DNA from: Ottowia sp. SB7-C50
GTDB lineage: Bacteria; Pseudomonadota; Gammaproteobacteria; Burkholderiales; Burkholderiaceae_C
Direction of reading: 5' to 3'
Assembly: GCF_033110285.1 (NCBI RefSeq)
Contig: NZ_CP136995.1
Span: forward strand, 1,178,001-1,242,000
DNA length: 64,000 nt
Made by a program: the position numbers and the translations under genes. Shown piece after piece: positions 1-64,000 of the stretch. A model generated the notes under the pieces. The model saw nothing but the letters and a program-made list of their open reading frames with translations, had not been told where the DNA came from and searched no databases. Position 1 is the stretch's first letter; every line of letters begins with the position of its first letter.

Positions 1-19
1 CGGTCAAAGGGGGCGTTTT

Positions 20-577
20 GTGAAGGTGCTCAAGCTGTCGGCACAGGGGTTGCCGCAATCGTGGATCACGCTCGAACAGGCGGTGATTCACTACGCCGCG
101 GAAGAAGTGCGCTGGGAAGTGGGCCAGCAGGTGGCGGTGTTTCGGGGCGGCCACAACGCCATCACGGGTGAGCAGTCGGTCATCACCATCAACAGCATCA
201 TCGGCACGCGCGGGGTGCCGGGCATCAACCCGTTCGACCTGCGCCCCAGCCTCACCAACAGCAAGCTGTTTGCGCGCGACCGCAACGTGTGCGCCTATTG
301 CGGCGACCATTTCCACGAAACCGACCTGACGCGCGAACACATCATCCCGCAGGCGCAGAAGGGCCGCGACACGTGGATGAACGTCGTCACCGCCTGTCGC
401 AGCTGCAACCACCGCAAGAGCAACCGCACCCCCGAACAGGCGCGCATGCCGCTGCTGTACACGCCTTACGTGCCCAGCCTGTGGGAAGACTTCATCCTGC
501 GCAACCGCCGCATCCTGGCGGACCAGATGGAGTTTCTGATGGCGCACTTGCCCAAGACGTCGCGGCTGCACGCGTAG
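20..577 (+). CDS. HNH endonuclease
   Basis: A 185-residue protein with a C-terminal HNH nuclease fold. Zinc-knuckle pairs CAYCGDHF (about residues 92-99) and CRSCNHRKSN (about 126-135) flank the core LTREHIIPQAQKG with the conserved E-H-I-I-P and a downstream N. The N-terminal ~85 residues resemble those of small stand-alone bacterial HNH proteins. The start is GTG with AAGGGGG about 6 nt upstream. It has no partner in the window (convergent with the LuxR gene), so its biological target is unknown; a housekeeping or selfish nuclease role are both open. The gene appears complete. Confidence 0.85.
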   Translation: MKVLKLSAQGLPQSWITLEQAVIHYAAEEVRWEVGQQVAVFRGGHNAITGEQSVITINSIIGTRGVPGINPFDLRPSLTNSKLFARDRNVCAYCGDHFHETDLTREHIIPQAQKGRDTWMNVVTACRSCNHRKSNRTPEQARMPLLYTPYVPSLWEDFILRNRRILADQMEFLMAHLPKTSRLHA

Positions 578-593
578 CAGCTTGGGCGGCGAG

Positions 594-1778
594 TCAGCAC
601 GCCGTCAAGCCGTCGTCCGGCGCCGCCCGCTGCAGCACGGCATTGGCCATGTCGTGGCGCGACGCAAAGCCGTGGCGGCGAATCATCTCTTTTGAATAAC
701 TCTTGAGCGTGTGCAGCGACACGCCCAGGCGCTCGGCCAGCGCGTGCGGGTGCGGATGCCGCAGTGAATTGACCAGCAGGCGCCGTTCCTGCGGCGACAG
801 TTTCCAGTGCGGCAGCCGCCGCGCCAGCGTGATGTCGGCTGGCTCCAGGTGGCGCAGATGCACCACGGCCGTCGGGTCTGTGCTGTGCACGGGGGCGCCC
901 AGCAGTTCGAGGCGGAATTCGTACTCACCCGCCTGGCCGCGCAGCCGGCGCGGCGCAGCGTGTGGTGCGGGTGCGCGCTGGGGCGCTGCCCGCAGCGCAT
1001 CCAGCAGGTCGTCCATCACCTGCGCGGGCAACGCATCCACGTCAGGCGCCAGCCATGCCGTCGCCCCCGGTTCCGGCGCGGCGCAGCGGTACAGCATCTC
1101 GCGCGCCCCATCACCCATGCCGATGAAGCGGCCGCGCCCGTCAACCACCACGCTGGCCCGCCGCAGGCCCACGCGCGCAATGCCATCGTCGTCTTCCGCC
1201 GCCGGCTGCCGACGACCTGCCAACGGCTGCAGCACGTCGCGCGCGCGCCGCAGCAGCCGCTGCTCGGCGTCGCTGAAGGGCCCGTGCGCGGCACCCCGGT
1301 GCAGGTACAGCAGTCCGCAGGCCTGGCCCGTCGCGTCCAGCAGGGGCGCTACCATGCTCCAGCGCGTGCCCAGCGGCTGCAGGATGTGGCGGTACAGCGG
1401 GTTGTCTTCATAGCCGGGCTTTAGGCACAGCGCGCGGCGCGATTCGCCGTCGGTGCGCACCATGGCCTCGACCGAATGCAACGCCTGCGCCGTCTCGCGC
1501 GCCGCGCACAGCCAGCCCATCACATCCGGCGAAAAGCGTTCCGCGAAGATGGCGCCCGAACGAAGCGTGCGCGGCGCCAGCGGCGTGAAGGTGCCGTAGT
1601 CGGCCCGCAAGCCCTGCCGCAGTGTGTACAGCACCGAAGGCATCAGCACATCGACCGAATAGGGCAGCGTGGCCAGCAATTGCAGGTGCGCCAGCCAGGC
1701 TGAGGGCCGCAGCAAGGCATCCATCGCTTGATGGGCCCCCGGCGCATGCCCATCCGTGGCGCCCGACGCTCGACGCAT
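594..1778 (-). CDS. GAF-LuxR type transcriptional regulator
   Basis: A 394-residue cytoplasmic regulator. The central part (about residues 40-190) has GAF-like character (YGTFTPL, WSMVAPLLDATGQACGLLYLHRG, FSDAEQRLLRRA). The C-terminal ~65 residues form a LuxR/GerE helix-turn-helix (LSPQERRLLVNSLRHPHPHALAERLGVSLHTLKSYSKEMIRRHG). It lacks a response-regulator receiver domain, so it probably senses a small ligand. A second in-frame ATG at 1724 (MDALLRPSAW) is an equally good start. It is divergent from the DUF1566 gene at 2062 and might regulate it, but no operator is evident. Confidence 0.75.
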   Translation of the reverse strand: MRRASGATDGHAPGAHQAMDALLRPSAWLAHLQLLATLPYSVDVLMPSVLYTLRQGLRADYGTFTPLAPRTLRSGAIFAERFSPDVMGWLCAARETAQALHSVEAMVRTDGESRRALCLKPGYEDNPLYRHILQPLGTRWSMVAPLLDATGQACGLLYLHRGAAHGPFSDAEQRLLRRARDVLQPLAGRRQPAAEDDDGIARVGLRRASVVVDGRGRFIGMGDGAREMLYRCAAPEPGATAWLAPDVDALPAQVMDDLLDALRAAPQRAPAPHAAPRRLRGQAGEYEFRLELLGAPVHSTDPTAVVHLRHLEPADITLARRLPHWKLSPQERRLLVNSLRHPHPHALAERLGVSLHTLKSYSKEMIRRHGFASRHDMANAVLQRAAPDDGLTAC

Positions 1779-2061
1779 ATCACACCCCTTTCGATCAATG
1801 GGCCGGCCTTACCCGCCCGTCCATCCACATGGTATGTCATAGGTTAATACTTAAAAGAACCCAAAAAAGGTACGAACCGGTCTGGCGCGTGTGATTGCCC
1901 CTACCCTCCATGTGGCAAAAAACGCCAAACCCCCCTCCCAGGCGGGGTACCGGAATGTGCTTGGCGTGGACATCATCGGTATGGAAATGTCCATAAAGCG
2001 CGCGACCCACGCGCTTCGTGGAGTCCTGCAACCCCCTCCTGGCCGATGGAGATCGCACGCC
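1779..2061. other. Divergent intergenic region
   Basis: 283 bp between the LuxR-type gene (minus strand) and the DUF1566 gene (plus strand). It should hold both promoters. An AT-rich patch near 1840-1875 is the most promoter-like part. I see no clear inverted repeat or RNA structure. GGAG at 2048-2051 can serve as ribosome binding site for the ATG at 2062. Confidence 0.4.
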
Positions 2062-2826
2062 ATGACAGTACCAACCGCCCCGGGCCATCGCTGGCACGCC
2101 CGCTCCTCTACGCGCTTGTGCCGCTGGCTGGGCGCGCTGGCGCTGGCGGCTGGCACCGCCGCCGCCCAGACCGCACCGCTGAACGACACCGGCCAGTCGC
2201 TGTGCTTTGACGGCAGCAACCGCGTCGCCTGCACCACCGCCAACACCGGCGACGCGGCCGCTTACCCGCGCCAGGACGGCCGTTTTGGCCGCGATGCGCA
2301 GGCCACGGCCAACGCGCTCACCAAGGTGGGCGGCGGCGCGGCCGGCTTTGACTTCACCCGCATCTGCTGGAACGGCGCCGCGGAAGGTACGGCCAGCTGC
2401 ACCGGCGCACTGGTGGCCAACGGCACCGGCACAGCCGGCGCCACCGCCGCCACCGACTGGGCCTGCACGCGCGACAACGTTACCGGCCTTGTCTGGTCGC
2501 TGCAAACGCAAAGCGCCACCTGGACGACCGCCGCCGCCATCACGTACCCCAACGCCGGCCACAACAGCGCCAACCGATGCGGCTTCAAGACCGGCTGGCG
2601 CCTGCCCACGCGGCGCGAGCTGCTGTCCATCGTGCATTACGGCGCCCAAAGCCCGGCCATCGATGGCAATTACTTTCCCGGTACGGTCAGCAACTGGTAT
2701 TGGACCACCGACGTCGTTACGCCCGGCACCGCCCGCGCGTGGTTCGTTGACTTCGGCGGTGGCGGCACCTTCGCCGACAACAAGTCCAACCCCTACCGGG
2801 TTCGCCTTGTGCGAAGCGGACAGTGA
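2062..2826 (+). CDS. Secreted DUF1566 domain protein
   Basis: A 254-residue exported protein. A signal peptide (RLCRWLGALALAAGTAAAQ) is followed by a DUF1566/Lcl-like domain: DNVTGLVWSLQT, then the hallmark WRLPTRRELLSIV, and a closing ANSKSNPYRVRLVRSGQ-like segment (FADNKSNPYRVRLVRSGQ). The ATG at 2062 is preferred because GGAG precedes it and the signal peptide follows directly; an upstream in-frame ATG at 1891 would put an odd leader first. It has no C-terminal anchor, unlike its neighbour at 2969, so it may be secreted. The two share the DUF1566 domain and look like paralogues. Function is unknown. Confidence 0.75.
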   Translation: MTVPTAPGHRWHARSSTRLCRWLGALALAAGTAAAQTAPLNDTGQSLCFDGSNRVACTTANTGDAAAYPRQDGRFGRDAQATANALTKVGGGAAGFDFTRICWNGAAEGTASCTGALVANGTGTAGATAATDWACTRDNVTGLVWSLQTQSATWTTAAAITYPNAGHNSANRCGFKTGWRLPTRRELLSIVHYGAQSPAIDGNYFPGTVSNWYWTTDVVTPGTARAWFVDFGGGGTFADNKSNPYRVRLVRSGQ

Positions 2827-2968
2827 TTTGACTTTTTGACCCGCAAGAAGTGCGCGATGTCTGGCTACCGGCAACTGCCTCTGTTCAAGACGGCGATGGA
2901 TCTGCAGCGAGGCCGGTGAGCTCATCCCCATTTTTTCGATCGGTTCAACCTCTTTGAGTGGCGGTCTT

Positions 2969-4723
2969 ATGAACTTCAATCTCTTTACCCAATTCCGGGC
3001 TGCGGCCGTGCTGACCTTCTGTGCGCTGTGGATGGGCGCCGCCGCGCAGGCGGCTTTTACCGTCAACAGCGATGGCACCGTGACCGACAGCGCCACCGGC
3101 CTCATCTGGGACCAGTGCACCTATGGGCTGAGCGGCGCCGGGTGCGCCACCGGCACGGCCTTCCACTTCTACACTTGGCAAAGCGCCCTGAAGGCGGCCG
3201 CCATGGCCAACGCCGCCAATTACAAATCCCTCAACGACTGGCGGCTGCCCAGCGTGAAAGAGCTGGAATCGCTGGTCAAGCTCGAGGCCGCGAGTCCAAG
3301 CATTGACGGCACAGCGTTTCCCAACACGCCGGCGGCCTCGTTCTGGTCTTCCACGGTCCACACGCCCAACACCGCCTTCGCGTGGGTCGTCGACTTCAAC
3401 TACGGCGACGCCAACGCCACCTACCAGAGCGTTCCCTTCCGTGTTCGCCTGGTGCGCAGCGGACAGTCATTTGACCTTTTGAACCCCGTGTACACCGTGG
3501 GCGGCGCAGTCAGCGGCCTGACCGGCAGCGGGCTGGTGCTGAAATTGGGCACGCAGACCGCGGCCATCAGCGCCAATGGCGCCTATGCCTTTGCCACCGG
3601 GCTGGCGCCGAATACGGCGTATGCCGTCAGCGTGCAGACGCAGCCCAGCAGCCCGGCGCAGCAGTGCACGGTGAGCAACGCCAGCGGCAGCATGGGCGCG
3701 GCCAACGTCACCAACGTGAACGTGAGCTGCGTCAACGCCTACACCGTGACCGCCAGCGCCCCCGGCGCCGGCAGCGGCGGCACGCTCAGCTGCAGCCCCG
3801 CGACGGTCGCCAGCGGCAGGACGACCACCTGCACCGCTACCCCCGACATCGGCTGGCAGACCACAAGCATCAGCGGCTGCAATGGCACCGCCACCGGTGC
3901 CGGGGTGAACAGCTTCACCAGTGGCCCCATCAGCGCCAACTGCACCGTCACCGTGAGCTACCAGCCGATCCGCTACGCCGTCACCGGCACTGCCAGCCCG
4001 CCGGTCGGCGGCACGGTGACGTGCCCGAGTAGTCCAGTCACGCACGGCCAGACGGCGACATGCACCGTCACCACCAACGCCGGCTTCACCCTGAGCGAGG
4101 TTTCAGGCTGCGGTGGCACGGCAGGTAGCGGCGCGTCCTACACCACCGGCCCGGTCACCGCGGCCTGCGCGGTCACGGCCAGCTACACCGCCATCACCAC
4201 CTTCAGCGGCACCACCGTGCCGCCGGCGGGTGGCACGCCCGGCCCTGCCAGCGCCAGCTTTACCGGCGGCGGCAACACCTGCCGGTTTGATGTGGCCAAC
4301 ACCGCCTTCATTGCCGCCCCGGCGCCACCACCGCCGGGCCAGACGCTGCCGCAGGGCATGTTCAAGTTCAAGCTGATCGGCTGCGACACCACGCCGGTGA
4401 CCATGAGCGTGACCTGGCCCAAGCCCGTGCGCGGCTACACCAAGTACGGCAAGGCTAGCAGCGGCGCTGCCGCCAGCAGCTACTTTGCCCCCACCGCGCT
4501 TGCCGTAAGCGGCCATACCGCCACCTTTACCGTGGCCGACGGGCAACTGGGCGATGACGACTGGGCGGTGAACGGCAGCATCGTCGATCCGAATGGCCCG
4601 CTGGAAACCGTGGCCAGCGCTGTCACGCCGGTGCCCACGCTGGGCGAATGGACGCTGATGGCACTCGGCCTGGTGCTGGCCGGGCTGGGCGTCGGCGGGC
4701 TGGGTCGGCGCAAGCTGCAGTGA
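2969..4723 (+). CDS. DUF1566 and IPTL-CTERM surface protein
   Basis: A 584-residue exported protein. After the signal peptide (LTFCALWMGAAAQAA) comes a DUF1566 domain (SATGLIWDQC, DWRLPSVKELESLV, PFRVRLVRSGQ; about residues 25-170). Then come several Cys-containing Ig-like modules with repeated patterns such as VTASAPG..GGTLSCSPATV and VTGTASPPVGGTVTCPSSPV. The C-terminus is a clear IPTL-CTERM sorting signal: VPTLGEWTLMALGLVLAGLG then GRRKLQ (about 555-584). Proteins of this class are thought to be processed by exosortase H; no such gene lies in the window. The start is taken at ATG 2969; an in-frame TTG lies at 2954. Confidence 0.85.
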   Translation: MNFNLFTQFRAAAVLTFCALWMGAAAQAAFTVNSDGTVTDSATGLIWDQCTYGLSGAGCATGTAFHFYTWQSALKAAAMANAANYKSLNDWRLPSVKELESLVKLEAASPSIDGTAFPNTPAASFWSSTVHTPNTAFAWVVDFNYGDANATYQSVPFRVRLVRSGQSFDLLNPVYTVGGAVSGLTGSGLVLKLGTQTAAISANGAYAFATGLAPNTAYAVSVQTQPSSPAQQCTVSNASGSMGAANVTNVNVSCVNAYTVTASAPGAGSGGTLSCSPATVASGRTTTCTATPDIGWQTTSISGCNGTATGAGVNSFTSGPISANCTVTVSYQPIRYAVTGTASPPVGGTVTCPSSPVTHGQTATCTVTTNAGFTLSEVSGCGGTAGSGASYTTGPVTAACAVTASYTAITTFSGTTVPPAGGTPGPASASFTGGGNTCRFDVANTAFIAAPAPPPPGQTLPQGMFKFKLIGCDTTPVTMSVTWPKPVRGYTKYGKASSGAAASSYFAPTALAVSGHTATFTVADGQLGDDDWAVNGSIVDPNGPLETVASAVTPVPTLGEWTLMALGLVLAGLGVGGLGRRKLQ

Positions 4724-4736
4724 GCGTCAAGAGTGC

Positions 4737-4764
4737 CCCCAGCGCCTGTACGTCAGGCGCGGGG
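4737..4764 (+). terminator. Hairpin after IPTL-CTERM gene
   Basis: Fourteen bases past the stop codon, CCCC-A-GCGCCTG / loop TACGT / CAGGCGC-GGGG forms a strong GC hairpin with one bulged base. It is not followed by a T run, so it may slow RNases or act as a weak terminator. Confidence 0.4.
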
Positions 4765-4926
4765 TGCTTATTGAATCGGCGCAGTGCCGCAAGGCAGTCG
4801 CTTTGGCTGCATGATTGAAGCTGGCCACAGCCGCTGGGTTGGCGACGAGCCTGAAGCGGCGCATTGCCATCGTCTGCACGCTCAGACAGGCCACCCGACG
4901 ACGCAGGCGGCGGGCATACTCGGGCC

Positions 4927-5502
4927 ATGCCCCGCCTCATCTTCTTCTGCGGCCACGCCGGCACCGGCAAGACCACGCTGGCCAAGCGCGCGCTGCCGGT
5001 GCTGCACGCTGCCAGCGGCGAATCGTTCTGCCTGCTGGACAAGGACACGCTGTACGGCGACTACAGCTCGGCGGTGATGGGCGTACTGACGGGCGACCCG
5101 AACGACCGCGACAGCCCGCTGTTTCTGCAGCATCTGCGACACCCTGAATACGACGGCCTGCTGAAGACCGCGCGTGAAAACCTGGCGCTGGGCGTGAGTT
5201 GCATCGTGGTCGGCCCGCTGTCGCGCGAGGTGCGCGACCACCGCCTGGCCGACCGCGCCTGGCTGGGCGTGGGCGACGACGTGCGGGTCGACATCGTGTG
5301 GGTGTACCTGCAGGAGCAGCAGGCGCAGCAGCGCATTGCCGCGCGCGGCAACCCCAACGACGCGTGGAAGCTGGCGCACTGGGATGACTACCGCACGCGC
5401 CTGTTCATGCCGCGCGCCGAGGACTATCCGGAGCTGCGGATGGTCGACAACAGCGGCGCGCCGGGGCCGGTGTTTGATGCGCTGATGGCGGCGCTGGGTT
5501 GA
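4927..5502 (+). CDS. P-loop AAA-type ATPase/kinase
   Basis: A 191-residue soluble protein beginning directly with a Walker A motif: MPRLIFFCGHAGTGKTTLAKRAL (GHAGTGKTT, residues 9-17). A Walker-B-like strand SCIVVGPLSR lies near residue 95, and R-rich lid-like segments (QRIAARGNPNDAWKLAHWDDYRTRLF) follow. The architecture matches small zeta/gluconokinase-like P-loop phosphotransferases; the substrate is unknown. The start is ATG 4927: a -10-like CATACT ends 6 nt before it and there is no ribosome binding site, suggesting a leaderless mRNA. Confidence 0.75.
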   Translation: MPRLIFFCGHAGTGKTTLAKRALPVLHAASGESFCLLDKDTLYGDYSSAVMGVLTGDPNDRDSPLFLQHLRHPEYDGLLKTARENLALGVSCIVVGPLSREVRDHRLADRAWLGVGDDVRVDIVWVYLQEQQAQQRIAARGNPNDAWKLAHWDDYRTRLFMPRAEDYPELRMVDNSGAPGPVFDALMAALG

Positions 5503-5551
5503 TCGGCGGGTTGGACATCGGCCGCCAGGTTCTGGGCGCTGCGGCCACGGA

Positions 5552-5660
5552 CGTCATTCCCGCGTAGGCGGGAATCCAGGATGTTGCACGGCCCCTGGTG
5601 GAGGGAGGCATGGATTTCCGCCCCCGCCTTCGCGAGGGCAGGCTCTGCGCGGGAATGACG
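5552..5660. repeat. Inverted repeat, GTCATTCCCGCG family
   Basis: Outward-facing GTCATTCCCGCG..GGCGGGAATCCA (5552-5578) and a reverse-oriented partner ending GCGCGGGAATGACG (to 5660) bracket ~80 bp of degenerate sequence. A second copy of this family lies at 56065-56157. It resembles dispersed extragenic palindromic repeats. It fills most of the 267-bp gap between the kinase and the exporter gene. Confidence 0.7.
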
Positions 5661-5685
5661 GGATTTGTGGGCTACCTTTGAGGAC

Positions 5686-5739
5686 AAAATGGGCCGCCAG
5701 CGCTTGTCCCTAAAGCGCCGACAGCTATCAATAACGTAG
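5686..5739 (+). repeat. AGCGCTT dispersed repeat copy
   Basis: AAAATGGGCCGCC-AGCGCTTGTCC-CTAAAGCGCCGACAGCTAT-CAATAACGTAG: a near-complete copy of the dispersed element described in the findings. It is intergenic, just downstream of the DHA2 exporter stop. Confidence 0.75.
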
Positions 5740-5769
5740 TGCTGCCGCGACCTGCCCGCCTGGCGCGGG

Positions 5770-7203
5770 TCAATGCTCGTCCACCGCGGCCGCCCCCGCC
5801 GCCTTGATGGGCCCGCCGCGATCCAGCTGCCAGAAGATGGCCGCCGACGCCATGGTCATGGCGCCGATCAGCACCAGCGCGGCACGAAACGCCGGCAGCG
5901 CCTCGGCCCCGGCGCCGGTGTGCAGCCAGGCGGTGAAGGCGTGCAGCAGCGCGGCCGCGCAGGTCACGCCCAGGCTCATGCCCAGCATCTGCACCATCGA
6001 GAACAGGCTGTTGCCGCTGGCCGCGCGCGCGGGCGCCAGGTCTTTCAGCGTCACCGCGTTCATGGCCGTGAACTGCATCGAGTTGACGGCGCCAAACAGC
6101 GCCAGCTGCACGATGCGCAGCGGCAGGGGCTGGCTGGGCGTCATCAGCGCAAAGCCGGCGATCATGGCGCCCAGCAGCAGCGTGTTGGTGACCAGCACGC
6201 GCCGATAGCCCCAGCGCGTGATGATGCGGGTGACCAGGCGCTTGGTGGCCATGCTGGCCATGGCCACCGGCAGCATCAGCATGCCGGCCTGCGCGGGCGA
6301 AAAGCCCATCACCAGCTGCATCAGCAGCGGCAGCATGTAGGGCATGGCGCCCGAGCCGATGCGCGCGAACAGGTTGCCCAGCACGCCCACGCGGTAGCTG
6401 TGGATGCCAAACAGCGCCGGCGAAAACAGCGGCGCCGGGCTTTTCAGCGCGTGCAGCCAGTACGCCGCCAGCGCGGCCAGGCCGACCACCATCAGCAGCA
6501 CCACCAGCGTGCGTGCCCAACCCAGGCCGCCCATGCCGTCAAGGGACAGCGAAATGGCCACCATCGCCACCGCCAGCAGCGCATAGCCGCCCAGGTCGAA
6601 GCGGCCGACGTCGGGCGTGCGCAGGTTGGGCATCAGGCGCAGCGTGGCCAGCGCGCCCACCAGGCCGACCGGCAGGTTGATGAGAAAGATCCAGTGCCAT
6701 GAGGCCACTTCCACCAGCCAGCCGCCCAGCGTGGGGCCGATCAACGGGCCAACCAGGCCGGGGATGGCGACAAAGCTCATCGCCGCCAGGAACTGTTCGT
6801 TGGGGAAGTGGCGCAGCACCGTCAGCCGCCCCACGGGCAGCAGCATGGCGCCGCCCATGCCCTGCAGCACGCGCGCGGCGATCAGCTGCCCCAGGCTGCC
6901 CGACGCCGCGCACGCCGCCGAGCCCAGCGTGAACAGCACGATGGCCAGCAGAAAGATGCGCTGGGTGCCAAAGCGGTCGGCCAGCCAGCCGCTGGCCGGA
7001 ATGACCACCGCCATCGTCAGCGCGTAGGCCACCACCACCGCCTGCATGCGCAGCGGGCTTTCGCCCAGGCTGCGCGCCATCGAGGGCAGGGCGGTGTTGA
7101 CGATGGTCGAGTCCAGCGTCTGCATGAAAAAGCCGATGGCGACCAGCCACAGCAGCGCGCGGGGCGACGTGTAACGCGGGCTGGCGGACGAAGGCGGGGT
7201 CAT
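5770..7203 (-). CDS. MFS exporter, DHA2 family
   Basis: A 477-residue inner-membrane protein of the 14-TM DHA2 drug:H+ antiporter type. Motifs include LDSTIVNTALPSMARSLGES (motif D1, TM1), GWLADRFGTQRIFLLAI (motif A, TM2-3 loop), LQGMGGAMLLPVGR (TM4) and GPLIGPTLGGWLVE (motif C, TM5). It resembles MdtD-like multidrug transporters. The start ATG (7203) lies within 70 bp of the divergent FadR-type regulator, and the inverted repeat at 7236-7247 sits between them, so it could be controlled by that regulator. Whether it exports a hexarate-related compound or a drug is open. Confidence 0.85.
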   Translation of the reverse strand: MTPPSSASPRYTSPRALLWLVAIGFFMQTLDSTIVNTALPSMARSLGESPLRMQAVVVAYALTMAVVIPASGWLADRFGTQRIFLLAIVLFTLGSAACAASGSLGQLIAARVLQGMGGAMLLPVGRLTVLRHFPNEQFLAAMSFVAIPGLVGPLIGPTLGGWLVEVASWHWIFLINLPVGLVGALATLRLMPNLRTPDVGRFDLGGYALLAVAMVAISLSLDGMGGLGWARTLVVLLMVVGLAALAAYWLHALKSPAPLFSPALFGIHSYRVGVLGNLFARIGSGAMPYMLPLLMQLVMGFSPAQAGMLMLPVAMASMATKRLVTRIITRWGYRRVLVTNTLLLGAMIAGFALMTPSQPLPLRIVQLALFGAVNSMQFTAMNAVTLKDLAPARAASGNSLFSMVQMLGMSLGVTCAAALLHAFTAWLHTGAGAEALPAFRAALVLIGAMTMASAAIFWQLDRGGPIKAAGAAAVDEH

Positions 7204-7235
7204 GGGTCGGGGTGTCGTCGCATCGGCGCCAGTGC

Positions 7236-7247
7236 TACGACATCGTA
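7236..7247. promoter_or_regulatory. Operator TACGA-CA-TCGTA
   Basis: A perfect 5-bp inverted repeat with a 2-bp spacer between the divergent exporter and FadR-type genes. The same arms recur at 8099-8112 before the Bug receptor. It is a likely binding site of the regulator encoded at 7271. Confidence 0.7.
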
Positions 7248-7270
7248 ACAATAAACAGTATGATGCCCCC

Positions 7271-8005
7271 GTGCACCCCGAACCCGCCCCCGCCCTGCAG
7301 CGCGCCCGGTCGCTGTCGGCCGCCACCGAGCGGCTGCTGGCCGACCGCATCCGCGACGGCACGCTGGCCGCAGGCGCCAAGCTGCCGCGCGAGGCCGACT
7401 TGATGACCGAGTTCGGCGTCAGCCGCACCGTGGTGCGCGAGGCCATTTCGCGCCTGCAGGCGGCTGGCATGGTCGAGACGCGCCACGGCATCGGCAGCTT
7501 TGTGGTGGGCCTGGGCGACGCCAGCGCGTTCCGCGTGTCGGCCGGCCAGCTGGGCACGCTGCAGGACGTGATTGCCGTGCTTGAGCTGCGCATCGCGGTC
7601 GAAACCGAATCGGCCAGCCTGGCGGCGCAGCGGCGCACGGCCGAGAACCTGGCCGCCATGGCAGCGGCGTCGGCGTCGTTCGAGGCGGCGGTGGAGGCGG
7701 GGCGCGACGCCGTCGGGCCGGACTTCCAGTTTCACCTGGAAATTGCCCGCGCCACGCAGAACGCGCGCTTTACCGACCTGATGAACACGCTGGGCGGCAT
7801 GATGATTCCGCGCGCGCGGCTGGAAGGCGAGGGCGCGCCCGCGTCGGCGCAGCGGCTGGACTACCTGCGCCAGGTGCACGCCGAGCACCGCGCGATCCTG
7901 GTCGCCATCGAGCGGCAAGACCCCGACGCCGCCCGCGCGGCCATGCGCACGCACCTGGGCAACAGCCGCGAGCGGCGGCAGCGCATGCTGGTGCCGGCCA
8001 GCTGA
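7271..8005 (+). CDS. GntR/FadR-family regulator of hexarate cluster
   Basis: A 244-residue regulator. The N-terminal winged helix (about residues 15-80) carries the GntR signature: LADRIRDGTLAAGAKLPREADLMTEFGVSRTVVREAISRLQAAGMVETRHGIGSFV, given here as motif segments (KLPREADL, VSRTVVREA, GIGSFV). The C-terminal FCD all-helical domain has metal/ligand features (LELRIAVETESA, DFQFHLEIARATQN, EHRAILVAIERQD). The start is taken as GTG 7271. Upstream and downstream TACGA(N2)TCGTA sites suggest autoregulation and control of the Bug-gudD-garD genes. Hexarate or a pathway intermediate is the likely inducer, by inference from context. Confidence 0.85.
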   Translation: MHPEPAPALQRARSLSAATERLLADRIRDGTLAAGAKLPREADLMTEFGVSRTVVREAISRLQAAGMVETRHGIGSFVVGLGDASAFRVSAGQLGTLQDVIAVLELRIAVETESASLAAQRRTAENLAAMAAASASFEAAVEAGRDAVGPDFQFHLEIARATQNARFTDLMNTLGGMMIPRARLEGEGAPASAQRLDYLRQVHAEHRAILVAIERQDPDAARAAMRTHLGNSRERRQRMLVPAS

Positions 8006-8311
8006 CGCCGGCGCGTTGCTTGCCCAAACCCCGACCAATTCGTCGCACCGGTTCAAAAGCCATCGGGTAAATACCGTTGAGGGCGAATCCGCCAAGTCAT
8101 ACGATGTCGTATTTGTTTGGTGAGATGGACGTGCGCTGATCGTCGGCGACTTTTCCTCGGCTGCCTGGATGCTCCTGAGCGGGCGCCCAGCGGATGGACA
8201 CCGGTGCCGTCCGATCTGAAGCCAGGAGCGGTCGCGCCATCCCGGGCGTCCATCCAGAAGCTGGGTCCGCAGTAACCTGCCCCCTCATCCCGTTCTGCAA
8301 GGAGACAAGCG
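8006..8311 (+). other. Promoter region of the hexarate genes
   Basis: 306 bp without a gene. It holds the second TACGA(N2)TCGTA operator at 8099-8112, and AAGGAG just before the ATG of the Bug receptor at 8312. The ~170 bp leader between the operator and the gene is GC-rich. I see no recognised riboswitch in it. Confidence 0.5.
8099..8112. promoter_or_regulatory. Operator ATACGA-TG-TCGTAT
   Basis: A perfect 6-bp inverted repeat with a 2-bp spacer, upstream of the first Bug receptor. It is the same site as 7236-7247 read on the other strand (core TACGA/TCGTA). It fits a dimeric GntR/FadR regulator. Confidence 0.75.
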
Positions 8312-9265
8312 ATGTTCAAGAAAGCGCTTTTTGCGGTCGCACTGGCCACCACGGCCGGCGCCGCGCTGGCCTGGCCCACCAAGCCGGTCACGCTGGTGGT
8401 GCCGTTTCCGCCCGGCGGCTCGACGGACCTGATTGCCCGCACCATCTCCGCCCGGCTGGGCGACAAGATCGGCGGCACCGTGGTGGTCGACAACAAGGCC
8501 GGCGCCACCGGCACCATCGGCACGGCGCAGGTGGCGCGCAGCGCGCCCGACGGGCACACGCTGCTGGTCGCGTCGCTCGGGCCGTTCGTGATCGCGCCGC
8601 ACCTCATCAAGGCGCAGTACGACGCGCTGAAGGACCTGGACCCGATCACCGTCGCCGTGCAGGCGCCCAACGTGCTGGTGGTGCCCGCCGCGTCGCCGCT
8701 CAAGTCCATGGCCGACGTCATGGCCTACCTCAAGGCCAACCCCGGCAAGATGACCTTCGCCTCGTCGGGCAATGGCTCGAGCGACCACCTGACGGCCGAG
8801 CTGTTCTGGCAGCAGACCGGCACCAGCGGCGTGCACGTGCCGTACAAGGGCGGCGGCCCGGTGATGACCGACCTGCTGGGCAACCAGGTGATGTCCTCGT
8901 TCATGAACATCAACACCGCCATGCCGCAGATCAAGGCGGGCAAGCTGCGCCCGCTCAGCATCACCAGCGCCCGGCGTTCGCCGCTGCTGCCCGACGTGCC
9001 CACGCTCGAAGAGGGCGGCGTGAAGGACGCCAACGTGTATTCGTGGCAGGCCGTGGCGGGCCCGCACGGCATGCCGGCCGATCTGAAGAAGAAGCTGCAG
9101 ACGGAGATCGCAGCCATCCTGAACGAGCCGGCGACCAAGGCCAAGCTGCTGGACCTGGGCTTCGAGATGGTGCTGAACACCCCCGACGAGTTCAGCAAGT
9201 TCCAGGCTGCTGAATACGGGCGCTGGCAAAGGCTGATCCGCGAGCGCAAGATCTCGGCCGACTGA
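8312..9265 (+). CDS. Bug-type tricarboxylate transport receptor
   Basis: A 317-residue periplasmic solute-binding protein (TctC/Bug family). The signal peptide [20 protein letters not shown] is followed by the family opening [24 protein letters not shown], then [14 protein letters not shown] and [16 protein letters not shown]. Bug proteins feed TTT permeases (TctAB), which are absent here, as is common for this expanded betaproteobacterial family. Its place after the hexarate operator and before gudD suggests that it captures glucarate/galactarate or a similar dicarboxylate. Confidence 0.9.
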
Positions 9266-9327
9266 CCTGACGCGGCCCGCGCGCGGGCCCACGCCTGGCA
9301 AGCGCGTCAATCTGCCAGGCTTCAAGA

Positions 9328-9382
9328 TAAATCGGCCGTCAGCGCTTGTCCCATCAGCGCAGGCAGCTATGTTAAATGTAGC
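9328..9382 (+). repeat. AGCGCTT dispersed repeat copy
   Basis: Contains ATCGGCCGTC-AGCGCTTGTCC, then CAGCGCAGGCAGCTAT and ending ATGTAG. It sits between the Bug receptor and gudD, so it would be transcribed if these genes form an operon. Confidence 0.75.
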
Positions 9383-9420
9383 AAACAGCGTGCGCCGCCA
9401 CCCTGACTGAAACCGCCCCC

Positions 9421-10746
9421 ATGAGCGCTCCCACCGTATCGCACATGCGCGTCGTCCCCGTGGCCGGGCGCGACGGCATGCTGCTCAACCTCTCGGGCGC
9501 GCACGCGCCGTTCTTTACGCGCAACCTGGTCATCGTGACCGACACGGCCGGCCACACCGGCCTGGGCGAAGTGCCCGGCGGCGAGAAGATCCGTCAGACG
9601 CTGGAAGACGCGCGCCCGCTGGTCGAAGGGCAGTCCATCGGGGCCATGCACGCGGTCCTGAACGCGATGCGCGAGCAGTTCGCCGACCGCGACAGCGGCG
9701 GGCGCGGCCTGCAGACGTTCGACCTGCGCACCACCATCCACGCCGTGGCCGCGGTCGAAAGTGCGCTGCTTGACCTGCAGGGGCAGCACCTGGGCCTGCC
9801 GGTGGCCGCCTTGTTGGGCGAGGGCCAGCAGCGCGACGCCGTACAGATGCTGGGCTACCTGTTCTTCGTGGGCGACCGCACGCTGACCGACCTGCCTTAC
9901 GCCAGCGAACCCGATGCCGCCGACGACTGGCTGCGCGTGCGCCACGAAAAGGCCATGACGCCCGAGGCCATCGTGCGCCTGGCCGAGGCGGCGCAGGCGC
10001 GCTATGGCTTCCAGGACTTCAAGCTCAAAGGCGGCGTGCTGCGCGGCGACGAGGAGGTCGAAGCCGTCACCGCGCTGCACGAGCGCTTTCCTGACGCGCG
10101 CGTCACGCTCGATCCGAATGGCGGCTGGCTGTTGAAGGACGCCATTCGCCTGGGCCAGAAGATGCGCGGCGTGGTCGCCTACGCCGAAGACCCGTGCGGC
10201 GCCGAAGACGGCTTTTCGGGCCGCGAGGTGATGGCCGAGTTTCGCCGCGCCACCGGCCTGCCCACGGCCACCAACATGGTCGCCACCGACTGGCGGCAGA
10301 TGGCGCACGCGCTGTCGCTGCAGGCGGTCGACATTCCGTTGGCCGACCCGCATTTCTGGACCCTGGCCGGCAGCGTGCGCGTGGCGCAGACCTGCCGCGA
10401 CTGGGGCCTGACCTGGGGCTCTCATTCCAACAACCACTTCGACGTGTCGCTGGCCATGTTCACCCACGTCGGCGCGGCCGCGCCCGGCAAGGTCACGGCC
10501 ATCGACACTCACTGGATCTGGCAGGACGGCCAGCGCCTGACGAAAGAGCCGCTTCGCATCGAGCGCGGCTACGTGCAGGTGCCCAAGAGGCCCGGCCTCG
10601 GCATCGAGATCGACATGGCCGAGGTGGAGAAGGCGCACCAGCTGTACCTGCAGCATGGCCTGGGCGCGCGCGACGACGCGATGGCGATGCAGTTCCTGCT
10701 GCCGGGCTGGAAGTTCGATCCCAAGCGGCCGTGCATGGTGCGTTGA
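9421..10746 (+). CDS. gudD: Glucarate dehydratase
   Basis: A 441-residue enolase-superfamily enzyme that dehydrates D-glucarate (and L-idarate) to 5-dehydro-4-deoxy-D-glucarate in the cytoplasm. It is collinear with E. coli GudD as I recall it, including [24 protein letters not shown] and the C-terminal KRPCMVR. Catalytic residues are visible: K201-x-K203 (FKLKGG), D231 (LDPNGG), E256 (AEDPCG), H335 (GSHSNNHFD), each offset by 4 from the E. coli numbering. It sits between two Bug receptors and upstream of garD, defining a hexarate catabolic cluster. Confidence 0.96.
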
Positions 10747-10798
10747 CCGTGCCAGTCGGGCACTGAATCCCAAGTTTTTTTATCAGGTAGACGAAACC

Positions 10799-11767
10799 AT
10801 GACCCTCAATCGCCGCCAGGCCCTTGTGGCCGCCGCCTGTGCATTCACCGCCCATGCGGCCATGGCGCAGTCTGACTGGCCTGCCAAGCCGATTCGCCTG
10901 GTGGTGCCGTACCCGCCCGGCGGTTCGTCGGACATCATCGCCCGCGCCATCAGCCAGCCGCTGTCGGTGGCGCTGAAGCAGCCGGTCATCGTCGAAAACC
11001 GCGCCGGCGCCAACGGCAACCTGGGGGCCGACATGGTGGCCAAGGCCGCGCCGGACGGCTACACGCTGCTGCTGTGCGACGTCGGGGCGCTGTCGATCAG
11101 CCCGTCGGTGTACACCAGGCTGCCGTTCGACCCCTCGAAGGATTTGCGCGGCGTGACCATGCTGGCGTATTCGCCGCACCTGCTGGTGGTGCATCCGTCG
11201 GTGCCGGCCAACAACCTGAAGGAACTGGTCGCGCTGTCGCATCAGAAGGACCTGAACTTCGCCGTCACCGCCACCGGCAGCGCGCCGCACCTGGCGGGCA
11301 TTGCGGTGGAGCGTGCCACCCAGGCACGCTGGCAGTACGTGCCCTACAAGGGCGGCGTGCAGGCCATTCAGGACACGGTGGGCGGCCAGACCCAGGTGCT
11401 GATGAACGGCATGCTGGCCACCTTGCCCCACGTGCAGAGCGGCAAGCTGAAGCTGCTGGGCGTGTCGCGCAAGACGCGCATGCCGCTGGTGGGCAACGTG
11501 CCCACGCTGGCCGAGCAGGGTATCGCAGGCTTCGAATCCGGCACCTGGCAGGGGGTGATGGCGCCGCGCGGCACGCCCGAAGCCATCGTGCAGAAGCTCA
11601 ACGCCGAACTGATCCGCGTCATCCGCTCCGAAGACGTGCGCAGCCGGCTGGCCGGCCAGGGCGCCGAAGTGGTCACCATGACCGCCAAGGAGCAGGACGC
11701 GTTCTTCGAAACCGAGCGCGCCCGCTGGGGCAAGCTGGTGCGCGAAGCCGGCGTGCGTGCCGACTGA
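10799..11767 (+). CDS. Second Bug-type transport receptor
   Basis: A 322-residue periplasmic binding protein of the TctC/Bug family. The N-terminus MTLNRRQALVAAACAFTAHA has a Tat-like RRQAL pattern before the cleavage region AMAQ. Family motifs: PIRLVVPYPPGGSSDIIARA, VENRAGANGNLGADMVAKA and QYVPYKGGVQAIQDT. It is clearly paralogous to the receptor at 8312 but divergent, so it probably has a different ligand within the same catabolic theme. The start is ATG 10799. Confidence 0.9.
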   Translation: MTLNRRQALVAAACAFTAHAAMAQSDWPAKPIRLVVPYPPGGSSDIIARAISQPLSVALKQPVIVENRAGANGNLGADMVAKAAPDGYTLLLCDVGALSISPSVYTRLPFDPSKDLRGVTMLAYSPHLLVVHPSVPANNLKELVALSHQKDLNFAVTATGSAPHLAGIAVERATQARWQYVPYKGGVQAIQDTVGGQTQVLMNGMLATLPHVQSGKLKLLGVSRKTRMPLVGNVPTLAEQGIAGFESGTWQGVMAPRGTPEAIVQKLNAELIRVIRSEDVRSRLAGQGAEVVTMTAKEQDAFFETERARWGKLVREAGVRAD

Positions 11768-11954
11768 GCCGCGTCCACGTCCTGTACGCGTCTGGTGGGG
11801 CAGGGTACCGTGCCCGCCGCCCACACGCCGGCCGCGTTTTTGATGATGATCGACGGCGACCGTCATTGCTGCGCGCGCGTTGACCCGTCACGGGGCGAAC
11901 GGGATTGCACCACCGTCGCTCCTTCATGAACGAATCGAAGACAACACCACGCCC

Positions 11955-12911
11955 ATGAACAAGCCTCTCGTCCTGCAAGCCCTGCCGTTGCTGCCCTGGC
12001 TGGAAGAGCGCCTGCACGCCCTCTACGCCGTCACCCGCCTGCCGGCGGCCGGCGCCGAGCGCGATGCCTTTCTGGCGGAGCGCGGCGCGGATTTTGGCGC
12101 GCTGGTCACCTCGGCCGCGCACGGCGCCAGCAACGCGCTGATCGACGCGTTGCCCAACGTCAAGGTGATCTCCAGCTTCGGCGTCGGGTTGGACCAGATC
12201 GACACCGCGCACGCGGCCGCGCGCGGCATCGCCGTGGGCTACACGCCCGACGTGCTGAACGACTGCGTGGCCGACCTGGCCTTCGGCCTGCTGCTCGACA
12301 TCGCGCGCCGGCTGAGCGAGGGTGATCGCTATGTGCGCGCCGGCCAGTGGACCGCCAAGCCGTCGGTGGCGTTTCCGCTGGGCGTCAAGGTGAGCGGTGC
12401 CAAGCTGGGCATCGTGGGCCTGGGCCGCATCGGCCGCACCATCGCACAGCGCTCGCAGGGCTTTGACATGCCGGTGCGTTACCACAGCCGGCGCCCGCTG
12501 GCCGATGTGCCGTGGGCGCACGAGCCAAGCCTGGTGGATCTGGCGCGCTGGGCGGATTTTCTGGTCGTCATCACCGCCGGGGGCGCTGAAACGCGTCATC
12601 TGGTGAACGCGCAAGTGCTGGATGCGCTGGGCCCGCAGGGATTTCTCGTCAACGTGTCGCGCGGCACCGTGATCGACGAAGCGGCGCTGCTGCGTGCCCT
12701 GCAGGACAAGCGCATCGGCGGCGCCGCGCTCGATGTGTTCGAGCACGAGCCGCGGGTGCCGCCCGAATTCTTCACGCTCGACAACGTGGTGCTGGTGCCC
12801 CACATCGCCAGCGCCACGGTGCAGACGCGCCAGGCCATGGCGCAGCGCGTGCTCGACAACCTGGACGCCTTTGTCGCCGGCCAGCCCCTGCCCAGCGCCG
12901 TGCCGGCCTGA
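11955..12911 (+). CDS. D-2-hydroxyacid dehydrogenase (GhrB-like)
   Basis: A 318-residue NAD(P)-dependent oxidoreductase of the D-isomer-specific 2-hydroxyacid dehydrogenase family. It has the Rossmann motif GIVGLGRIGRTIAQ, catalytic Arg in VNVSRGTVIDEAALL, Glu in DVFEHEPRVP and His in VPHIASATVQTR. GVGLDQID is also typical of glyoxylate/hydroxypyruvate reductases. In the garD/gudD cluster it could reduce a 2-oxo intermediate such as tartronate semialdehyde/hydroxypyruvate, but the usual GarR and aldolase are absent, so this is inference. ATG 11955 was chosen over in-frame 11880 because homology starts there. Confidence 0.85.
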   Translation: MNKPLVLQALPLLPWLEERLHALYAVTRLPAAGAERDAFLAERGADFGALVTSAAHGASNALIDALPNVKVISSFGVGLDQIDTAHAAARGIAVGYTPDVLNDCVADLAFGLLLDIARRLSEGDRYVRAGQWTAKPSVAFPLGVKVSGAKLGIVGLGRIGRTIAQRSQGFDMPVRYHSRRPLADVPWAHEPSLVDLARWADFLVVITAGGAETRHLVNAQVLDALGPQGFLVNVSRGTVIDEAALLRALQDKRIGGAALDVFEHEPRVPPEFFTLDNVVLVPHIASATVQTRQAMAQRVLDNLDAFVAGQPLPSAVPA

Positions 12912-12962
12912 CCAGAGCGCGGCCAGGCCCCAGATCAGCGAACCGTTCCATTGGCCAGACCC

Positions 12963-14522
12963 ATGCCCACCGACCGCCCACCCCTCGCCATCCGCATGCA
13001 CGCGGCCGACAACGTGGCCATCGTCGCCAACGACGGCGGCCTGCCAGCGGGTACCGTGCTGCCCGACGGCCTGACGCTGCGCGACAAGGTGCCGCAGGGC
13101 CACAAGGTGGCGCTGACCGACATTGCAGCCGGCGGCGTGGTGCGCCGCTACAACGTGCCGGTGGGCTACGCGCGCCAGCCCATCGCCGCCGGCTGCTGGG
13201 TGCATGAGCGGCTGTTGGACATTCCGCCCGCGCGCGCGCTGCAAGGTCTGCCCATGGCCACCGTACCCGCGCCGGACTGGGCGCCGTTGCAGGGCTACAG
13301 CTTCGACGGTTATGTCAACGCCGACGGCTCGGTCGGCACGCGCAACCTGCTGGCCATCACCACCACGGTGCAATGCGTGGCCGGCGTGGTCGGCATCGCG
13401 GCGGAGCGCATCCGCACCGAACTGCTGCCGCAGTTTCCGCATGTGGATGGCGTGGTGGCGCTGGAACACACCTACGGCTGCGGCGTGGCCATCGATGCGC
13501 CGGGCGCCGAAATTCCGCAGCGCACGCTGCGCCACATCAGCCAGAACCCCAACTTCGGCGGCGAACTGCTGATGGTGAGCCTGGGCTGCGAAAAGCTGCA
13601 GCCTGACCGCCTGATCCCGCCCGGCACCATTGCGCTGCGCCCCGAAGGCCAGCCGCTCAACAACGTCTGCCTGCAGGACGACGCGCACGTCGGCTTCATG
13701 TCGATGATCGACGAGATCGTGCAGCGCGCGCGGCCCATTCTGCAGCGCCTGAACGCGCGTCGGCGCACCACCGTGTCCGCCAGCAAGCTGGTGGTGGGTG
13801 TGCAGTGCGGCGGCAGCGATGCGTTTTCGGGCGTCACCGCCAACCCGGCCGTCGGCGCCATGGCCGACCTGGTGGTGCGCGCTGGCGGCACCGTGATGTT
13901 CAGCGAAAACACCGAGGTGCGCGATTCGGTCGAGCAATTGACATCGCGCGCCGCCACGCCCGAAGTGGCCGAAGCCATCGTGCGCGAACTCGGCTGGTAC
14001 GACGCCTACCTGGACCGCGGCCGCGTCGACCGCGCGGCCAACACGTCACCCGGCAACAAGGCCGGCGGCCTGTCGAACATCGCCGAAAAGGCGATGGGCA
14101 GCGTCATCAAGAGCGGCAGCGCCGCCATTGCCCACGTGCTGCCCCCGGGCGAAAAACTCAACGCCGACCAGACCGGCCTGGTGTTCGCCGCCACCCCCGC
14201 CAGCGACTTCATCTGCGGCACGCTGCAACTGGCCGCCGGCATGAACGTGCACGTGTTCACCACGGGGCGCGGCACGCCCTATGGCCTGGCCGCGTGCCCG
14301 GTGGTCAAGGTGGCCACGCGCAGTGACCTGGCGCGGCGCTGGCACGACCTGATGGACGTGAATGCCGGCCGCATCGCCGATGGCGAGCAAACGATCGAGG
14401 AGGCGGGGTGGGCGTTGTTCCACCTGCTGCTGGACGTGGCCAGCGGCCGCAAGAAGACCTGGGCCGAGCACTGGAAGCTGCACAACGCACTGGTGCTGTT
14501 CAACCCGGCGCCGGTGACCTGA
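12963..14522 (+). CDS. garD: Galactarate dehydratase
   Basis: A 519-residue member of the UxaA/GarD family, metal (Fe2+)-dependent dehydratases that convert meso-galactarate to 5-dehydro-4-deoxy-D-glucarate, the same product as GudD. An N-terminal SAF-like domain (DNVAIVANDGGLPAGT, PQGHKVALTDIAAGG) precedes the large domain (GYVNADGSVGTRNLL, LEHTYGCGVAIDAPGAE, VSLGCEKLQPDRL, GVQCGGSDAFSGVTANPAVG). It is collinear with E. coli GarD and near its 523-residue length. The start is taken at ATG 12963; an in-frame TTG lies at 12951. With gudD it allows growth on both C6 aldarates. Confidence 0.95.
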   Translation: MPTDRPPLAIRMHAADNVAIVANDGGLPAGTVLPDGLTLRDKVPQGHKVALTDIAAGGVVRRYNVPVGYARQPIAAGCWVHERLLDIPPARALQGLPMATVPAPDWAPLQGYSFDGYVNADGSVGTRNLLAITTTVQCVAGVVGIAAERIRTELLPQFPHVDGVVALEHTYGCGVAIDAPGAEIPQRTLRHISQNPNFGGELLMVSLGCEKLQPDRLIPPGTIALRPEGQPLNNVCLQDDAHVGFMSMIDEIVQRARPILQRLNARRRTTVSASKLVVGVQCGGSDAFSGVTANPAVGAMADLVVRAGGTVMFSENTEVRDSVEQLTSRAATPEVAEAIVRELGWYDAYLDRGRVDRAANTSPGNKAGGLSNIAEKAMGSVIKSGSAAIAHVLPPGEKLNADQTGLVFAATPASDFICGTLQLAAGMNVHVFTTGRGTPYGLAACPVVKVATRSDLARRWHDLMDVNAGRIADGEQTIEEAGWALFHLLLDVASGRKKTWAEHWKLHNALVLFNPAPVT

Positions 14523-14606
14523 CCGGCGCACGGCGCGCGCCCCTGGCAGGCGCGGGCAGAAATTGGGGGGCACGCCAGCGCGTATGCGCTGCGGCCCCGG
14601 CCAGGT

Positions 14607-15722
14607 TCAGGCAAACACGCCCGCGGTGTCGGTCATGCGGCTGCTCACTTCGCCCAGGTGGTGCATCGTGTCACCGTAGGTCATCTCCAGCTGCGTGAGC
14701 TTCTTGAAATAGTGGCTGCCGGCGTATTCGTCGGTCACGCCAATGCCGCCGTGCAGTTGCACCGACTGCTGCCCCACGAAGCGCAGCGCATTGCCCAGTT
14801 GCACCTTGGCGCGTGACAGCGCCTGGCGGCGCTCGGCTTCGGGCGCGCCCAGCTTGAGCGTGGCGTAGTAGCTCATGCTGCGCGCCAGTTCAAGCTGCAT
14901 CTTCATGTCGGCCACGCGGTGGCGCAGCGCCTGGAAGCTGGCGATCACCACGCCGAACTGCTTGCGCTGGTTCATGTATTCGACGGTGAGCTTCAGCGTC
15001 TGGTCCATCGCTCCCACGGCCTCGGCGCACGTGCAGGCGATGCCGACGTCGACCCCGTAGGTCAGGGCTGGCAGCCCATCGGCGCTGATGAGCGTGGCGG
15101 GCGCGCCGTCCAGCAGGACATCGGCGGCGCGCGCTTCGTCCTGCGTCAGGTAGCCGCGTGTGTTCACACCCTTGGAACTGCGCTCGACCAGGAACAGCGC
15201 CAGCTTGCCGTCCAACAGGGCCGGCACGACGAAGGCGTCGGCGGCATCGCCGGCGGGCACGATGTTCTTCTGGCCCGTCACGGTGTAGCCGTCGCCCGCC
15301 TTGGCGGCCTTGGCTTCGCACACGTCCAGCTTGTAGCGCGCCTTGCGTTCCTGCTGGGCCAGCACCACCAGGGCTTCGCCGCTGGCGATCTTGGGCAGCC
15401 AGGCCTGCTTGACGGTGTCGCTGCCGCAGGCGTTGATGACGGCGCTGGTAACGAACGCTTGCGTCAGCGGCTCGCAGACGATGCCGCGGCCCAGTTCTTC
15501 CAGCACCACCATCGCCTCGACCGGGCCCATGCCCATGCCGCCGTATTCCTCGGGCACGTAGATGCCGGCCAGGCCCAGTTCGGCCAGTTCGTTGTACACC
15601 GCGCGGTCAAAGCCGCCGGCCTTGACGATCTGCTGGCGGCGCTCGAAGTCGTAGCTTTTTTCGACCCACTTGGCAACGGCTTCGCGCAGGGCCTGCTGGT
15701 CGTCGGAAAAATCGAAGTCCAT
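14607..15722 (-). CDS. Acyl-CoA dehydrogenase, small-subunit type
   Basis: A 371-residue flavoprotein: DFSDDQQALREAVAKWVEKSYDF at the N-terminus, mid domain DGYTVTGQKNIVPAGDAAD, and the C-terminal helical domain YMNQRKQFGVVIASFQALRH and QLHGGIGVTDEYAGSHYFKKL. This matches the smaller partner of paired dehydrogenases such as PimD, where two unequal subunits form a heteromer acting on long or dicarboxylic acyl-CoAs. It follows its larger partner (15857-17065) with a 134-bp repeat-containing gap. Substrate is not determinable from sequence. Start ATG 15722. Confidence 0.85.
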   Translation of the reverse strand: MDFDFSDDQQALREAVAKWVEKSYDFERRQQIVKAGGFDRAVYNELAELGLAGIYVPEEYGGMGMGPVEAMVVLEELGRGIVCEPLTQAFVTSAVINACGSDTVKQAWLPKIASGEALVVLAQQERKARYKLDVCEAKAAKAGDGYTVTGQKNIVPAGDAADAFVVPALLDGKLALFLVERSSKGVNTRGYLTQDEARAADVLLDGAPATLISADGLPALTYGVDVGIACTCAEAVGAMDQTLKLTVEYMNQRKQFGVVIASFQALRHRVADMKMQLELARSMSYYATLKLGAPEAERRQALSRAKVQLGNALRFVGQQSVQLHGGIGVTDEYAGSHYFKKLTQLEMTYGDTMHHLGEVSSRMTDTAGVFA

Positions 15723-15750
15723 TTTTGTCGTCCTTTTGTCTTGCTTTTGC

Positions 15751-15850
15751 TCCTTCCCCCTCTGGGGGAAGGCGGGGATGGGGGTCACTCTGGTATTGAC
15801 GAAACGCAGCGGCCCCCGCCCCAACCCTCCCCCGGCGGGAGAGGGGGTGA
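15751..15850. repeat. CCCAACCCTC-type intergenic repeat
   Basis: CCTTCCCCCTCTGGGGGAAGG is a near-perfect hairpin, followed by CCCGCCCCAACCCTCCCCCGGCGGGAGAGGGGG. Related pieces occur at 33340-33545 and 53590-53700. It lies between the two acyl-CoA dehydrogenase genes and probably folds in the operon mRNA. Confidence 0.6.
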
Positions 15851-15856
15851 ATGCCC

Positions 15857-17065
15857 TCAGCCCAGCACCGTCTGCGCGACGATGTTGCGCTGCACTTCGT
15901 TGCTGCCGCCGTAGATCGTGGTCTTGCGGTAGTTGAAGAACGTCGGCGCCAGCGTGGCGTTGGCCACGTCGCCACCCGGAAAGCCCTGCAGCCCCGCGGC
16001 GGCGGCCTGGTCGCCCTGCCAGCCGGCGTCCATGGCTTCGTGGATGTAGGGCAGGCTGTAGGGGCCGGCGGCCAGCATCATCAGCTCGGTGTAGCGCTGC
16101 TGGATTTCGCTGCCCTTGATCTTGAGCAGGCCGGCGATGTCGAGCGGGTTCTTGCCGCTCTTTTCCATCGACAGCACGCGCAGCACCATCATCTCCAGCG
16201 CCACGATGTCGACTTCAAGCAGCGCGATCTGGTCGCGGAAGCGCATGTCGTCGTACACGCCTTCGGCCTTGGCGATGCGCTTGAGGCGCTCCAGTTCGCG
16301 CTTGGCGCGGTTCACGTCGGCGATGTTGGTGCGCTCGTGGCTCAGCAGGTGCTTGGCGTAGGTCCAGCCCTTGTTTTCTTCACCAATCAGGTTCTCGACC
16401 GGCACCTCGACGTTGTCGAAGAACACGTCGTTGACTTCGTGGTCGCCGTCCAGCAGCTTGATGGGCCGCACGCTGACGCCGGGCGACTTCATGTCGATCA
16501 GCAGGAAGCTGATGCCGGTCTGCGGCTTGCCCTCGTTGCTGGTGCGCACCAGGTTGAACATCCAGTCGCCATATTGGCCCAGCGTGGTCCAGGTCTTCTG
16601 GCCGTTGACGATGTACTTGTCGCCCTGGCGCTCGGCCTTGGTGCGCACGCTGGCCAGGTCAGAGCCGGACCCCGGCTCGCTGTAGCCCTGGCTCCACCAC
16701 ACTTCGCCGCTGGCGATGCCGGGCAGGAAGCGCTCCTGCTGCTCCTTGTTGCCGTAAGCCATGATGACCGGCGCCACCATCACCGGGCCGAACGGCACGA
16801 TGCGCGGCGCGCCGGCCATGGCCAGTTCTTCCTCGAACAGGTGCTTCTGCACGGCCGTCCAGCCGGGGCCGCCAAACTGCTGCGGCCAGCCGTAGCCCAG
16901 CCAGCCCTTCTTGCCCAGGATCTTGGCCCAGGTCTGCATGTCGTCGCGCGTCAGGCGCTGCGCCTTGTGCACCTTGTCGGAAATCGACTTGGGCAGCGCG
17001 TCTTTGACCCAGGCGCGAATTTCGTCGCGGAACGCCAGTTCCTCGGGGGTGAATGCCAGATCCAT
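15857..17065 (-). CDS. Acyl-CoA dehydrogenase, large-subunit type
   Basis: A 402-residue FAD-dependent dehydrogenase catalysing alpha,beta-oxidation of an acyl-CoA. Visible features: [39 protein letters not shown] (FAD/substrate signature 1); NGQKTWTTLGQYGDWMF; and C-terminal TTIYGGSNEVQRNIVAQTVLG. It is most like PimC-type pimeloyl-CoA dehydrogenase large subunits and is followed by the small-subunit partner. Its ATG overlaps the yceH stop codon (TGATG), showing translational coupling. Confidence 0.88.
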   Translation of the reverse strand: MDLAFTPEELAFRDEIRAWVKDALPKSISDKVHKAQRLTRDDMQTWAKILGKKGWLGYGWPQQFGGPGWTAVQKHLFEEELAMAGAPRIVPFGPVMVAPVIMAYGNKEQQERFLPGIASGEVWWSQGYSEPGSGSDLASVRTKAERQGDKYIVNGQKTWTTLGQYGDWMFNLVRTSNEGKPQTGISFLLIDMKSPGVSVRPIKLLDGDHEVNDVFFDNVEVPVENLIGEENKGWTYAKHLLSHERTNIADVNRAKRELERLKRIAKAEGVYDDMRFRDQIALLEVDIVALEMMVLRVLSMEKSGKNPLDIAGLLKIKGSEIQQRYTELMMLAAGPYSLPYIHEAMDAGWQGDQAAAAGLQGFPGGDVANATLAPTFFNYRKTTIYGGSNEVQRNIVAQTVLG

Positions 17066-17775
17066 CAGTTCGTCTCCTTGTCAGCCGGGGTTTTAGCACG
17101 GTCGGTCTCTTGTTCGCGTCCGGCGGGCGACAGGCCCAATTCGCCGCACAGCCACTGTACGGTGGCGCGCAGCGCGGCGACTTCGGCTTCCAGCGCGGAA
17201 ATGCGGTCGTTCTGGCCGCCAGCGCTGGTGGCGTGAGCGCCGGCAGCTATCAATTCAGTAGCTTCAGCGACCGGCCCGCACAGCAGGTGTGCCCAGCGGT
17301 CCTCGCGCGCGCCCGGCGTGCGCGCCAGCCGCACCACCAGCGGGCCGCCCTTGTCGTCGGCGCGCTCGGCCAGTTCGTGCAAGAAACCCTCGACCGACGA
17401 AATGTCGGCAAAGCGGTGCCACCGCTCGGCGTTGATGCGCAATTCGCCCGCCGTCTGCGGCCCGCGCAGCATCAGCAGGCCCAGCAGCGCGGCCGACTGG
17501 TCGGGCACGCCGTACACGCGCTGAAAGTTGTGTTCGTACCGCGCCACCCGGCTGCCGTGCGACTCGACCACCAGGCTCGTCGCCTTCAGATCGTCCAGCG
17601 CTTCCTGCGCCTGCGCATCGCTGATCTGCATCACCGGCTCGCGGCTGGTTTTCTGGTTGCAGCCTGTGACCACCAGGTTGAGCGACAGCGGATAGGTGTC
17701 GGGCACCGTGCGGGCCTTTTCCATCAGCGTGGCCAGCACGCGGGCTTCTATGGGGGTGAGGGGGCGGGGCGGCAT
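17065..17775 (-). CDS. YceH/DUF480 family protein
   Basis: A 236-residue cytoplasmic protein with two winged-helix-like halves: [28 protein letters not shown] and [29 protein letters not shown]. These are typical of DUF480 (YceH), whose function is unknown. The C-terminus has a coiled-coil segment ([20 protein letters not shown]). ATG 17775 is chosen: upstream codons lack homology, and a -10-like TATGCT ends 6 nt before it, implying a leaderless transcript. Residues [13 protein letters not shown] are encoded by an in-frame copy of the dispersed repeat (17214-17262). Confidence 0.85.
17214..17262 (+). repeat. AGCGCTT dispersed repeat inside yceH
   Basis: GGCCGCC-AGCGCTGG..GTGAGCGCCGGCAGCTAT-CAATTCAGTAGC, a copy that stays in frame within the YceH coding region, in the variable stretch between the domain and the coiled coil. 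Confidence 0.65.
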
Positions 17776-17965
17776 GCGGGGAGCATAGCGCGGGGCGGCG
17801 TAATGTCGCCGCGGCGGTTCGTTGAGGCGCCTTGCGACGGTCATCCCCTAAACGAGGTGAAATCAGTCCGTTGTCGTCGATTTGAGCAGAATTCTGGTCC
17901 AAAATGTTGAACGTCGCCTAATGATTGGCATGGCGGCCAGAACGTTTTCAAGGGATGAGTCGAAC

Positions 17966-19340
17966 ATGGCGATGAAGTATTTTGTACGCTGCGTCTGGCG
18001 CGCGTTGTTGGCGGTGGTGACTGCGTTGGGGCTGATGGCGGGCAGCGCCCACGCGGCGCAGAACGTGCTCATCCTGGCCACGCACGAAACAGCGGATGAC
18101 GCGGTCGCTGCCAACACCAATGTTCAGGCTGAGTTCGGCGCCGGTGGCGCCAGCGTGACTTATCTGGATACCTTGGGCACGGCGGGCGCTATCACGCCCG
18201 CCACCTTCCTCACAGCGGCCGGCACGCCCTACGACCTGGTGGTGGTGATGTCGGTCTACAACCCGATCGATGCCGGCAACTTGTCGGCCATCACCACGGC
18301 CATTAATAGCCGGGCGGCCAACATGTTTGCCATGTTCATCGACGGCTGCAATGTATGTTCCGGCAACGCCAAGATGTGGGTGCCTGAATTGAACAAGGTG
18401 ACGGCGGGCTCCATGACAGCGGGCATCGAGTACAACGCTTTCTTCGACTCGGGCCTCAATACCAATTCGCCCTATGCGTCCAGCTTTGCCGGACTCAATC
18501 CGCTGGCGGCGGGATATGTCACCTTGATCAACAATGTGCCCGCGAACAACGTGCTGTATCTGCCTGACGGCGTCATACCGTCGGCGGCAGGTTCCACCGC
18601 GTTCGGCGTGTTTTTCCCCGCGACGCAAACGGGGGGCACCTCCAACATGGGTGGCGGTGCCTGCTTGTTCGGTGCGGTGGATGCGACGCTGATGGCCCAA
18701 CAATATGGCTCCAACAAGGACAAGTTCGCCCCGGCCGTGCTCAAGGCCGCTGCCACGCCGGACTGTGCTTTCCCCAGCGTGTCGAAGGCCTTCAGCCCCA
18801 CCAGCGTGCCGCTGGGCGGCACCAGCACGCTGACCATCACGTTGTCGAATCCGCGCCTCGTGGCCGTCGGCGGTGCCCAGGTGAAAGACCTGCTGCCCGC
18901 GCCCCTGACCGTGGGTGGCGCGGCCACCACCACCTGCGCCGGCGGGGCGCTGAATGCGCCCATCGGCGGTACCACCGTGGCCATGACCGGGGGTCAAATC
19001 CCTGCGGGTACCGCTACCGCCCCCCGGGACCTGCACGCTGACCGTGCCGGTGTTGTGGCCCAACGCAACGGCAGGCAAAACAGCGTGCCAGGCGACCGCA
19101 GAGCCGCAGAACCCGGTCACTAATCTTATCAACCCCGCCCCGCCGGCCAACCAGTTCAGCACCACGGCCGGCCAAATGGGCACGGTAGCGTCGGCCAAAC
19201 TGGCCTGCAACCCCGCGTTGCCGCCGGTGCCCCCGCCGCAGGCCACGCCCGTGCCGACATTGGGCGAATGGGCGCTGGCACTGCTGGTGACCATGCTGGG
19301 CCTGCTGGGTTGGCGCCAGCGTCCAGCGCGCCAGGGCTGA
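17966..19340 (+). pseudogene. IPTL-CTERM surface protein, +1 frameshift at C6
   Basis: An exported protein: signal peptide YFVRCVWRALLAVVTALGLMAGSAHA, a globular region (VLILATHETADDAVAANTNV..) and a DUF11-like module (SKAFSPTSVPLGGTSTLTITLSNPRL). Frame 1 runs into a meaningless tail ending at 19123. In the next frame the module continues (GTCTLTVPVLWPNATAGKTACQA) and ends with IPTL-CTERM signal VPTLGEWALALLVTMLGLLGWRQ. The shift is in the C run 19020-19025: five Cs instead of six restore a 457-residue ORF. As written, the product loses its membrane anchor. Start ATG 17966, with AAGGGA upstream. Confidence 0.8.
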
Positions 19341-19501
19341 AGAAAAGGGCGGCGGCAGCGCCGCCCGGTTGTCGGGCCAGCGTGAACGGGGTGGGCTTTC
19401 AGCGCGAACGACGTTGTTGCACTGGCTGCTGGCGGCATGAATGGTCGGCTGCACCCTTGCAGGGGGCACGGTGGCGCGCCTCTCGCATAATCGCCCCCCC
19501 G

Positions 19502-20083
19502 ATGAAGCACATCGTTATCCTGATTTCCGGCACCGGCTCCAACATGGCGGCGCTGCTGCACGCGGCGCAACGCGATCGCTGGGCCGAGCGCCTGGGCGCG
19601 CGGGTGGCGGCCATCATCAGCAACCGGCCGGACGCCAAGGGCCTGCAGACCGCACAGGCCGCGGGCGTGGCCACCGCGGTGGTGGACCACAAGGCCTACG
19701 ACGGGCGCGAGGCGTTCGACGCCGCGCTGCAGGCGGCCATCGACGCGCATCAGCCGGCGCTGGTGGTGCTGGCGGGTTTCATGCGCATCCTTACGCCCGG
19801 GTTCGTGGCGCACTACGCGGGGCGGCTGGTCAACATACACCCCAGCCTGCTGCCGGCGTTTCCGGGTCTGCACACCCACCAGCGCGCCATCGACGAAGGC
19901 TGCAAGCTGGCGGGCGCCACCGTGCACCAGGTCACCGCCGAACTGGACCACGGCCAGATCCTGGCGCAGGCGGCGGTGCCGGTGCTGCCGGGCGACACGG
20001 CCGACACGCTGGCCGCGCGCGTGCTGACGCAGGAACACCTCATCTATCCCCGCGCCGTGGCCGATCTGCTGCGAAAAATGTAG
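19502..20083 (+). CDS. purN: Phosphoribosylglycinamide formyltransferase
   Basis: A 193-residue GAR transformylase of de novo purine synthesis, transferring formyl from 10-formyl-THF to GAR. Visible: MKHIVILISGTGSNMAALL (phosphate-binding GTGSN), NRPDAKG, VLAGFMRIL, NIHPSLLPAFPGLHTH (catalytic N and H) and HQVTAELDHGQIL (catalytic D). Length fits the family. CATAAT ends 10 nt before the ATG and there is no ribosome binding site, so the mRNA may be leaderless or nearly so. Confidence 0.95.
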   Translation: MKHIVILISGTGSNMAALLHAAQRDRWAERLGARVAAIISNRPDAKGLQTAQAAGVATAVVDHKAYDGREAFDAALQAAIDAHQPALVVLAGFMRILTPGFVAHYAGRLVNIHPSLLPAFPGLHTHQRAIDEGCKLAGATVHQVTAELDHGQILAQAAVPVLPGDTADTLAARVLTQEHLIYPRAVADLLRKM

Positions 20084-20157
20084 CTGCCCACGCTGACCCG
20101 ACAAGCGCTGGGGGCCCAATGAATGGCTGAACCAGCGCGCGATGCGACAATCGGCGC

Positions 20158-21444
20158 ATGCATCCCAAAGCCCTGCTCGATGCCGCGACCGAACTGGTGC
20201 GGCGTGTTCTGTTGCTCGACCATCCGGCCGACGCGGTGGTGTCGCGCTTTTTTCGCGAACACCGCGCGCTGGGCCCGCGCGAGCGCGCCACGCTGGCCGA
20301 GACGGCGTATGGCGTGCTGCGCCGCAAGCCGATGTACGAGCATCTGGCGCGGTCGGGCAGCGGCTCGCGCGAGCGGCGGCTGGCGATCCTGGGCTTTCAC
20401 GGCTCGCGCGACTTCCTGAAGGCGGCGCTGACCGGCCCCGAGCAGGCGTGGCTTGACGCGTGCGACGCCATCGACCGCGCTGCGCTGGCGCCCGAATACC
20501 GCCACAACCTGCCTGGCTGGCTGGTGGCGCCGCTGCGCGCGCAGGTGGGCGACGGCTTCGACGCGCTGGCCGATGCGCTGCAGGACACTGCGCCGCTCGA
20601 CCTGCGCGTCAACACCTTGAAGGAAAAACGGGGGCAGGCGCAGGCTGCGCTTGCGCAGAGCGCTATTCAATCGATAGAAACGCCGTATTCGCCGTGGGGC
20701 CTGCGCATTGCCGGCAAGCCGGCGCTGCAGAAGCTGGACGTGTTCACGCGCGGCGCCGTCGAGGTGCAGGACGAAGGCTCGCAACTGCTGGCCTTGCTGC
20801 TGGACGCGCGACGCGGCGAGATGGTGACCGACTTCTGCGCCGGCGCGGGTGGCAAGACGCTGGCCATTGGCGCCACCATGCGCGGCACGGGGCGGCTGTA
20901 CGCGTTCGACGTGTCGGCCCATCGGCTGGACAAGCTGGCGCCGCGGCTGGCGCGCAGCGGCCTGTCCAACGTGCACCCGGTGGCCATCGCCCACGAGCGC
21001 GATGAGCGCATCAAGCGTCTGGCCGGCAAGATGGACCGCGTGCTGGTCGATGCGCCCTGTTCGGGCCTGGGCACGCTGCGCCGCAACCCCGACCTGAAGT
21101 GGCGCCAGTCTGAAGCGGGCGTGCAGGAGCTGGTGGCCAAGCAGAACGCCATCCTGGACAGCGCGGCGCGGCTGCTCAAACCGGGCGGCCGGCTGGTGTA
21201 CGCCACCTGCAGCGTGCTGCGCGCCGAAAACGAGGACGTGGCGGCCAGCTTCGGCGCCCGCCACGCTGATTTCAGGCCGCTGGTCGTGGCCGACTTGCTG
21301 ACCGACCTGAAGGTGCCGTCGGCCGCCGACTTGTGTGCGCCCGCGCAGGCCGCCGATGGCGTGGCCGCCGGCCAGTACCTGCGCCTGTGGCCGCACCGGC
21401 ACGGCACCGACGGCTTTTTTGCGGCGGTTTGGCAGCGGGCTTGA
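20158..21444 (+). CDS. RsmB/NOP-family rRNA m5C methyltransferase
   Basis: A 428-residue SAM-dependent methyltransferase expected to make 5-methylcytosine in rRNA. A short NusB-like N-terminal region (AVVSRFFREHRALGPRERATLAETAYGVLR) precedes the PUA-like/N1 region and catalytic domain: VQDEGSQLLALLL, DFCAGAGGKTLAIG (SAM), VDAPCSGLGTLRRNPDLKW (catalytic Cys) and YATCSVLRAENED (second Cys). Length matches RsmB. A dispersed-repeat remnant encodes QSAIQSIET in the linker. GACAAT ends 6 nt before the ATG, so the transcript may be leaderless. It follows purN by 74 bp. Confidence 0.88.
   Translation: MHPKALLDAATELVRRVLLLDHPADAVVSRFFREHRALGPRERATLAETAYGVLRRKPMYEHLARSGSGSRERRLAILGFHGSRDFLKAALTGPEQAWLDACDAIDRAALAPEYRHNLPGWLVAPLRAQVGDGFDALADALQDTAPLDLRVNTLKEKRGQAQAALAQSAIQSIETPYSPWGLRIAGKPALQKLDVFTRGAVEVQDEGSQLLALLLDARRGEMVTDFCAGAGGKTLAIGATMRGTGRLYAFDVSAHRLDKLAPRLARSGLSNVHPVAIAHERDERIKRLAGKMDRVLVDAPCSGLGTLRRNPDLKWRQSEAGVQELVAKQNAILDSAARLLKPGGRLVYATCSVLRAENEDVAASFGARHADFRPLVVADLLTDLKVPSAADLCAPAQAADGVAAGQYLRLWPHRHGTDGFFAAVWQRA
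20647..20680 (+). repeat. Partial dispersed repeat inside methyltransferase
   Basis: GCGCTTGCGCAGAGCGCTATTCAATCGATAGAA resembles a degenerate, partial copy of the dispersed repeat. It lies in frame in a linker of the methyltransferase. Confidence 0.4.
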
Positions 21445-21649
21445 AGGGTGGCCTTTGCGCCACACGCAGGGCGCGAATGCACGCTGATCCGCGGCTACCT
21501 CGTGTTTCATTGACCTGTCGGCGGCACCATGCGTAGGCGCGTTCCTACAATGGGGGTTTGACGAACCTTTGTGTACAGGGGTGGCTCGAAAGCCTGCTAG
21601 GTTGGTCGCTGCGCGCTGCCCCTGTTTGTTTGCCTGAAAGACGCTGTCC

Positions 21650-22864
21650 TTGAACGCTTCGCTGCTTGATTCCTCGCTGTTCCAAACTGCCCTGAACTGG
21701 CTGGCCCACGGTGTGCTGGGCCTGGCCTGGTGGCAGGTGTTGCTGGTCGGGCTGGTGCTGACGCACATCACCATCGTCAGTGTCACCTTGTATCTGCACC
21801 GGCATTCGGCGCACCGTGCGCTTGACCTGCACCCGGCCGTGCAGCATTTCTTTCGCTTCTGGCTGTGGATGACCACCGGCATGACCACCAAGGCGTGGAC
21901 GGCCATTCACCGCAAGCACCACGCCAAGTGCGAGCGCGCCGAAGACCCGCACAGCCCGCAGATCTACGGCCTGCGCAAGGTGATGTGGCAGGGCGCCGAG
22001 CTGTACCGCGCCGAAGCCAGCAACGAAGACACGCTGCGCCGCTACGGCCACGGCACGCCCGACGACTGGGTCGAGCGCCACGTCTACAGCCGCTGGTCGG
22101 TGCTGGGCGTGAGCCTGATGCTGGTCATCGACCTGGTGCTGTTCGGCGCGCTGGGCGCGGCGCTGTGGGCCATGCAGATGGCGTGGATTCCGTTCTGGGC
22201 CGCGGGCATCGTCAACGGCGTGGGCCACTACTGGGGCTACCGCAACTTCGAGGCGCAGGACGCGTCCACCAACCTGGTGCCGTGGGGCATCCTCATCGGC
22301 GGCGAAGAGCTGCACAACAACCACCACACGTACCCCACGTCGGCGCGGTTCTCGGTCAAGCCGTACGAATTCGACATCGGCTGGATGTACATCACGCTGC
22401 TGGGCAAGCTGGGCCTGGCGTCGCCCAAGAAGACCCCGCCGCGCCTGGCCTACGGGCAGGTGCGCCCGGTGGCCGATGACAAGACGCTGGAAGCGCTCAT
22501 CGCCCACCGCTACGAAGTCATGGCCAGCTACGCGCGCCACATGCGCACCGTGTTCCGCCAGCAGACCCAAAGCGCCGGCGCCGCCAACGTCACGCTGCGC
22601 TCGGCGCGCCGCTGGCTGCACCGCGATGCCGACAAGGTGCCCGCCGCCGCCGTGCCGCAACTGGCCGAGGCGCGCGCCGCTTACCCGGTGCTGGACAAGA
22701 TGGTCACCATGCGCGAAGAACTGCGCCAGCTGTGGCTGAACACCGGCCGCACGCACGAGCAGCTGGTGGCCGACCTGCAGGCCTGGTGCCACCGCGCCGA
22801 AGAAAGCGGCATCGCCGCGCTGCGTGAATTTTCACTAAAGCTGCGCGCGGTGCAGGTGGCCTGA
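21650..22864 (+). CDS. Acyl-CoA/fatty acid desaturase
   Basis: A 404-residue membrane di-iron desaturase (delta-9 type) that introduces a double bond into fatty acyl chains. The three histidine boxes are complete: HRHSAH (about residue 50), HRKHH (about 86) and HNNHH (about 222). TM segments flank them (LAWWQVLLVGLVLTHITIVSVTL; VLGVSLMLVIDLVLFGALGAAL). A ~130-residue C-terminal soluble extension (MVTMREELRQLWLNTGRTHEQLVADLQAW) is typical of betaproteobacterial members. Start TTG 21650 is inferred from homology, as no ATG precedes the first box. Confidence 0.88.
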   Translation: MNASLLDSSLFQTALNWLAHGVLGLAWWQVLLVGLVLTHITIVSVTLYLHRHSAHRALDLHPAVQHFFRFWLWMTTGMTTKAWTAIHRKHHAKCERAEDPHSPQIYGLRKVMWQGAELYRAEASNEDTLRRYGHGTPDDWVERHVYSRWSVLGVSLMLVIDLVLFGALGAALWAMQMAWIPFWAAGIVNGVGHYWGYRNFEAQDASTNLVPWGILIGGEELHNNHHTYPTSARFSVKPYEFDIGWMYITLLGKLGLASPKKTPPRLAYGQVRPVADDKTLEALIAHRYEVMASYARHMRTVFRQQTQSAGAANVTLRSARRWLHRDADKVPAAAVPQLAEARAAYPVLDKMVTMREELRQLWLNTGRTHEQLVADLQAWCHRAEESGIAALREFSLKLRAVQVA

Positions 22865-22946
22865 GCTTTTTCGCACCTTCGCCCCACAGCCCGGCCGCGT
22901 GCCGGGCTTTTTCATGGCGCGCCGCGGCGTATGAAAGAATGGCCGC

Positions 22947-24077
22947 ATGCAAGCGTGTGACGTGCTCATCATCGGCGCCGGCATCGCGGGCGCATCGCTG
23001 GCGTGGCGGCTGGCGCAAGGCGGGCGCCGCGTGGTGTGGCTGGAGCGCGAGACGCAGCCCGGCATGCACAGCACGGGCCGGTCGGCCGCCATGTTCATGG
23101 AAAGCTACGGCCCGCCCGGCGTGCGTGCCCTCACGCGCGCGGGGCGCGACTTCTACCTGAACCCGCCGCCCGGCTTTGCCGACGTGCCCCTCATGACGCC
23201 GCGCCGCGCGCTGTTCGTGGCCACGGCCGAGCAGCACGATGCGCTGGTCAACATGGCGCGCACGCTGCAGGCCAGCGGCACGCGGCTGACGCTATTGAAT
23301 GAGGAGCAAATAATCCGCATGGCGCCAGCGCTCAGACCCGGCCTGTTCCCCGAAGCGCTGCTCGACGACAGCGGCTTCGACATGAACGTCGACGCGTTGC
23401 TGCAGGGCTTTCTGCGCGGCGCGCGGCAGGGCGGCGCGCCGCTGTTGACGGGCGCCGAAGCCGTGTCGGCCGCGCGAGACTACGGTGGCTGGCGCGTCAT
23501 GCTGTCCACCGGCGACGCGGTGCAGGCCGCCGTGGTCGTCAACGCCGCCGGCGCCTGGGCCGACGTCGTGGGCGCGCTGTTTGGCGCGCGGCTGATCGGG
23601 CTTCAGCCGCGTCGCCGCAGCGCCTTCACCTTTCGTCCGCCCGCGGACGTGGACTGGGCCTCTACCGCGATGGTGTGCGACGTCGATGAGCAGTGGTACT
23701 TCAAGCCCGACGCAGGCCAGATGCTCGGCTCACCCGCCAACGCCGACCTAGTGCCGCCGCACGACGTGCAGCCGGAGGAATTCGACATCGCCCTGGGCAT
23801 CCATCGCATTCAGGAAGCGACCCGCTTCACCATGGCGCGCCCCACCGCCACCTGGGCGGGCCTGCGCAGCTTCGTGCCCGATGGCGAAATCGTGATCGGC
23901 TTCGATCCGCTGCAGCCCGGCTTGTTCTGGCTGGCTGCGCAGGGCGGCTACGGCATCCAGAGCGCCGCCGGCGCCAGCTTGCTGGCCGCCAGCCTGATCG
24001 ACGGCGCGCCGCTGCCGGATGCACTGGCGCGGCATGGCGTCGATCCGGGGGTGGTGGCGCCGGATCGCCTGTTCTGA
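22947..24077 (+). CDS. D-amino-acid dehydrogenase, DauA-like
   Basis: A 376-residue FAD-dependent oxidoreductase of the DAO family. GAGIAGASLAWRLAQGG (FAD) and ERETQPGMHSTGRSAA are followed by WAGLRSFVPDGEIVIG and AAQGGYGIQSAAG. The whole chain aligns with Pseudomonas D-arginine dehydrogenase as I recall it. At the position of that enzyme's Glu87, which contacts the guanidinium, this protein has Ala88 (PRRALFV), and at His48 it has Met49. A neutral or hydrophobic D-amino acid may therefore be the substrate (inference). AAGAAT ends 6 nt before the ATG. Confidence 0.8.
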   Translation: MQACDVLIIGAGIAGASLAWRLAQGGRRVVWLERETQPGMHSTGRSAAMFMESYGPPGVRALTRAGRDFYLNPPPGFADVPLMTPRRALFVATAEQHDALVNMARTLQASGTRLTLLNEEQIIRMAPALRPGLFPEALLDDSGFDMNVDALLQGFLRGARQGGAPLLTGAEAVSAARDYGGWRVMLSTGDAVQAAVVVNAAGAWADVVGALFGARLIGLQPRRRSAFTFRPPADVDWASTAMVCDVDEQWYFKPDAGQMLGSPANADLVPPHDVQPEEFDIALGIHRIQEATRFTMARPTATWAGLRSFVPDGEIVIGFDPLQPGLFWLAAQGGYGIQSAAGASLLAASLIDGAPLPDALARHGVDPGVVAPDRLF

Positions 24078-24156
24078 CGCCGCGCTGCAGCCTCATCCGC
24101 GAGCCGGTCAATGAGACGGCAGGCGCGGTCATGTCAGCCTGCGTGAGCTGTCAGGT

Positions 24157-24209
24157 TGCTACATTAACAATAGCTAGATGCGCTTTTGTATCAAACGCAA
24201 AAGCCACAT
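24157..24209 (-). repeat. AGCGCTT dispersed repeat copy, reverse
   Basis: GCTACATTAACAATAGCTAG-ATGCGCTTTTGTATCAAACGC is the reverse-oriented, partly decayed repeat. It lies between the D-amino-acid dehydrogenase and the Crp/Fnr gene, which converge on it. Confidence 0.65.
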
Positions 24210-24242
24210 CGGACGATGAGCCGCGCGCTGTTCGACGACCCG

Positions 24243-24911
24243 CTAAACCCCAGCCAGCCGCCGCAACCCGTTCAGATCCACCAGATTCAGCACGCGCCCC
24301 GATCCGCTGATGAGGCTGCGCTCGCGCAGGTGGCGCAGCACGCGCGACAGGGTTTCGGGCGCGATGCCCAGTTGCGCGGCGATCATGCGTTTGCGCTGGC
24401 GCAGCATCACGGCCAGCGCGCCGGGTTCGTCCTGCGCGGGTTCGGCGTGGCGCAGCAGCCATTCGGCGCAGCGTGCCTCGGCGTCCTTGGCCAGGCGGCT
24501 GACGGCCAGTTCGGCCTGCTGCCGGTGGGCGTGCGCCATGTCGCGCAGCAAGGCCAGCGCGGGCGCGGGCAGGGTGCGCAGGGTGGCGTCGAAGTCCTGG
24601 CGCGGCACGCGGCGCACCTGCACCGCGGTTTCGGCAATGGCGTCGACCACCGGGGTGCGGCCCAGCACGGCGCAGCCGGCATTGAGCCACGCGGGGCCTT
24701 CCACCATGCCCATCTGGTGCGCCAGCGCGCCGTTTTCGACCACGCCCAGCGCCACGCGTCCGCTGTCGATGTGCAGCACGTGGTCGAGCACCTGCGCGCG
24801 CTGCTGCAACTGGGTGCCGGCGGCCAGCGTGCTGGTGTCCGCGGGCCAGTCGAAGGCGTGGGGGGTCGGTGAGCATCGGGCCACTGTGCCTCGCCACGGC
24901 GGCTGCGGCAT
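24243..24911 (-). CDS. Crp/Fnr-family regulator (DNR-like)
   Basis: A regulator of up to 222 residues: an N-terminal cyclic-nucleotide-binding-like beta-roll (about 30-110), a dimerisation helix, and a C-terminal helix-turn-helix (RMIAAQLGIAPETLSRVLRHLRE). The recognition helix has E186, S189 and R190, the E-x-x-S-R of FNR that reads TTGAT. It lacks the four Fe-S cysteines of FNR (only C13, C80, C148), so a DNR-like or ligand-sensing mode is more likely. An FNR box overlaps the start (24911-24924). A GTG at 24884 is an alternative start that would leave the box upstream. Confidence 0.85.
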   Translation of the reverse strand: MPQPPWRGTVARCSPTPHAFDWPADTSTLAAGTQLQQRAQVLDHVLHIDSGRVALGVVENGALAHQMGMVEGPAWLNAGCAVLGRTPVVDAIAETAVQVRRVPRQDFDATLRTLPAPALALLRDMAHAHRQQAELAVSRLAKDAEARCAEWLLRHAEPAQDEPGALAVMLRQRKRMIAAQLGIAPETLSRVLRHLRERSLISGSGRVLNLVDLNGLRRLAGV

Positions 24912-24924
24912 TGATGCACATCAA
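24911..24924. promoter_or_regulatory. FNR/DNR box TTGAT-GCAC-ATCAA
   Basis: A perfect match to the FNR consensus TTGAT(N4)ATCAA, at the 5' end of the Crp/Fnr gene. Because it abuts or overlaps the start codon, autorepression is more likely than activation. Confidence 0.75.
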
Positions 24925-24952
24925 CGGTACGGGCGGTTGCCCGCCGCTGCGG

Positions 24953-26284
24953 CTACAGCACCAGCACGGCGCGGAAGTCGTTGACGTTGGTATGCGTCGG
25001 CCCGGTGACGACCAGGTCATCGAGTGCGCTGAAAAAGCCAAACGCGTCGTGCCGGGCGATGTGGTCGTTCAGGCCCACACCCGCGCGGGCGGCGCGTGCC
25101 AGCGTGTCGGGGGTGACCAGCGCGCCGGCGTTGTCGTCGGCGCCATCGATGCCGTCGGTGTCGGCCGCCAGCGCCCACACGCCCGGCTGGGCCTGCAGCG
25201 CCTGCGCCAGGCCCATGCAGAACTCGCCCGCGCGGCCGCCTCTGCCAGGGCGGGCGCCGTCGGGCAGGCGGCCCAGCGTGACCGTGGTTTCGCCGCCGCT
25301 CAGGATGACGCACGGCGCGCTTAAGGCACCGCGCCCCTGCGCCGCGGCGCGGGCCAGCGCGCCGTGCATGCCGCCGATGTCGTGCGCCTCGCCCTCGATC
25401 TCGTCGCTGAGCACGTGCGCCGCCAGCCCCGCCGCGCGCGCCGCCTCGGCGGCGGCCTGCAGCGACTGGGCGGGCGTGGCGATCAGCTGCACGGTCTGGC
25501 GATCGAACACCGCATCGTCGGGCTTTGGCGTCTCCAGCGTGTCCCGCTGCAGCGCATCGACCACCGCCGGCGGCAGCCCGATGTCGTAGCGGCGCGCGAT
25601 GTCCAGCGCCTCGGCGCAGGTGCTGACGTCGGGCACCGTGGGCCCGCTGGCGATCACCGACAGGTCGTCGCCCGGCACGTCGCTGATCGCCAGCGTAACG
25701 ACCCGCGCCGGCCCGCAGGCCGCTGCCAGGCGCCCGCCCTTGATGCGCGACAGGTGCTTGCGCAGCGTGTTCATTTCGTGAATGTTGGCGCCGCTGGCCA
25801 GCAGTTCGCGGTTGATGCGCTGCTTGTCCGACAGGGTCAGGCCCTCGGCCGGCAGCGTCAGCAACGCCGAGCCGCCGCCCGAAATCAGGCAGATCACCAG
25901 ATCGTCCGCCGTCAGCCCCTCGGTCAGCGCCAGCAGGCGCCGCGCGGCCTGCTCGCCCGCGGCGTCGGGCACGGGGTGGGCGGCCTCGACGATCTCGATG
26001 CGCTGCGCCACGCCCGGCGGCCGAGGCGGCGTATGCCCGTAGCGGGTGACGGCCAGACCTGACAGCGGCGCGTCGGCCGGCCAGGCCGCTTCCAGCGCAT
26101 GAACCATCGCGCCGGCGGCCTTGCCCGCGCCCAGCACCACCGTGCGACCGGCCGGCGCCGGCGGTATGAACTGCGCCAGCACCGTACGGGGCTGCGCCCG
26201 CGAGACAGCCACATCGAACAGGCGAAGCAGGAAGTCGCGCGGCTGGGCGGCGGGGTCGGGCAGGGGGCGTTGGGCAACGGTCAT
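24953..26284 (-). CDS. Glycerate 2-kinase (GckA/TtuD type)
   Basis: A 443-residue cytoplasmic kinase phosphorylating D-glycerate to 2-phosphoglycerate (GckA/MOFRL family). The N-terminal domain has VVLGAGKAAGAMVHALE, EAAHPVPDAAGEQAA and CLISGGGSALLTLPAEG. The C-terminal MOFRL domain has CVILSGGETTVTLG, GRGGRAGEFCMGLA and ALAADTDGIDGADDNAGA. It could finish hexarate breakdown at the glycerate level, although it lies ~10 kb from garD. ATG 26284 is chosen; TAAAGT ends 7 nt upstream and there is no ribosome binding site, suggesting a leaderless mRNA. Confidence 0.92.
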   Translation of the reverse strand: MTVAQRPLPDPAAQPRDFLLRLFDVAVSRAQPRTVLAQFIPPAPAGRTVVLGAGKAAGAMVHALEAAWPADAPLSGLAVTRYGHTPPRPPGVAQRIEIVEAAHPVPDAAGEQAARRLLALTEGLTADDLVICLISGGGSALLTLPAEGLTLSDKQRINRELLASGANIHEMNTLRKHLSRIKGGRLAAACGPARVVTLAISDVPGDDLSVIASGPTVPDVSTCAEALDIARRYDIGLPPAVVDALQRDTLETPKPDDAVFDRQTVQLIATPAQSLQAAAEAARAAGLAAHVLSDEIEGEAHDIGGMHGALARAAAQGRGALSAPCVILSGGETTVTLGRLPDGARPGRGGRAGEFCMGLAQALQAQPGVWALAADTDGIDGADDNAGALVTPDTLARAARAGVGLNDHIARHDAFGFFSALDDLVVTGPTHTNVNDFRAVLVL

Positions 26285-26306
26285 GGACGCCACTTTACGC
26301 AAAGAA

Positions 26307-26340
26307 AAAGGCCACATGCTGAAAAAAGCATGTGGCCTTT
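26307..26340 (-). terminator. Intrinsic terminator after tRNA-Thr
   Basis: A perfect 13-bp stem (AAAGGCCACATGC with GCATGTGGCCTTT) and 8-nt loop, just 3' of the tRNA on the minus strand and followed by TTTTTC. The symmetric A/T flanks would also let it work on the plus strand. Confidence 0.9.
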
Positions 26341-26344
26341 GAGG

Positions 26345-26420
26345 TGGTGCCGGCTGCCGGAATCGAACTGGCGACCTACGCGTTACGAGTGCGTTGCTCT
26401 ACCAACTGAGCTAAGCCGGC
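26345..26420 (-). tRNA. tRNA-Thr(CGT)
   Basis: A 76-nt cloverleaf including the encoded CCA. The acceptor GCCGGCT pairs with AGCCGGC; the D-arm is AGCTCAGTTGGTAGAGC; the T-loop is GTTCGATTCC. The anticodon loop is CTCGTAA with anticodon CGT (Thr, codon ACG). The anticodon stem ACGCA/CGCGT has an A31-C39 mismatch where A-U is usual. The promoter -10 (TATAAT) and the terminator are both visible. Confidence 0.95.
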
Positions 26421-26436
26421 GAAATCACAATCCAGC

Positions 26437-26442
26437 ATTATA
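26437..26442 (-). promoter_or_regulatory. -10 element of tRNA-Thr promoter
   Basis: A perfect TATAAT on the minus strand, 16 nt upstream of the mature tRNA 5' end. No good -35 hexamer is visible at the usual spacing. Confidence 0.6.
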
Positions 26443-26551
26443 TCTGCGGCGCTAGCCCGCTGCCGCGTGGGCCTGGCAGGCGGATGATTGCACGCCCGGC
26501 GCCGAAGCGCTCTAGACTGGCCGACTTGCCAACCGATACAGGAGATGCCCC

Positions 26552-27463
26552 ATGCTGAAGTCCGACCACATCCTGGATACCCAGGCGCTGCTGCACCTGG
26601 CCGACGATCAGCCGGCGCCGTCACGGCGGACGGCACTCAAGCTGGGCCTGGGCGCGGGCTACGCGGCGGCGGCGCTGCCGATCATGGCGCAGACGGCCAT
26701 CAAGACACCGGCCGACGGGCTGACCGCCGGTGAGGTGACGATCGACGTCGCCGGCTTCAAGATGCCCGCCTACCGCGCGCAACCGGCCGGCCAGACCGGC
26801 CTGCCGGTGGTGCTGGTGCTGTCCGAGATTTTTGGCGTGCACGAACACATTGCCGACGTGGCGCGGCGCTTTGCCAAGGCGGGCTATCTGGCGATTGCGC
26901 CCGAGCTGTTCGTGCGCCAGGGCGACGCGCAAAGCTACGGCGAAATCGCCAAGCTGCAGGCCGAGGTCATTTCCAAGGTGCCCGACGCCCAGGTGATGGG
27001 CGATCTGGACGCCGCCGTGGCCTGGGCTGCGGCCAATGGCGGCAACACCGGCAAGCTGGGCGTCACCGGCTTCTGCTGGGGCGGCCGGCAGGTGTGGCTG
27101 TATGCGGCGCACAACCCCAAGGTCAAGGCCGGCGTGGCGTGGTACGGGCGCCTGGTGGGCGACAGCACGCCGCTCTTTCCGCGCCAGCCGGTGGACGTGG
27201 CGGGTCAGCTCAAGGGGCCGGTGCTGGGCCTGTATGGCGGGGCCGACACGGGCATTCCGCTCGACAGCGTCGACAAAATGAAGGCTGCCCTGACCAAGGC
27301 GGGCGAAGCGGGCAACGCTGCCGCCAAGGCGTCGCAGTTCGTGGTCTACCCGGAAGCGCCGCACGCCTTCCATGCCGATTACCGGCCCAGCTTCCGCAAG
27401 GAAGCTGCCGAAGACGGCTGGAAGCGCGCGCTCGCGTGGTTCAAGCAGCACGGGGTGGGCTGA
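26552..27463 (+). CDS. Dienelactone hydrolase family protein
   Basis: A 303-residue alpha/beta hydrolase. The N-terminus has a Tat-like export signal (SRRTALKLGLGAGYAAAALPIMAQ, residues ~24-47), so it is probably periplasmic. The hydrolase domain has a Cys nucleophile in GVTGFCWGGRQ, Asp in YGGADTGIP and His in YPEAPHAFHADYRPSF, the C-D-H triad of dienelactone hydrolases. SEIFGVHEHIADVARRFA is also typical. The substrate is not predictable. AGGAG lies 8 nt before the ATG. It is followed by an intrinsic terminator. Confidence 0.88.
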   Translation: MLKSDHILDTQALLHLADDQPAPSRRTALKLGLGAGYAAAALPIMAQTAIKTPADGLTAGEVTIDVAGFKMPAYRAQPAGQTGLPVVLVLSEIFGVHEHIADVARRFAKAGYLAIAPELFVRQGDAQSYGEIAKLQAEVISKVPDAQVMGDLDAAVAWAAANGGNTGKLGVTGFCWGGRQVWLYAAHNPKVKAGVAWYGRLVGDSTPLFPRQPVDVAGQLKGPVLGLYGGADTGIPLDSVDKMKAALTKAGEAGNAAAKASQFVVYPEAPHAFHADYRPSFRKEAAEDGWKRALAWFKQHGVG

Positions 27464-27809
27464 CACACACTACAGATCGCATGCACAGGCCGCCTTTGGG
27501 CGGCTTTTTTCGTTCGATTGAGTGCTGCAAACTGCGCCGCCGGCAATTTGTTCAAGGGTGCTTGCGCCCGGCTCATGTCGCGTTCCTGCGACGGAAGTCG
27601 CACTGCAAGACACGGTTATTCATACTCTTTAGTTGCAAACTTCGTAGCATGTACAATTAACTACCTCGGGATCGAGGTGCAACGCGCCGCAACGGGAGCG
27701 CATCGCCGCAGGTGCGCGACCGGCGGATGTGGAATCGGCCGCCGTGACGGGTGCGGTGCATTGGACGACCGCATTTACGACCTCATAGTTGATGGGAGAG
27801 GATTCAGGG
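27464..27809 (+). other. Intergenic region with terminator and promoter
   Basis: 346 bp without a gene. A terminator lies at 27489-27510. The rest is less GC-rich than average (around 27600-27660: TTATTCATACTCTTTAGTTGCAAAC and TGTACAATTAAC, quoted as two pieces) and is the likely promoter of the IPTL-CTERM gene at 27810. No coding sequence is convincing. Confidence 0.4.
27489..27510 (+). terminator. Intrinsic terminator
   Basis: GCCGCC-TTTG-GGCGGC followed by TTTTTT, 25 nt after the dienelactone hydrolase stop. Confidence 0.9.
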
Positions 27810-29166
27810 ATGGAGGGAATTGGGTTGGGCCGGCAATGTGCCGCCGTGCTGGTTTTTATGAACGCGGTTGCGTTGACGCCGTTGACGGCCACGGCGGCGC
27901 CCCCCCGATCCGCCCAATGCGTTCAACGTCGGTCAGTTCAATAACCTGACCATTGCAGCGACGCAGAGCATCTTTTCCGCAGGATTGAGAAAGGTAGCTG
28001 GGGACGGCCGTTGCGGTGCCGGCACCAACGGCACCTTGCCAACCGAAATTGCAGTGCCGCCCAACGCCGTGTGGGTCAGTTACGAAACAGTGAGTGTCGC
28101 CAGGCCCATCGGCAGTGTGGACAACGTGGTGGACCCCTACCACCACTCAGGGGATGGCTGGTCGGCCTTTGGCGCCGACGCCACCAACATCTTCGGCCCG
28201 GTGGCGGTGCGCGGCGTGACCTACCAGATGGGCGTGGATATCTCTGGCATCAAGGCACCGGGCAGCATGTTCCTGACCGGTGCGTTCCGCGACGCGGCAA
28301 CGCCTACCTCCACCGCCAACTCCAGCATTCGTGACTACATGCCCACCGGCTGGATTGCGGGCAGCATGGGCACCAATCTGGAGTCGGCCACCTTTGGTGG
28401 CGACATGCAGAAAATATTCGCCAAAACCAACCAGGCCACCTATACCGATCTGGCGCTGAACCAGAGCTACTGGATCGGCGACGGGCGCGATCAGTTTCAA
28501 CTGGTCACGGGCGCGCAGTACTGGTCGCCGTCGCAGCGCAAGGACTTGCCCATCGCACGGGCGCCCGCCTTCGGCAATGTGCAGTATTTCAAGATTCCCG
28601 CAGGGGCCACGCGCCTCTATCTGGGCTTTTCAGACGCGGCGTACTTCTATGGCACGCCTGGCTGCTACGGCGACAACCCCGGTGCCCTGACGGTGTCCGG
28701 CACGTTCTGGGGCCCCAAGCAACCGGTGTTGACCGTGGACTGCACGCCGTCGGCGCTCAACGACTCGCCGGGCAACGTCGCCACGTGCACTGTCACCTCC
28801 GACGACCCGGCGCCAGCCGGGGGCCTGTCTGTCGCGCTCACGCCGCCTGCCGCCAACCCGCGCTACACCACCATTTGTGCCTCGCCGCTGACCATCGACG
28901 CAGGGAAAACGACGGCCACCTGCACCATCACCGCTACGGACAACACGGTGGTCGGCGACGGCAGCGTGAACGCCACGCTGACCTTGCTGGCTGGCACAGG
29001 CTACACGCTGGGCGCCACGCTCAGCGCCACGGTCACCATCAACGACGACGACAAACCACCCGTAGTTGCCGCCGTGCAGCCGGTGCCTGCGCTGAGTGAC
29101 TGGGCGCTGATGGTGCTTGGGTTGGGCTTGGCGGGGTTTGCGGCGCGGCGGATGCGTCGCGCATGA
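27810..29166 (+). pseudogene. IPTL-CTERM surface protein, +1 frameshift at C7
   Basis: ATG 27810 opens a signal peptide (CAAVLVFMNAVALTPLTATAAPP) and then hits a stop at 27947. One base less in the C run 27900-27906 joins it to the long downstream frame: DPPNAFNVGQFNNLTIAATQSIFSAG and onward to 29166, 451 residues in all. The mature part has a ~210-residue N-terminal domain (GWSAFGADATNIFGPVAVRGV) and one ~105-residue Calx-beta-like module (LTVDCTPSALNDSPGNVATC to VTINDDD). It ends in an IPTL-CTERM-like anchor, VPALSDWALMVLGLGLAGFA. As written the signal peptide is separated from the body. Confidence 0.75.
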
Positions 29167-29240
29167 GGGCGGGCGGGGAGCGTCGGATTAAATTGATTCG
29201 GTCGCCCTCGGTTTTACGAACAAATGGCAAGGGAAACATC

Positions 29241-31086
29241 ATGAAGAAAACGTGGCGAATTTGCAAGCGGGGGTTGACCAACGCCTTGCTAGGAATCGGC
29301 GTGCTGGCGGCCAGCGCACCGGCATGGAGCGCTGCAGGCGCGCCACTGCCGCTGTGTCCTGCGGGATCGTTGTCCTTTTATCAGGCCCGCTATCTCAAAA
29401 GCGGCACTGACGCTTCCAACATTCCACCTACCATCGCGCTGGATCAGGTGACGTTGCCAACCGCCGCAGGCGGTGCCGCCACCATCACCAATATTTGGAC
29501 AGGCCAAAGTGCGCCGACCCCACCGGGGTCAGGAACCCCGCCTGCTGCATCAGTCAACGCGGGCGCGACGGTCGCCATGGGCATGAATCCTCAAAATGGA
29601 TATATCTATGCTATTCGAGCGACACAGGGCGACCCGGACTACAGCAATGTGCCTGTGAATTCATATAAGCAATACACCGGTCACATTCAGGTTCTGAAGT
29701 ACGGGACCACGGGTGTCGACAACCTGGGCGCGATTGCCAACATGCCAGACGGCACCGGCGGTTTGACAGATCGTTGGTTTCAACTGGGACCCAACTACAA
29801 CGCTGCGGCATTCAATCCGGCCAACAACGAGTTGATCATTGGCAACCTGCAGTCGGGTGGTGCGCGCGGAGAGTTGATTCGGATCAGCGTAGGGAACGAC
29901 GTGCCGACCTATTTGGGCAAGATTCCGCTGGTCGACGCTAACGGTACAGCGACGCAAATTCTGTCGCAGTCAGGTGACTTTGCGATTGATGCGACGGGAA
30001 CTTACGCGTATGGCATTGCGACCGCTTCTGGTGGCGCAAGCAACACCAGTTATCGCATTGAACTGGCCACGGGGATTGTTACGAATCTGGTGAAAGGGGT
30101 AGGGGAAAACGTTGTAAGCGTTGTGTGGGGTCCCTATGGCGCCGCAGCGCGTTTGCAAAATGGCCAGATGGCATTTGTGGGTGGATTATCGACAGCGACA
30201 CCGGGTGTGCGCTTGATGGATATTCCTGCAGGCACGGTGTCCGGTCCTGCCAACTACACCACCACCAACACAGCCCAAAGCCTGGACGCCACCGAGTGCC
30301 TGCCCGTGCTGCCGGTCGTCACGTTGACGTGCGATCCCGCGACGCTGGTCGACGCCGCCAGCAACGTCGCCACCTGCACCATCACCTCCGACACTGCGGC
30401 GCCGACCGGCGGGTTAAGCGTGGCGCTGACGCTGCCGGCGTCGAATCCCCGCTACACCACGACCTGCGAGTCGCCCATCGTGATCGACGCCGGGCAAACC
30501 ACCAAGCAGTGCACCATCACTGCCGTCGAGAACACGGTGCCCGGCGACGGTTCGGTTACCGCCACACTGGCGCTGGCCACACCCGCGGCGGGTGCAGCGT
30601 ACACGCTGGGCACGCCCACATCGGCCGACGTCACGGTCAACAACGACGATGCCTATGTCGCTAACCTGACTTGCACGCCAACCACGCTGGTGGATGCACC
30701 CAACAACGTGTCTACTTGCACATTGACATTGAATGGGCCAGCGCCGACGGGGGGGCTTGACGGTCGGCATCACGCCGCCGGTGGACAGCACCCGTTACAC
30801 CACCACCTGCGGCACGTCGTTGACGGTGCCCCAAGGGCAGACCACCGCCACGTGCACCATCACTGCCACACCCAACACGACGCCGGGCGACGGCAATGTA
30901 CAGGCCGTGGTGAAGATCAACCCGGCTGATGGCTATAAGGTCGGGCCGAACGCGTCGGCCACGGTGGCGGTGAACAACGACGACGGTGAAGTTCCGGTTA
31001 CCGCGATCCCGACGCTCAGCCAGTGGGCGCTGATGTTGCTCAGTCTTGGCCTGATCGGGGGAGCCTGGCGGCAGCGCCGTCGATGA
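29241..31086 (+). pseudogene. IPTL-CTERM surface protein, +1 frameshift at G7
   Basis: A signal peptide (ALLGIGVLAASAPAWS), then a ~330-residue beta-propeller-like domain (YIYAIRATQGDPDY, AFNPANNELIIGNL, DFAIDATGTYAYGI). Tandem modules follow, related to the one in the upstream gene (LTCDPATLVDAASNVATCTITSDTAAPTGGLSVAL). The first frame ends at 30929 in nonsense. Removing one G from 30749-30755 continues the second module and reaches IPTLSQWALMLLSLGLIGG at 31086 (614 residues). AAGGGA lies 6 nt before ATG 29241. It lies 74 bp after its paralogue, so the two may be co-transcribed. Confidence 0.78.
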
Positions 31087-31130
31087 CCCGGACTGATCGG
31101 CTGCACGCCAATGGCGCGTGAGCCATGAAT

Positions 31131-31174
31131 GAGCGCCGTACGCCTGCCAGTCAAGCGTACGGCGCTCTTTTTTT
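31131..31174 (+). terminator. Strong intrinsic terminator
   Basis: A perfect 13-bp stem GAGCGCCGTACGC / GCGTACGGCGCTC, 11-nt loop and seven Ts. It ends the IPTL-CTERM gene pair. Confidence 0.93.
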
Positions 31175-31226
31175 GATAGCCCTTTGCGCTTGCCGGGCTC
31201 CAGATCAAGGCGCTATGGGCGATTTC
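31168..31226 (-). repeat. AGCGCTT dispersed repeat copy, reverse
   Basis: TTTTTGATAGCCCTTTGCGCTTG..CAAGGCGCTATGGGCGATTT is the reverse-oriented element. It directly abuts the terminator T run. Confidence 0.6.
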
Positions 31227-31371
31227 ACCAACAATCCGTTCGCGCCGAGCCATTCGACTGTGCTCATCGCAGGCCATTCGACGAGGCAGGGATGGGCCTT
31301 GTCGACGCCTGTTTGTCGGACACCAAGTCCTCCGGCAGGCTCAGGATCAACAATGTGGGCTGCAGGCGCGC

Positions 31372-32232
31372 TCAACCCTTGGCCACCGGCAGCCCCGGCG
31401 TGCGGCTCCATTCGCTCCAGCTGCCGGCGTACAACGCCGCGGGCGGGTAGCCGGCCAGTTCCATCGCCAGCACGTTGGGCACGGCGCTGACGCCGCTGCC
31501 GCAGTGGTGTACTGCGCCGGCCGCATCGCGCCCGGCCAGCAGCTGGTCGAATTCGGCGCGCAGTTGCGCCGCGGGCTTGAAGCGCCCGTCGGCACCGAGG
31601 TTGTCGGTGAAGGGCCGGTTCAGCGCGCCGGGGATGTGGCCGGCGATGGGGTCGAGCGGCTCGACCTCGCCGCGGTAGCGTGGGCCGCCGCGCGCGTCGA
31701 TCAGCGTTTGCGTGGGCTGCTCCAGGTGTTGCACCACTTCGGGCGTCTGCACCAGCCGGCGCAGGGCGGGCTTCAGGGCGAAATCGCCGCGCGGGCGTGC
31801 GATGGGCGGGCCGGATTCGACCGCGCCGCCCGCTGCGTCCCAGGCCTGCAGGCCGCCGTCGAGCACGGCGACGGCGTCGTGGCCGGCCCATTTCAGCATC
31901 CACCACAGGCGGCCGCAGTAGTTGGCGCCCTGGCGGTCGTAGACCACGGCCTGCATGGCGTTGTTGAAGCCCAGCGCTTGCAGGGTCTGCGCGAACAGCT
32001 CTCTTTTTGGTAGCGGATGGCGGCCGCCGTTGACGGCGTGCGCGGGGTCGTGCGCGCTCAGGTCGCGCTCCAGGTGGGCCTGCTGGGCGCCGGCGATGTG
32101 CCGGGCGGCAAACATCTCGTCGGCCTTGGCCGGGTTGCCCAGTTCAGAGCTGCAATCGAACACCATCAGCGGCGCACCGCTGGCTTGCAGGGCTTTCAGT
32201 TCATCGACCGAGATCAGGTGGGTGAAGCGCAT
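31372..32232 (-). CDS. Rhodanese-type sulfurtransferase (3-MST-like)
   Basis: A 286-residue two-domain rhodanese. The inactive N-terminal domain (LISVDELKALQASGAPLMVFDCS, GHDAVAVLDGGLQAWDAAGG) is followed by an active C-terminal domain (TLIDARGGPRYRGEVEPLDPIAGHIPGA) with the Cys loop HCGSGVSAVPN. CGSGV loops mark 3-mercaptopyruvate sulfurtransferases rather than thiosulfate ones (CRxGVTA). It therefore probably moves sulfur from mercaptopyruvate to thiophilic acceptors. Start ATG 32232 (MRFTHLISVDEL). Confidence 0.9.
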   Translation of the reverse strand: MRFTHLISVDELKALQASGAPLMVFDCSSELGNPAKADEMFAARHIAGAQQAHLERDLSAHDPAHAVNGGRHPLPKRELFAQTLQALGFNNAMQAVVYDRQGANYCGRLWWMLKWAGHDAVAVLDGGLQAWDAAGGAVESGPPIARPRGDFALKPALRRLVQTPEVVQHLEQPTQTLIDARGGPRYRGEVEPLDPIAGHIPGALNRPFTDNLGADGRFKPAAQLRAEFDQLLAGRDAAGAVHHCGSGVSAVPNVLAMELAGYPPAALYAGSWSEWSRTPGLPVAKG

Positions 32233-32325
32233 GGCGGCAGTCCTGTGGGGAGCATCAAGAGCACGTAGCTTAATCAACTGGCCGCAGAGCAGGGCATGCG
32301 GTAACGCCGTGGGCGACTCAGGCGG

Positions 32326-33213
32326 TCAACGCGCATCAGCCGGTGGGTTGGTGAGCGCCCGGGCACGCAGGAAGGTGGCCGTCATGCCGCTGGCGATGAT
32401 GGTGGCCATGCCCAGCCAGCCGATGGTCGGGATCTGGTCGCCGAACAAAACAACGCCGAACAGCGCCGCGAAGACGATGCCCGAATACTGCAGGTTGGCC
32501 ACCACCATGGTGGCGCCGCGGGTGTAGGCGCGGGTCATGCACAGCTGGCCCAGCGCCGCCAGGATGCCCACCGGCAGCAGCCACAGCGCCTGCACCGTGT
32601 TCAGCGGATGCATGTCGAAGAACTGCATGCCGATGCCGCCTGCCAGCGTGGCACCCAGCGAAAAATAGAACACGGTGCGCGCCTCAGGCTCGCCCACGCG
32701 CCCGAGCGCCGCCACCTGGATGTACGCCAGCGCCGACATCAGGCCCGACATCAGGCCGATGAGGCCGGCAAACAGCTGGTTCTGGTCCAGCGTGGGGCGC
32801 AGCATCATCACCACGCCGGCAAAGCCGGCCATCACCGCCATCACCAGCGGGCCCTGGCGTCGGATGTCGGCGATGCGGCCCAGCAGCAGCGTGCCGCCGA
32901 TCAGAAAGGCGGCCACCCACACGCCGCTCATGTAGTTCAGCGTCATGGCGGTGGCCAGCGGCAGGTGCGCGATGGCGTAGAACCAGGCCACCAGCGCGGC
33001 CACGCCAACCACGTTGCGCCAGACGTGCATCATGGGCACGCGGGTAGCAAGGCTGACGCCGCGCGAGCGCGCCAGCGCCCACATGAACACGATGCCGATG
33101 GCGCCGCGGTAGCAGACGATCTCCAGCGGGCCGAAATGGGGCGATGCATATTTGATGCACACGCTCATCAGCGCGAAGAACAGCGAGGCGGCAATCATCC
33201 AGGCAGCTTGCAT
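32326..33213 (-). CDS. DMT-family (EamA) transporter
   Basis: A 295-residue inner-membrane protein with ten predicted TM helices in two EamA repeats (AAWMIAASLFFALMSVCIKYA at the start; GQLCMTRAYTRGATMVVANLQYSGIVFAALFGVVLFGD in the second half, given as one motif region). The substrate is unknown; relatives export amino acids and metabolites. CATAAT ends 8 nt before the ATG with no ribosome binding site, so the transcript may be leaderless. Confidence 0.87.
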   Translation of the reverse strand: MQAAWMIAASLFFALMSVCIKYASPHFGPLEIVCYRGAIGIVFMWALARSRGVSLATRVPMMHVWRNVVGVAALVAWFYAIAHLPLATAMTLNYMSGVWVAAFLIGGTLLLGRIADIRRQGPLVMAVMAGFAGVVMMLRPTLDQNQLFAGLIGLMSGLMSALAYIQVAALGRVGEPEARTVFYFSLGATLAGGIGMQFFDMHPLNTVQALWLLPVGILAALGQLCMTRAYTRGATMVVANLQYSGIVFAALFGVVLFGDQIPTIGWLGMATIIASGMTATFLRARALTNPPADAR

Positions 33214-33229
33214 GGGCCGCGATTATGAA

Positions 33230-33285
33230 TCAAATTGGCCTGCGGCGCGCGACAGATAAGCGCGAGGCGCTACAAAAATTAAAGC
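33230..33285 (+). repeat. AGCGCTT dispersed repeat copy, degenerate
   Basis: CAAATTGGCCTGCGGCGCGC..ATAAGCGCGAGGCGCTACAAAAATT. It overlaps the last codons of the Rieske gene. Confidence 0.5.
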
Positions 33286-34649
33286 GACAGCTGGTGCGTC
33301 AGCCGGCGCTCAGTGCTGCAAGGATCGACGGCGGTGTCGCTCAGGTGTGCACTCGGGCCTCGCCTCAACCCTCTGCCTTCGCGGGGGCAAGCTTTCCCCA
33401 AGATGGAGAGGGTCTGGTTCAGACGCACGCGAATCGAGTGATCGCCGTGGAAGGGCTTGACCCGCCCGCTGGAGATGTCCCCCCCTCGCGCAGCAGAGGA
33501 GGGAAGCGCCGTCAGGCGCTCAGGGGGGGTGGCGCCCAACTTTTTTCGATACCACTCATGGAAGTGCTGCATGCCGTCTTCCATCGGGCTCTGGTAGGGG
33601 CCGACCTCGTTGTCGCCGCGCAGCATCAGGGCCTTGCGGCCAGCGTCCATGCGCTCGGCGATCTCGTCGTCCTCAATGCAGGTTTCCATGTAGGCGGCGC
33701 GCTGCGCCTCGACGAATTCGCGCTCGAAGGCGACGATTTCCTCGGGGTAGTAGAACTCCACCATGTTCAGCGTCTTGTTGGGGCTGACCGGGTGCAGCGT
33801 GCTGACGGTGAGCACGTGCGGGTACCACTCGACCATGATGTGCGGGTAGTACGTCAGCCAGATGGCGCCGCGCTGCGGCTTTTCGCCGCCCTGGTAGGCC
33901 AGCAGCACCTCGTGCCACTTCTTGTACACGTCGCTGCCGGGCTTGAAGGCCGGCGCCACGCCCACCGTCTGCACCGAAAACTCTTGCCCGAACTGCCAGC
34001 GCAGGTCGTCGCAGGTGACGAAGTTGCCCAGGCCGGGGTGGAACGGGCCGACGTGGTAGTCCTCCAGATAGACCTCGATGAAGGTCTTCCAGTTGTAGTT
34101 GCACTCGTGCAGCTCGACGTGGTCGAGCGCGTAGCCGTCGAACGACAGGTTCTTCGCCTCGGCCATGCCGGCCAGGTCAGCCAGGATGTCGCGGCCGTTG
34201 TCCTGAAACAGCAGGCCGTTCCACTCGCGCAGCTTGTAGTTGTTCAGATTCAGGCAGGGGTCGTGCTGGAAATGCGGCGCACCCAGCAGCTCGCCCTTGG
34301 GCGAATACGTCCAGCGGTGCAGCGGGCACACGATGTTGCCGCCCGCATGGCCCTTGCCCTGGCCCTGCAGCGAGCCGCGGCCCTTCAGCATGACGGCCTG
34401 GCGGTGCCGGCAGACGTTGGAAATCAGCTCGACCTGCCCCTGGGGGCTGCGCACCAGCGCGCGGCCATCGGCTTCCTGTGGCAGCGCGAAATAGTCGCCA
34501 GCGTTCGGCACTGCGAGCGAGTGACCGACATAGCGCGGACCGGACTCGAAGATGAGCCTCATCTCGCGCTCGAACAGCGCCTGGTCGAAATAGGATTGGA
34601 CGGGAAGTTGACTTGCCGCCTGCTGTAACTGAAGACTCAAATCAGACAT
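33279..34649 (-). CDS. Rieske aromatic ring-hydroxylating oxygenase, alpha subunit
   Basis: A 456-residue oxygenase. The Rieske [2Fe-2S] ligands are C80-x-H82 (NVCRHR) and C108-x2-H111 (VCPLHRW). The catalytic Fe(II) site lies in CNYNWKTFIEVYLEDYHVGPFHPG (H199, H204, with acidic partners). It is close to SRPBCC-type choline/glycine-betaine-like and phenylpropionate-dioxygenase-like alpha subunits. No reductase or beta subunit is nearby. Homology should end near residue 370 (EWYRKKLGAT); the last ~86 residues are encoded by repetitive GC-rich sequence (33279-33541) and look like a read-through extension. Start ATG 34649. Confidence 0.85.
   Translation of the reverse strand: MSDLSLQLQQAASQLPVQSYFDQALFEREMRLIFESGPRYVGHSLAVPNAGDYFALPQEADGRALVRSPQGQVELISNVCRHRQAVMLKGRGSLQGQGKGHAGGNIVCPLHRWTYSPKGELLGAPHFQHDPCLNLNNYKLREWNGLLFQDNGRDILADLAGMAEAKNLSFDGYALDHVELHECNYNWKTFIEVYLEDYHVGPFHPGLGNFVTCDDLRWQFGQEFSVQTVGVAPAFKPGSDVYKKWHEVLLAYQGGEKPQRGAIWLTYYPHIMVEWYPHVLTVSTLHPVSPNKTLNMVEFYYPEEIVAFEREFVEAQRAAYMETCIEDDEIAERMDAGRKALMLRGDNEVGPYQSPMEDGMQHFHEWYRKKLGATPPERLTALPSSAARGGDISSGRVKPFHGDHSIRVRLNQTLSILGKACPREGRGLRRGPSAHLSDTAVDPCSTERRLTHQLSL
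33340..33545. repeat. CCCAACCCTC-type repeats under Rieske C-terminus
   Basis: CCTCGCCTCAACCCTCTGCC and the inverted CTCGCGCAG..CGCTCAGGGGGGG stretch are members of the intergenic repeat family also seen near 15751 and 53590. Here they are inside the annotated Rieske reading frame. They include C7 (33479-33485) and G7 (33533-33539) runs. Confidence 0.55.
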
Positions 34650-34880
34650 GGTGTTCCGATCCAAAGACTCCCCCTATGAAGGGGCAGGTAGTAAGCGCCT
34701 GGCATCCGAGGATATTGCGCGCACGAGCCCCCAGCCAACTTTTGGCCAAGGGAACCTTTGATTATAGTTGAGCGGCGGACATTCCGCTTGATTTGGAACG
34801 CCCGGCGATGGCCGGGTTTCGGCCGCCCGCGGCACGGCGAATGCGTCGGCGACCTAAAATAGGGCCCTTTGCCCTCGCGA

Positions 34881-35123
34881 ATGTCCAAGAAATCCCCCTC
34901 CAGTCCCGATGCGTTGCCCGCCAGCTACGGCGAGGCCGTGCAGCAGCTTGAGGAACTCATCGCCGGGCTGGAGTCGGGCCAGTTGCCGCTGGAGCAGTTG
35001 CTGGGCCAATACCAGCGCGGCACGCAGTTGCTGAAGTACTGCCGCGACAGCCTGCAGTCGGTCGAGGAGCAGGTGCGGGTGCTGGACGAACAGGGCGGCC
35101 TCAAGCCGTGGGTGTCTGAATGA
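34881..35123 (+). CDS. xseB: Exodeoxyribonuclease VII small subunit
   Basis: An 80-residue protein with the XseB core [33 protein letters not shown] (two helices) and the following [15 protein letters not shown]. Several XseB chains bind one XseA to form the ssDNA nuclease. Here, as in many proteobacteria, xseB opens an operon with ispA and dxs; its stop overlaps the ispA start (ATGA). Start ATG 34881. Confidence 0.95.
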
Positions 35124-36016
35124 ACGCACCGGATTTTCCTGCCTGGTCGTCCGCCCAGCTGGCGCGGGTTGAACAGGCCCTGTCCGATTGGGTGCCGGTG
35201 CAGGCCCCTGCCGGCCTGGGCGAAGCCATGCGCTACGCGGTGCTGGACGGCGGCAAGCGCCTGCGCCCGTTGCTGGTGCTGGCCGCGGCCGAAGCGGCGG
35301 ACGGCCACGATGAAGCTGCGTTGCGCGCCGCGTGCGCGGTCGAATTGATCCACGCCTATTCGCTGGTGCACGACGACATGCCGTGCATGGACAACGACGT
35401 GCTGCGGCGCGGCAAGCCCACGGTGCACGTGCAGTTCGGGCAAGCCCAGGCGCTGCTGGCCGGTGACGCCTTGCAGGCGCTGGCGTTCGAGCTGCTGACG
35501 CCCGACGCCGACACCGTACCGCCTGCCATGCAGGCCGACCTGTGCCGCGCGTTGGCGCAGGCCGCAGGCGCCCATGGCATGGCCGGCGGCCAGGCCATTG
35601 ACCTGGCCAGCGTCGGCAAGCCGCTGTCCGAGCCCGAACTGCGCGCCATGCACGTGTTGAAGACCGGCGCACTGCTGCAAGGCAGCGTGCGCATGGGCGC
35701 GGCCTGCGCCGGCCGTGCGCTCCCGCAGGGCGCACGTCAGGCGCTGGACGATTACGGCGCCGCCCTCGGGCTGGCTTTTCAGGTGGTGGACGACATCCTC
35801 GACGTGACGGCCGATTCCACCCAACTGGGCAAGACGGCCGGCAAGGACGCCGCCGCCGACAAGCCCACCTACGTGTCGCTGCTGGGCCTGGCGCCGTCCC
35901 GCGCCCTGGCCGACGAGCTGTGCGTGCGGGCACATGCCGCGCTGGACGCCAGCGGCCTGCCCCGCGTGGGACATTTGCGTGCACTGGCCGACCTGGTGGT
36001 GCACCGAAGAAGCTGA
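35120..36016 (+). CDS. ispA: Farnesyl diphosphate synthase
   Basis: A 298-residue trans-polyprenyl synthase that condenses DMAPP/IPP to GPP and FPP. The first Asp-rich motif is DDMPCMDND (about residue 85) and the second is [43 protein letters not shown] and [15 protein letters not shown] are family hallmarks. It is translationally coupled to xseB (4-bp overlap) and followed by dxs after 3 nt, so precursor supply and chain elongation are co-expressed. Confidence 0.95.
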
Positions 36017-36019
36017 ATC

Positions 36020-37924
36020 ATGGCCACCAACCTGCTTGAATCCATCCACAGCCCCGCCGACCTGCGCCGCCTGCCGGCCGCGCAGCTGAAGGGCCTGGCC
36101 GACGAACTGCGCGAATGCGTGCTGCAGAACGTGTCGAAGACCGGCGGCCACCTCAGTTCCAACCTGGGCACGGTCGAGCTCACCATCGCGCTGCACTATG
36201 TCTTCAACACGCCCGACGACCGGCTGGTGTGGGACGTGGGCCACCAGACCTATCCGCACAAGATCCTGACCGGGCGCCGCGAGCGCATGCCCACGCTGCG
36301 CCAGCTGGGCGGCATGTCGGGCTTTCCGCGCCGCGACGAGAGCGAGTACGACACCTTCGGCACCGCGCACTCGTCCACCAGCATCTCGGCCGCGCTGGGC
36401 ATGGCGCTGGCCGCGCGGCAGAAGGGCGAGGACCGCAAGGCCATTGCCGTCATCGGCGACGGCGCCATGACGGCTGGCATGGCCTTCGAGGCGCTCAACA
36501 ACGCCGGCGTCGAGCGCGATGCGCGCTTGCTGGTGGTGCTGAACGACAACGACATGTCCATCAGCCCGCCGGTGGGCGCGCTCAACCGCTACCTGGCGCA
36601 GCTGATGAGCGGCAACTTCTATGCCGCCGCCAAGAGCGTCGGCAAGACGGTGCTCGGCCCTGTGCCGCCCCTGTTCGAGCTGGCCAAGCGCATCGAGCAG
36701 GGCGCCAAGGGCATGGTGGTGCCGGCCACGCTGTTCGAGAAGTTCGGCTTCAACTACATCGGCCCCATCGACGGGCACGACCTCGAGTCGCTGATCCCCA
36801 CGCTGGAGAACATCCGCGAACTGATGGCCCGGCAGTCCGGCCCGCAGTTTTTGCACGTCGTCACCAAGAAAGGCCAGGGCTACAAGCTGGCCGAGGCCGA
36901 CCCCGTGGCCTACCACGGCCCCGGCAAGTTCGACCCTGCGATCGGTCTGGTGCCGCCGGCCCAGCCGCCCAAGCAGACGTTTACCCAGGTCTTTGGCCAA
37001 TGGCTGTGCGACATGGCGGCGCAGGACAAGCGGCTGGTCGGCATCACGCCCGCCATGCGCGAAGGCTCGGGCATGGTCGAATTCCATCGCCGCTTTCCTG
37101 ACCGCTATTACGACGTCGGCATTGCCGAGCAGCACGCCGTCACGTTTGCCGCCGGCCTGGCCTGCGAGGGCCTGAAGCCCGTGGTGGCGATCTATTCCAC
37201 CTTTTTGCAGCGCGCGTACGACCAGTTGATCCACGACGTGGCGATCCAGAAGCTGCCGATGGTGCTGGCGCTCGACCGCGCCGGCGTGGTGGGTGCGGAC
37301 GGCGCCACCCACGCCGGCAACTACGACATCGCCTACCTGCGCTGCATCCCCCACGTCAGCGTGGCCTGCCCGGCGGACGAGCGCGAGTGCCGGCAACTGC
37401 TGAGCACGGCCTTCGCGCAGGACCACCCGGTGGCCGTGCGCTACCCGCGCGGCGCGGGTGCCGGCGTGGCGCCGCTGGCCGACCTGGATGCGCTGCCCTT
37501 CGGCAAGGCCGAGGTGCGGCGCCAGGGTCAGCGGCTGGCGATCCTCGCCTTCGGCACGCTGCTCTACCCGGCCCTGCAGGCCGCCGAGCGCCTGGGCGCC
37601 ACGGTGGTCAACATGCGCTGGGCCAAGCCACTCGACCTGGACATGCTGCGCGACGTGGCCAGCCGCCACGAGGCCCTGGTCACGGTGGAAGAAGGTGTGG
37701 TGATGGGCGGCGCCGGCAGCGCCGTGGCCGAGGCGCTGGCCGCCGAAGGCCGGGTCATGCCGCTGCTGCAACTGGGCCTGCCCGACGAGTTCATCGAACA
37801 CGGCGACCCCGCGCGCCTGCTGTCGCTGGCCGGGCTGGACGCGGCGGGCATCGAGGCGGCCATCCGCACGCGTTTCGGTGAGCTGGCGGCCCTTGCGGCG
37901 CCGGTGCTCAAAGCCGTTGGTTGA
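36020..37924 (+). CDS. dxs: 1-deoxy-D-xylulose-5-phosphate synthase
   Basis: A 634-residue thiamine-diphosphate enzyme making DXP from pyruvate and glyceraldehyde-3-phosphate, the first step of the MEP isoprenoid pathway. ThDP motif: [26 protein letters not shown]. Other marks: [36 protein letters not shown], the transketolase-like [17 protein letters not shown] and [15 protein letters not shown]. Length is normal. It is the last gene of xseB-ispA-dxs. Confidence 0.97.
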
Positions 37925-38028
37925 CCGCGCCGGCCGGCTGGCCGGCAGGTGAATCCCTAATGGGTTCGCCGTGGCGGGCGGCTAAACTCGCCTGTCACTT
38001 TTTTCAAGTTCTACAAGGAGCCATACAC

Positions 38029-39111
38029 ATGGATCGTCGTTCTCTCATCAAGCGCACCGGCATCGCAGGCGTGCTGGCGGCTGGCGTGGCGCCCGCCGTG
38101 CACGCGCAGGCCGCCGTGCGCTGGCGCATGGCCTCGAGCTTTCCGAAATCGCTCGACACGATTTTCGGCAGCGCCGAAAAGTTTTCGCAGACCGTGAAGG
38201 CGCTCTCGGGCGGCAAGTTCGAAGTGTCCGTGCACCCGGCCGGCGAACTGATGCCCGCCTTTGGCGTGGTGGACGCGCTGCAGAACGACAACATCGAAAT
38301 GGCGCAGACGGCGGCCTACTACTTTGCCGGCAAGGACCCGATCTTCTCGTTCAGCTGCGCCGTACCCTTTGGCCTGACCACGCTGCAAAACGCCGCCTGG
38401 AAAGACCACGGCAACGGCCGCAAGCTGCTCGATGCCTTCTTCGCCAAGTACAACTTCCGCACCCTGAGCGCGGGCAACACCACCACCCAGATGGGCGGCT
38501 GGTACCGCAAGGAAATCAAGACCCCGGCTGACCTCAAGGGCCTGAAGATGCGCCTGGGCGGTGGTGTGTTCGGCGAAGCCATGGCCAAGCTGGGCGTGGT
38601 CGCGCAAAGCCTGCCTGCCGGTGACATCTACCAGGCACTGGAAAAAGGCACGCTGGACGCCGCCGAATTCGTCGGCCCGTACGACGACGAAAAGCTGGGC
38701 TTCAACAAGGTCGCCCCGTACTACTACTACCCCGGCTGGTGGGAAGGCGGCGCCGACCTCGAGTTCTTCATCAACAACAAGGCGTTTGAAAAGCTGTCGC
38801 CCGACAACAAGGCCATCGTGCAGGCCGCCGCCGCCGTCGCCGCGGCCGACATGACGGCCAAGTACGGTGCGCTGAACCCACAGGCGCTCAAGCGCCTGGT
38901 GGCCAACAAGACCAAGCTGACGCTGTTCCCCAAGGCCGTCATGGACGCCGGCTTCAAGGCGTCGATGGAAGTGTTTGCCGAGCACAGCGCCAAGTCGCCC
39001 GACTTCAAGAAGATTCACGACGACATGCGCGCCTTCCAGCGTGACCAGATCCTGTGGAACCGCTTCTCCGAGTTCCCGTTCAACCAGTACATGAACTCGG
39101 TGAAGATCTGA
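38029..39111 (+). CDS. TRAP solute receptor (DctP, FcbT1/TakP type)
   Basis: A 360-residue periplasmic receptor. The Tat-type signal MDRRSLIKRTGIAGVLAAGVAPAVHAQ is followed by a DctP fold: GELMPAFGVVDALQ, GNTTTQMGGWYRKEI (carboxylate-binding Arg region), DLKGLKMRLGGG and EFVGPYDDEKLGFNKVAPYYYYPGWWEGG. The last motif is typical of the mannitol/chloroaromatic (FcbT1/TakP) group, which binds 2-oxo or aromatic acids as dimers. AAGGAG precedes the ATG. Its membrane partners are probably the convergent dctQM at 39308-41815. Confidence 0.9.
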   Translation: MDRRSLIKRTGIAGVLAAGVAPAVHAQAAVRWRMASSFPKSLDTIFGSAEKFSQTVKALSGGKFEVSVHPAGELMPAFGVVDALQNDNIEMAQTAAYYFAGKDPIFSFSCAVPFGLTTLQNAAWKDHGNGRKLLDAFFAKYNFRTLSAGNTTTQMGGWYRKEIKTPADLKGLKMRLGGGVFGEAMAKLGVVAQSLPAGDIYQALEKGTLDAAEFVGPYDDEKLGFNKVAPYYYYPGWWEGGADLEFFINNKAFEKLSPDNKAIVQAAAAVAAADMTAKYGALNPQALKRLVANKTKLTLFPKAVMDAGFKASMEVFAEHSAKSPDFKKIHDDMRAFQRDQILWNRFSEFPFNQYMNSVKI

Positions 39112-39163
39112 CGGTGCCTTTGGGCCGAGTCCCTTGAGGACGCGGTCCGGGCCGCAGAAATGC

Positions 39164-39187
39164 AAAAGCCACCTTCGGGTGGCTTTT
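39164..39187 (+). terminator. Intrinsic terminator after DctP
   Basis: AAAAGCCACC-TTCG-GGTGGCTTTT: a 10-bp stem with a stable TTCG tetraloop, 52 nt after the stop. Confidence 0.8.
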
Positions 39188-39243
39188 GTCTGGGCGCTTG
39201 CTTTGTGCGCTCAAGCTGAGGGCGAGTGACATCGCCTGCGCCC

Positions 39244-39279
39244 CAAAAAAATAAACGCCCGATGGGATGCATCGGGCGT
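39244..39279 (-). terminator. Intrinsic terminator after dctM
   Basis: On the minus strand ACGCCCGAT / 7-nt loop / ATCGGGCGT is followed by TTATTTTTTT. It lies 28 nt past the dctM stop. Confidence 0.85.
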
Positions 39280-39307
39280 CGGGCGATCAACGGAAGGTGC
39301 TGCCTGG

Positions 39308-41173
39308 CTACTTGCCGCCCTGCTGCTTGAGCGCTTCGTTCATCGCTTTCATCGGGTCGTCGGCAGCGCCATCGGCTGCCGCAGAAGCGGCGGGCTCCGG
39401 CGTGGTGCTGATGTCCGATGCCGCGGGTTCCTGCCCGCTGCCGTAGCCTGCGTCGTTGCCCCAGCTGTCGCCAGCTGGCGCACTGGCGCCCGGCTGCGCC
39501 GCGTCGGCGCCATAGCCACCCGCGGCACCCAGGCTGTCGCGCATCTGGGCACCCACGGCTTCCATGTCGACCTTGACTTCCTCGTCCAGGCTGCCGGTGA
39601 CCAGCTGCGGGAAGAAGATCAGCACGCCCACCATCGTCAGCTGCAGGAACAGGAACGGAATCGCACCGCGGTAGATCTGCATGGTGGTCACCGGGTCCAT
39701 CACCTTGCCGGTGACGCGGTCGACATATTGCTTGTCAGGGGCGACCGAGCGCAGGAAGAACAGCGCGAAGCCGAACGGCGGATGCAGGAACGAGGTTTGC
39801 ATGTTGACGGCCAGCAGCACGCCGAACCAGATCAGGTCGATGCCCAGCTTGTGGGCCACGGGCGCCAGCAGCGGCACCACGATGAAGGACAGCTCGAAGT
39901 AGTCGAGGAAGAACGCCAGGAAGAAGATCATGATGTTCACCACGATCAGGAAACCCACCTTGCCGCCGGGCAGGGTGGTCATCAGGTGCTCGACCCAGCG
40001 CGGACCGTCGGCCGCCTGGAACACCATGCTGAACACGGTCGCGCCGATCAGGATGAACATCACGAACGACGACAGCTTGGTGGTGGAGGCCAGCGCCTGC
40101 TTGAGCAGCGACCAGCTGATGCGCCCGCGCATCGCACCCATGATGAGCGCGCCGATGGCGCCCATCGCGCCGCCTTCGGTCGGCGTGGCCACGCCCAGGA
40201 AGATGGTGCCCAGCACCAGGAAGATCAGCAGCAGCGGCGGGATCAGCACGAAGGTCACGCGTTCGGCCAGGCGCGAAAGCAGGCCCAGCCTGGCAAAGCG
40301 GTTGGCCAGCGCGATCACCAGCGCCACGAACACGCCGCCGCACATGGCCACCACCACCTTCTCGTCGGTCGGCACCGATTCGACCAGTTGGCCTTCCCAC
40401 CAGGTGTGCACGTCGGCCATGTGGCGCGCCAGGAACACCGCGACCAGCGACGACAGCACGGCCAGCGCGATCAGCGACGGGTAGCCGCCGCTGCCATCGG
40501 GTTCGCGGTAGGTGCGCGCCTCGATCGGCAGCGCCGGCACGCTGGCCGGCTTGAAGATGGCCAGCGCCAGCACGTACAGCACATACAGGCCCGTCAGCAT
40601 GAAGGCGGGAATGAACGCACCCTTGTACATGTCGCCCACGCTGCGGCCCAGCTGGTCGGCCATGATGATCAGCACCAGCGAGGGCGGGATGATCTGCGCC
40701 AGCGTGCCCGACGCGGCGATGACGCCGCTGCTCAGGCGCCGGTCATAGCCGTAGCGCAGCATGATGGGCAGCGAGATCAGGCCCATCGAGATGACCGACG
40801 CCGCCACCACGCCGGTGGTGGCCGCCAGCAGCGCGCCGACGAAGATCACCGCCAGCGCCAGGCCGCCGCGCATGGGGCCGAACACCTGGCCGACGGTGTC
40901 GAGCAGGTCCTCGGCCATGCCGCTGCGTTCGAGTATCAACCCCATCAAGGTGAAGAAGGGCACGGCCAGCAGCGTGTCGTTGGCCATGATGCCGATCAGC
41001 CGCTGCGGCAGCCAGGCCATGATGGTGGCGGGGAAGATGCCCAGCTCGATGCCCAGAAAGCCGAAGAACAGGCCGCAGGCCCCCAGGCTGAAGGCCACCG
41101 GAAAGCCCAGCAGCAGAAAGCAGATCAGCCCCGCGAACATGATCGGGGCGTAGTTGGCGGTGAGGAATTCCAT
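39308..41173 (-). CDS. TRAP transporter large permease (DctM)
   Basis: A 621-residue inner-membrane protein with about a dozen TM segments: MEFLTANYAPIMFAGLICFLLLGFPVAFSLG, SGVIAASGTLAQIIPPSLVLIIMADQLG (the conserved loop), TPTEGGAMGAIGALIMGAMRG and LGIDLIWFGVLLAVNMQTSFLHPPFGFALFF. The last ~93 residues are a hydrophilic, Gly/Ala/Pro-rich tail (GAAGGYGADAAQPGASAPAG..KAMNEALKQQGGK) that ordinary DctM proteins lack. It pairs with the small permease at 41192 (18 bp apart) and probably with the DctP receptor at 38029. Confidence 0.9.
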   Translation of the reverse strand: MEFLTANYAPIMFAGLICFLLLGFPVAFSLGACGLFFGFLGIELGIFPATIMAWLPQRLIGIMANDTLLAVPFFTLMGLILERSGMAEDLLDTVGQVFGPMRGGLALAVIFVGALLAATTGVVAASVISMGLISLPIMLRYGYDRRLSSGVIAASGTLAQIIPPSLVLIIMADQLGRSVGDMYKGAFIPAFMLTGLYVLYVLALAIFKPASVPALPIEARTYREPDGSGGYPSLIALAVLSSLVAVFLARHMADVHTWWEGQLVESVPTDEKVVVAMCGGVFVALVIALANRFARLGLLSRLAERVTFVLIPPLLLIFLVLGTIFLGVATPTEGGAMGAIGALIMGAMRGRISWSLLKQALASTTKLSSFVMFILIGATVFSMVFQAADGPRWVEHLMTTLPGGKVGFLIVVNIMIFFLAFFLDYFELSFIVVPLLAPVAHKLGIDLIWFGVLLAVNMQTSFLHPPFGFALFFLRSVAPDKQYVDRVTGKVMDPVTTMQIYRGAIPFLFLQLTMVGVLIFFPQLVTGSLDEEVKVDMEAVGAQMRDSLGAAGGYGADAAQPGASAPAGDSWGNDAGYGSGQEPAASDISTTPEPAASAAADGAADDPMKAMNEALKQQGGK

Positions 41174-41191
41174 GGGTGTGGCTCTCGGTGA

Positions 41192-41815
41192 TCAGCGTGC
41201 GGCGGGCGCGGGGGCGGATTCGGCGGCCGCCTTGGCGGCGGCTTCGCGGCGCAGCGCCTCGGCCAGTTCTTCCTCGGCCGACTTGTCGGTCAGGCGGCCC
41301 AACGGATCCGGCCCTTCACCGCGCAAGAAGGCCACGCGCTTGATCAGCTCCGACCAGCCCTGCAGCATCAGCAGCGTGAACCCGATCGGCAGCGCCAGCC
41401 ACACCGGCCAGCGGATCAGCCCGCCCGGGTTGCCCGACATCTCGCCCGACTGGAATTTCTCGACCAGCAGCGGCACGCCCAGGTACAGCACCACCAGGCA
41501 CAGCGGCGTGAGGAACAGCGCAAAGCCGATGATGTCGATCCAGAGGCGGGCCTTGACGGGCAGGCGGCTGTTCAGCACGTCGATGCGCACATGCTCGCGA
41601 TGCAGCAGCGTGAAGCCGGCCGCCACCAGGAACGACCAGGCAAACAGGTACCACTGCACTTCCAGAAAGCCGTTGGAGCTGATGTTGAACACCTTGCGGA
41701 TCACCGCGTTCAGCGCGCTGACCACGGTGGCGGCAAAGATCAGCCAGATGACATATTTGCCCACCTGGGCGTTGAGCCAGTCGATGGCCCGGGACAGTTT
41801 GAGCAGCCCTTGCAT
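41192..41815 (-). CDS. TRAP transporter small permease (DctQ)
   Basis: A 207-residue inner-membrane protein with four TM segments (KYVIWLIFAATVVSALNAVIRK; FNISSNGFLEVQWYLFAWSFLVAAGFTLLHREHVRIDV; IIGFALFLTPLCLVVLYLGV; WLALPIGFTLLMLQG). It is the DctQ of a tripartite ATP-independent transporter and couples the receptor to DctM. The charged, Ala/Glu-rich C-terminus is unremarkable. First gene of dctQ-dctM. Confidence 0.9.
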   Translation of the reverse strand: MQGLLKLSRAIDWLNAQVGKYVIWLIFAATVVSALNAVIRKVFNISSNGFLEVQWYLFAWSFLVAAGFTLLHREHVRIDVLNSRLPVKARLWIDIIGFALFLTPLCLVVLYLGVPLLVEKFQSGEMSGNPGGLIRWPVWLALPIGFTLLMLQGWSELIKRVAFLRGEGPDPLGRLTDKSAEEELAEALRREAAAKAAAESAPAPAAR

Positions 41816-41969
41816 AGGGGTCTCCTTTGTGGACGGCCGCGCGCGGAGGACGGCGCCGGGTTGGCGTGCGCCGCCGCCTTGGATCGACGCAGCGCCCGGG
41901 AAAGTGTGCGATTGTAATGACGCCCTTCGCGCGGCGAAACGAGATTTTCCCTAGCTGAATCCCCTGCGG

Positions 41970-43097
41970 TCAGCCACGTTGCCTGTGCGTTTTGCCGGGC
42001 TTGGGGCGCTTGAACTGCCACCACGGCAGTACCTGCGTCATGGCCAGCACCTGGCCGCAGCGCGACGGTGTGTAGCCGGCCAGTTGCGCCAGCGTGGCCT
42101 GCCACGCGGGGCTGGCCAGCACTTCGCGCAGGGCGGTCACCGGCGGCGTGTCCAGCGCCGATTCCAGGCACACCAGCAGGTAGTCCTCGCGTGTGATCGG
42201 CACAAAGTCGAGCCCGCGCGCGCGGGCGGCGGCTTCGATGCCGAGGCCCGCGTCGGCTTGCCCGGCCAGGATCGCCTGCGCCACGGCGCCGTGCGATGGC
42301 TCGGTCTGCGCGTAGCCCGCAATCTGGTCGGGCCTCAGGCCCGCTTCGTGCAGCAGTTCGTCCAGCAGCACGCGGGTGCCGGAGCCGAGCGGGCGGTTGA
42401 TGAAGCGCACGTCGCCGCGTATCAGATCGCGCAGCCCGCGAATGCGGTGCGGGTTGCCCGCGCCCACCATCAGCCCCTGGGTGCGCGCCGCAAAGCCGAT
42501 CAGCTTGTGCAGGCCGGGCTGCAGCAGTGGCTTGTAGGTGCTCTCGGCCAGCGAGCCGACCGGCGCGTCGGGCCGCGTATGAAAGCCTGCCATGATGCAG
42601 CGGCCCTCGTTCAGCGCCTGGATGGCGTCCACGCTGCCCATGAAGCGGATGTCCAGGTGCAGGCTGGGGCTGTGGCCTTGCGCGCCCACGTAGTGGCGCA
42701 GCGCCGTCAGCGCGTCGTCGTGGCTGGCATGAAAGGTCAGCACGTGCGCGTTGTCATCAAAGGCGACGGCAAAGCTGCGCTCCAGTTCGGCGCGAAGGGC
42801 TTCGATCTGCGGCGCCAGCCGCGCCTGCGCCTGGCGTTCAGACCACAGCAGCTTGTCGCCGAATTCGGACAGGCGCGCGCGCTGGCCCTTTTCCCAGTGC
42901 AGCAGCGGTTGGCCCAGCTCCTGTTCCCAGCGCTTCAGTTCGCCCCACACGTGGCGGTAAGACAAGCCCAGCGCCCGCGCCGCCGACGATATCGACCCCT
43001 GCGTGCGCACCGCCTGCAGCAGGTCGAGCAGCGGGTTGCGGATCAGCGGCGCCGCGCCGTCCGCGTCCAGCGAATAGGAAAGTCCGATCTTGTACAC
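41970..43097 (-). CDS. ModE-like HTH plus periplasmic-binding-like regulator (W/Mo sensor)
   Basis: A 375-residue one-component regulator. The N-terminus is a LysR/ModE-type winged helix (LLDLLQAVRTQGSISSAARALGLSYRHVWGELKRWEQELGQPLL, residues ~23-66). The C-terminus is a cytoplasmic PBP-like domain (VLTFHASHDDALTAL, NEGRCIMAGFHT, INRPLGSGTRVLLDELL, QAILAGQADAGLGIEAAARARGLDFVPI), the fold used for molybdate/tungstate sensing. Divergent from tupB with a perfect palindrome between, so it is the likely tungstate-responsive regulator. Start GTG 43097. Confidence 0.85.
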   Translation of the reverse strand: MYKIGLSYSLDADGAAPLIRNPLLDLLQAVRTQGSISSAARALGLSYRHVWGELKRWEQELGQPLLHWEKGQRARLSEFGDKLLWSERQAQARLAPQIEALRAELERSFAVAFDDNAHVLTFHASHDDALTALRHYVGAQGHSPSLHLDIRFMGSVDAIQALNEGRCIMAGFHTRPDAPVGSLAESTYKPLLQPGLHKLIGFAARTQGLMVGAGNPHRIRGLRDLIRGDVRFINRPLGSGTRVLLDELLHEAGLRPDQIAGYAQTEPSHGAVAQAILAGQADAGLGIEAAARARGLDFVPITREDYLLVCLESALDTPPVTALREVLASPAWQATLAQLAGYTPSRCGQVLAMTQVLPWWQFKRPKPGKTHRQRG

Positions 43098-43159
43098 AGA
43101 CCCCAGTGTGCCGCATCAACGAGGCCCGCACGCGCCCGCAAGCCCAGCCAGCCGGCCCC

Positions 43160-43181
43160 GCTATGCAATCAATTGCATAGC
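43160..43181. promoter_or_regulatory. 22-bp perfect palindrome upstream of tup operon
   Basis: GCTATGCAAT - CA - ATTGCATAGC in the 135-bp gap between the W/Mo regulator and tupB. It is a likely operator of the divergent regulator. The imperfect palindrome at 51137-51158 before the aor operon has the same total length and shares CTATGCAA and CATAG. Confidence 0.8.
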
Positions 43182-43232
43182 TCCGCTTCCCTGATGCGCG
43201 GGATGGGGCAACGCGATTAGCATCGTGGGCCC

Positions 43233-43976
43233 GTGAATACCTTTGCCGACAGCGCGCGCACGGCGCTGCATCTTCTCAGCACCTTTGACGCCGGTTTGTG
43301 GACCATCGTCGGCCGCTCGCTGGCTGTGAGCGGCGTGGCCTGCGCCATCGCCTACGGCGTTGGGCTGCTGGCGGGGGCGTGGCTGGGCGTGGCGCGCTTT
43401 CGCGGCCGCGGCGCCGTGCTGACGCTGCTCAACACGCTGCTGGCGCTGCCGTCGGTGGTGGTGGGGCTGCTGGTGTACCTGGTGCTGTCGCGCAGCGGGC
43501 CGCTGGGTTTTCTGGGCTGGATGTTCAGCTTCCAGGCCATGGTGGTGGCGCAGGTGGTGCTGGTGGTGCCGGTGGTCACGGCGCTGACGCGACAGGTGGT
43601 GGAAGACGCCGACGCGCAGCACGGCGAACAACTGGCGTCGCTGGGGGCGGGCCGCTTCCTGCGCGGGCTGCTGCTGGCGTGGGACGAGCGCTACGCGCTG
43701 CTGACGGTGCTGATGGCAGCTTTTGGCCGAGCGGTGTCCGAGGTGGGTGCGGTGATGATCGTCGGCGGCAACATCGACGGCTTTACCCGCGTGATGACCA
43801 CCGCCATCGCGCTGGAGACCAGCAAGGGCGACCTGCCGCTGGCGCTGGGGCTGGGCATTGTGCTGCTGTCGGTGGTGCTGGTGCTGAACGCGCTGATCGC
43901 CGCCGTGCGCGGCTGGCGCGAGCGGGTCGACGGCGTCACGCCGCAGCCGGCGCGCGCCGTGGTGGCGGCTTCATGA
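43233..43976 (+). CDS. tupB: Tungstate ABC transporter permease
   Basis: A 247-residue inner-membrane permease with 5-6 TM segments. The ABC-permease loop EQLASLGAGRFLRGLLLAWDERYALLTVLMAAFGRAVSEVGAVMIVGGNI carries the EAA-type signature (quoted as region 125-175). TupB-type SLAVSGVACAIAYGVGLLAG and LLNTLLALPSVVVGLLVYLVLSRSGPLG also match. First gene of tupB-tupC-tupA-modA-like; all three junctions are 4-bp stop/start overlaps. Start GTG 43233. Confidence 0.9.
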   Translation: MNTFADSARTALHLLSTFDAGLWTIVGRSLAVSGVACAIAYGVGLLAGAWLGVARFRGRGAVLTLLNTLLALPSVVVGLLVYLVLSRSGPLGFLGWMFSFQAMVVAQVVLVVPVVTALTRQVVEDADAQHGEQLASLGAGRFLRGLLLAWDERYALLTVLMAAFGRAVSEVGAVMIVGGNIDGFTRVMTTAIALETSKGDLPLALGLGIVLLSVVLVLNALIAAVRGWRERVDGVTPQPARAVVAAS

Positions 43977-44779
43977 GCGCGCCCGATTCGTCCTTGACGC
44001 TGCCCGGCGCCGCCTTGCGCGCCGCGGCCCAGCAGGCGCAGCAATGCCGGGCCAGCGCGCCGGCGCTGATCGCGCTGCGCGATGTGGGCGTGCGCTTTGG
44101 GGCGGTGCAGGCGCTGCGGAACGTGAGCCTGGACATCGCCGCCGGCGACAGCGTGGCGCTGATCGGCGGCAACGGCTGCGGCAAGAGCACGCTGCTGCGC
44201 GTGGTGCACGGCCTGCTGGGTCCGACCGAAGGTCAGGTGCAGGCGCCGCCGCGCGTGGCGCAGGCGATGCTGTTTCAGCGGCCCTGGATGCTGCGCACCA
44301 CGGTGGCGCGCAACATCGCCATCGGCCTGTGGCTGCGTGGCGTGCGCTGGGCCGACGCCATGGCGCGCGCCCTGCAGGCGCTGGAGCGCGTGCAACTGGC
44401 GCACCTGGCCGAGCGCAGCGCGCGCGGCCTGTCGGGCGGGCAGCAGCAGCGGCTGGCGCTGGCGCGCGCGTGGGCGCAGCGCCCGCAACTGCTGCTGCTG
44501 GACGAGCCCACGGCCAGCCTGGACCCGCACGCCAAGCACGAGGTCGAGGCGCTGATGCACGAATTTGCGCATGCGCCGGTGGCAGCGGGCGAGCCACCGC
44601 TGACCATGCTGTTCGCCAGCCACAACCTGGGCCAGGTCAAGCGGCTGGCGCGGCGCGTGATCTACCTGGAGCAAGGGCAGGTGCTGGCCGACTTGCCCGT
44701 GGCCGATTTCTTCAACCGTGAAATGCTGCGCAGCGTGTCGCCGCAGGCCGATCTGTTTCTGAAAGGGGAATTGCTGTGA
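43973..44779 (+). CDS. tupC: Tungstate ABC transporter ATPase
   Basis: A 268-residue ATP-binding subunit. Walker A is GGNGCGKSTLLRVV, the Q-loop is AMLFQRPWML, the signature is LSGGQQQRLALARAWA, Walker B is LLLLDEPTASLDP, and the switch His is in LFASHNLGQVKR. It has an unusual ~30-residue Ala/Gln-rich N-terminal leader before the first beta strand (ALIALRDVGVRFG). It energises TupB. Its ATG overlaps the tupB stop (ATGA). Confidence 0.9.
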   Translation: MSAPDSSLTLPGAALRAAAQQAQQCRASAPALIALRDVGVRFGAVQALRNVSLDIAAGDSVALIGGNGCGKSTLLRVVHGLLGPTEGQVQAPPRVAQAMLFQRPWMLRTTVARNIAIGLWLRGVRWADAMARALQALERVQLAHLAERSARGLSGGQQQRLALARAWAQRPQLLLLDEPTASLDPHAKHEVEALMHEFAHAPVAAGEPPLTMLFASHNLGQVKRLARRVIYLEQGQVLADLPVADFFNREMLRSVSPQADLFLKGELL

Positions 44780-45603
44780 GTGTTTTCAAGTCTTTCTGGT
44801 CTTATACGGCCGTCAAATATGCGGCGACAGCTATTTTGTTTGTAGCATCCTCGGCGGTGTCGGCGCAGTCGATCGTGATGGCATCGACCACGTCGACCGA
44901 GCAGTCGGGGCTGTTTCCGTACCTGCTGCCCGAATTCAAGAAGGCCACCGGCATCGACGTCAAGGTGGTCGCGCTGGGTACCGGGCAGGCGCTCGACATG
45001 GCGCGCCGCGGCGACGCCGACGTGGTGTTCGTGCACGACGAAAAGGCCGAGGACAAATTCGTCGCCGACGGCTTTGGCGTCAAGCGCTATCCGGTCATGT
45101 ACAACGACTTCATCCTGGTCGGCCCCAAGAACGACCCGGCTGGCGCAAAGGGCAAGGACATCGTCGAGGGCCTGAAGAAGCTGGCCGCCGGCAATGCGGC
45201 GTTTGTCTCGCGCGGCGACAAGAGCGGCACGCACGCGGCCGAACTGCGCTTCTGGGAACAGGCGGGCCTGAAGGATGCCAAGGGCAGCGGCTACCGCGAA
45301 TGCGGCTGCGGCATGGGCCCGGCGCTGAACATGGCCGCATCCACCGGCGCCTACGTGCTGGCCGACCGCGGCACCTGGCTCAACTTCAAGAACCGCGCCG
45401 ACTTAGGGGTTCTGGTCGAAGGCGACAAGCGCCTGTTCAACCAGTACGGCGTGATGGTGGTCAACCCCGCCAGGCACCCGCAGGTCAAGCAGGCCGAGGC
45501 GCAGAAGTTCGTCGACTGGGTCACCTCAGCCGCCGGGCAGGGCGTGATCGCCGGCTACAAGATCGGCGGCGAACAGCTGTTCTTCCCGAATGCCGCCAAA
45601 TGA
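44776..45603 (+). CDS. tupA: Tungstate-binding protein
   Basis: A 275-residue periplasmic receptor. The mature N-terminus has the TupA signature TTST at residues 38-41 (MASTTSTEQSGLF), followed by DVVFVHDEKAEDKFVADG, SRGDKSGTHAAELRFWEQ (oxyanion-binding Arg) and GYRECGCGMGPALNMAA. These features distinguish it from ModA. The signal peptide core (AATAILFVASS) is encoded by the dispersed repeat (44808-44846). Start GTG 44776, overlapping the tupC stop. High-affinity tungstate capture fits the W-AOR operon downstream. Confidence 0.92.
   Translation: MSVFKSFWSYTAVKYAATAILFVASSAVSAQSIVMASTTSTEQSGLFPYLLPEFKKATGIDVKVVALGTGQALDMARRGDADVVFVHDEKAEDKFVADGFGVKRYPVMYNDFILVGPKNDPAGAKGKDIVEGLKKLAAGNAAFVSRGDKSGTHAAELRFWEQAGLKDAKGSGYRECGCGMGPALNMAASTGAYVLADRGTWLNFKNRADLGVLVEGDKRLFNQYGVMVVNPARHPQVKQAEAQKFVDWVTSAAGQGVIAGYKIGGEQLFFPNAAK
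44808..44846 (+). repeat. Dispersed repeat inside tupA signal peptide
   Basis: GGCCGTC..GCGGCGACAGCTATTTTGTTTGTAGC matches the right half of the dispersed element. It is read in frame to supply the hydrophobic core of the signal peptide. Confidence 0.6.
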
Positions 45604-46439
45604 GCGCGCGCACCTTGGGCGCTGCGGCTTGGCCGGCCGCCTTGCTGTGCGTCGCATTGAGCGCGTGCGCGCCCATGGCCCGATCTAACGCGCCCAGCGC
45701 CGAGCCGGTGCGCGTGTACGCCGCCGGCAGCCTGCGCGAAGCCTTGACGGCCATCGCGCGCGACCACGAGGCGCGCACCGGGCAGAAGGTGGCGCTGACC
45801 TTCGGCGCGTCCGGCTTGCTGCGCGAGCGCATCGAGCAGGGCGAGCGCGCCGAAGTGTTCGCCTCGGCCGATACCGACCACCCGCAGCGTCTGGCGCGCG
45901 CGGGCGCGTGGCAGGCGCCGGTCGTATTCACCCGCAACCAGCTGTGCGCGCTGACCAGCGACCGGGTCAGCACCACGCCCGCCACGCTGCTGGCCACCTT
46001 GCTCGACCCGCAGGTGCGCGTCGGCACGTCCACGCCCCAGGCCGACCCGTCTGGCGATTACGCCTGGGTGCTGTTTCGCCGCGCCGACGCGCTGCAACCG
46101 GGCGCCTATGCCACGCTCGACGCCAAGGCGCTGAAGCTGACCGGCGGCGCCACGTCGCCGCAAGCACCCGCCGGCCGCGGCACCTATGCGTGGCTGATGG
46201 ACGAGGGGCGCGCCGACGTGTTCCTGACCTACTGCACCAACGCCGTCGCCAGCCAGAAGGAAGTGCCGCGGCTGAAGGTGGTGCAATTGCCACCTGCGCT
46301 TCAGGTAGGTGCGGACTACGGCCTGGGCCTGCGCCGTGATACGCGCCCGGCCGCGCAGGCCTTTGCGCGCGCGCTGCGCGAGGCGCCGGCGCAGCAGGTG
46401 TTGCGCGGCTTGGGTTTTGGTGCGTTGACGGGCGGTTGA
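45600..46439 (+). CDS. ModA-like binding lipoprotein
   Basis: A 279-residue putative lipoprotein: the lipobox LCVALSAC places a Cys anchor near residue 23. The mature chain has ModA features (YAAGSLREALTAIARDHEARTG, FGASGLLRERIEQGERAEVFASAD, GRGTYAWLMDEGRADVFLTYCTNA). It differs clearly from the second ModA at 48412. It is the fourth gene of the tup operon (ATGA overlap with tupA) and has no permease of its own; it may share TupBC or ModBC, or act as a sensor. Its oxyanion (molybdate, tungstate or another) is unknown. Confidence 0.8.
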   Translation: MSARTLGAAAWPAALLCVALSACAPMARSNAPSAEPVRVYAAGSLREALTAIARDHEARTGQKVALTFGASGLLRERIEQGERAEVFASADTDHPQRLARAGAWQAPVVFTRNQLCALTSDRVSTTPATLLATLLDPQVRVGTSTPQADPSGDYAWVLFRRADALQPGAYATLDAKALKLTGGATSPQAPAGRGTYAWLMDEGRADVFLTYCTNAVASQKEVPRLKVVQLPPALQVGADYGLGLRRDTRPAAQAFARALREAPAQQVLRGLGFGALTGG

Positions 46440-46469
46440 GGGGCGATGAGTTGATAGGCGCCGTCCGCC

Positions 46470-47648
46470 TCAATCCAGCACCGCCACGCCCTTGATCTGC
46501 GCGAACACGCGCTGGCCCGGCGCCAGGGCCAGTGCGTCGGCCGACTTACGGGTCACGCGCGCCAGCAGCGTGGTCCCGCCCGCGTCCAGCGCCACCAGGG
46601 CTTGCGCGGTGCCATCGGCCTGAACGGATTGCACGCGGGCGGGCAGCACGTTGAGGATGCTGGTGTCGGCCGCTGCGCTCAACGTCAGGCTGACGTCGCG
46701 CGCCTGCACGCGCAGGCGCAGGCGCTCGCCCACGGCGCGTTCGCGGGCGCCGCTGGCGGGCACGCAGTGCAGCGCGCCGCCGCCAAAACGCACCGTCAGC
46801 AGGCCGTAGGTGCGGTCCACCGATTCGAGCACGCCTTCGATCAGCGCGCCGGCCGCGTCGCCCTGCGTCAGCGACAGGTCCAGGCGCGTCATCATCTGCG
46901 GCGTGGGGCCGCTGGCCACCACGCGTCCGGCCTGCAGCAGCAGCAGGTGATCGGCCAGGCGCGCCACCTCGTCCAGCGAGTGCGTGACGTACAGCATGGG
47001 AATGTGCAGTTCGCGCGCCAGGCGTTCGAACCAGGGCAGCACCTCGGCCTTGCGCGCGGCGTCCAGCGCAGCCAACGGTTCGTCCAGCAACAGCAGGCGC
47101 GGGCTGGTGGCCAGCGCGCGCGCAATCGCCACGCGCTGGCGCTCGCCGCCCGACAGCCGCGCCGGGCGCCGACCGAGCAGGTCGCGGATGCCGAGCAGGT
47201 CGATGGCGTGGTCCAGCGCGATGCGGCGGTCGGCGGGCGGCACACGCTTCAGGCCGAAGTCCAGGTTGCCTTGCACGCTCAGGTGGTCGAACAGGCTGGC
47301 TTCCTGAAACACCATGCCCAGCGGGCGCTGGTGCGTCGGTCGCCACACGTGTGCGGCATCGTCCTGCCACACCTCGCCGCCCACCACGACACGCCCCGGC
47401 GACGGCCGCACCAGCCCCGCCAGCGCGCGCAGCAGGGTGGTCTTGCCGCAGCCCGACGGGCCGAAGAGGGCGGTGACGCCGCTGCCCGGCAGGTGCACAT
47501 CCACGTCCAGCGTGAAGGCGGGGCCGTGGCACACGCGCGCCTGGATGGCGATGGCGTCAGGTTGCGCGGTTTCGGGGTAAAAATCGCTGCCAGCGCTCTC
47601 TGGATAAGCGCAAGCAGCTATCGATTCGGAAGCGTTGTCGGTATTCAA
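46470..47648 (-). CDS. modC: Molybdate ABC transporter ATPase
   Basis: A 392-residue ATPase. Walker A is [17 protein letters not shown], the Q-loop is MVFQEASLF, the signature is [16 protein letters not shown], Walker B is [12 protein letters not shown], and the switch is [14 protein letters not shown]. The C-terminal Mop/TOBE domain ([27 protein letters not shown], quoted as region ~325-392) binds molybdate in ModC. Start TTG 47648 overlaps the modB stop. The first ~30 residues ([19 protein letters not shown]) come from an in-frame dispersed repeat; the conserved domain begins only at [11 protein letters not shown]. Confidence 0.9.
47577..47634 (+). repeat. Dispersed repeat inside modC N-terminus
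   Basis: AAAAATCGCTGCC-AGCGCTCTCTGGATAAGCGC-AAGCAGCTAT-CGATTCGGAAGC, a full-length copy lying antisense to modC. It encodes its N-terminal extension in frame. Confidence 0.75.
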
Positions 47649-48320
47649 GGCGCACCCCGCCGCGCTTGCACCGCATGCAGCGCCAGCAGCACGCCAAAGC
47701 TGAACACCAGCATGCCGCCGGCCAGCCAGTGCGCCTGCGTGTATTCCAGCGCCTCCACGTGGTCGTAAATTTGCACCGAGATCACGCGCGTCTGTCCGGG
47801 GATGTTGCCGCCGATCATCAGCACCACGCCGAACTCGCCCAGCGTGTGCGCAAAGCCCATCACCGCGCCGGTGATGTAGCCCGGCCGCGCCAGCGGCAGC
47901 GCCACGTGCCAGAAGGCGTCCAGCGGGCCGGCCCGCAGCGTGGCGGCGGCTTCCAGCGGGCGCGGGCCGATGCCTTCGAACGCGTTGACCAGCGGCTGCA
48001 CCACGAAGGGCAGCGAATAGATGATCGAGCCGATCAGCAGCCCCCCCGAAGCTGAACGACAGCAGCCCCCAACCCAGCGATTGCGTCAGTTGGCCCAGCG
48101 GCCCGTTCGGCCCCATGGCCACCAGCAGATAAAAGCCCAGCACCGAAGGCGGCAGCACCAGCGGCAGCGCCACCAGCGCGCGCACCGGCACGCGCCAGCG
48201 CGACCGCCCGCGCGCCAGCCACCAGGCGAGCGGCGTGCCCCCCAACAGCAGCATCACGGTCGTCGCCAGCGCCAGTTCGATGGACAGGCGCACGGCGGCA
48301 AGGCTGGTGGCGTCGAGCAT
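47645..48320 (-). pseudogene. modB: Molybdate ABC transporter permease, +1 frameshift
   Basis: The N-terminal half ([56 protein letters not shown]) and the C-terminal half ([53 protein letters not shown]) are in different frames. The shift is in the C run 48041-48047: six instead of seven bases restores [17 protein letters not shown] and a 224-residue ModB of normal length. The typical EAA loop and all TM segments are then present. Because modA and modC are intact, a sequencing error is likely, but a true mutation cannot be excluded. Confidence 0.85.
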
Positions 48321-48346
48321 CACGGGCAGGCAATCGGGGGGGCGGA

Positions 48347-48403
48347 TTGCTATGACAAACATAGCTTCATCCGCTGGTGCAGAACGGGCTGGCGGCTGAT
48401 TGG
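48347..48403 (-). repeat. Dispersed repeat copy between modA and modB, degenerate
   Basis: TTGCTATGACAAACATAGCTTCATCCGCTGG..GGCGGCTGATT is the reverse-oriented, decayed element. It fills most of the 91-bp modA-modB gap. Confidence 0.5.
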
Positions 48404-48411
48404 TTTGCGCA

Positions 48412-49191
48412 TCACGGCACCGCATAACCATGGTCGCGGATCAGCGCCTTCGCCTTGGGCGAGCGCAGCAAATCCATCCACGATTGGGCCGCCGGGTTGG
48501 CCTGTGCGCGTTGGAGGATGACCGCGTCCTGGACGATCGGCGCATGCAGCCGGGCGGGCACGATCCACCACGAGCCGCCGCGGATCACGCCCGCGTCCTG
48601 AATCTGCGACAGCGCCACGAAGCCCAGTTCGGCATTGCCGGAGGCGACGAAGTGGTAGGTCTGTCCGATGCTTTCGCCCGTGACGAGTCTGGGTTGCAAA
48701 GCGGCGTAAACGCCCAGCTGGTTCATCGCTTCGACGGCCGCCGCGCCATAGGGCGCGAGCTTGGGGTTGGCAATGGCCAGCTTGTGAAACTGACCGATTT
48801 TCAGCACCGCCCCCTGCGGGTCGACCACGCCCGGCCTGGCCGACCACAGCGCCAGTTGCCCCACGGCGTAGGTGAAGCGCGAGCCGGGCACGATGGCGCC
48901 TTCTTTTTCGAGCAGGGCAGGGCGCTCGTCGTCGGCCGCCAGCAGCACGTCGAACGGCGCGCCGTGCCTGATCTGCGTGTAGAAGGCGCCGGTGGCGCCA
49001 AACGTCAGGCGGGCGGTGTGGCCGGTGGTTTTCTCGAACATCGCCGCCAGCACCTTGGCCGGCGCGGTGAAGTTGGCGGCGACGGCGATGTGCACCTGCT
49101 CGGCAGACGCCGCTGCGCACGCCGTGATCGACCCGATCACGGTCAGCCAGGTGGCGACGATGCGGCGCGTGCGCGAAGCGGCTTGAAGCAT
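48412..49191 (-). CDS. modA: Molybdate-binding protein
   Basis: A 259-residue periplasmic receptor. A signal peptide (RRIVATWLTVIGSITACAAASAE) precedes the ModA fold: HIAVAANFTAPAKVLAAMFEKTTGH, GATGAFYTQIRHGAPFDVLLAADDERP, FVALSQIQDAGVIRGGSWWIVP. It binds molybdate for ModBC. Start ATG 49191. A 25-bp ModE-type palindrome lies at 49214-49238, immediately upstream, between it and the divergent modE, so repression by Mo-ModE is expected. Confidence 0.92.
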   Translation of the reverse strand: MLQAASRTRRIVATWLTVIGSITACAAASAEQVHIAVAANFTAPAKVLAAMFEKTTGHTARLTFGATGAFYTQIRHGAPFDVLLAADDERPALLEKEGAIVPGSRFTYAVGQLALWSARPGVVDPQGAVLKIGQFHKLAIANPKLAPYGAAAVEAMNQLGVYAALQPRLVTGESIGQTYHFVASGNAELGFVALSQIQDAGVIRGGSWWIVPARLHAPIVQDAVILQRAQANPAAQSWMDLLRSPKAKALIRDHGYAVP

Positions 49192-49213
49192 GTGCGGAAT
49201 GTGTTGAAGCGGG

Positions 49214-49238
49214 TCGCTATTCCGTTTGAGAATAGCGA
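49214..49238. promoter_or_regulatory. ModE-type operator
   Basis: A perfect inverted repeat TCGCTATTC - 7 bp - GAATAGCGA between the divergent modA and modE genes. The CGCTAT..ATAGCG architecture resembles ModE boxes. The inner GCTAT..ATAGC is also found in the tup palindrome at 43160. Confidence 0.85.
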
Positions 49239-49303
49239 TTCTAGCCCGCTTGCGCTTCGGCGTGCGGGCGATCCGGTACACCCGCTGCGCGAGAATCACC
49301 GCC

Positions 49304-50065
49304 ATGGTCAAGCCGCTGATCCCTTCTCGCGCCCTGGTCGATGCGCAGACCGACAAGCGCATCGAGATCCTGCAGTTGGTGGGGCTGCACGGCTCCATCT
49401 CCGAAGCGGCGCGCGTGGCGGGCGTCAGCTACAAGGCGGCCTGGCAGGCGATTCACACGCTCAGCAACCTGGCCGGGCAGGCGCTGGTCGATTCCAGCGT
49501 GGGCGGCACGGGCGGCGGCGGCGCACGGCTGACCGCCGCCGGCACGCAATTGCTGGACGCCGCGGCGCAGATGGAGGCGGCGCGGCGCGAGGTGCTGGCG
49601 CGCTTCGACGGGTCGCCCGCCCGCGCGCTGGCCGGCCCGCGCACCAGCATGCGCAACCTGATGCCGTGCCGCGTGCTGCGGCTCGAAAGCGCCGATGCGC
49701 GCGACCCTCTGGTGCGGGTGGTGCTGGCATTGGCGCAAGGGGTGGAGCTGGCCTCGTCCATCACGCGCGAAAGCGCCGAGCTGCTGAACCTGGCGCCCGG
49801 CGCCGACGTGCTGGCGCTGTGCAAGGCCACGGCGGTGCGGGTGCAGGCGGCGTCAGCGGCCAGCCCCGCAGTGCCTGCCACCCATGCGCTGGATGGCCGC
49901 GTGCTGCGCGTGGCGCGCGGGGTGCAGCGCGACGAAGTGGTCGTCACCTTGCCCGGCGATATTCAGCTGGTGGGCTTTGCGGCGCGGCCAAATGCGCTGC
50001 GGGCGGGCAGCCGGGCCGTGGCGTGGGTGGAAGACAGCGCCGTGGTGCTGGCGCTGGCGGATTGA
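49304..50065 (+). CDS. modE: Molybdate-responsive regulator ModE
   Basis: A 253-residue regulator: an N-terminal winged helix (DKRIEILQLVGLHGSISEAARVAGVSYKAAWQAIHTL, residues ~17-54) and two C-terminal Mop/TOBE modules (SMRNLMPCRVLRLE and ALDGRVLRVARGVQRDEVVVTLPG) that bind molybdate or tungstate at a dimer interface. It is divergent from modABC with the palindrome at 49214-49238 between. GAGAAT ends 7 nt before the ATG without a ribosome binding site, a leaderless candidate. Confidence 0.92.
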   Translation: MVKPLIPSRALVDAQTDKRIEILQLVGLHGSISEAARVAGVSYKAAWQAIHTLSNLAGQALVDSSVGGTGGGGARLTAAGTQLLDAAAQMEAARREVLARFDGSPARALAGPRTSMRNLMPCRVLRLESADARDPLVRVVLALAQGVELASSITRESAELLNLAPGADVLALCKATAVRVQAASAASPAVPATHALDGRVLRVARGVQRDEVVVTLPGDIQLVGFAARPNALRAGSRAVAWVEDSAVVLALAD

Positions 50066-50104
50066 ACCGAACAGCGACCGCGCGGCGCGGCCGAATTTTC
50101 AATC

Positions 50105-50160
50105 AAAATCGGCTCCAGCGCGCTTCCAAAGGGCGCTGACAGCTATCAAAAACAAAGCAA
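50105..50160 (+). repeat. AGCGCTT dispersed repeat copy
   Basis: AAAATCGGCTCC-AGCGCGCTTCC-AAAGGGCGCTGACAGCTAT-CAAAAACAAAGC. It sits between the convergent modE and PhyH-family genes. Confidence 0.75.
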
Positions 50161-50162
50161 TC

Positions 50163-51002
50163 TCAAGCGGCTTGCCACAGCACCGGAAACAGCGCATCGT
50201 GCATTGGCGCACCCGCCGGCAAGCGATCCGCCAGGCCCGGAAAGGGCGGTGACGTGACCCAGTTGCGCGGCGCATGCGTGATGTCGTCACCCAGCATGCG
50301 CACCGAGAACACCCGCCGCCGCGTGTCGCCGTCCACCCCGCCGGCCGCATGCAGGCTGAGCATGTGGAAGGCGATCACGTCGCCCGGCTCCACCGCCCAG
50401 CCCAGGATGGAAAAGCGGTCGCGCACCGCCTCGATGTCGGGCAGGTCGGCCAGGCTGCCTTCGGGGAACCACTTGGCCTGGTGGTCCATGAAGCTGCGCG
50501 GCATCAGCCACGGGCCCTGGTGCGATCCGGCGACGAATTCCAGCGTGGAATGGCGCCGTACCGGGTCGACCGGAATCCAGAAGCTGATGTTCTGCCGCCC
50601 GTCGATGTTGTAGTAGGGCTGGTCCTGGTGCCATGGCGTCTTCTGGCGCGTGCCGGGCTCCTTGGTCAGCATGTGGTCGTGGTACAGGCGCACGCTTTGG
50701 CTTTGCATCAGCAGGCCGGCGGCGGCGGCCAGCGGCGAATCGAAGATGACGCGGCGGTAGGCGTCGTTGTCCTGCCAGCAGCAGAAGTCCTCGATGAAGA
50801 AGCCGGGGTCGTCAGGGCGGCTGGCGACCTTGGCGCGCGGGCTGGGCGCGGCGATGTTGGCGTCGATGCCACTGCGCAGCAGGGCGACTTCGTCGGCGTT
50901 CAGCAGGCCGCGCAGGCACACGGCGCCGTCGCGGGCGAAAGCATCGGTCAATGCCGGGGTGACCACGGCTTGCGCACGGCGCGTGCGGTCTAAAGCGTTC
51001 AT
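50163..51002 (-). CDS. Phytanoyl-CoA dioxygenase (PhyH) family protein
   Basis: A 279-residue Fe(II)/2-oxoglutarate-dependent oxygenase. The H-x-D of the metal triad is in TPWHQDQPYYNIDG, with the distal His in AFHMLSLHAAGG and a 2OG-binding Arg in RRRVFSVRMLGDD. VRLYHDHMLTKEPGTRQKT is also family-typical. The substrate is unknown. It is divergent from the aor operon, but a link to tungsten metabolism is not evident. CACAAT ends 7 nt before the ATG: leaderless candidate. Start ATG 51002. Confidence 0.85.
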   Translation of the reverse strand: MNALDRTRRAQAVVTPALTDAFARDGAVCLRGLLNADEVALLRSGIDANIAAPSPRAKVASRPDDPGFFIEDFCCWQDNDAYRRVIFDSPLAAAAGLLMQSQSVRLYHDHMLTKEPGTRQKTPWHQDQPYYNIDGRQNISFWIPVDPVRRHSTLEFVAGSHQGPWLMPRSFMDHQAKWFPEGSLADLPDIEAVRDRFSILGWAVEPGDVIAFHMLSLHAAGGVDGDTRRRVFSVRMLGDDITHAPRNWVTSPPFPGLADRLPAGAPMHDALFPVLWQAA

Positions 51003-51089
51003 GGCGCCCATTGTGCAGCGGCGCGCACGCACGCTGGCGGGCGGGCAGCTGTCTCAGTTTGAGAATTTCAGCGCGCCGCCCATACCCGA

Positions 51090-51105
51090 CTAGGGAATAC
51101 CCTAG
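51090..51105. promoter_or_regulatory. Palindrome CTAGGG-AATA-CCCTAG before aor operon
   Basis: A perfect 6-bp inverted repeat with a 4-bp spacer, 92 bp before the aorA start and separate from the tup-like palindrome 32 bp downstream. It looks like a second operator; I cannot name its regulator. Confidence 0.55.
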
Positions 51106-51136
51106 ACCGCTATGTCCCTCGTCATTGCCCACAATT

Positions 51137-51158
51137 CCTATGCAACTTCATTCATAGG
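51137..51158. promoter_or_regulatory. Imperfect 22-bp tup-like palindrome before aor operon
   Basis: CCTATG - 10 bp - CATAGG, 22 bp overall. It is 39 bp upstream of the aorA start. It matches the tup palindrome (43160-43181) in length, in CTATGCAA of the left arm and in CATAG of the right arm. A candidate site for the same W/Mo-responsive regulator. Confidence 0.6.
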
Positions 51159-51196
51159 CAAGGTGCGGCGCGCCCGCACATAAAAAGGAGACCTTC

Positions 51197-51682
51197 ATGC
51201 AAAAGGTGTTGCACATCAACGCCGACAAGTGCACCGGCTGTCTGCAATGCGAGATGGCGTGTTCTTACGAGCATTACGGCGTGTACGCCACGGCCAAGTC
51301 GCGCATCAAGGTGTTCGACTTCCACACCACCGGCAAGAAGGTGCCCTACACCTGCACGCAGTGCGACGAGGCCTGGTGCCTGCACGCCTGCCCGGTCGAA
51401 GCCATCACGGTGGACAAGGGCACGGGCGCCAAGATCGTGTCGGACGCCACCTGCGTGGGCTGCAAGGTCTGCACCATCGCCTGCCCGTTCGGCACCATCA
51501 ACTACGTGGCCGAAACCGGCAAGGTGCAGAAGTGCGACCTGTGCTACGACCGCGCCGAGGGCCCGGCCTGCGTGGAAGCCTGCCCCACCGCCGCCATCAC
51601 CTACATCGACGCCAACTGGACGGGCCTGGACCGCATGAAGCAGTGGGCGGACAAGCTGGGCAATCAGCCTTCCGCCGCTTGA
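51197..51682 (+). CDS. aorA: Ferredoxin-like subunit of tungsten aldehyde oxidoreductase
   Basis: A 161-residue polyferredoxin with four [4Fe-4S] Cys sets: CTGCLQCEMAC (residues 13-23), CTQCDEAWCLHACP, CVGCKVCTIACPFG and CDLCYDRAEGPACVEACP. It relays electrons between the W-AOR large subunit and the FAD subunit. In Aromatoleum aromaticum, as I recall, the AorA subunit can polymerise into a wire-like chain. First gene of the aor operon; AAAAGGAG precedes the ATG. Confidence 0.88.
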   Translation: MQKVLHINADKCTGCLQCEMACSYEHYGVYATAKSRIKVFDFHTTGKKVPYTCTQCDEAWCLHACPVEAITVDKGTGAKIVSDATCVGCKVCTIACPFGTINYVAETGKVQKCDLCYDRAEGPACVEACPTAAITYIDANWTGLDRMKQWADKLGNQPSAA

Positions 51683-51683
51683 C

Positions 51684-51716
51684 GCATCAGCGCAGGCAGC
51701 TATCAATCAAGGAGCA
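51684..51716 (+). repeat. Partial dispersed repeat supplying aorB ribosome binding site
   Basis: ATCAGCGCAGGCAGCTATCAATCAAGGAGC: the right half of the element fills the aorA-aorB gap. The AAGGAG ribosome binding site of aorB is at its edge. Confidence 0.6.
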
Positions 51717-51722
51717 CACATC

Positions 51723-53570
51723 ATGTCCTGGGCTGGCAAACTTCTCCGCGTCAACCTGACCGAAGGCACCGTCAAATCCGAACCGCTGAACATGGACTGG
51801 GCGCGCCAGTACATCGGCTCGCGCGGGCTCGGCACCAAGTACCTCACCAGCGAGATCGATCCCAAGGTCGATCCGCTGTCGGCCGACAACAAGATCATCT
51901 GGGCCACCGGGCCGCTGACGGGCACCATGGCCTCGACCGGCGGGCGCTACACCGTCATCACCAAGGGCCCGCTCACCGGCGCCATTGCCTGCTCCAACTC
52001 GGGCGGCTACTGGGGCGCCGAACTGAAGATGGCCGGCTGGGACATGGTGATCTTCGAAGGCAAGAGCCCGAAGCCCGTGTACCTGTACATCAACGACGAC
52101 ACCGCCGAGCTGCGCGACGCCGCCGACATCTGGGGCAAGAGCGTTTGGGAGACCGAGGAGCACCTCAAGAAGACCCTGCAAGACCCGCTGACGCGCGTGT
52201 CCAGCATCGGCAAGGCGGGCGAAAACCAGGTGCTGTTTGCGGCCGTGGTGAACGACCTGCACCGCGCCGCCGGCCGTTCCGGCGTGGGCGCCGTGATGGG
52301 CAGCAAGAACCTCAAGGCCATCGCGGTGCGCGGCACCAAGGGCGTGGGCAACATCCGCGACCCGAAAGCCTTCATGGCCGAGACCTTTGCGCGCAAGAAG
52401 ATCCTGCACGAGCACCCGGTCACCGGCCAGGGCCTGCCCACGTTTGGCACACAGGTGCTGATGAACGTGATCAACGAAGTGGGCGCGCTGCCCACGCGCA
52501 ACCACCGCGACGTGCAGTTCGAAGGCGCCAAGGACATTTCCGCCGAAGCCATGGCCACGCCGCGCAAGACGGACGGCAAGAAGCACCTGGTGACCAACCA
52601 GGCCTGCTTTGGCTGCACCATCGCCTGCGGGCGCATCAGCAAGATCGACGAGACGCACTTCACGGTGCAGACCAAGCCGCAGTACTGGGGCGCGAGTGGG
52701 GGCCTTGAATACGAAGCCGCCTGGGCGCTGGGCGCCGCCAACGGCGTAAACGACCTGGAGGCGTTGCAATACGTCAACCTGCTGTGCAACGAGGAAGGCA
52801 TCGACCCCATCAGCTTTGGCGCCACCGTGGGCCTGGTGATGGAGCTGTACGAAATGGGTGTGCTGACCAAGGAGCAGATCGGCATCGAGGCGCCGTTCGG
52901 CTCGGCCCAGGCGCTGGCTTTTCTGGCGGAAGAAACCGTGAACGGCCGCGGCTTTGGCAAGGAGATCGGCACCGGCTCCAAGCGCCTGGCGGCCAAGTAC
53001 GGGCACCCCGATCTGTCGATGTCGTCCAAGGGCCAGGAATTCCCGGCCTACGACGGCCGCGCGATCCAGGGCATTGGCCTGGCCTACGCCACCAGCAACC
53101 GCGGCGGCTGCCACCTGCGCGGCTACACCATTGCATCGGAAGTGCTGGGCATTCCGGTCAAGACCGAACCCACGGCGACCGAGGGCAAGCCCGAGTTGGT
53201 GAAAGCCTTCCAGGACGCCACGGCGGCGTTCGACTCGTCCGGCCTGTGCATCTTCACCACCTTCGCCTGGAGCCTGCCCGACCTGGCGCCGCAACTGGCG
53301 GCCGCGTGCGACGAAGGCTACACGGTGGAAGAGGTCGAGAAGATTGGCGAGCGCATCTGGAACATGGAGCGCGAGTTCAACAACGCCGCCGGCTTTACCA
53401 AGGCCGACGACAGCCTGCCCAAGCGCCTGAAGACGGAAGCGGCAAAGTCGGGCGGCTCGAAAGGCGCCGTCAGCCATGTGGACGAGATGCTGCCCAAGTA
53501 CTACGAAGTGCGCGGCTGGGACGCGGAAGGCCGGCCGACGCAGGCCACGCGCGAGCGGCTGGGGCTTTGA
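51723..53570 (+). CDS. aorB: Tungsten-dependent aldehyde:ferredoxin oxidoreductase
   Basis: A 615-residue AOR-family enzyme, the W-bis-pyranopterin subunit oxidising aldehydes to acids. The N-terminal domain has GKLLRVNLTEGTVKSEPL, RGLGTKYL, ATGPLTGT and CSNSGGYWGAELKMAGWD. The pterin-binding motif is GRSGVGAVMGSKNLKAIAV (about 184-202). The [4Fe-4S] ligands are C295-x2-C298-x3-C302 and C509 (SGLCIFT), in the classic AOR arrangement. It is closest in layout to the Aromatoleum aromaticum subfamily (AorABC). The tup operon nearby indicates that tungsten rather than Mo is the native metal (inference). Confidence 0.93.
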   Translation: MSWAGKLLRVNLTEGTVKSEPLNMDWARQYIGSRGLGTKYLTSEIDPKVDPLSADNKIIWATGPLTGTMASTGGRYTVITKGPLTGAIACSNSGGYWGAELKMAGWDMVIFEGKSPKPVYLYINDDTAELRDAADIWGKSVWETEEHLKKTLQDPLTRVSSIGKAGENQVLFAAVVNDLHRAAGRSGVGAVMGSKNLKAIAVRGTKGVGNIRDPKAFMAETFARKKILHEHPVTGQGLPTFGTQVLMNVINEVGALPTRNHRDVQFEGAKDISAEAMATPRKTDGKKHLVTNQACFGCTIACGRISKIDETHFTVQTKPQYWGASGGLEYEAAWALGAANGVNDLEALQYVNLLCNEEGIDPISFGATVGLVMELYEMGVLTKEQIGIEAPFGSAQALAFLAEETVNGRGFGKEIGTGSKRLAAKYGHPDLSMSSKGQEFPAYDGRAIQGIGLAYATSNRGGCHLRGYTIASEVLGIPVKTEPTATEGKPELVKAFQDATAAFDSSGLCIFTTFAWSLPDLAPQLAAACDEGYTVEEVEKIGERIWNMEREFNNAAGFTKADDSLPKRLKTEAAKSGGSKGAVSHVDEMLPKYYEVRGWDAEGRPTQATRERLGL

Positions 53571-53589
53571 GGGCTGACTTCCCTCTGGG

Positions 53590-53698
53590 ACAGAGCCTGC
53601 CCCGCTAACGCAGGGTAGGGTGAGGGCCGAGCACGTTCGCGCCGGTCGGCGCTTTCACCCTCAGCCCAACCCTCTGCCGCGCGGAAGCGGGCGTTTAG
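53590..53698. repeat. CCCAACCCTC-type repeat between aorB and aorC
   Basis: GCAGGGTAGGGTGAGGGCC and, inverted, TTTCACCCTCAGCCCAACCCTC: the two arms can pair. The same family occurs near 15751 and 33340. Together with the next element it makes a 200-bp aorB-aorC gap, much longer than other junctions of the operon. Confidence 0.6.
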
Positions 53699-53699
53699 A

Positions 53700-53757
53700 G
53701 AAAAAGGCTGCCACCGCGCTCCAGATAAGCGCTGGCAGCTATTATTTAAATAGCAAT
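53700..53757 (+). repeat. AGCGCTT dispersed repeat copy
   Basis: AAAAAGGCTGCCACCGCGCTCC-AGATAAGCGCTGGCAGCTAT-TATTTAAATAGC, 13 bp before the aorC ATG. One of the best-preserved copies. Confidence 0.8.
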
Positions 53758-53770
53758 CATCGCCGCCACC

Positions 53771-55051
53771 ATGCACCACCTCATCCTCGGCGCCGGTCCG
53801 GCCGGCGTCATCGCGGCGGAGACGATCCGCAAGCACGCGCCTGGCGACCAGATCACCCTCGTGGGCGACGAGCGAGAGCCGCCTTATTCACGCATGGCGA
53901 TCCCCTACCTGCTGGTCGGCGACATCGGCGAGCCCGGCACTTATCTGCGCAAGGGCGCGGACCACTTCGCCCAGCAGCGCATCGAGCTGATCCACGCACA
54001 GGCGACGAAGGTCGATGCGCAGGGCAAGACGGTCACGCTGGACAACGGGCAGACGCTGGCCTTCGACCGCCTGCTCATCGCCACCGGCTCGCACCCCGTG
54101 CGGCCGCCGATTCCGGGGCTGGACCTGCCCGGCGTCGACACCTGCTGGACGCTGCAGGATGCGCGCGACATCGCCACCCGCGCCGTGAAGGGCGCGCGCG
54201 TGCTGCAGATGGGCGCAGGCTTCATCGGCTGCATCATCATGGAAGCGCTGCAAAAGCGCGGCGTGCAACTCAGCGTGGTCGAGATGGGCGACCGCATGGT
54301 GCCGCGCATGATGGGCGAGGTGGCCGGCAACATGATCCGCGACTGGTGCGAGCGCCAGGGCGTGCGCGTGTACACCGGCCACAAGGTCGAGCGCATTGAA
54401 AAAGGCGAGGGCGACGCGCTGAAGGTGCACCTGTCGGGCGGCACCGTGCTCGATGCCGATCTGGTCATCAGTGCCACCGGCGTGCGCCCGGCCATCGGCT
54501 TTCTGGAGGGCAGCGGCGTCCAGTGCCTGCTGGGCGTGCTGACCGACGACTGCATGCAGACCAACGTGCCCGGCATCTATGCGGCGGGCGATTGCGCCGA
54601 GGCGTTCGACCCGTTCACCGGCAAGACCATCGTCAGCGCCATCCAGCCCAATGCGGCCGATCAGGCGCGCGTGGCCGCGCTCAACATGGTGGGGCAGCGC
54701 GCGGCGCTTAAGCTGGTCACGCAGATCAACGTGCTCGACACGCTGGGCCTCATTTCCACCAGCTTCGGCAACTGGCAGGGCGTGCCCGGTGGCGAACACG
54801 CCGAGCTGACCGACACGGCGGCGTGCCGGCACCTCAGCCTGCAGTTCAAGGACGACGTGCTGGTCGGCTGCAACTCGGTCGGCCTGACCGACCATGTGGG
54901 CGTGATGCGCGGCCTGGTCGAAGGTCAGATCCGCCTGGGCGACTGGAAAGACCGCCTGCTGAAAGACCCGATGCGGCTGACCGAGGCCTACCTGGCCCGT
55001 GCGCAAGGCCAGGGCGACTGGAGCGGCGCGGCCGACGCGCGGCGACGTTGA
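53771..55051 (+). CDS. aorC: FAD/NAD(H) subunit of tungsten aldehyde oxidoreductase
   Basis: A 426-residue pyridine-nucleotide-disulfide-family flavoprotein without the redox-active Cys pair. FAD motif is LILGAGPAGVIAAETI (residues 4-19), NAD(P) motif VLQMGAGFIGCIIMEAL, and the second FAD motif GIYAAGDCAEAFDPF. YSRMAIPYLLVGD and ATGSHPVRPPIPGL also fit. It passes electrons from the AorA ferredoxin to NAD+. It lacks a ribosome binding site; a dispersed repeat abuts the start. Third gene of the aor operon. Confidence 0.88.
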   Translation: MHHLILGAGPAGVIAAETIRKHAPGDQITLVGDEREPPYSRMAIPYLLVGDIGEPGTYLRKGADHFAQQRIELIHAQATKVDAQGKTVTLDNGQTLAFDRLLIATGSHPVRPPIPGLDLPGVDTCWTLQDARDIATRAVKGARVLQMGAGFIGCIIMEALQKRGVQLSVVEMGDRMVPRMMGEVAGNMIRDWCERQGVRVYTGHKVERIEKGEGDALKVHLSGGTVLDADLVISATGVRPAIGFLEGSGVQCLLGVLTDDCMQTNVPGIYAAGDCAEAFDPFTGKTIVSAIQPNAADQARVAALNMVGQRAALKLVTQINVLDTLGLISTSFGNWQGVPGGEHAELTDTAACRHLSLQFKDDVLVGCNSVGLTDHVGVMRGLVEGQIRLGDWKDRLLKDPMRLTEAYLARAQGQGDWSGAADARRR

Positions 55052-55062
55052 CGGCAGCGGCG

Positions 55063-55317
55063 ATGCGCATCACCTTCAAGCTGTTCGCCATGCTGGCCGA
55101 TTACCTGCCGCCCGAAACGCGGCCAGGCAATGAGATGACGCTCGACGTGGCGGCCGACGCCACCATCCAGCAGATCATCGCGCCCTTCAATCTGCCGCCC
55201 ACGCTGGTGCATCTGGTGCTGGTCAACGGCGAGTACATTCCGCCCGACGCGCGCGCCACCACCACGCTGCAGGAAGGCGACGCGCTGGCGATCTGGCCGC
55301 CCATTGCAGGCGGTTGA
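55063..55317 (+). CDS. aorD: MoaD/ThiS-like sulfur carrier of aor operon
   Basis: An 84-residue ubiquitin-fold protein: RITFKLFAMLADYLPP at the start and a C-terminal di-glycine (AIWPPIAGG) needed for thiocarboxylation. It is expected to supply sulfur for the pterin dithiolene of the W cofactor, as a dedicated MoaD paralogue. It is in the position of aorD in the Aromatoleum operon (recalled, not checked). Start ATG 55063, 11 bp after aorC. Confidence 0.85.
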   Translation: MRITFKLFAMLADYLPPETRPGNEMTLDVAADATIQQIIAPFNLPPTLVHLVLVNGEYIPPDARATTTLQEGDALAIWPPIAGG

Positions 55318-55625
55318 TGGCGCCAGGGCAGGTACCCGACGCGTTCGAGCGCCAGATGAGCGCCTCCGCCGCCGAATGGGAGCGGCTGCTGTGCGGCGCG
55401 CTGGTCAATCACGATTGGCGCCGTCTGGACGACGGTGGGGCCGAGGTCACGTTGACCGAGGGCGGCACGCTGACGCTGCGCTGGCACGCGGTCGAGCCGC
55501 ATCGCATCGCGCTGCTGAAGCTGCCCGCGCTGCGTGTGGTGTTCGAATTCCAGGGCGTGGCGCCGCCCGAGCGCGCATCGTTCATGCGCCACCTTGATCT
55601 GTATACGCACCGGGGTGGCGGTTGA
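55317..55625 (+). CDS. Small uncharacterised protein of aor operon
   Basis: A 102-residue protein that I do not recognise. Its ATG overlaps the MoaD-like stop (TGATG), so it is coupled to cofactor genes. The sequence is mixed alpha/beta without TM segments, signal peptide or Cys pairs: an N-terminal helix (VPDAFERQMSASAAEWERLLCGAL), then beta strands (EVTLTEGGTLTLRWHAVEPHRIALLKLPALRVVFEFQGV, region ~43-82), then an amphipathic helix (PPERASFMRHLDLYTHRGGG) with a Gly-rich tail. It could help W-cofactor insertion or AOR assembly (inference from position only). Confidence 0.7.
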   Translation: MAPGQVPDAFERQMSASAAEWERLLCGALVNHDWRRLDDGGAEVTLTEGGTLTLRWHAVEPHRIALLKLPALRVVFEFQGVAPPERASFMRHLDLYTHRGGG

Positions 55626-55647
55626 CGGCCACGCACCGCGGTGGACG

Positions 55648-56028
55648 TCAGTGACCCATGACCGCCGCCGCTGTCTTGATGCCCAGCACCGTGAGCGCCA
55701 GTGACCCGGCCAGGTGCAGCGCGGCGATGCCCAGCGCCTGCACGTAGCGCTGCGCCATCAGCATCTCGACCACCTCGGCACTGAAGCTGGAGAACGTGGT
55801 CAGCGCGCCCAGAAAGCCGGTGACCAGCAACAGTCGCCACGCAGGGTCGATGTCGGCATGGTGCTGGAACACCGCCACGCACAGGCCCACGAGATAACCG
55901 CCGATCAGGTTGGCCGCCAGCGTGCCCCAAGGCATCCACGCGCCGGCATGGTTCAACGCCAGCCCCAGCCGCCAGCGCAGCAACGCGCCGGCGCAGGCAC
56001 CGAGGCAGATGGCGAAGACGGCGTGCAT
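55648..56028 (-). CDS. crcB: Fluoride channel CrcB/Fluc
   Basis: A 126-residue inner-membrane protein with four TM helices that forms an antiparallel dual-topology dimer and exports fluoride. Visible: GACAGALLRWRLGLALN, WGTLAANLIGGYLVGLCVAV (conserved Asn) and LLVTGFLGALTTFSSFSAEVVEML (TTFSSF motif with Na+/F- site Phe and Ser/Thr). No fluoride riboswitch is visible upstream. Start ATG 56028. Confidence 0.93.
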   Translation of the reverse strand: MHAVFAICLGACAGALLRWRLGLALNHAGAWMPWGTLAANLIGGYLVGLCVAVFQHHADIDPAWRLLLVTGFLGALTTFSSFSAEVVEMLMAQRYVQALGIAALHLAGSLALTVLGIKTAAAVMGH

Positions 56029-56064
56029 GGATCTGTCGAACTGAACGGGGGCGCTGCTAAAGCC

Positions 56065-56157
56065 CGTCATTCCCGCGCCGGTGGGAATCCATGTCTGCCA
56101 TCACCGTATGCCGTTCTTTGGCCAGGCGGCTGGATTCCCGCCTGCGCGGGAATGGCG
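56065..56157. repeat. Inverted repeat, GTCATTCCCGCG family
   Basis: CGTCATTCCCGCGCCGGTGGGAATCCA faces, after a short spacer, TGGATTCCCGCCTGCGCGGGAATGG (quoted in part). A second member of the family at 5552-5660. It lies between crcB and rdgC. Confidence 0.7.
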
Positions 56158-56217
56158 GCGAAACGCGCTGCGCCGGGCAAATGAGCGTGGCATGCATCAC
56201 GCGACGGTTCAGCTCGG

Positions 56218-57231
56218 TCAAAACGGCGGACCGTCGTCGTCGGCCGCTGCGGCGGTCGGCGCGCGTTGCGCGGGCGGCGCGCCCGTTACGCCGGTGGCCG
56301 CAGGTACCTGGTCCGTTACTGCGGTTGAATTGGCCTCGCCGCCCAGCGCCTCGATCAGGTCGCCCATCAGGCCGCCGAGTTCGCCCGTGGCCAGCGCCAC
56401 GTCGGCGTCGAACCGGTCGTCGTCGCCGGACTTGCTGCCTTCGTCGAACACGCCTTCCTCAAACGCGATCTTCTTGAGCTGAAGCGCCTGCGTCAGCACA
56501 AAACCCACGCGGCCAGCCCAGCCCAGCGCCAGCCTGGTGGGCAGCTTGCCCTCGGCAATATGCTGGCGCACTTCGTCGGTCAGCAGCGGGTGGCGCGTGA
56601 ACTTGACGACCGCCGGCTCGTCGCCGCTGCCTTTCAGTTCGCACTCGCGTTCGACGTTGAAGGCGTGGGGCAGTGCGTCGCCACTCTCGTCGGCCAGCCA
56701 GGCTGCCATCGCGCCTTGCGGCGATTGCGCGGTCTGCAGCAGGCCCACTTCAAAGCCGCGCCCGGCCACCCGCGCCAGGCTGCTGATCAATTCGTCGGCC
56801 TTGCCCTGCGCACCCGCGTCCAGCACCAGCCAGCGGCGCTGCGGGTCGATCCAGGCGGTGATCTGGCTGCGGCGCGGAAAGGCCTGCGGCAGCAGCGAGA
56901 TCAGCGCGTCGTCACGGATGTCGCGTGCTTCCTTCTTGCCCGGCTTGCGGCCGGTGGTCTTCTCGATCTGCTCGATGACTTCCTGCGCCTTGCGCCGCAC
57001 GGCATCGCCCGGCACCGACTTGGTTTCGAGGCAGAACCGCGCGATCCATTGCCCGTCCACGCTTTCGACCAGCGCGCCATGCGCTTCACCGCGCGGCGGC
57101 ACCCATCCGCTGGACTTCTGCTGCGACGCGCCGCATTCGGCAAACGGCTCCGCGGCCAGGGCTTCTTCCCACTGCTCGGCCGACCGCGGCCAGTCGGGGC
57201 CGATCCGGTAGAGCATCACATTCTTGAACAA
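56218..57231 (-). CDS. rdgC: Recombination-associated protein RdgC
   Basis: A 337-residue toroidal DNA-binding protein that modulates RecA. It aligns along its whole length with E. coli RdgC: FKNVMLYRIG at the start, CGASQQKSSGWVPPRG, ISLLPQAFPRRSQITAWID, RHPLLTDEVRQHIAEGKLPTRLALGW and FDADVALATGELGGLMGDLIEALGGEA. A ~40-residue Ala/Pro/Asp-rich tail follows and is not conserved. Start TTG 57231 is supported by AAGGA 5 nt upstream. Confidence 0.94.
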   Translation of the reverse strand: MFKNVMLYRIGPDWPRSAEQWEEALAAEPFAECGASQQKSSGWVPPRGEAHGALVESVDGQWIARFCLETKSVPGDAVRRKAQEVIEQIEKTTGRKPGKKEARDIRDDALISLLPQAFPRRSQITAWIDPQRRWLVLDAGAQGKADELISSLARVAGRGFEVGLLQTAQSPQGAMAAWLADESGDALPHAFNVERECELKGSGDEPAVVKFTRHPLLTDEVRQHIAEGKLPTRLALGWAGRVGFVLTQALQLKKIAFEEGVFDEGSKSGDDDRFDADVALATGELGGLMGDLIEALGGEANSTAVTDQVPAATGVTGAPPAQRAPTAAAADDDGPPF

Positions 57232-57317
57232 GGCGATCCTTTATGACACGACGGCAAAATCGGGCCGCCATCTTAGTGGATCGCCGGGCGCGCGTTGCGG
57301 TGGCGCGTCGATGCGCG

Positions 57318-58625
57318 TCAGCCCTTGCCCATGACCATGTCGGGCAGGCTGGTCACGATCTGCGGAAATGCCGTGATCAGCACGATGCAGATCACCAGGC
57401 AGACGAAGAAGGGGATGGCGGCGCGGGCGATGGTGTTGCTGTCCTTGCCGGTCATGTTCTGCAGCACGAACAGGTTGAAGCCCACAGGCGGCGTAACTTC
57501 GGCGATCTCGACCAGCAGCACGATGAAGATACCGAACCAGATCAGGTCGAAGCCGGCCTTCTGGATCATGGGCAGCACCACGGCGCTGGTCAACACGATC
57601 ATGCTGATGCCGTCGAGCGCCGTGCCCAGCACCAGGTAGACGAGCGTCAGCACGCCGATCAGCGCGAAGGGCGACAGGTGCATGGCGTTGACCCACTCGG
57701 CCAGCTCGCGTGGGATGCCGGTGAAGGCCATGGTCTTGGTGAGGAAAGCCGCGCCCGCCAGGATGAACATGATCATGCAGCTGGTGCGGGTGGTGCCCAT
57801 CACGCCTTCCTTGAAGTTTTTCCAGGTCAGGCTCTTGCTCCACCAGGCCAGCCCCAGCGAGCCGGCCACGCCGTACGCCGCGCATTCCGTCGCCGTCGCC
57901 CAGCCGGCCACCAGCACCCACACGATGAAGACGATCAGCGCGGTGACGGGAATCAGGTTGCCCGACTGGCGAATCTTTTCGCGGAACGAGGTGGGCGGGT
58001 CGGCCGCTGGGACCTGGTCGGGGTGGCGAATGCTCCACCACATGATGTAGCCCGAAAACAGCGCCATCAGCAGGAAGCCCGGCAGAAACCCGGCCAGGAA
58101 GATGCGGATGATGGAGGCGTCGGCGGCCACGGCGTACACCACCATGGTGATCGACGGCGGGATCAGGATGCCCAGCGTGCCCGCCGTGGCCAGCGACCCC
58201 AGCGCGATCTTCTCGCTGTAGCCGCGCTTGATGAGTTCAGGCAGCGCGACCTTGCTGATGGTGGCGCAGGTGGCCGCCGACGAGCCGGACACCGAGCCGA
58301 AGATGCCGCAGCCCAGGATCGTGGTGTGCATCAGCCGCCCAGGCACGCGATTCAGCCAGGGGCGCAGGCCCTCGAACATCTCTTCGCTCAGCCGGGTGCG
58401 AAACAGGATTTCGCCCATCCAGATGAACAGCGGCAACGCTGCCAGTTCCCAGCTGGCGTTGCTTTCCCAGAAGGCCGAGAACAGGTTGTTGCCCGGCGAC
58501 GTGTTGGTGAAGAAGGCCTGGCCGACCCAGCCGCAAATGGCCAGCGTCATGGCGATCCAGACGCCGCCGGAGAGCAGCAGCAGCATGATGAACAGCAGCA
58601 GGCCGCCAACGAGCAGAATATCCAT
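57318..58625 (-). CDS. TRAP transporter large permease (DctM)
   Basis: A 435-residue DctM-family membrane protein with about a dozen TM segments: ILLVGGLLLFIMLLLLSGGVWIAM, VSGSSAATCATISKVALPELIKRGY, GSLATAGTLGILIPPSITMVVYAVAAD and LDGISMIVLTSAVVLPMIQKAGFDLIWFG. No C-terminal tail, unlike the DctM at 39308. It works with DctQ (58646) and DctP (59187); the order dctP-dctQ-dctM on the minus strand suggests one operon. Confidence 0.93.
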   Translation of the reverse strand: MDILLVGGLLLFIMLLLLSGGVWIAMTLAICGWVGQAFFTNTSPGNNLFSAFWESNASWELAALPLFIWMGEILFRTRLSEEMFEGLRPWLNRVPGRLMHTTILGCGIFGSVSGSSAATCATISKVALPELIKRGYSEKIALGSLATAGTLGILIPPSITMVVYAVAADASIIRIFLAGFLPGFLLMALFSGYIMWWSIRHPDQVPAADPPTSFREKIRQSGNLIPVTALIVFIVWVLVAGWATATECAAYGVAGSLGLAWWSKSLTWKNFKEGVMGTTRTSCMIMFILAGAAFLTKTMAFTGIPRELAEWVNAMHLSPFALIGVLTLVYLVLGTALDGISMIVLTSAVVLPMIQKAGFDLIWFGIFIVLLVEIAEVTPPVGFNLFVLQNMTGKDSNTIARAAIPFFVCLVICIVLITAFPQIVTSLPDMVMGKG

Positions 58626-58645
58626 GGTAGGGCCGGAGTTGACGG

Positions 58646-59179
58646 TCAGACGTCGGACGAGAAATCACCGTGGGCGTGGCGTTCTTCCACCGCGACCACG
58701 TAGGTCGGGCGCGCACCGCGCAGCACCAGAATCAGTTCATCGACCATGGCCACCAGCAGCAGCAGCGCGCCCAGCGCGAAGCTGCTTTGCGGGATCCAGA
58801 TCGGAATGGGGAGCAGACCCTGCGCCAGTTCGTTGAACTGCCAGCTCTCGTACGTGAACCGCACCGCCCAGAACGCCAGGTAGCCGACGCTGACGGTGCC
58901 GATCAGCAGCGCTGCGATTTCCAGCACACGGCGTTTGCGTTCGGACAGGTGTTCGAGCAGCAATGTGACGCGGACGAAGTCGCCGTGCTTGAACGCATGC
59001 GCCATGGCGAAGAAGGACGCGGCTGCGCACATCCATGCCACCACGTCGTTCACCGCACCAGTGCGCACGCCGAATTCGCGCAGGATGCTCTGGCCGATCA
59101 TCGCCACGCAGATGAGCACGATGAAGCAGCCCCCGAGCGCGCCCGAGGCCAGGTACAGGCGATCCAGAAACCGGCGCAC
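58646..59179 (-). CDS. TRAP transporter small permease (DctQ)
   Basis: A 177-residue four-TM protein (LASGALGGCFIVLICVAMIGQSI; VVAWMCAAASFFAMAHAFKHGDFVRVTLLLEHL; VLEIAALLIGTVSVGYLAFWAV; SSFALGALLLLVAMVDELILVL). The AHAFKHGDFVRV segment is DctQ-typical. Start GTG 59179, 7 nt after the dctP stop; dctM follows after 20 nt. It ties the receptor at 59187 to DctM. Confidence 0.9.
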   Translation of the reverse strand: MRRFLDRLYLASGALGGCFIVLICVAMIGQSILREFGVRTGAVNDVVAWMCAAASFFAMAHAFKHGDFVRVTLLLEHLSERKRRVLEIAALLIGTVSVGYLAFWAVRFTYESWQFNELAQGLLPIPIWIPQSSFALGALLLLVAMVDELILVLRGARPTYVVAVEERHAHGDFSSDV

Positions 59180-59186
59180 GGGCGGA

Positions 59187-60170
59187 TCAGTTCTTGCGGA
59201 AGGCGGAGATCACCGCCGTGCCATCGGCGCCGGCCTTCTTCTCCCAATCGGCCAGCATGATGGAGCCGACCTGCTTGAGGTCGCCCATCAGCTTGGGCGA
59301 GGGCTTCATGATCTTCATGCCCTTGTCGGCGAGCGCCTTGGAATACCACTCGTTCTTTTCCTGGCTGATCTTCCAGCCGCGCGTTTCCGCTTCGGCCGCG
59401 GCCTTCAGCACGGCGGCCTGCGTCGTGGCATCCAGCGCGGCAAAGGCCTTCTGGTTCACGATGATGGCGTTCTTGGGCAGCCAGGCCTGGGTGTCGTACC
59501 AGTACTTGATGCTCTCGTAGGTCTTGGTGTCGTAACCCGTCGAGCCGGAGCTCATGTAGCTGTTGATCACGCCGGTGGCCAGCGCCTGCGACAGTTCTGC
59601 CGCCTGGATGGTGACCGGCTGGGCGCCGACCAGCTCGGCGATCTTGGCGGTGGCAGGGCTGTAAGCGCGCCACTTCAGGCCGCGCATCTCGGCCACCGAG
59701 CCGATTTCCTTGTTGACATAGATGCCCTGCGGCGGCCAGGGCACGGTGAACAGCACCTTCATGCCTTGCCCGCCCAGCAGCTTTTCAAGCACCGGCTTCT
59801 GCGCCGTGGCCAGCTTGCGTGCCTCGGCATAGCTGGTGGCCAGGAAAGGAATGCCGTCGGCGCCGTAAATCGGGTTTTCGTTCTCGAAGTTGACCAGCAG
59901 CACTTCGCCGGCCTGGGCCTGGCCGCTTTGCACGGCGCGCTTGATTTCGTTGGCCTTGAACAGCGACGCGTTGGCGTGCACGGTGATCTTGAGCTTACCG
60001 CCCGTGGCCGCGTCCACGTCCTTGGCGAACTGCACCAGGTTTTCGGTGTGGAAGTTGGTCGCCGGGTAGGCCGAGGGCAGATCCCACTTGGTCTGGGCGC
60101 TGGCGCCAGCGGCAAAGCCGATGAAAGAAAGGCCCAGCACCGTGCTGGTGGCGCGTCGGGTGAACGTCAT
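59187..60170 (-). CDS. TRAP solute receptor (DctP)
   Basis: A 327-residue periplasmic receptor: a signal peptide with a Tat-like start (MTFTRRATSTVLGLSFIGFAAGASAQ) and the DctP fold (KWDLPSAYPATNFHTENLVQFAKDV, ANEIKRAVQSGQAQAGEVLLVNF, EMRGLKWRAYSPATAKIAELVGAQPVTI, WLPKNAIIVNQKAF). The carboxylate-contacting Arg is probably in RGLKWRAY. It is divergent from the regulator and racemase/oxoprolinase genes, so pyroglutamate or a hydantoin-derived carboxylate is a possible ligand (inference). Confidence 0.92.
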   Translation of the reverse strand: MTFTRRATSTVLGLSFIGFAAGASAQTKWDLPSAYPATNFHTENLVQFAKDVDAATGGKLKITVHANASLFKANEIKRAVQSGQAQAGEVLLVNFENENPIYGADGIPFLATSYAEARKLATAQKPVLEKLLGGQGMKVLFTVPWPPQGIYVNKEIGSVAEMRGLKWRAYSPATAKIAELVGAQPVTIQAAELSQALATGVINSYMSSGSTGYDTKTYESIKYWYDTQAWLPKNAIIVNQKAFAALDATTQAAVLKAAAEAETRGWKISQEKNEWYSKALADKGMKIMKPSPKLMGDLKQVGSIMLADWEKKAGADGTAVISAFRKN

Positions 60171-60351
60171 GCGAACTCCTTGAACAAGATTGACGGTGCG
60201 CGGAGCATAGGGGTTCGCTTCTGCGAGGCAGAGGGTGAAAACCAGAATCCGGCCATAGCCGCGCGACGTGTGCGGGATTGAAGTCTACGAGTCGATTCGA
60301 TAAAGTGTCAATAAATTATCGTCAATTTGATATTGATTCGGGATTACCCTG
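60171..60351. promoter_or_regulatory. Divergent control region dctP / winged-helix regulator
   Basis: 181 bp with an unusually AT-rich patch (60295-60345). It contains TCAATA and TATTGA, an inverted repeat with 17 bp between (60308-60336), just before the regulator start at 60352. This is a candidate operator for autoregulation and control of the dctPQM operon. Confidence 0.45.
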
Positions 60352-60885
60352 ATGGGCGTCAAAAGCAGTGCAAGCGGTTCGAAGGTGCAGCGGTCGGGCA
60401 TTGTGTCGTCGTCGCACCTGGTGTCGCCGCGCAGCGTCGAGGCGTCGGAGTTCGAGTTCGGCATGATCGTCGCGTGGAACGCCTTCAGCCGCTGGATGGT
60501 GCGCTGCATGGCCGCCGCTGGCGTGCCCGACCTGACGGTGACCGACGTGCTGGTGTTGCACCATGTCAACCACCGCGCGCGCAACAAGAAGCTGGCCGAC
60601 ATCTGCTTCGTGCTGAACTATGAGGACACGCACGTGGTGGCCTACGCGCTCAAGAAACTGGTGGCCGCAGGCCTGCTGCGCACTGAGCGGCAGGGCAAGG
60701 AAGTGTTCTACCTGCCCACCGAGGCTGGCGAGGCGGCGGTGAAGAGCTATCGCGCGGTGCGGGAAGCCTGCCTGATGGACAACATCGATCCACAACTCAA
60801 CCCCAACCTGGGCGAGCTCGCGCGGCTGCTGCGGGTGATGTCGGGCGTTTACGATCAGGCCGCTCGCGCGGCGGCGTCTCTGTGA
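60352..60885 (+). CDS. MarR-like winged-helix regulator
   Basis: A 177-residue regulator. Residues ~40-150 form a MarR-type winged helix (AWNAFSRWMVRCMAAAG, LTVTDVLVLHHVNHRARNKKLADICFVL, EDTHVVAYALKKLVAAGLLRTERQGKEVFYLPTEAGE). It has an extra ~35-residue Ser-rich N-terminus (SSASGSKVQRSGIVSSSH) of low complexity, so the true start may be a later codon. It overlaps the racemase gene by 4 bp (GTGA), and is therefore the likely local regulator. Confidence 0.85.
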   Translation: MGVKSSASGSKVQRSGIVSSSHLVSPRSVEASEFEFGMIVAWNAFSRWMVRCMAAAGVPDLTVTDVLVLHHVNHRARNKKLADICFVLNYEDTHVVAYALKKLVAAGLLRTERQGKEVFYLPTEAGEAAVKSYRAVREACLMDNIDPQLNPNLGELARLLRVMSGVYDQAARAAASL

Positions 60886-61628
60886 TCGCGGCTGCCGGGG
60901 TGTCCGCGTCAGTGGTTGCTTTGGGGCTGGTGATGCTGGATACAGGCTTTCATCGCCCGCCTGGGGATCTTGGCCTGCCTTCAAGTTACCCGTGTCCCGT
61001 GCGGCAATGGGTGGTGCCGGGTGCTGCGCCCGCCAGTGTGGTGTGTCACGCCGAGGCGCTGCGCGCGTCTCCGCTGCGTACAGGCTTCGAGCACGCGGTG
61101 CGCGCGTTGGTGGCGCAAGGTTGCACGGCCATCACGACCAGTTGCGGCTTTCTGGTGCTGCTGCAGGCTGAACTGCAGGCAGTGGCCTATCCAGCGCCGC
61201 TGGTGTCGTCCAGCTTGCTGGCCTTGCCTTCGCTGCTGGCCGCTTTGCCGCAGGTGGGTGTGCTCACCATCTCGGCCGAGCGTCTGGGTCGGGATCATTT
61301 GCGTGCCGCAGGCGTGCCGTCGGATCGGCTCGGCGATGTGTGGATTCAGGGCATGCCGGAGCGCAGCCATTTCGTGCAGGCCATCCTGGGCGCCGGCGTG
61401 ACGCTGGATCCGCTTCTGGCTGAGCAGGAAGTGGTGGCCGCCGCTCTGACCTTGCGCGCACGGGCGCCGGAGTTGCGTGCGCTGGTGCTGGAATGCACCA
61501 ACCTGCCGCCTTATGCAGCGGCGCTGCGCCACGCCACGGGCTGGCCTGTACTGTCTTTGCTTCATTCCAGACGCCTTCTGGGCGATCTGGCCCTTCACGA
61601 GCCCGCGCTCACGATGTTGGATTTCTGA
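60882..61628 (+). CDS. Aspartate/glutamate racemase family protein
   Basis: A 248-residue protein of the Asp/Glu/hydantoin racemase superfamily. One catalytic Cys is in [16 protein letters not shown] (about residue 90) and the second in [15 protein letters not shown] (about 206), spaced as in the family. [23 protein letters not shown] at the N-terminus resembles the unusual racemase-like group found with oxoprolinase genes. Start GTG 60882, overlapping the regulator stop. The substrate is probably an amino acid or hydantoin-like derivative; not certain. Confidence 0.78.
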
Positions 61629-61630
61629 CC

Positions 61631-64000
61631 ATGCCTCACGCCACCCTCCCTTCCCGCTGGCAGTTCTGGATCGACCGCGGCGGTACCTTCACCGACATCG
61701 TGGCGCGCCGGCCCGATGGCGTGATCGTCACGCACAAGCTGTTGTCCGAAAACCCCGAGCAATACAAGGACGCCGCCGTGGCCGGCATTCGCCACCTGCT
61801 GGGCCTGCAGTCGGGCGAGGCCATCACGCCCGATCTGGTCGAGTGCGTGAAGATGGGCACCACGGTGGCCACCAATGCGCTGCTGGAGCGCAAGGGCGAG
61901 CCGACGCTGCTGGTCACCACACGCGGCTTTCGAGACGGGCTGCGCATCGCCTACCAGAACCGGCCGCGCCTGTTCGACCGCCACATCGTGCTGCCCGAAC
62001 TGCTCTACAGCGCCGTGGTCGAGGCCGAGGAGCGTGTCGACGCCAACGGCGACCTGGTGCAGGCGCTGGATGAATCGCTATTGAAAAAGGAGCTGTCTGC
62101 GCAATACCAGCAAGGGCTGCGCAGCGTGGCGATTGTGTTCATGCACGGCTACCGCCACGTCGCGCACGAGCAGGCGGCGGCACGCATCGCGCGCGAAGTG
62201 GGTTTCACGCAGATCAGCACGTCGCACGAAACCAGCCCCATGATGAAGTTCGTCAGCCGGGGTGACACCACGGTGGTCGATGCCTACCTGTCGCCCATCC
62301 TGCGCCGCTACGTTGAACAGGTGGCGGCCGAGATGCCGGGCGTAAAGCTGTTCTTCATGCAGTCGTCGGGCGGGCTGACCGACGCGATGGCGTTTCAGGG
62401 CAAGGACGCCATCCTGTCCGGCCCCGCGGGCGGCATCGTCGGCATGGCACGCACGGCCGAAATCGCGGGACAGCCCAAGGTGATCGGCTTCGACATGGGT
62501 GGCACCAGCACCGATGTGAGCCACTACGCGGGCCAGTTTGAGCGCGAGTTCGAGACGCAGGTGGCCGGGGTGCGCATGCGCGCGCCCATGATGAGCATCC
62601 ACACCGTGGCGGCGGGTGGCGGCTCCATCCTGCAGTTTGACGGCGCGCGTTTTCGCGTCGGCCCCGAAAGCGCGGGCGCCAACCCCGGCCCGGCCAGCTA
62701 CCGGCGCGGCGGCCCGCTGGCGCTGACCGATGCGAACGTGATGGTCGGCAAGGTGCAGCCGGCGTACTTTCCCAAGGTGTTCGGCCCCGCCGCCGACGAA
62801 GCGCTGGACGCCGAAGTGGTGCGCGCGCGCTTTGCCGACATCGCCGGTCCCACCGGCCGCACGCCCGAGGACGTGGCCCACGGTTTCATCCAGATCGCGG
62901 TGCAGCAGATGGCCAACGCCATCAAGAAAATCAGCGTGGCGCGCGGCTACGACGTGACGCGCTACACGCTGCAGTGCTTTGGCGGCGCGGGCGGCCAGCA
63001 TGCCTGCGGCGTGGCCGATGCGCTGGGCATGACGCGCGTGCTGGTGCATCCGCTGGCGGGCGTGCTGTCGGCCTACGGCATGGGCCTGGCCGACCAGAAC
63101 GTGATGCGCGAAACGGCGGTGGAACTGCCGCTGACGCCCGACCACATCGGCGCCATGCGCGACACGCTGAGCGGCCTGGCCCTGGCCGCGCACCAGGAAC
63201 TGGCGCGGCAGGAAGTCAGCCGCGGCGACATCCGCGTGCACCACCGCGTGCACGTGCGTTATGACGGCACCGATTCGGCGCTGATCGTGCCGTTCCCGCA
63301 CCTGCAGGGCGGCGAGACGGGCGACGCGCAGGTCATGCACGACATCACGCGCGCCTTCGAGGCCGCGTACCGTCAGCGCTTCGCCTTCCTGATGACCGGC
63401 AAGGCGCTGATCGTCGAGGCGGTGTCGGTCGAGGCCGTGGTGGCTGGCGACGCGCCGACCGAGCACGAGCACCCGCTGCACCCGGGGCGCGACGTGCCGC
63501 AGCGCGACACCGCGCGCATCTACACCGTCGGCACCGACGGCCAGGCCGGCTGGCACGACGCCGCGCTGATCGTGCGTGAAGACCTGCGTCCTGGCGACGC
63601 CATCGATGGCCCGGCCATCATCGCCGAGCAGAACGCCACCACCGTGGTCGACCCGGGCTGGCGCGCCAGCCTGACGGCCTTTGACCACCTGCTGCTGGAA
63701 CGCACCGTGCCGCGCGCGGTCACCTACGCCGCGGGCACCACGGTCGACCCGGTGCTGCTGGAGGTGTTCAACAACCTGTTCATGAACATCGCCGAGCAGA
63801 TGGGCCTGCAGCTGCAGAACACGGCCTACTCGGTCAACATCAAGGAGCGGCTGGACTTCAGCTGCGCGCTGTTCGACGCCGAAGGCAACCTGATCGCCAA
63901 CGCGCCGCACATGCCGGTGCACCTGGGCTCGATGGGCGAGAGCATCAAGACGGTGATCGCACGCAATCGTGGCGCCATGCAGCGTGGCGATGTGTTCGTC
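61631..64000 (+). CDS. 5-oxoprolinase/hydantoinase-type protein, cut by window end
   Basis: 790 codons are visible and the gene continues past 64000. An N-terminal hydantoinase A domain ([59 protein letters not shown]) is fused to the beginning of a hydantoinase B domain ([41 protein letters not shown]). Such A-B fusions are ATP-dependent 5-oxoprolinases of ~1,200 residues. It hydrolyses 5-oxo-L-proline or a hydantoin analogue. The N-terminal region contains an in-frame dispersed-repeat remnant (62071-62099). ATG 61631 lies 2 nt after the racemase stop. Confidence 0.9.
62071..62099 (-). repeat. Dispersed repeat remnant inside oxoprolinase
   Basis: CGCTATTGAAAAAGGAGCTGTCTGCGC resembles the reverse-oriented right half of the dispersed element. 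It encodes SLLKKELSA in frame, in a surface-type segment. Confidence 0.45.

Follow-up and report, generated by a model that had tools for sequence, protein, structure and literature searches.

The window analysed here (64,000 nucleotides of Ottowia sp. SB7-C50, contig NZ_CP136995.1) contains what is likely a tungsten locus in which one regulator reads a palindrome upstream of both the tungstate import genes (tup) and aorA, placing import and use of the metal under one sensor. In the whole 3.6-Mb genome the palindrome, CTATGNA-N6-TNCATAG, is matched exactly just twice, in the tup promoter and in the aorA leader, and this shared control site is probably read by the sensor encoded next to it. We conclude from the sequence that this is a tungsten regulon with a TaoR-like sensor possessing a ModE/LysR-type DNA-binding domain, the binding, ligand and direction of action of which we infer. 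It is still poorly understood how bacteria with enzymes of both the molybdenum and the tungsten kind choose which metal to import and which enzyme to produce; the 20-bp site described here, together with a regulator gene and as many as three kinds of target, allows the question to be tested directly in a group that is widespread.

The predicted tungsten enzyme

As originally predicted, a five-gene aor operon, aorA to aorE, is present at 51197..55625 on the + strand. AorA (51197..51682, +), the four-cluster ferredoxin subunit, has 16 cysteines and matches chain C of PDB 8c0z (E 2.4e-72). The catalytic subunit AorB (51723..53570, +) carries both AFOR domains (PF02730 and PF01314) above cut-off, and its residues 1-615 align with residues 1-615 of 8c0z chain A at 1041.5 bits; the FAD/NAD subunit AorC (53771..55051, +) matches chain E (E 9.3e-160). 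AorB keeps C295, C298, C302 and C509 as well as R75, N92, G94, R181, A182, D361 and D504. Sequence similarity places AorABC close to the tungsten aldehyde oxidoreductase of Aromatoleum (8c0z). As described in PMC6365974 and PMC10413684, AorABC(DE) of Aromatoleum aromaticum has the same three subunits in the same aorABCDE order, the same cluster and cofactor ligands and the same NAD-linked flavoprotein; the two AorB proteins differ conservatively at residues 508 and 510, which are Leu and Ile here and Ile and Val in Aromatoleum. That AorB is of the tungsten-enzyme type had been named beforehand as a point on which the prediction could fail, and the match to 8c0z bears it out. Class III WORs have a WorL bearing both AFOR domains, as AorB does, and are defined in PMC13328260 by a small subunit that holds four [4Fe-4S] clusters, plus an NAD(P)-linked FAD subunit; these two are recognisable in AorA and AorC at the sequence level. 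A sigma-54-type motif was found upstream of aorA in 0/111 cases.

AorD (55063..55317, +) is a MoaD/ThiS-type carrier, possessing a ThiS/MoaD domain (PF02597, 6.2e-9 for the longer frame) and a C-terminal GG, which is found in 75/75 relatives whose ORF was taken. The original prediction of a MoaD-like carrier is sound for AorD; the small protein that it left unassigned, AorE (55317..55625, +), ends in RGGG, an end found in 73/73 relatives whose ORF was taken. The predicted secondary-structure order of AorE is E-H-E-E-E-E-H. None of 44 members matched the ThiS/MoaD family, and one of the 44 weakly matched DUF1952 (E 0.06). The best Foldseek match is the Thermus MoaD-related protein 1v8c (E 2.4e-4, 23% identity), which is presumably a MoaD domain fused to DUF1952, that is, AorD and AorE as a single chain, whereas AorE has its own gene and its own RGGG end. 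KA1-type domains head the VIA-align list, 1v8c is absent from the best 50 matches there, and the AorE profile reached E 0.19 at best against PDB sequences. With its invariant RGGG end, AorE is a defined target for studying tungsten cofactor assembly.

Import genes and the rest of the block

The TupABC importer, with TTST in TupA, lies at 43233..45603 (+) as predicted, and comprises the permease TupB (43233..43976, +), the ATPase TupC (43973..44779, start approximate, +), which matches ABC ATPase families and sits between TupB and TupA, and the tungstate-binding protein TupA (44776..45603, +). The latter is close to solved tungstate-binding proteins (PDB 3lr1, E 1.3e-76). The curated NCBI equivalog cut-offs are reached neither by TupA (NF041772, 236 of 400 bits) nor by TupB (NF041773, 169 of 320 bits); since TupA exceeds its cut-off in 0/399 family genomes, this cut-off may not fit the group.

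Downstream of tupA is a second ModA-type binding protein (45600..46439, +; NF002917, 295.5 bits, cut-off 264), followed by ModC (46470..47645, −; TIGR02142, 434.7 bits, above cut-off), modB (47645..48321, −), ModA (48412..49305, start approximate, −; TIGR01256, 219 bits, above cut-off) and ModE (49304..50065, +). ModE is recognised by its HTH_1 and TOBE domains; the cut-offs of TIGR00637 (78.7 bits) and NF007957 are not reached. The complete ModABC/ModE set of the original prediction is present as genes but not intact, modB being frameshifted as sequenced: its halves lie in two frames, and the frame change at a G7 run (48041-48047) rules out an intact ModABC. The 653-aa ORF at 46470-48431 is a false ModB-ModC fusion. 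The modB frame is kept in 26/26 related loci, two of which are from the same genome.

Between modE and aorA lies a PhyH-type dioxygenase gene (50163..51032, −), so labelled by eye alongside a weak NF045813 match (7e-6); a PhyH gene is found upstream of aor in 1/56 loci and is therefore outside the usual unit. This gene and the second ModA-type protein were overlooked in the original inventory. ARAGORN and Rfam reveal a single tRNA, far from the tungsten block.

The regulator

The extra PBP-HTH sensor that had been predicted is present at 41970..43097 (−). It combines a ModE/LysR-type helix-turn-helix (PF00126, 2e-11) with a PBP-like domain (PF12727, 1.2e-59), the pairing by which the TaoR family is recognised; its model has a pLDDT of 87. 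The head of TaoR is reportedly HTH-17/excisionase-like; no such head was found in the present regulator, where it is HTH_1/ModE-type. TaoR is the HTH-PBP regulator of tungsten aldehyde oxidoreductase of Rajeev et al. 2019, cited in PMC11980592, which uses HTH-17 for TaoR-like proteins. An HTH, a PBP-like domain and a link to aor and tungstate transport are common to the two, and the HTH-17 versus HTH_1/ModE-type head sets them apart. ModE has a related head (TIGR00637, 40.7 bits for the regulator, below cut-off), but the regulator has a PBP-like effector domain, no TOBE match and a different site.

Proteins that bind phosphate, molybdate or tungstate give the closest structural matches to the effector-domain model; in the fold comparison phosphate binders rank above tungstate binders, and the matches also include a TRAP protein as well as LysR effector domains. 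This ranking, with phosphate and molybdate binders beside or above those for tungstate, would suit a locus that is a joint Mo/W oxyanion island rather than a tungsten module, with molybdate or a general oxyanion as effector. That the block also houses ModABC and ModE, plus a further ModA-type protein, agrees with it too, and formate dehydrogenases, which are among the possible targets, can carry Mo or W. We regard this as rather unlikely, given that the palindrome is found at tup and aor and is absent at modA and modE, and that AorB groups with the tungsten enzyme 8c0z.

The shared palindrome

The motif scan places one candidate operator, CTATGCAATCAATTGCATAG, at 43161..43180 in the gap between the regulator gene and tupB, and the other, CTATGCAACTTCATTCATAG, at 51138..51157 in the aorA leader. 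Across the family, the site before aorA follows the regulator: it is found in 67/91 genomes with the HTH-PBP regulator versus 2/17 without, both of the latter being 70-74% complete, and per genus in 33/44 versus 1/8 (p 0.0015), although the genomes are related and the counts therefore overstate independence. These counts take one locus per genome from the 108 of 113 AorB genomes that were usable (five had broken contigs) and a regulator cut of E 1e-95 placed by eye at a score gap. Before tupB, the site is present in 20/21 loci with the regulator and 2/18 without, the 20 regulator-less loci having been hand-picked from a list of TupA matches limited at E 1e-65 and 4/43 loci without TupB dropped; G323 is counted as regulator-less though a 57% regulator lies in its locus, and moving it gives 21/22 versus 1/17. 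The 114 aorA and 46 tupB loci scanned include duplicates of some genomes. Exact sites occur in 56/399 genomes versus 1 for the reversed control, and a −10-like ACAAT accompanies 24/69 sites. In one genome (G010), whose aor and tup genes sit on separate contigs, the site is still present. The correspondence has exceptions: 24/91 regulator genomes score below 11 before aorA, the sole regulator owner in genus g24 scores just 9, and a member of the same genus as our strain (G015) possesses the regulator and tup with no site before tupB.

In other families the aorA site is found in 6/8 genomes with the regulator versus 0/7 without, at a cut of 1e-85 chosen after viewing the scores; one of the eight (G428) was scored on the wrong upstream stretch, G470 has no AorA in its locus, and seven with weaker relatives (site in 1/7) were left out. 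No such operator came up in our searches of the literature on tungstate regulators.

The half-site seems to resemble ModE-type sites, and the regulator and operator may simply be inherited along with tup and have no functional relation, so that ModE or another general regulator might read the palindrome while the HTH-PBP protein merely adjoins tup. This appears improbable: of seven aor genomes with the regulator in which ModE finds no match at E 1e-10, six retain the site, and 16/18 tup loci taken as regulator-less are without it. Moreover, the modA/modE promoters bear another palindrome in 10/14 loci and no TATGCA site scoring above 9 of 14 positions; here it is CGCTATTC-N7-GAATAGCG (49215..49237), close to the modA and modE starts. 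ModE was rejected as reader of the TATGCA site on these grounds.

Exact sites away from aor and tup number 27/68, one of which (G008 contig 374) proves to be an aor site when a split aorB is included. In the 12 of these 27 regions examined, two sites (G254, G070) precede a formate dehydrogenase operon and one (L353) is flanked by a moeA and a gene of the xanthine dehydrogenase family; for the other nine (L349, L350, L351, L352, L354, L355, L356, L357 and L359), family libraries run on part of the neighbours gave no tungsten-linked target. In the present genome a weak third site with two mismatches is found upstream of a formate dehydrogenase operon, as one of 15 two-mismatch sites, a number not above that of the control. 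The earlier reading of one acquisition-and-use module is strengthened by the control site common to tup and aor; "self-contained" is too strong, because both moeA genes and this formate dehydrogenase operon lie elsewhere in the genome, outside the block.

Proposed regulation

In the regulon that we favour, TupBCA would import tungstate, and the tungsten cofactor would be built with the help of AorD and AorE. AorABC would then oxidise aldehydes to acids, and the electrons would reach FAD and NAD+ on AorC by way of the clusters in AorA. The regulator, transcribed divergently from tupB, would read the palindromes before tupB and aorA and so place uptake and use under a single sensor; ModE would serve the molybdate genes through a box of its own. 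We think it most likely that the metal-free regulator blocks aor until tungstate releases it, because the site lies just 3′ of the ACAAT element near a predicted transcription start, and that the same metal-free form turns on tup, where the site is upstream of the likely (predicted) promoter. TaoR reportedly acts with the same logic, import on and enzymes off when metal-free.

A broader picture is possible, and we put it forward tentatively: a Burkholderiales tungsten regulon, in which an HTH-PBP sensor with a ModE/LysR-type head and CTATGCA-N6-TNCATAG govern import and AOR, and certain species add a formate dehydrogenase exported by Tat, with import on and enzymes off in the metal-free state. 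Species lacking aor would keep the switch for formate dehydrogenase, and the outcome reported for TaoR might, equally tentatively, be reached here through a different DNA-binding head. Such tungsten control might explain why the amount of the Aromatoleum enzyme is unreliable from batch to batch, as noted in PMC6365974.

Gene neighborhood and distribution

AorB was found in 115/399 family genomes, and a TupA match in 106/113 genomes with AorB versus 130/286 others (Fisher p 1.4e-21); the TupA positions used for distances in this comparison come from a list limited at E 1e-65. Of the 56 family loci for which the 10 kb upstream of aor was covered, 31 have tup or mod in that stretch, and 24 have tup near aor. 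The prediction had staked itself on tup linkage not being rare, and the last figure upholds it. It had also considered the find notable for Comamonadaceae, which no longer holds given the 115 genomes, the common linkage and an Acidovorax enzyme of AOR type listed in PMC6365974; we found no paper on tungsten aldehyde oxidoreductase in Comamonadaceae. The available text of PMC6365974 mentions neither tup nor mod ("tup" has 0 occurrences), to both of which aor is linked here.

The gene order is more than chance, because the nearest relative found (L072) is collinear across 43245-61610, except for the absence of the second ModA and two additional stretches of ~2 kb, and because of the 31 loci with tup or mod upstream. 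One might argue that it reflects chance or common ancestry only, with tup and aor not jointly controlled, seeing that 25/56 loci have no tup or mod gene in the upstream 10 kb and that aor is present in 0/5 other genomes of the genus. We give this very little credence in view of the operator common to tup and aor and the co-occurrence of AorB with TupA; furthermore, tup is on the aor strand in 24/24 loci with TupA inside the upstream 10 kb, and it lies downstream of aor in L105 and L052.

A recent gain of aor in the genus was rejected, since the same placement, between modE and crcB or rdgC, is found in L074, L081, L097 and L108 (Comamonadaceae 2FH, Hydrogenophaga and Ottowia). That relatives carry aor at this position suggests that G146 and G230 have lost it; in G015 the crcB-rdgC pair is separated from modE.

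Gene content of the tungsten locus

The original prediction described one block for tungsten uptake, sensing and aldehyde oxidation in the window (1178001-1242000 of a 3.61-Mb genome in a single contig), and this makeup is borne out in outline. The block (41970-55625) opens with an HTH-PBP regulator gene (minus strand, 41970-43097), followed on the plus strand by TupB, TupC and TupA, after which a second binding protein of the ModA type is encoded. Next come ModC, modB (frameshifted) and ModA on the minus strand, then ModE (plus), a PhyH-type gene (minus, 50163-51032) that the earlier inventory left out, and AorA, AorB, AorC, AorD and AorE (plus), which end the block at 55625. AorB aligns over its full length with chain A of the tungsten aldehyde oxidoreductase from Aromatoleum (8c0z) and has cluster cysteines at 295, 298, 302 and 509; AorA, with 16 cysteines, matches chain C and AorC matches chain E. 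TupA matches the Geobacter protein 3lr1; both TupA and TupB of the window miss the NCBI curated cut-offs, and TupA exceeds its cut-off in 0/399 family genomes. Two MoeA_N genes lie elsewhere in the genome, which contains seven PF00384 matches.

Of the proposed complete ModABC/ModE set, the genes are present and the modB reading frame is not intact. It shifts by one base in a G7 run (48041-48047), the two halves reading well in two frames, and is kept in 26/26 related loci (two of them from one genome), where the gap between matched halves is 6 bases in 25 and 30 in one. Sequencing error, mutation or slippage may be the cause. The second ModA-type protein (45600-46439), found also in loci L035, L050, L052, L081, L108 and L138, follows tupA without a modB or modC of its own, and might share TupBC.

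The C-terminus is GG in 75/75 AorD relatives and RGGG in 73/73 AorE relatives. The confident AorE structure model (mean pLDDT 90) has as its top Foldseek match the Thermus MoaD-related protein 1v8c, which we take to be a MoaD domain joined to DUF1952, that is, AorD and AorE in one chain. DUF1952 was weakly matched by one of 44 AorE relatives, and the VIA-align ranking placed KA1-type domains on top. The modeled likeness of AorE to MoaD-related 1v8c/DUF1952 is a lead, not a proof. PMC6365974 already states that AorD and AorE resemble MoaD.

Distribution and gene neighborhood

The presence of this enzyme in a Comamonadaceae-like genome had been presented as noteworthy, which overstates the case: AorB occurs in 115/399 family genomes and 50/141 genera (two of the 115 with distant members only), and the Acidovorax sp. 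JS42 enzyme and its aorABCDE operon are on record in PMC6365974. According to PMC13197769, genes for tungstate transport frequently lie alongside tungsten operons, and PMC13328260 states that nearly every microbe with a class I-IV enzyme has TupABC.

Neighborhoods were counted at 80 loci, the denominators being loci with enough sequence on that side. AorB is accompanied by AorA, AorC and AorD (76/76 each) and by AorE (72/74). TupA lies within 10 kb upstream at 24/56 loci, always on the same strand, tup or mod upstream at 31/56, and crcB or rdgC downstream at 29/61. Beyond these loci, TupA is within 10 kb of AorB in 22 genomes among the matches listed, upstream in 21. Ottowia beijingensis (L108) repeats the whole gene order, including the second ModA and crcB-rdgC; L081, L113, L114, L138 and L141 are similar. 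The nearest relative found, L072 (a MAG record; AorB 99%), is collinear with the window, except that the second ModA is absent and that the modA-modE and aorE-crcB intervals are each longer by about 2 kb. Within the window's genus, none of the window's genes stand between modE and crcB-rdgC in G230, and G146 has modE, PhyH and crcB-rdgC and lacks aor. We read these gene orders as loss of aor.

PhyH lies upstream of aor at 1/56 loci. The PhyH-type gene (7321-8160 in L255) separates modE from aorA, as an insertion, in both the window and L072; in G146 it adjoins modE.

A palindrome shared by tupB and aorA

The enzyme of this locus is ordinary; the locus itself is tied together better than the original prediction knew. 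Side-by-side comparison of the upstream regions of tupB and aorA revealed one common palindrome, CTATGNA-N6-TNCATAG (43161-43180 and 51138-51157). These are the only two exact sites in the whole genome, which has no one-mismatch and 15 two-mismatch sites; the reversed control pattern gives 18 sites within two mismatches. Within the window there are four strand-wise matches versus 0.33 expected; four were reached in 1/100 shuffles. Among relatives, at least 11/14 letters are matched before aorA at 84/114 loci and before tupB at 42/46, versus 2/89 control upstream regions. The exact site occurs in 56/399 genomes, versus 1/399 for the control pattern, and 41 of the 68 exact sites are at aor or tup (42 if the split aorB of G008 is counted). 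In the literature searched, outside which lie subscription papers such as the TaoR paper, neither this operator nor a tungsten regulator with a ModE-type head was found described.

Two further conserved palindromes precede aorA (51052-51064 and 51090-51105) and are probably sites for other aor regulators. One, T[CT][TG]CA-N3-5-TGAGA, is present in 70/111 relatives and in most cases lies about 84 bp upstream of the operator; the other, an AGGGTWW element, is present in 71/111 versus 8/111 shuffled and in most cases lies 44 bp upstream. CTATGCAAAGCTTTGCATAG and CTATGCAACCNGTTGCATAG palindromes, perhaps sites of other factors, occur in L320, L335, L340 and L321, L359, from genomes without the regulator.

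Regulator and site presence

Regulator orthologues (E ≤1e-95) occur in 161/399 genomes. The site precedes aorA in 67/91 genomes with the regulator versus 2/17 without, a comparison inflated by relatedness; the two exceptions are 70-74% complete. By genus, the counts are 33/44 with the regulator (median) versus 1/8 without (best; Fisher p 0.0015). Three genera include genomes both with and without the regulator. In g106 the two genomes with it reach 11 and the one without it scores 8; in g59 the scores are 11 and 9 with the regulator and 8 in the one genome without; in g24 they are 9 in the one genome with it and 8 in the four without. Before tupB, the site is present in 20/21 with the regulator versus 2/18 without; G015, an owner from the window's genus, lacks it there. 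In other families of the order, the site was found in 6/8 whose relative scores at least as well as E 1e-85 (a cut chosen after the scores were seen), 1/7 with a weaker relative and 0/7 without; for one of the eight, G428, the upstream stretch used was the wrong one, and the locus of G470 had no AorA.

ModE was scanned for (E 1e-10) in 13 regulator-bearing genomes besides G000. ModE is not required: eight lack a match, seven of them with aor, and six of these seven retain the site. A different palindrome, CGCTATTC-N7-GAATAGCG (49215-49237), occurs in the modA/modE promoters. It matches at 11/12 letters or better in 10/14 loci, of which two belong to the same genome, and is missing at that level in L072, L032, L113 and L101; no TATGCA site there exceeds 9/14 letters in the 14 loci.

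Other candidate targets

In G254 and G070, both without an AorB match, an exact site (L347, 3998-4017; L348, 4104-4123) is followed by a small Tat-signal ORF (after 24 bp in G254) and by the gene for the alpha subunit of a formate dehydrogenase (TIGR01591, E ~1e-132, under the cut-off); a TorD-like gene adjoins. The window's genome has a like operon with an 11/14 site in the same place (2855918-2855937), 23 bp before the small ORF. As this site is among the 15 with two mismatches, position alone is in its favor. In G336 (L353, 2475-2494), an exact operator is flanked by a moeA gene and a gene for a small subunit of the xanthine dehydrogenase family.
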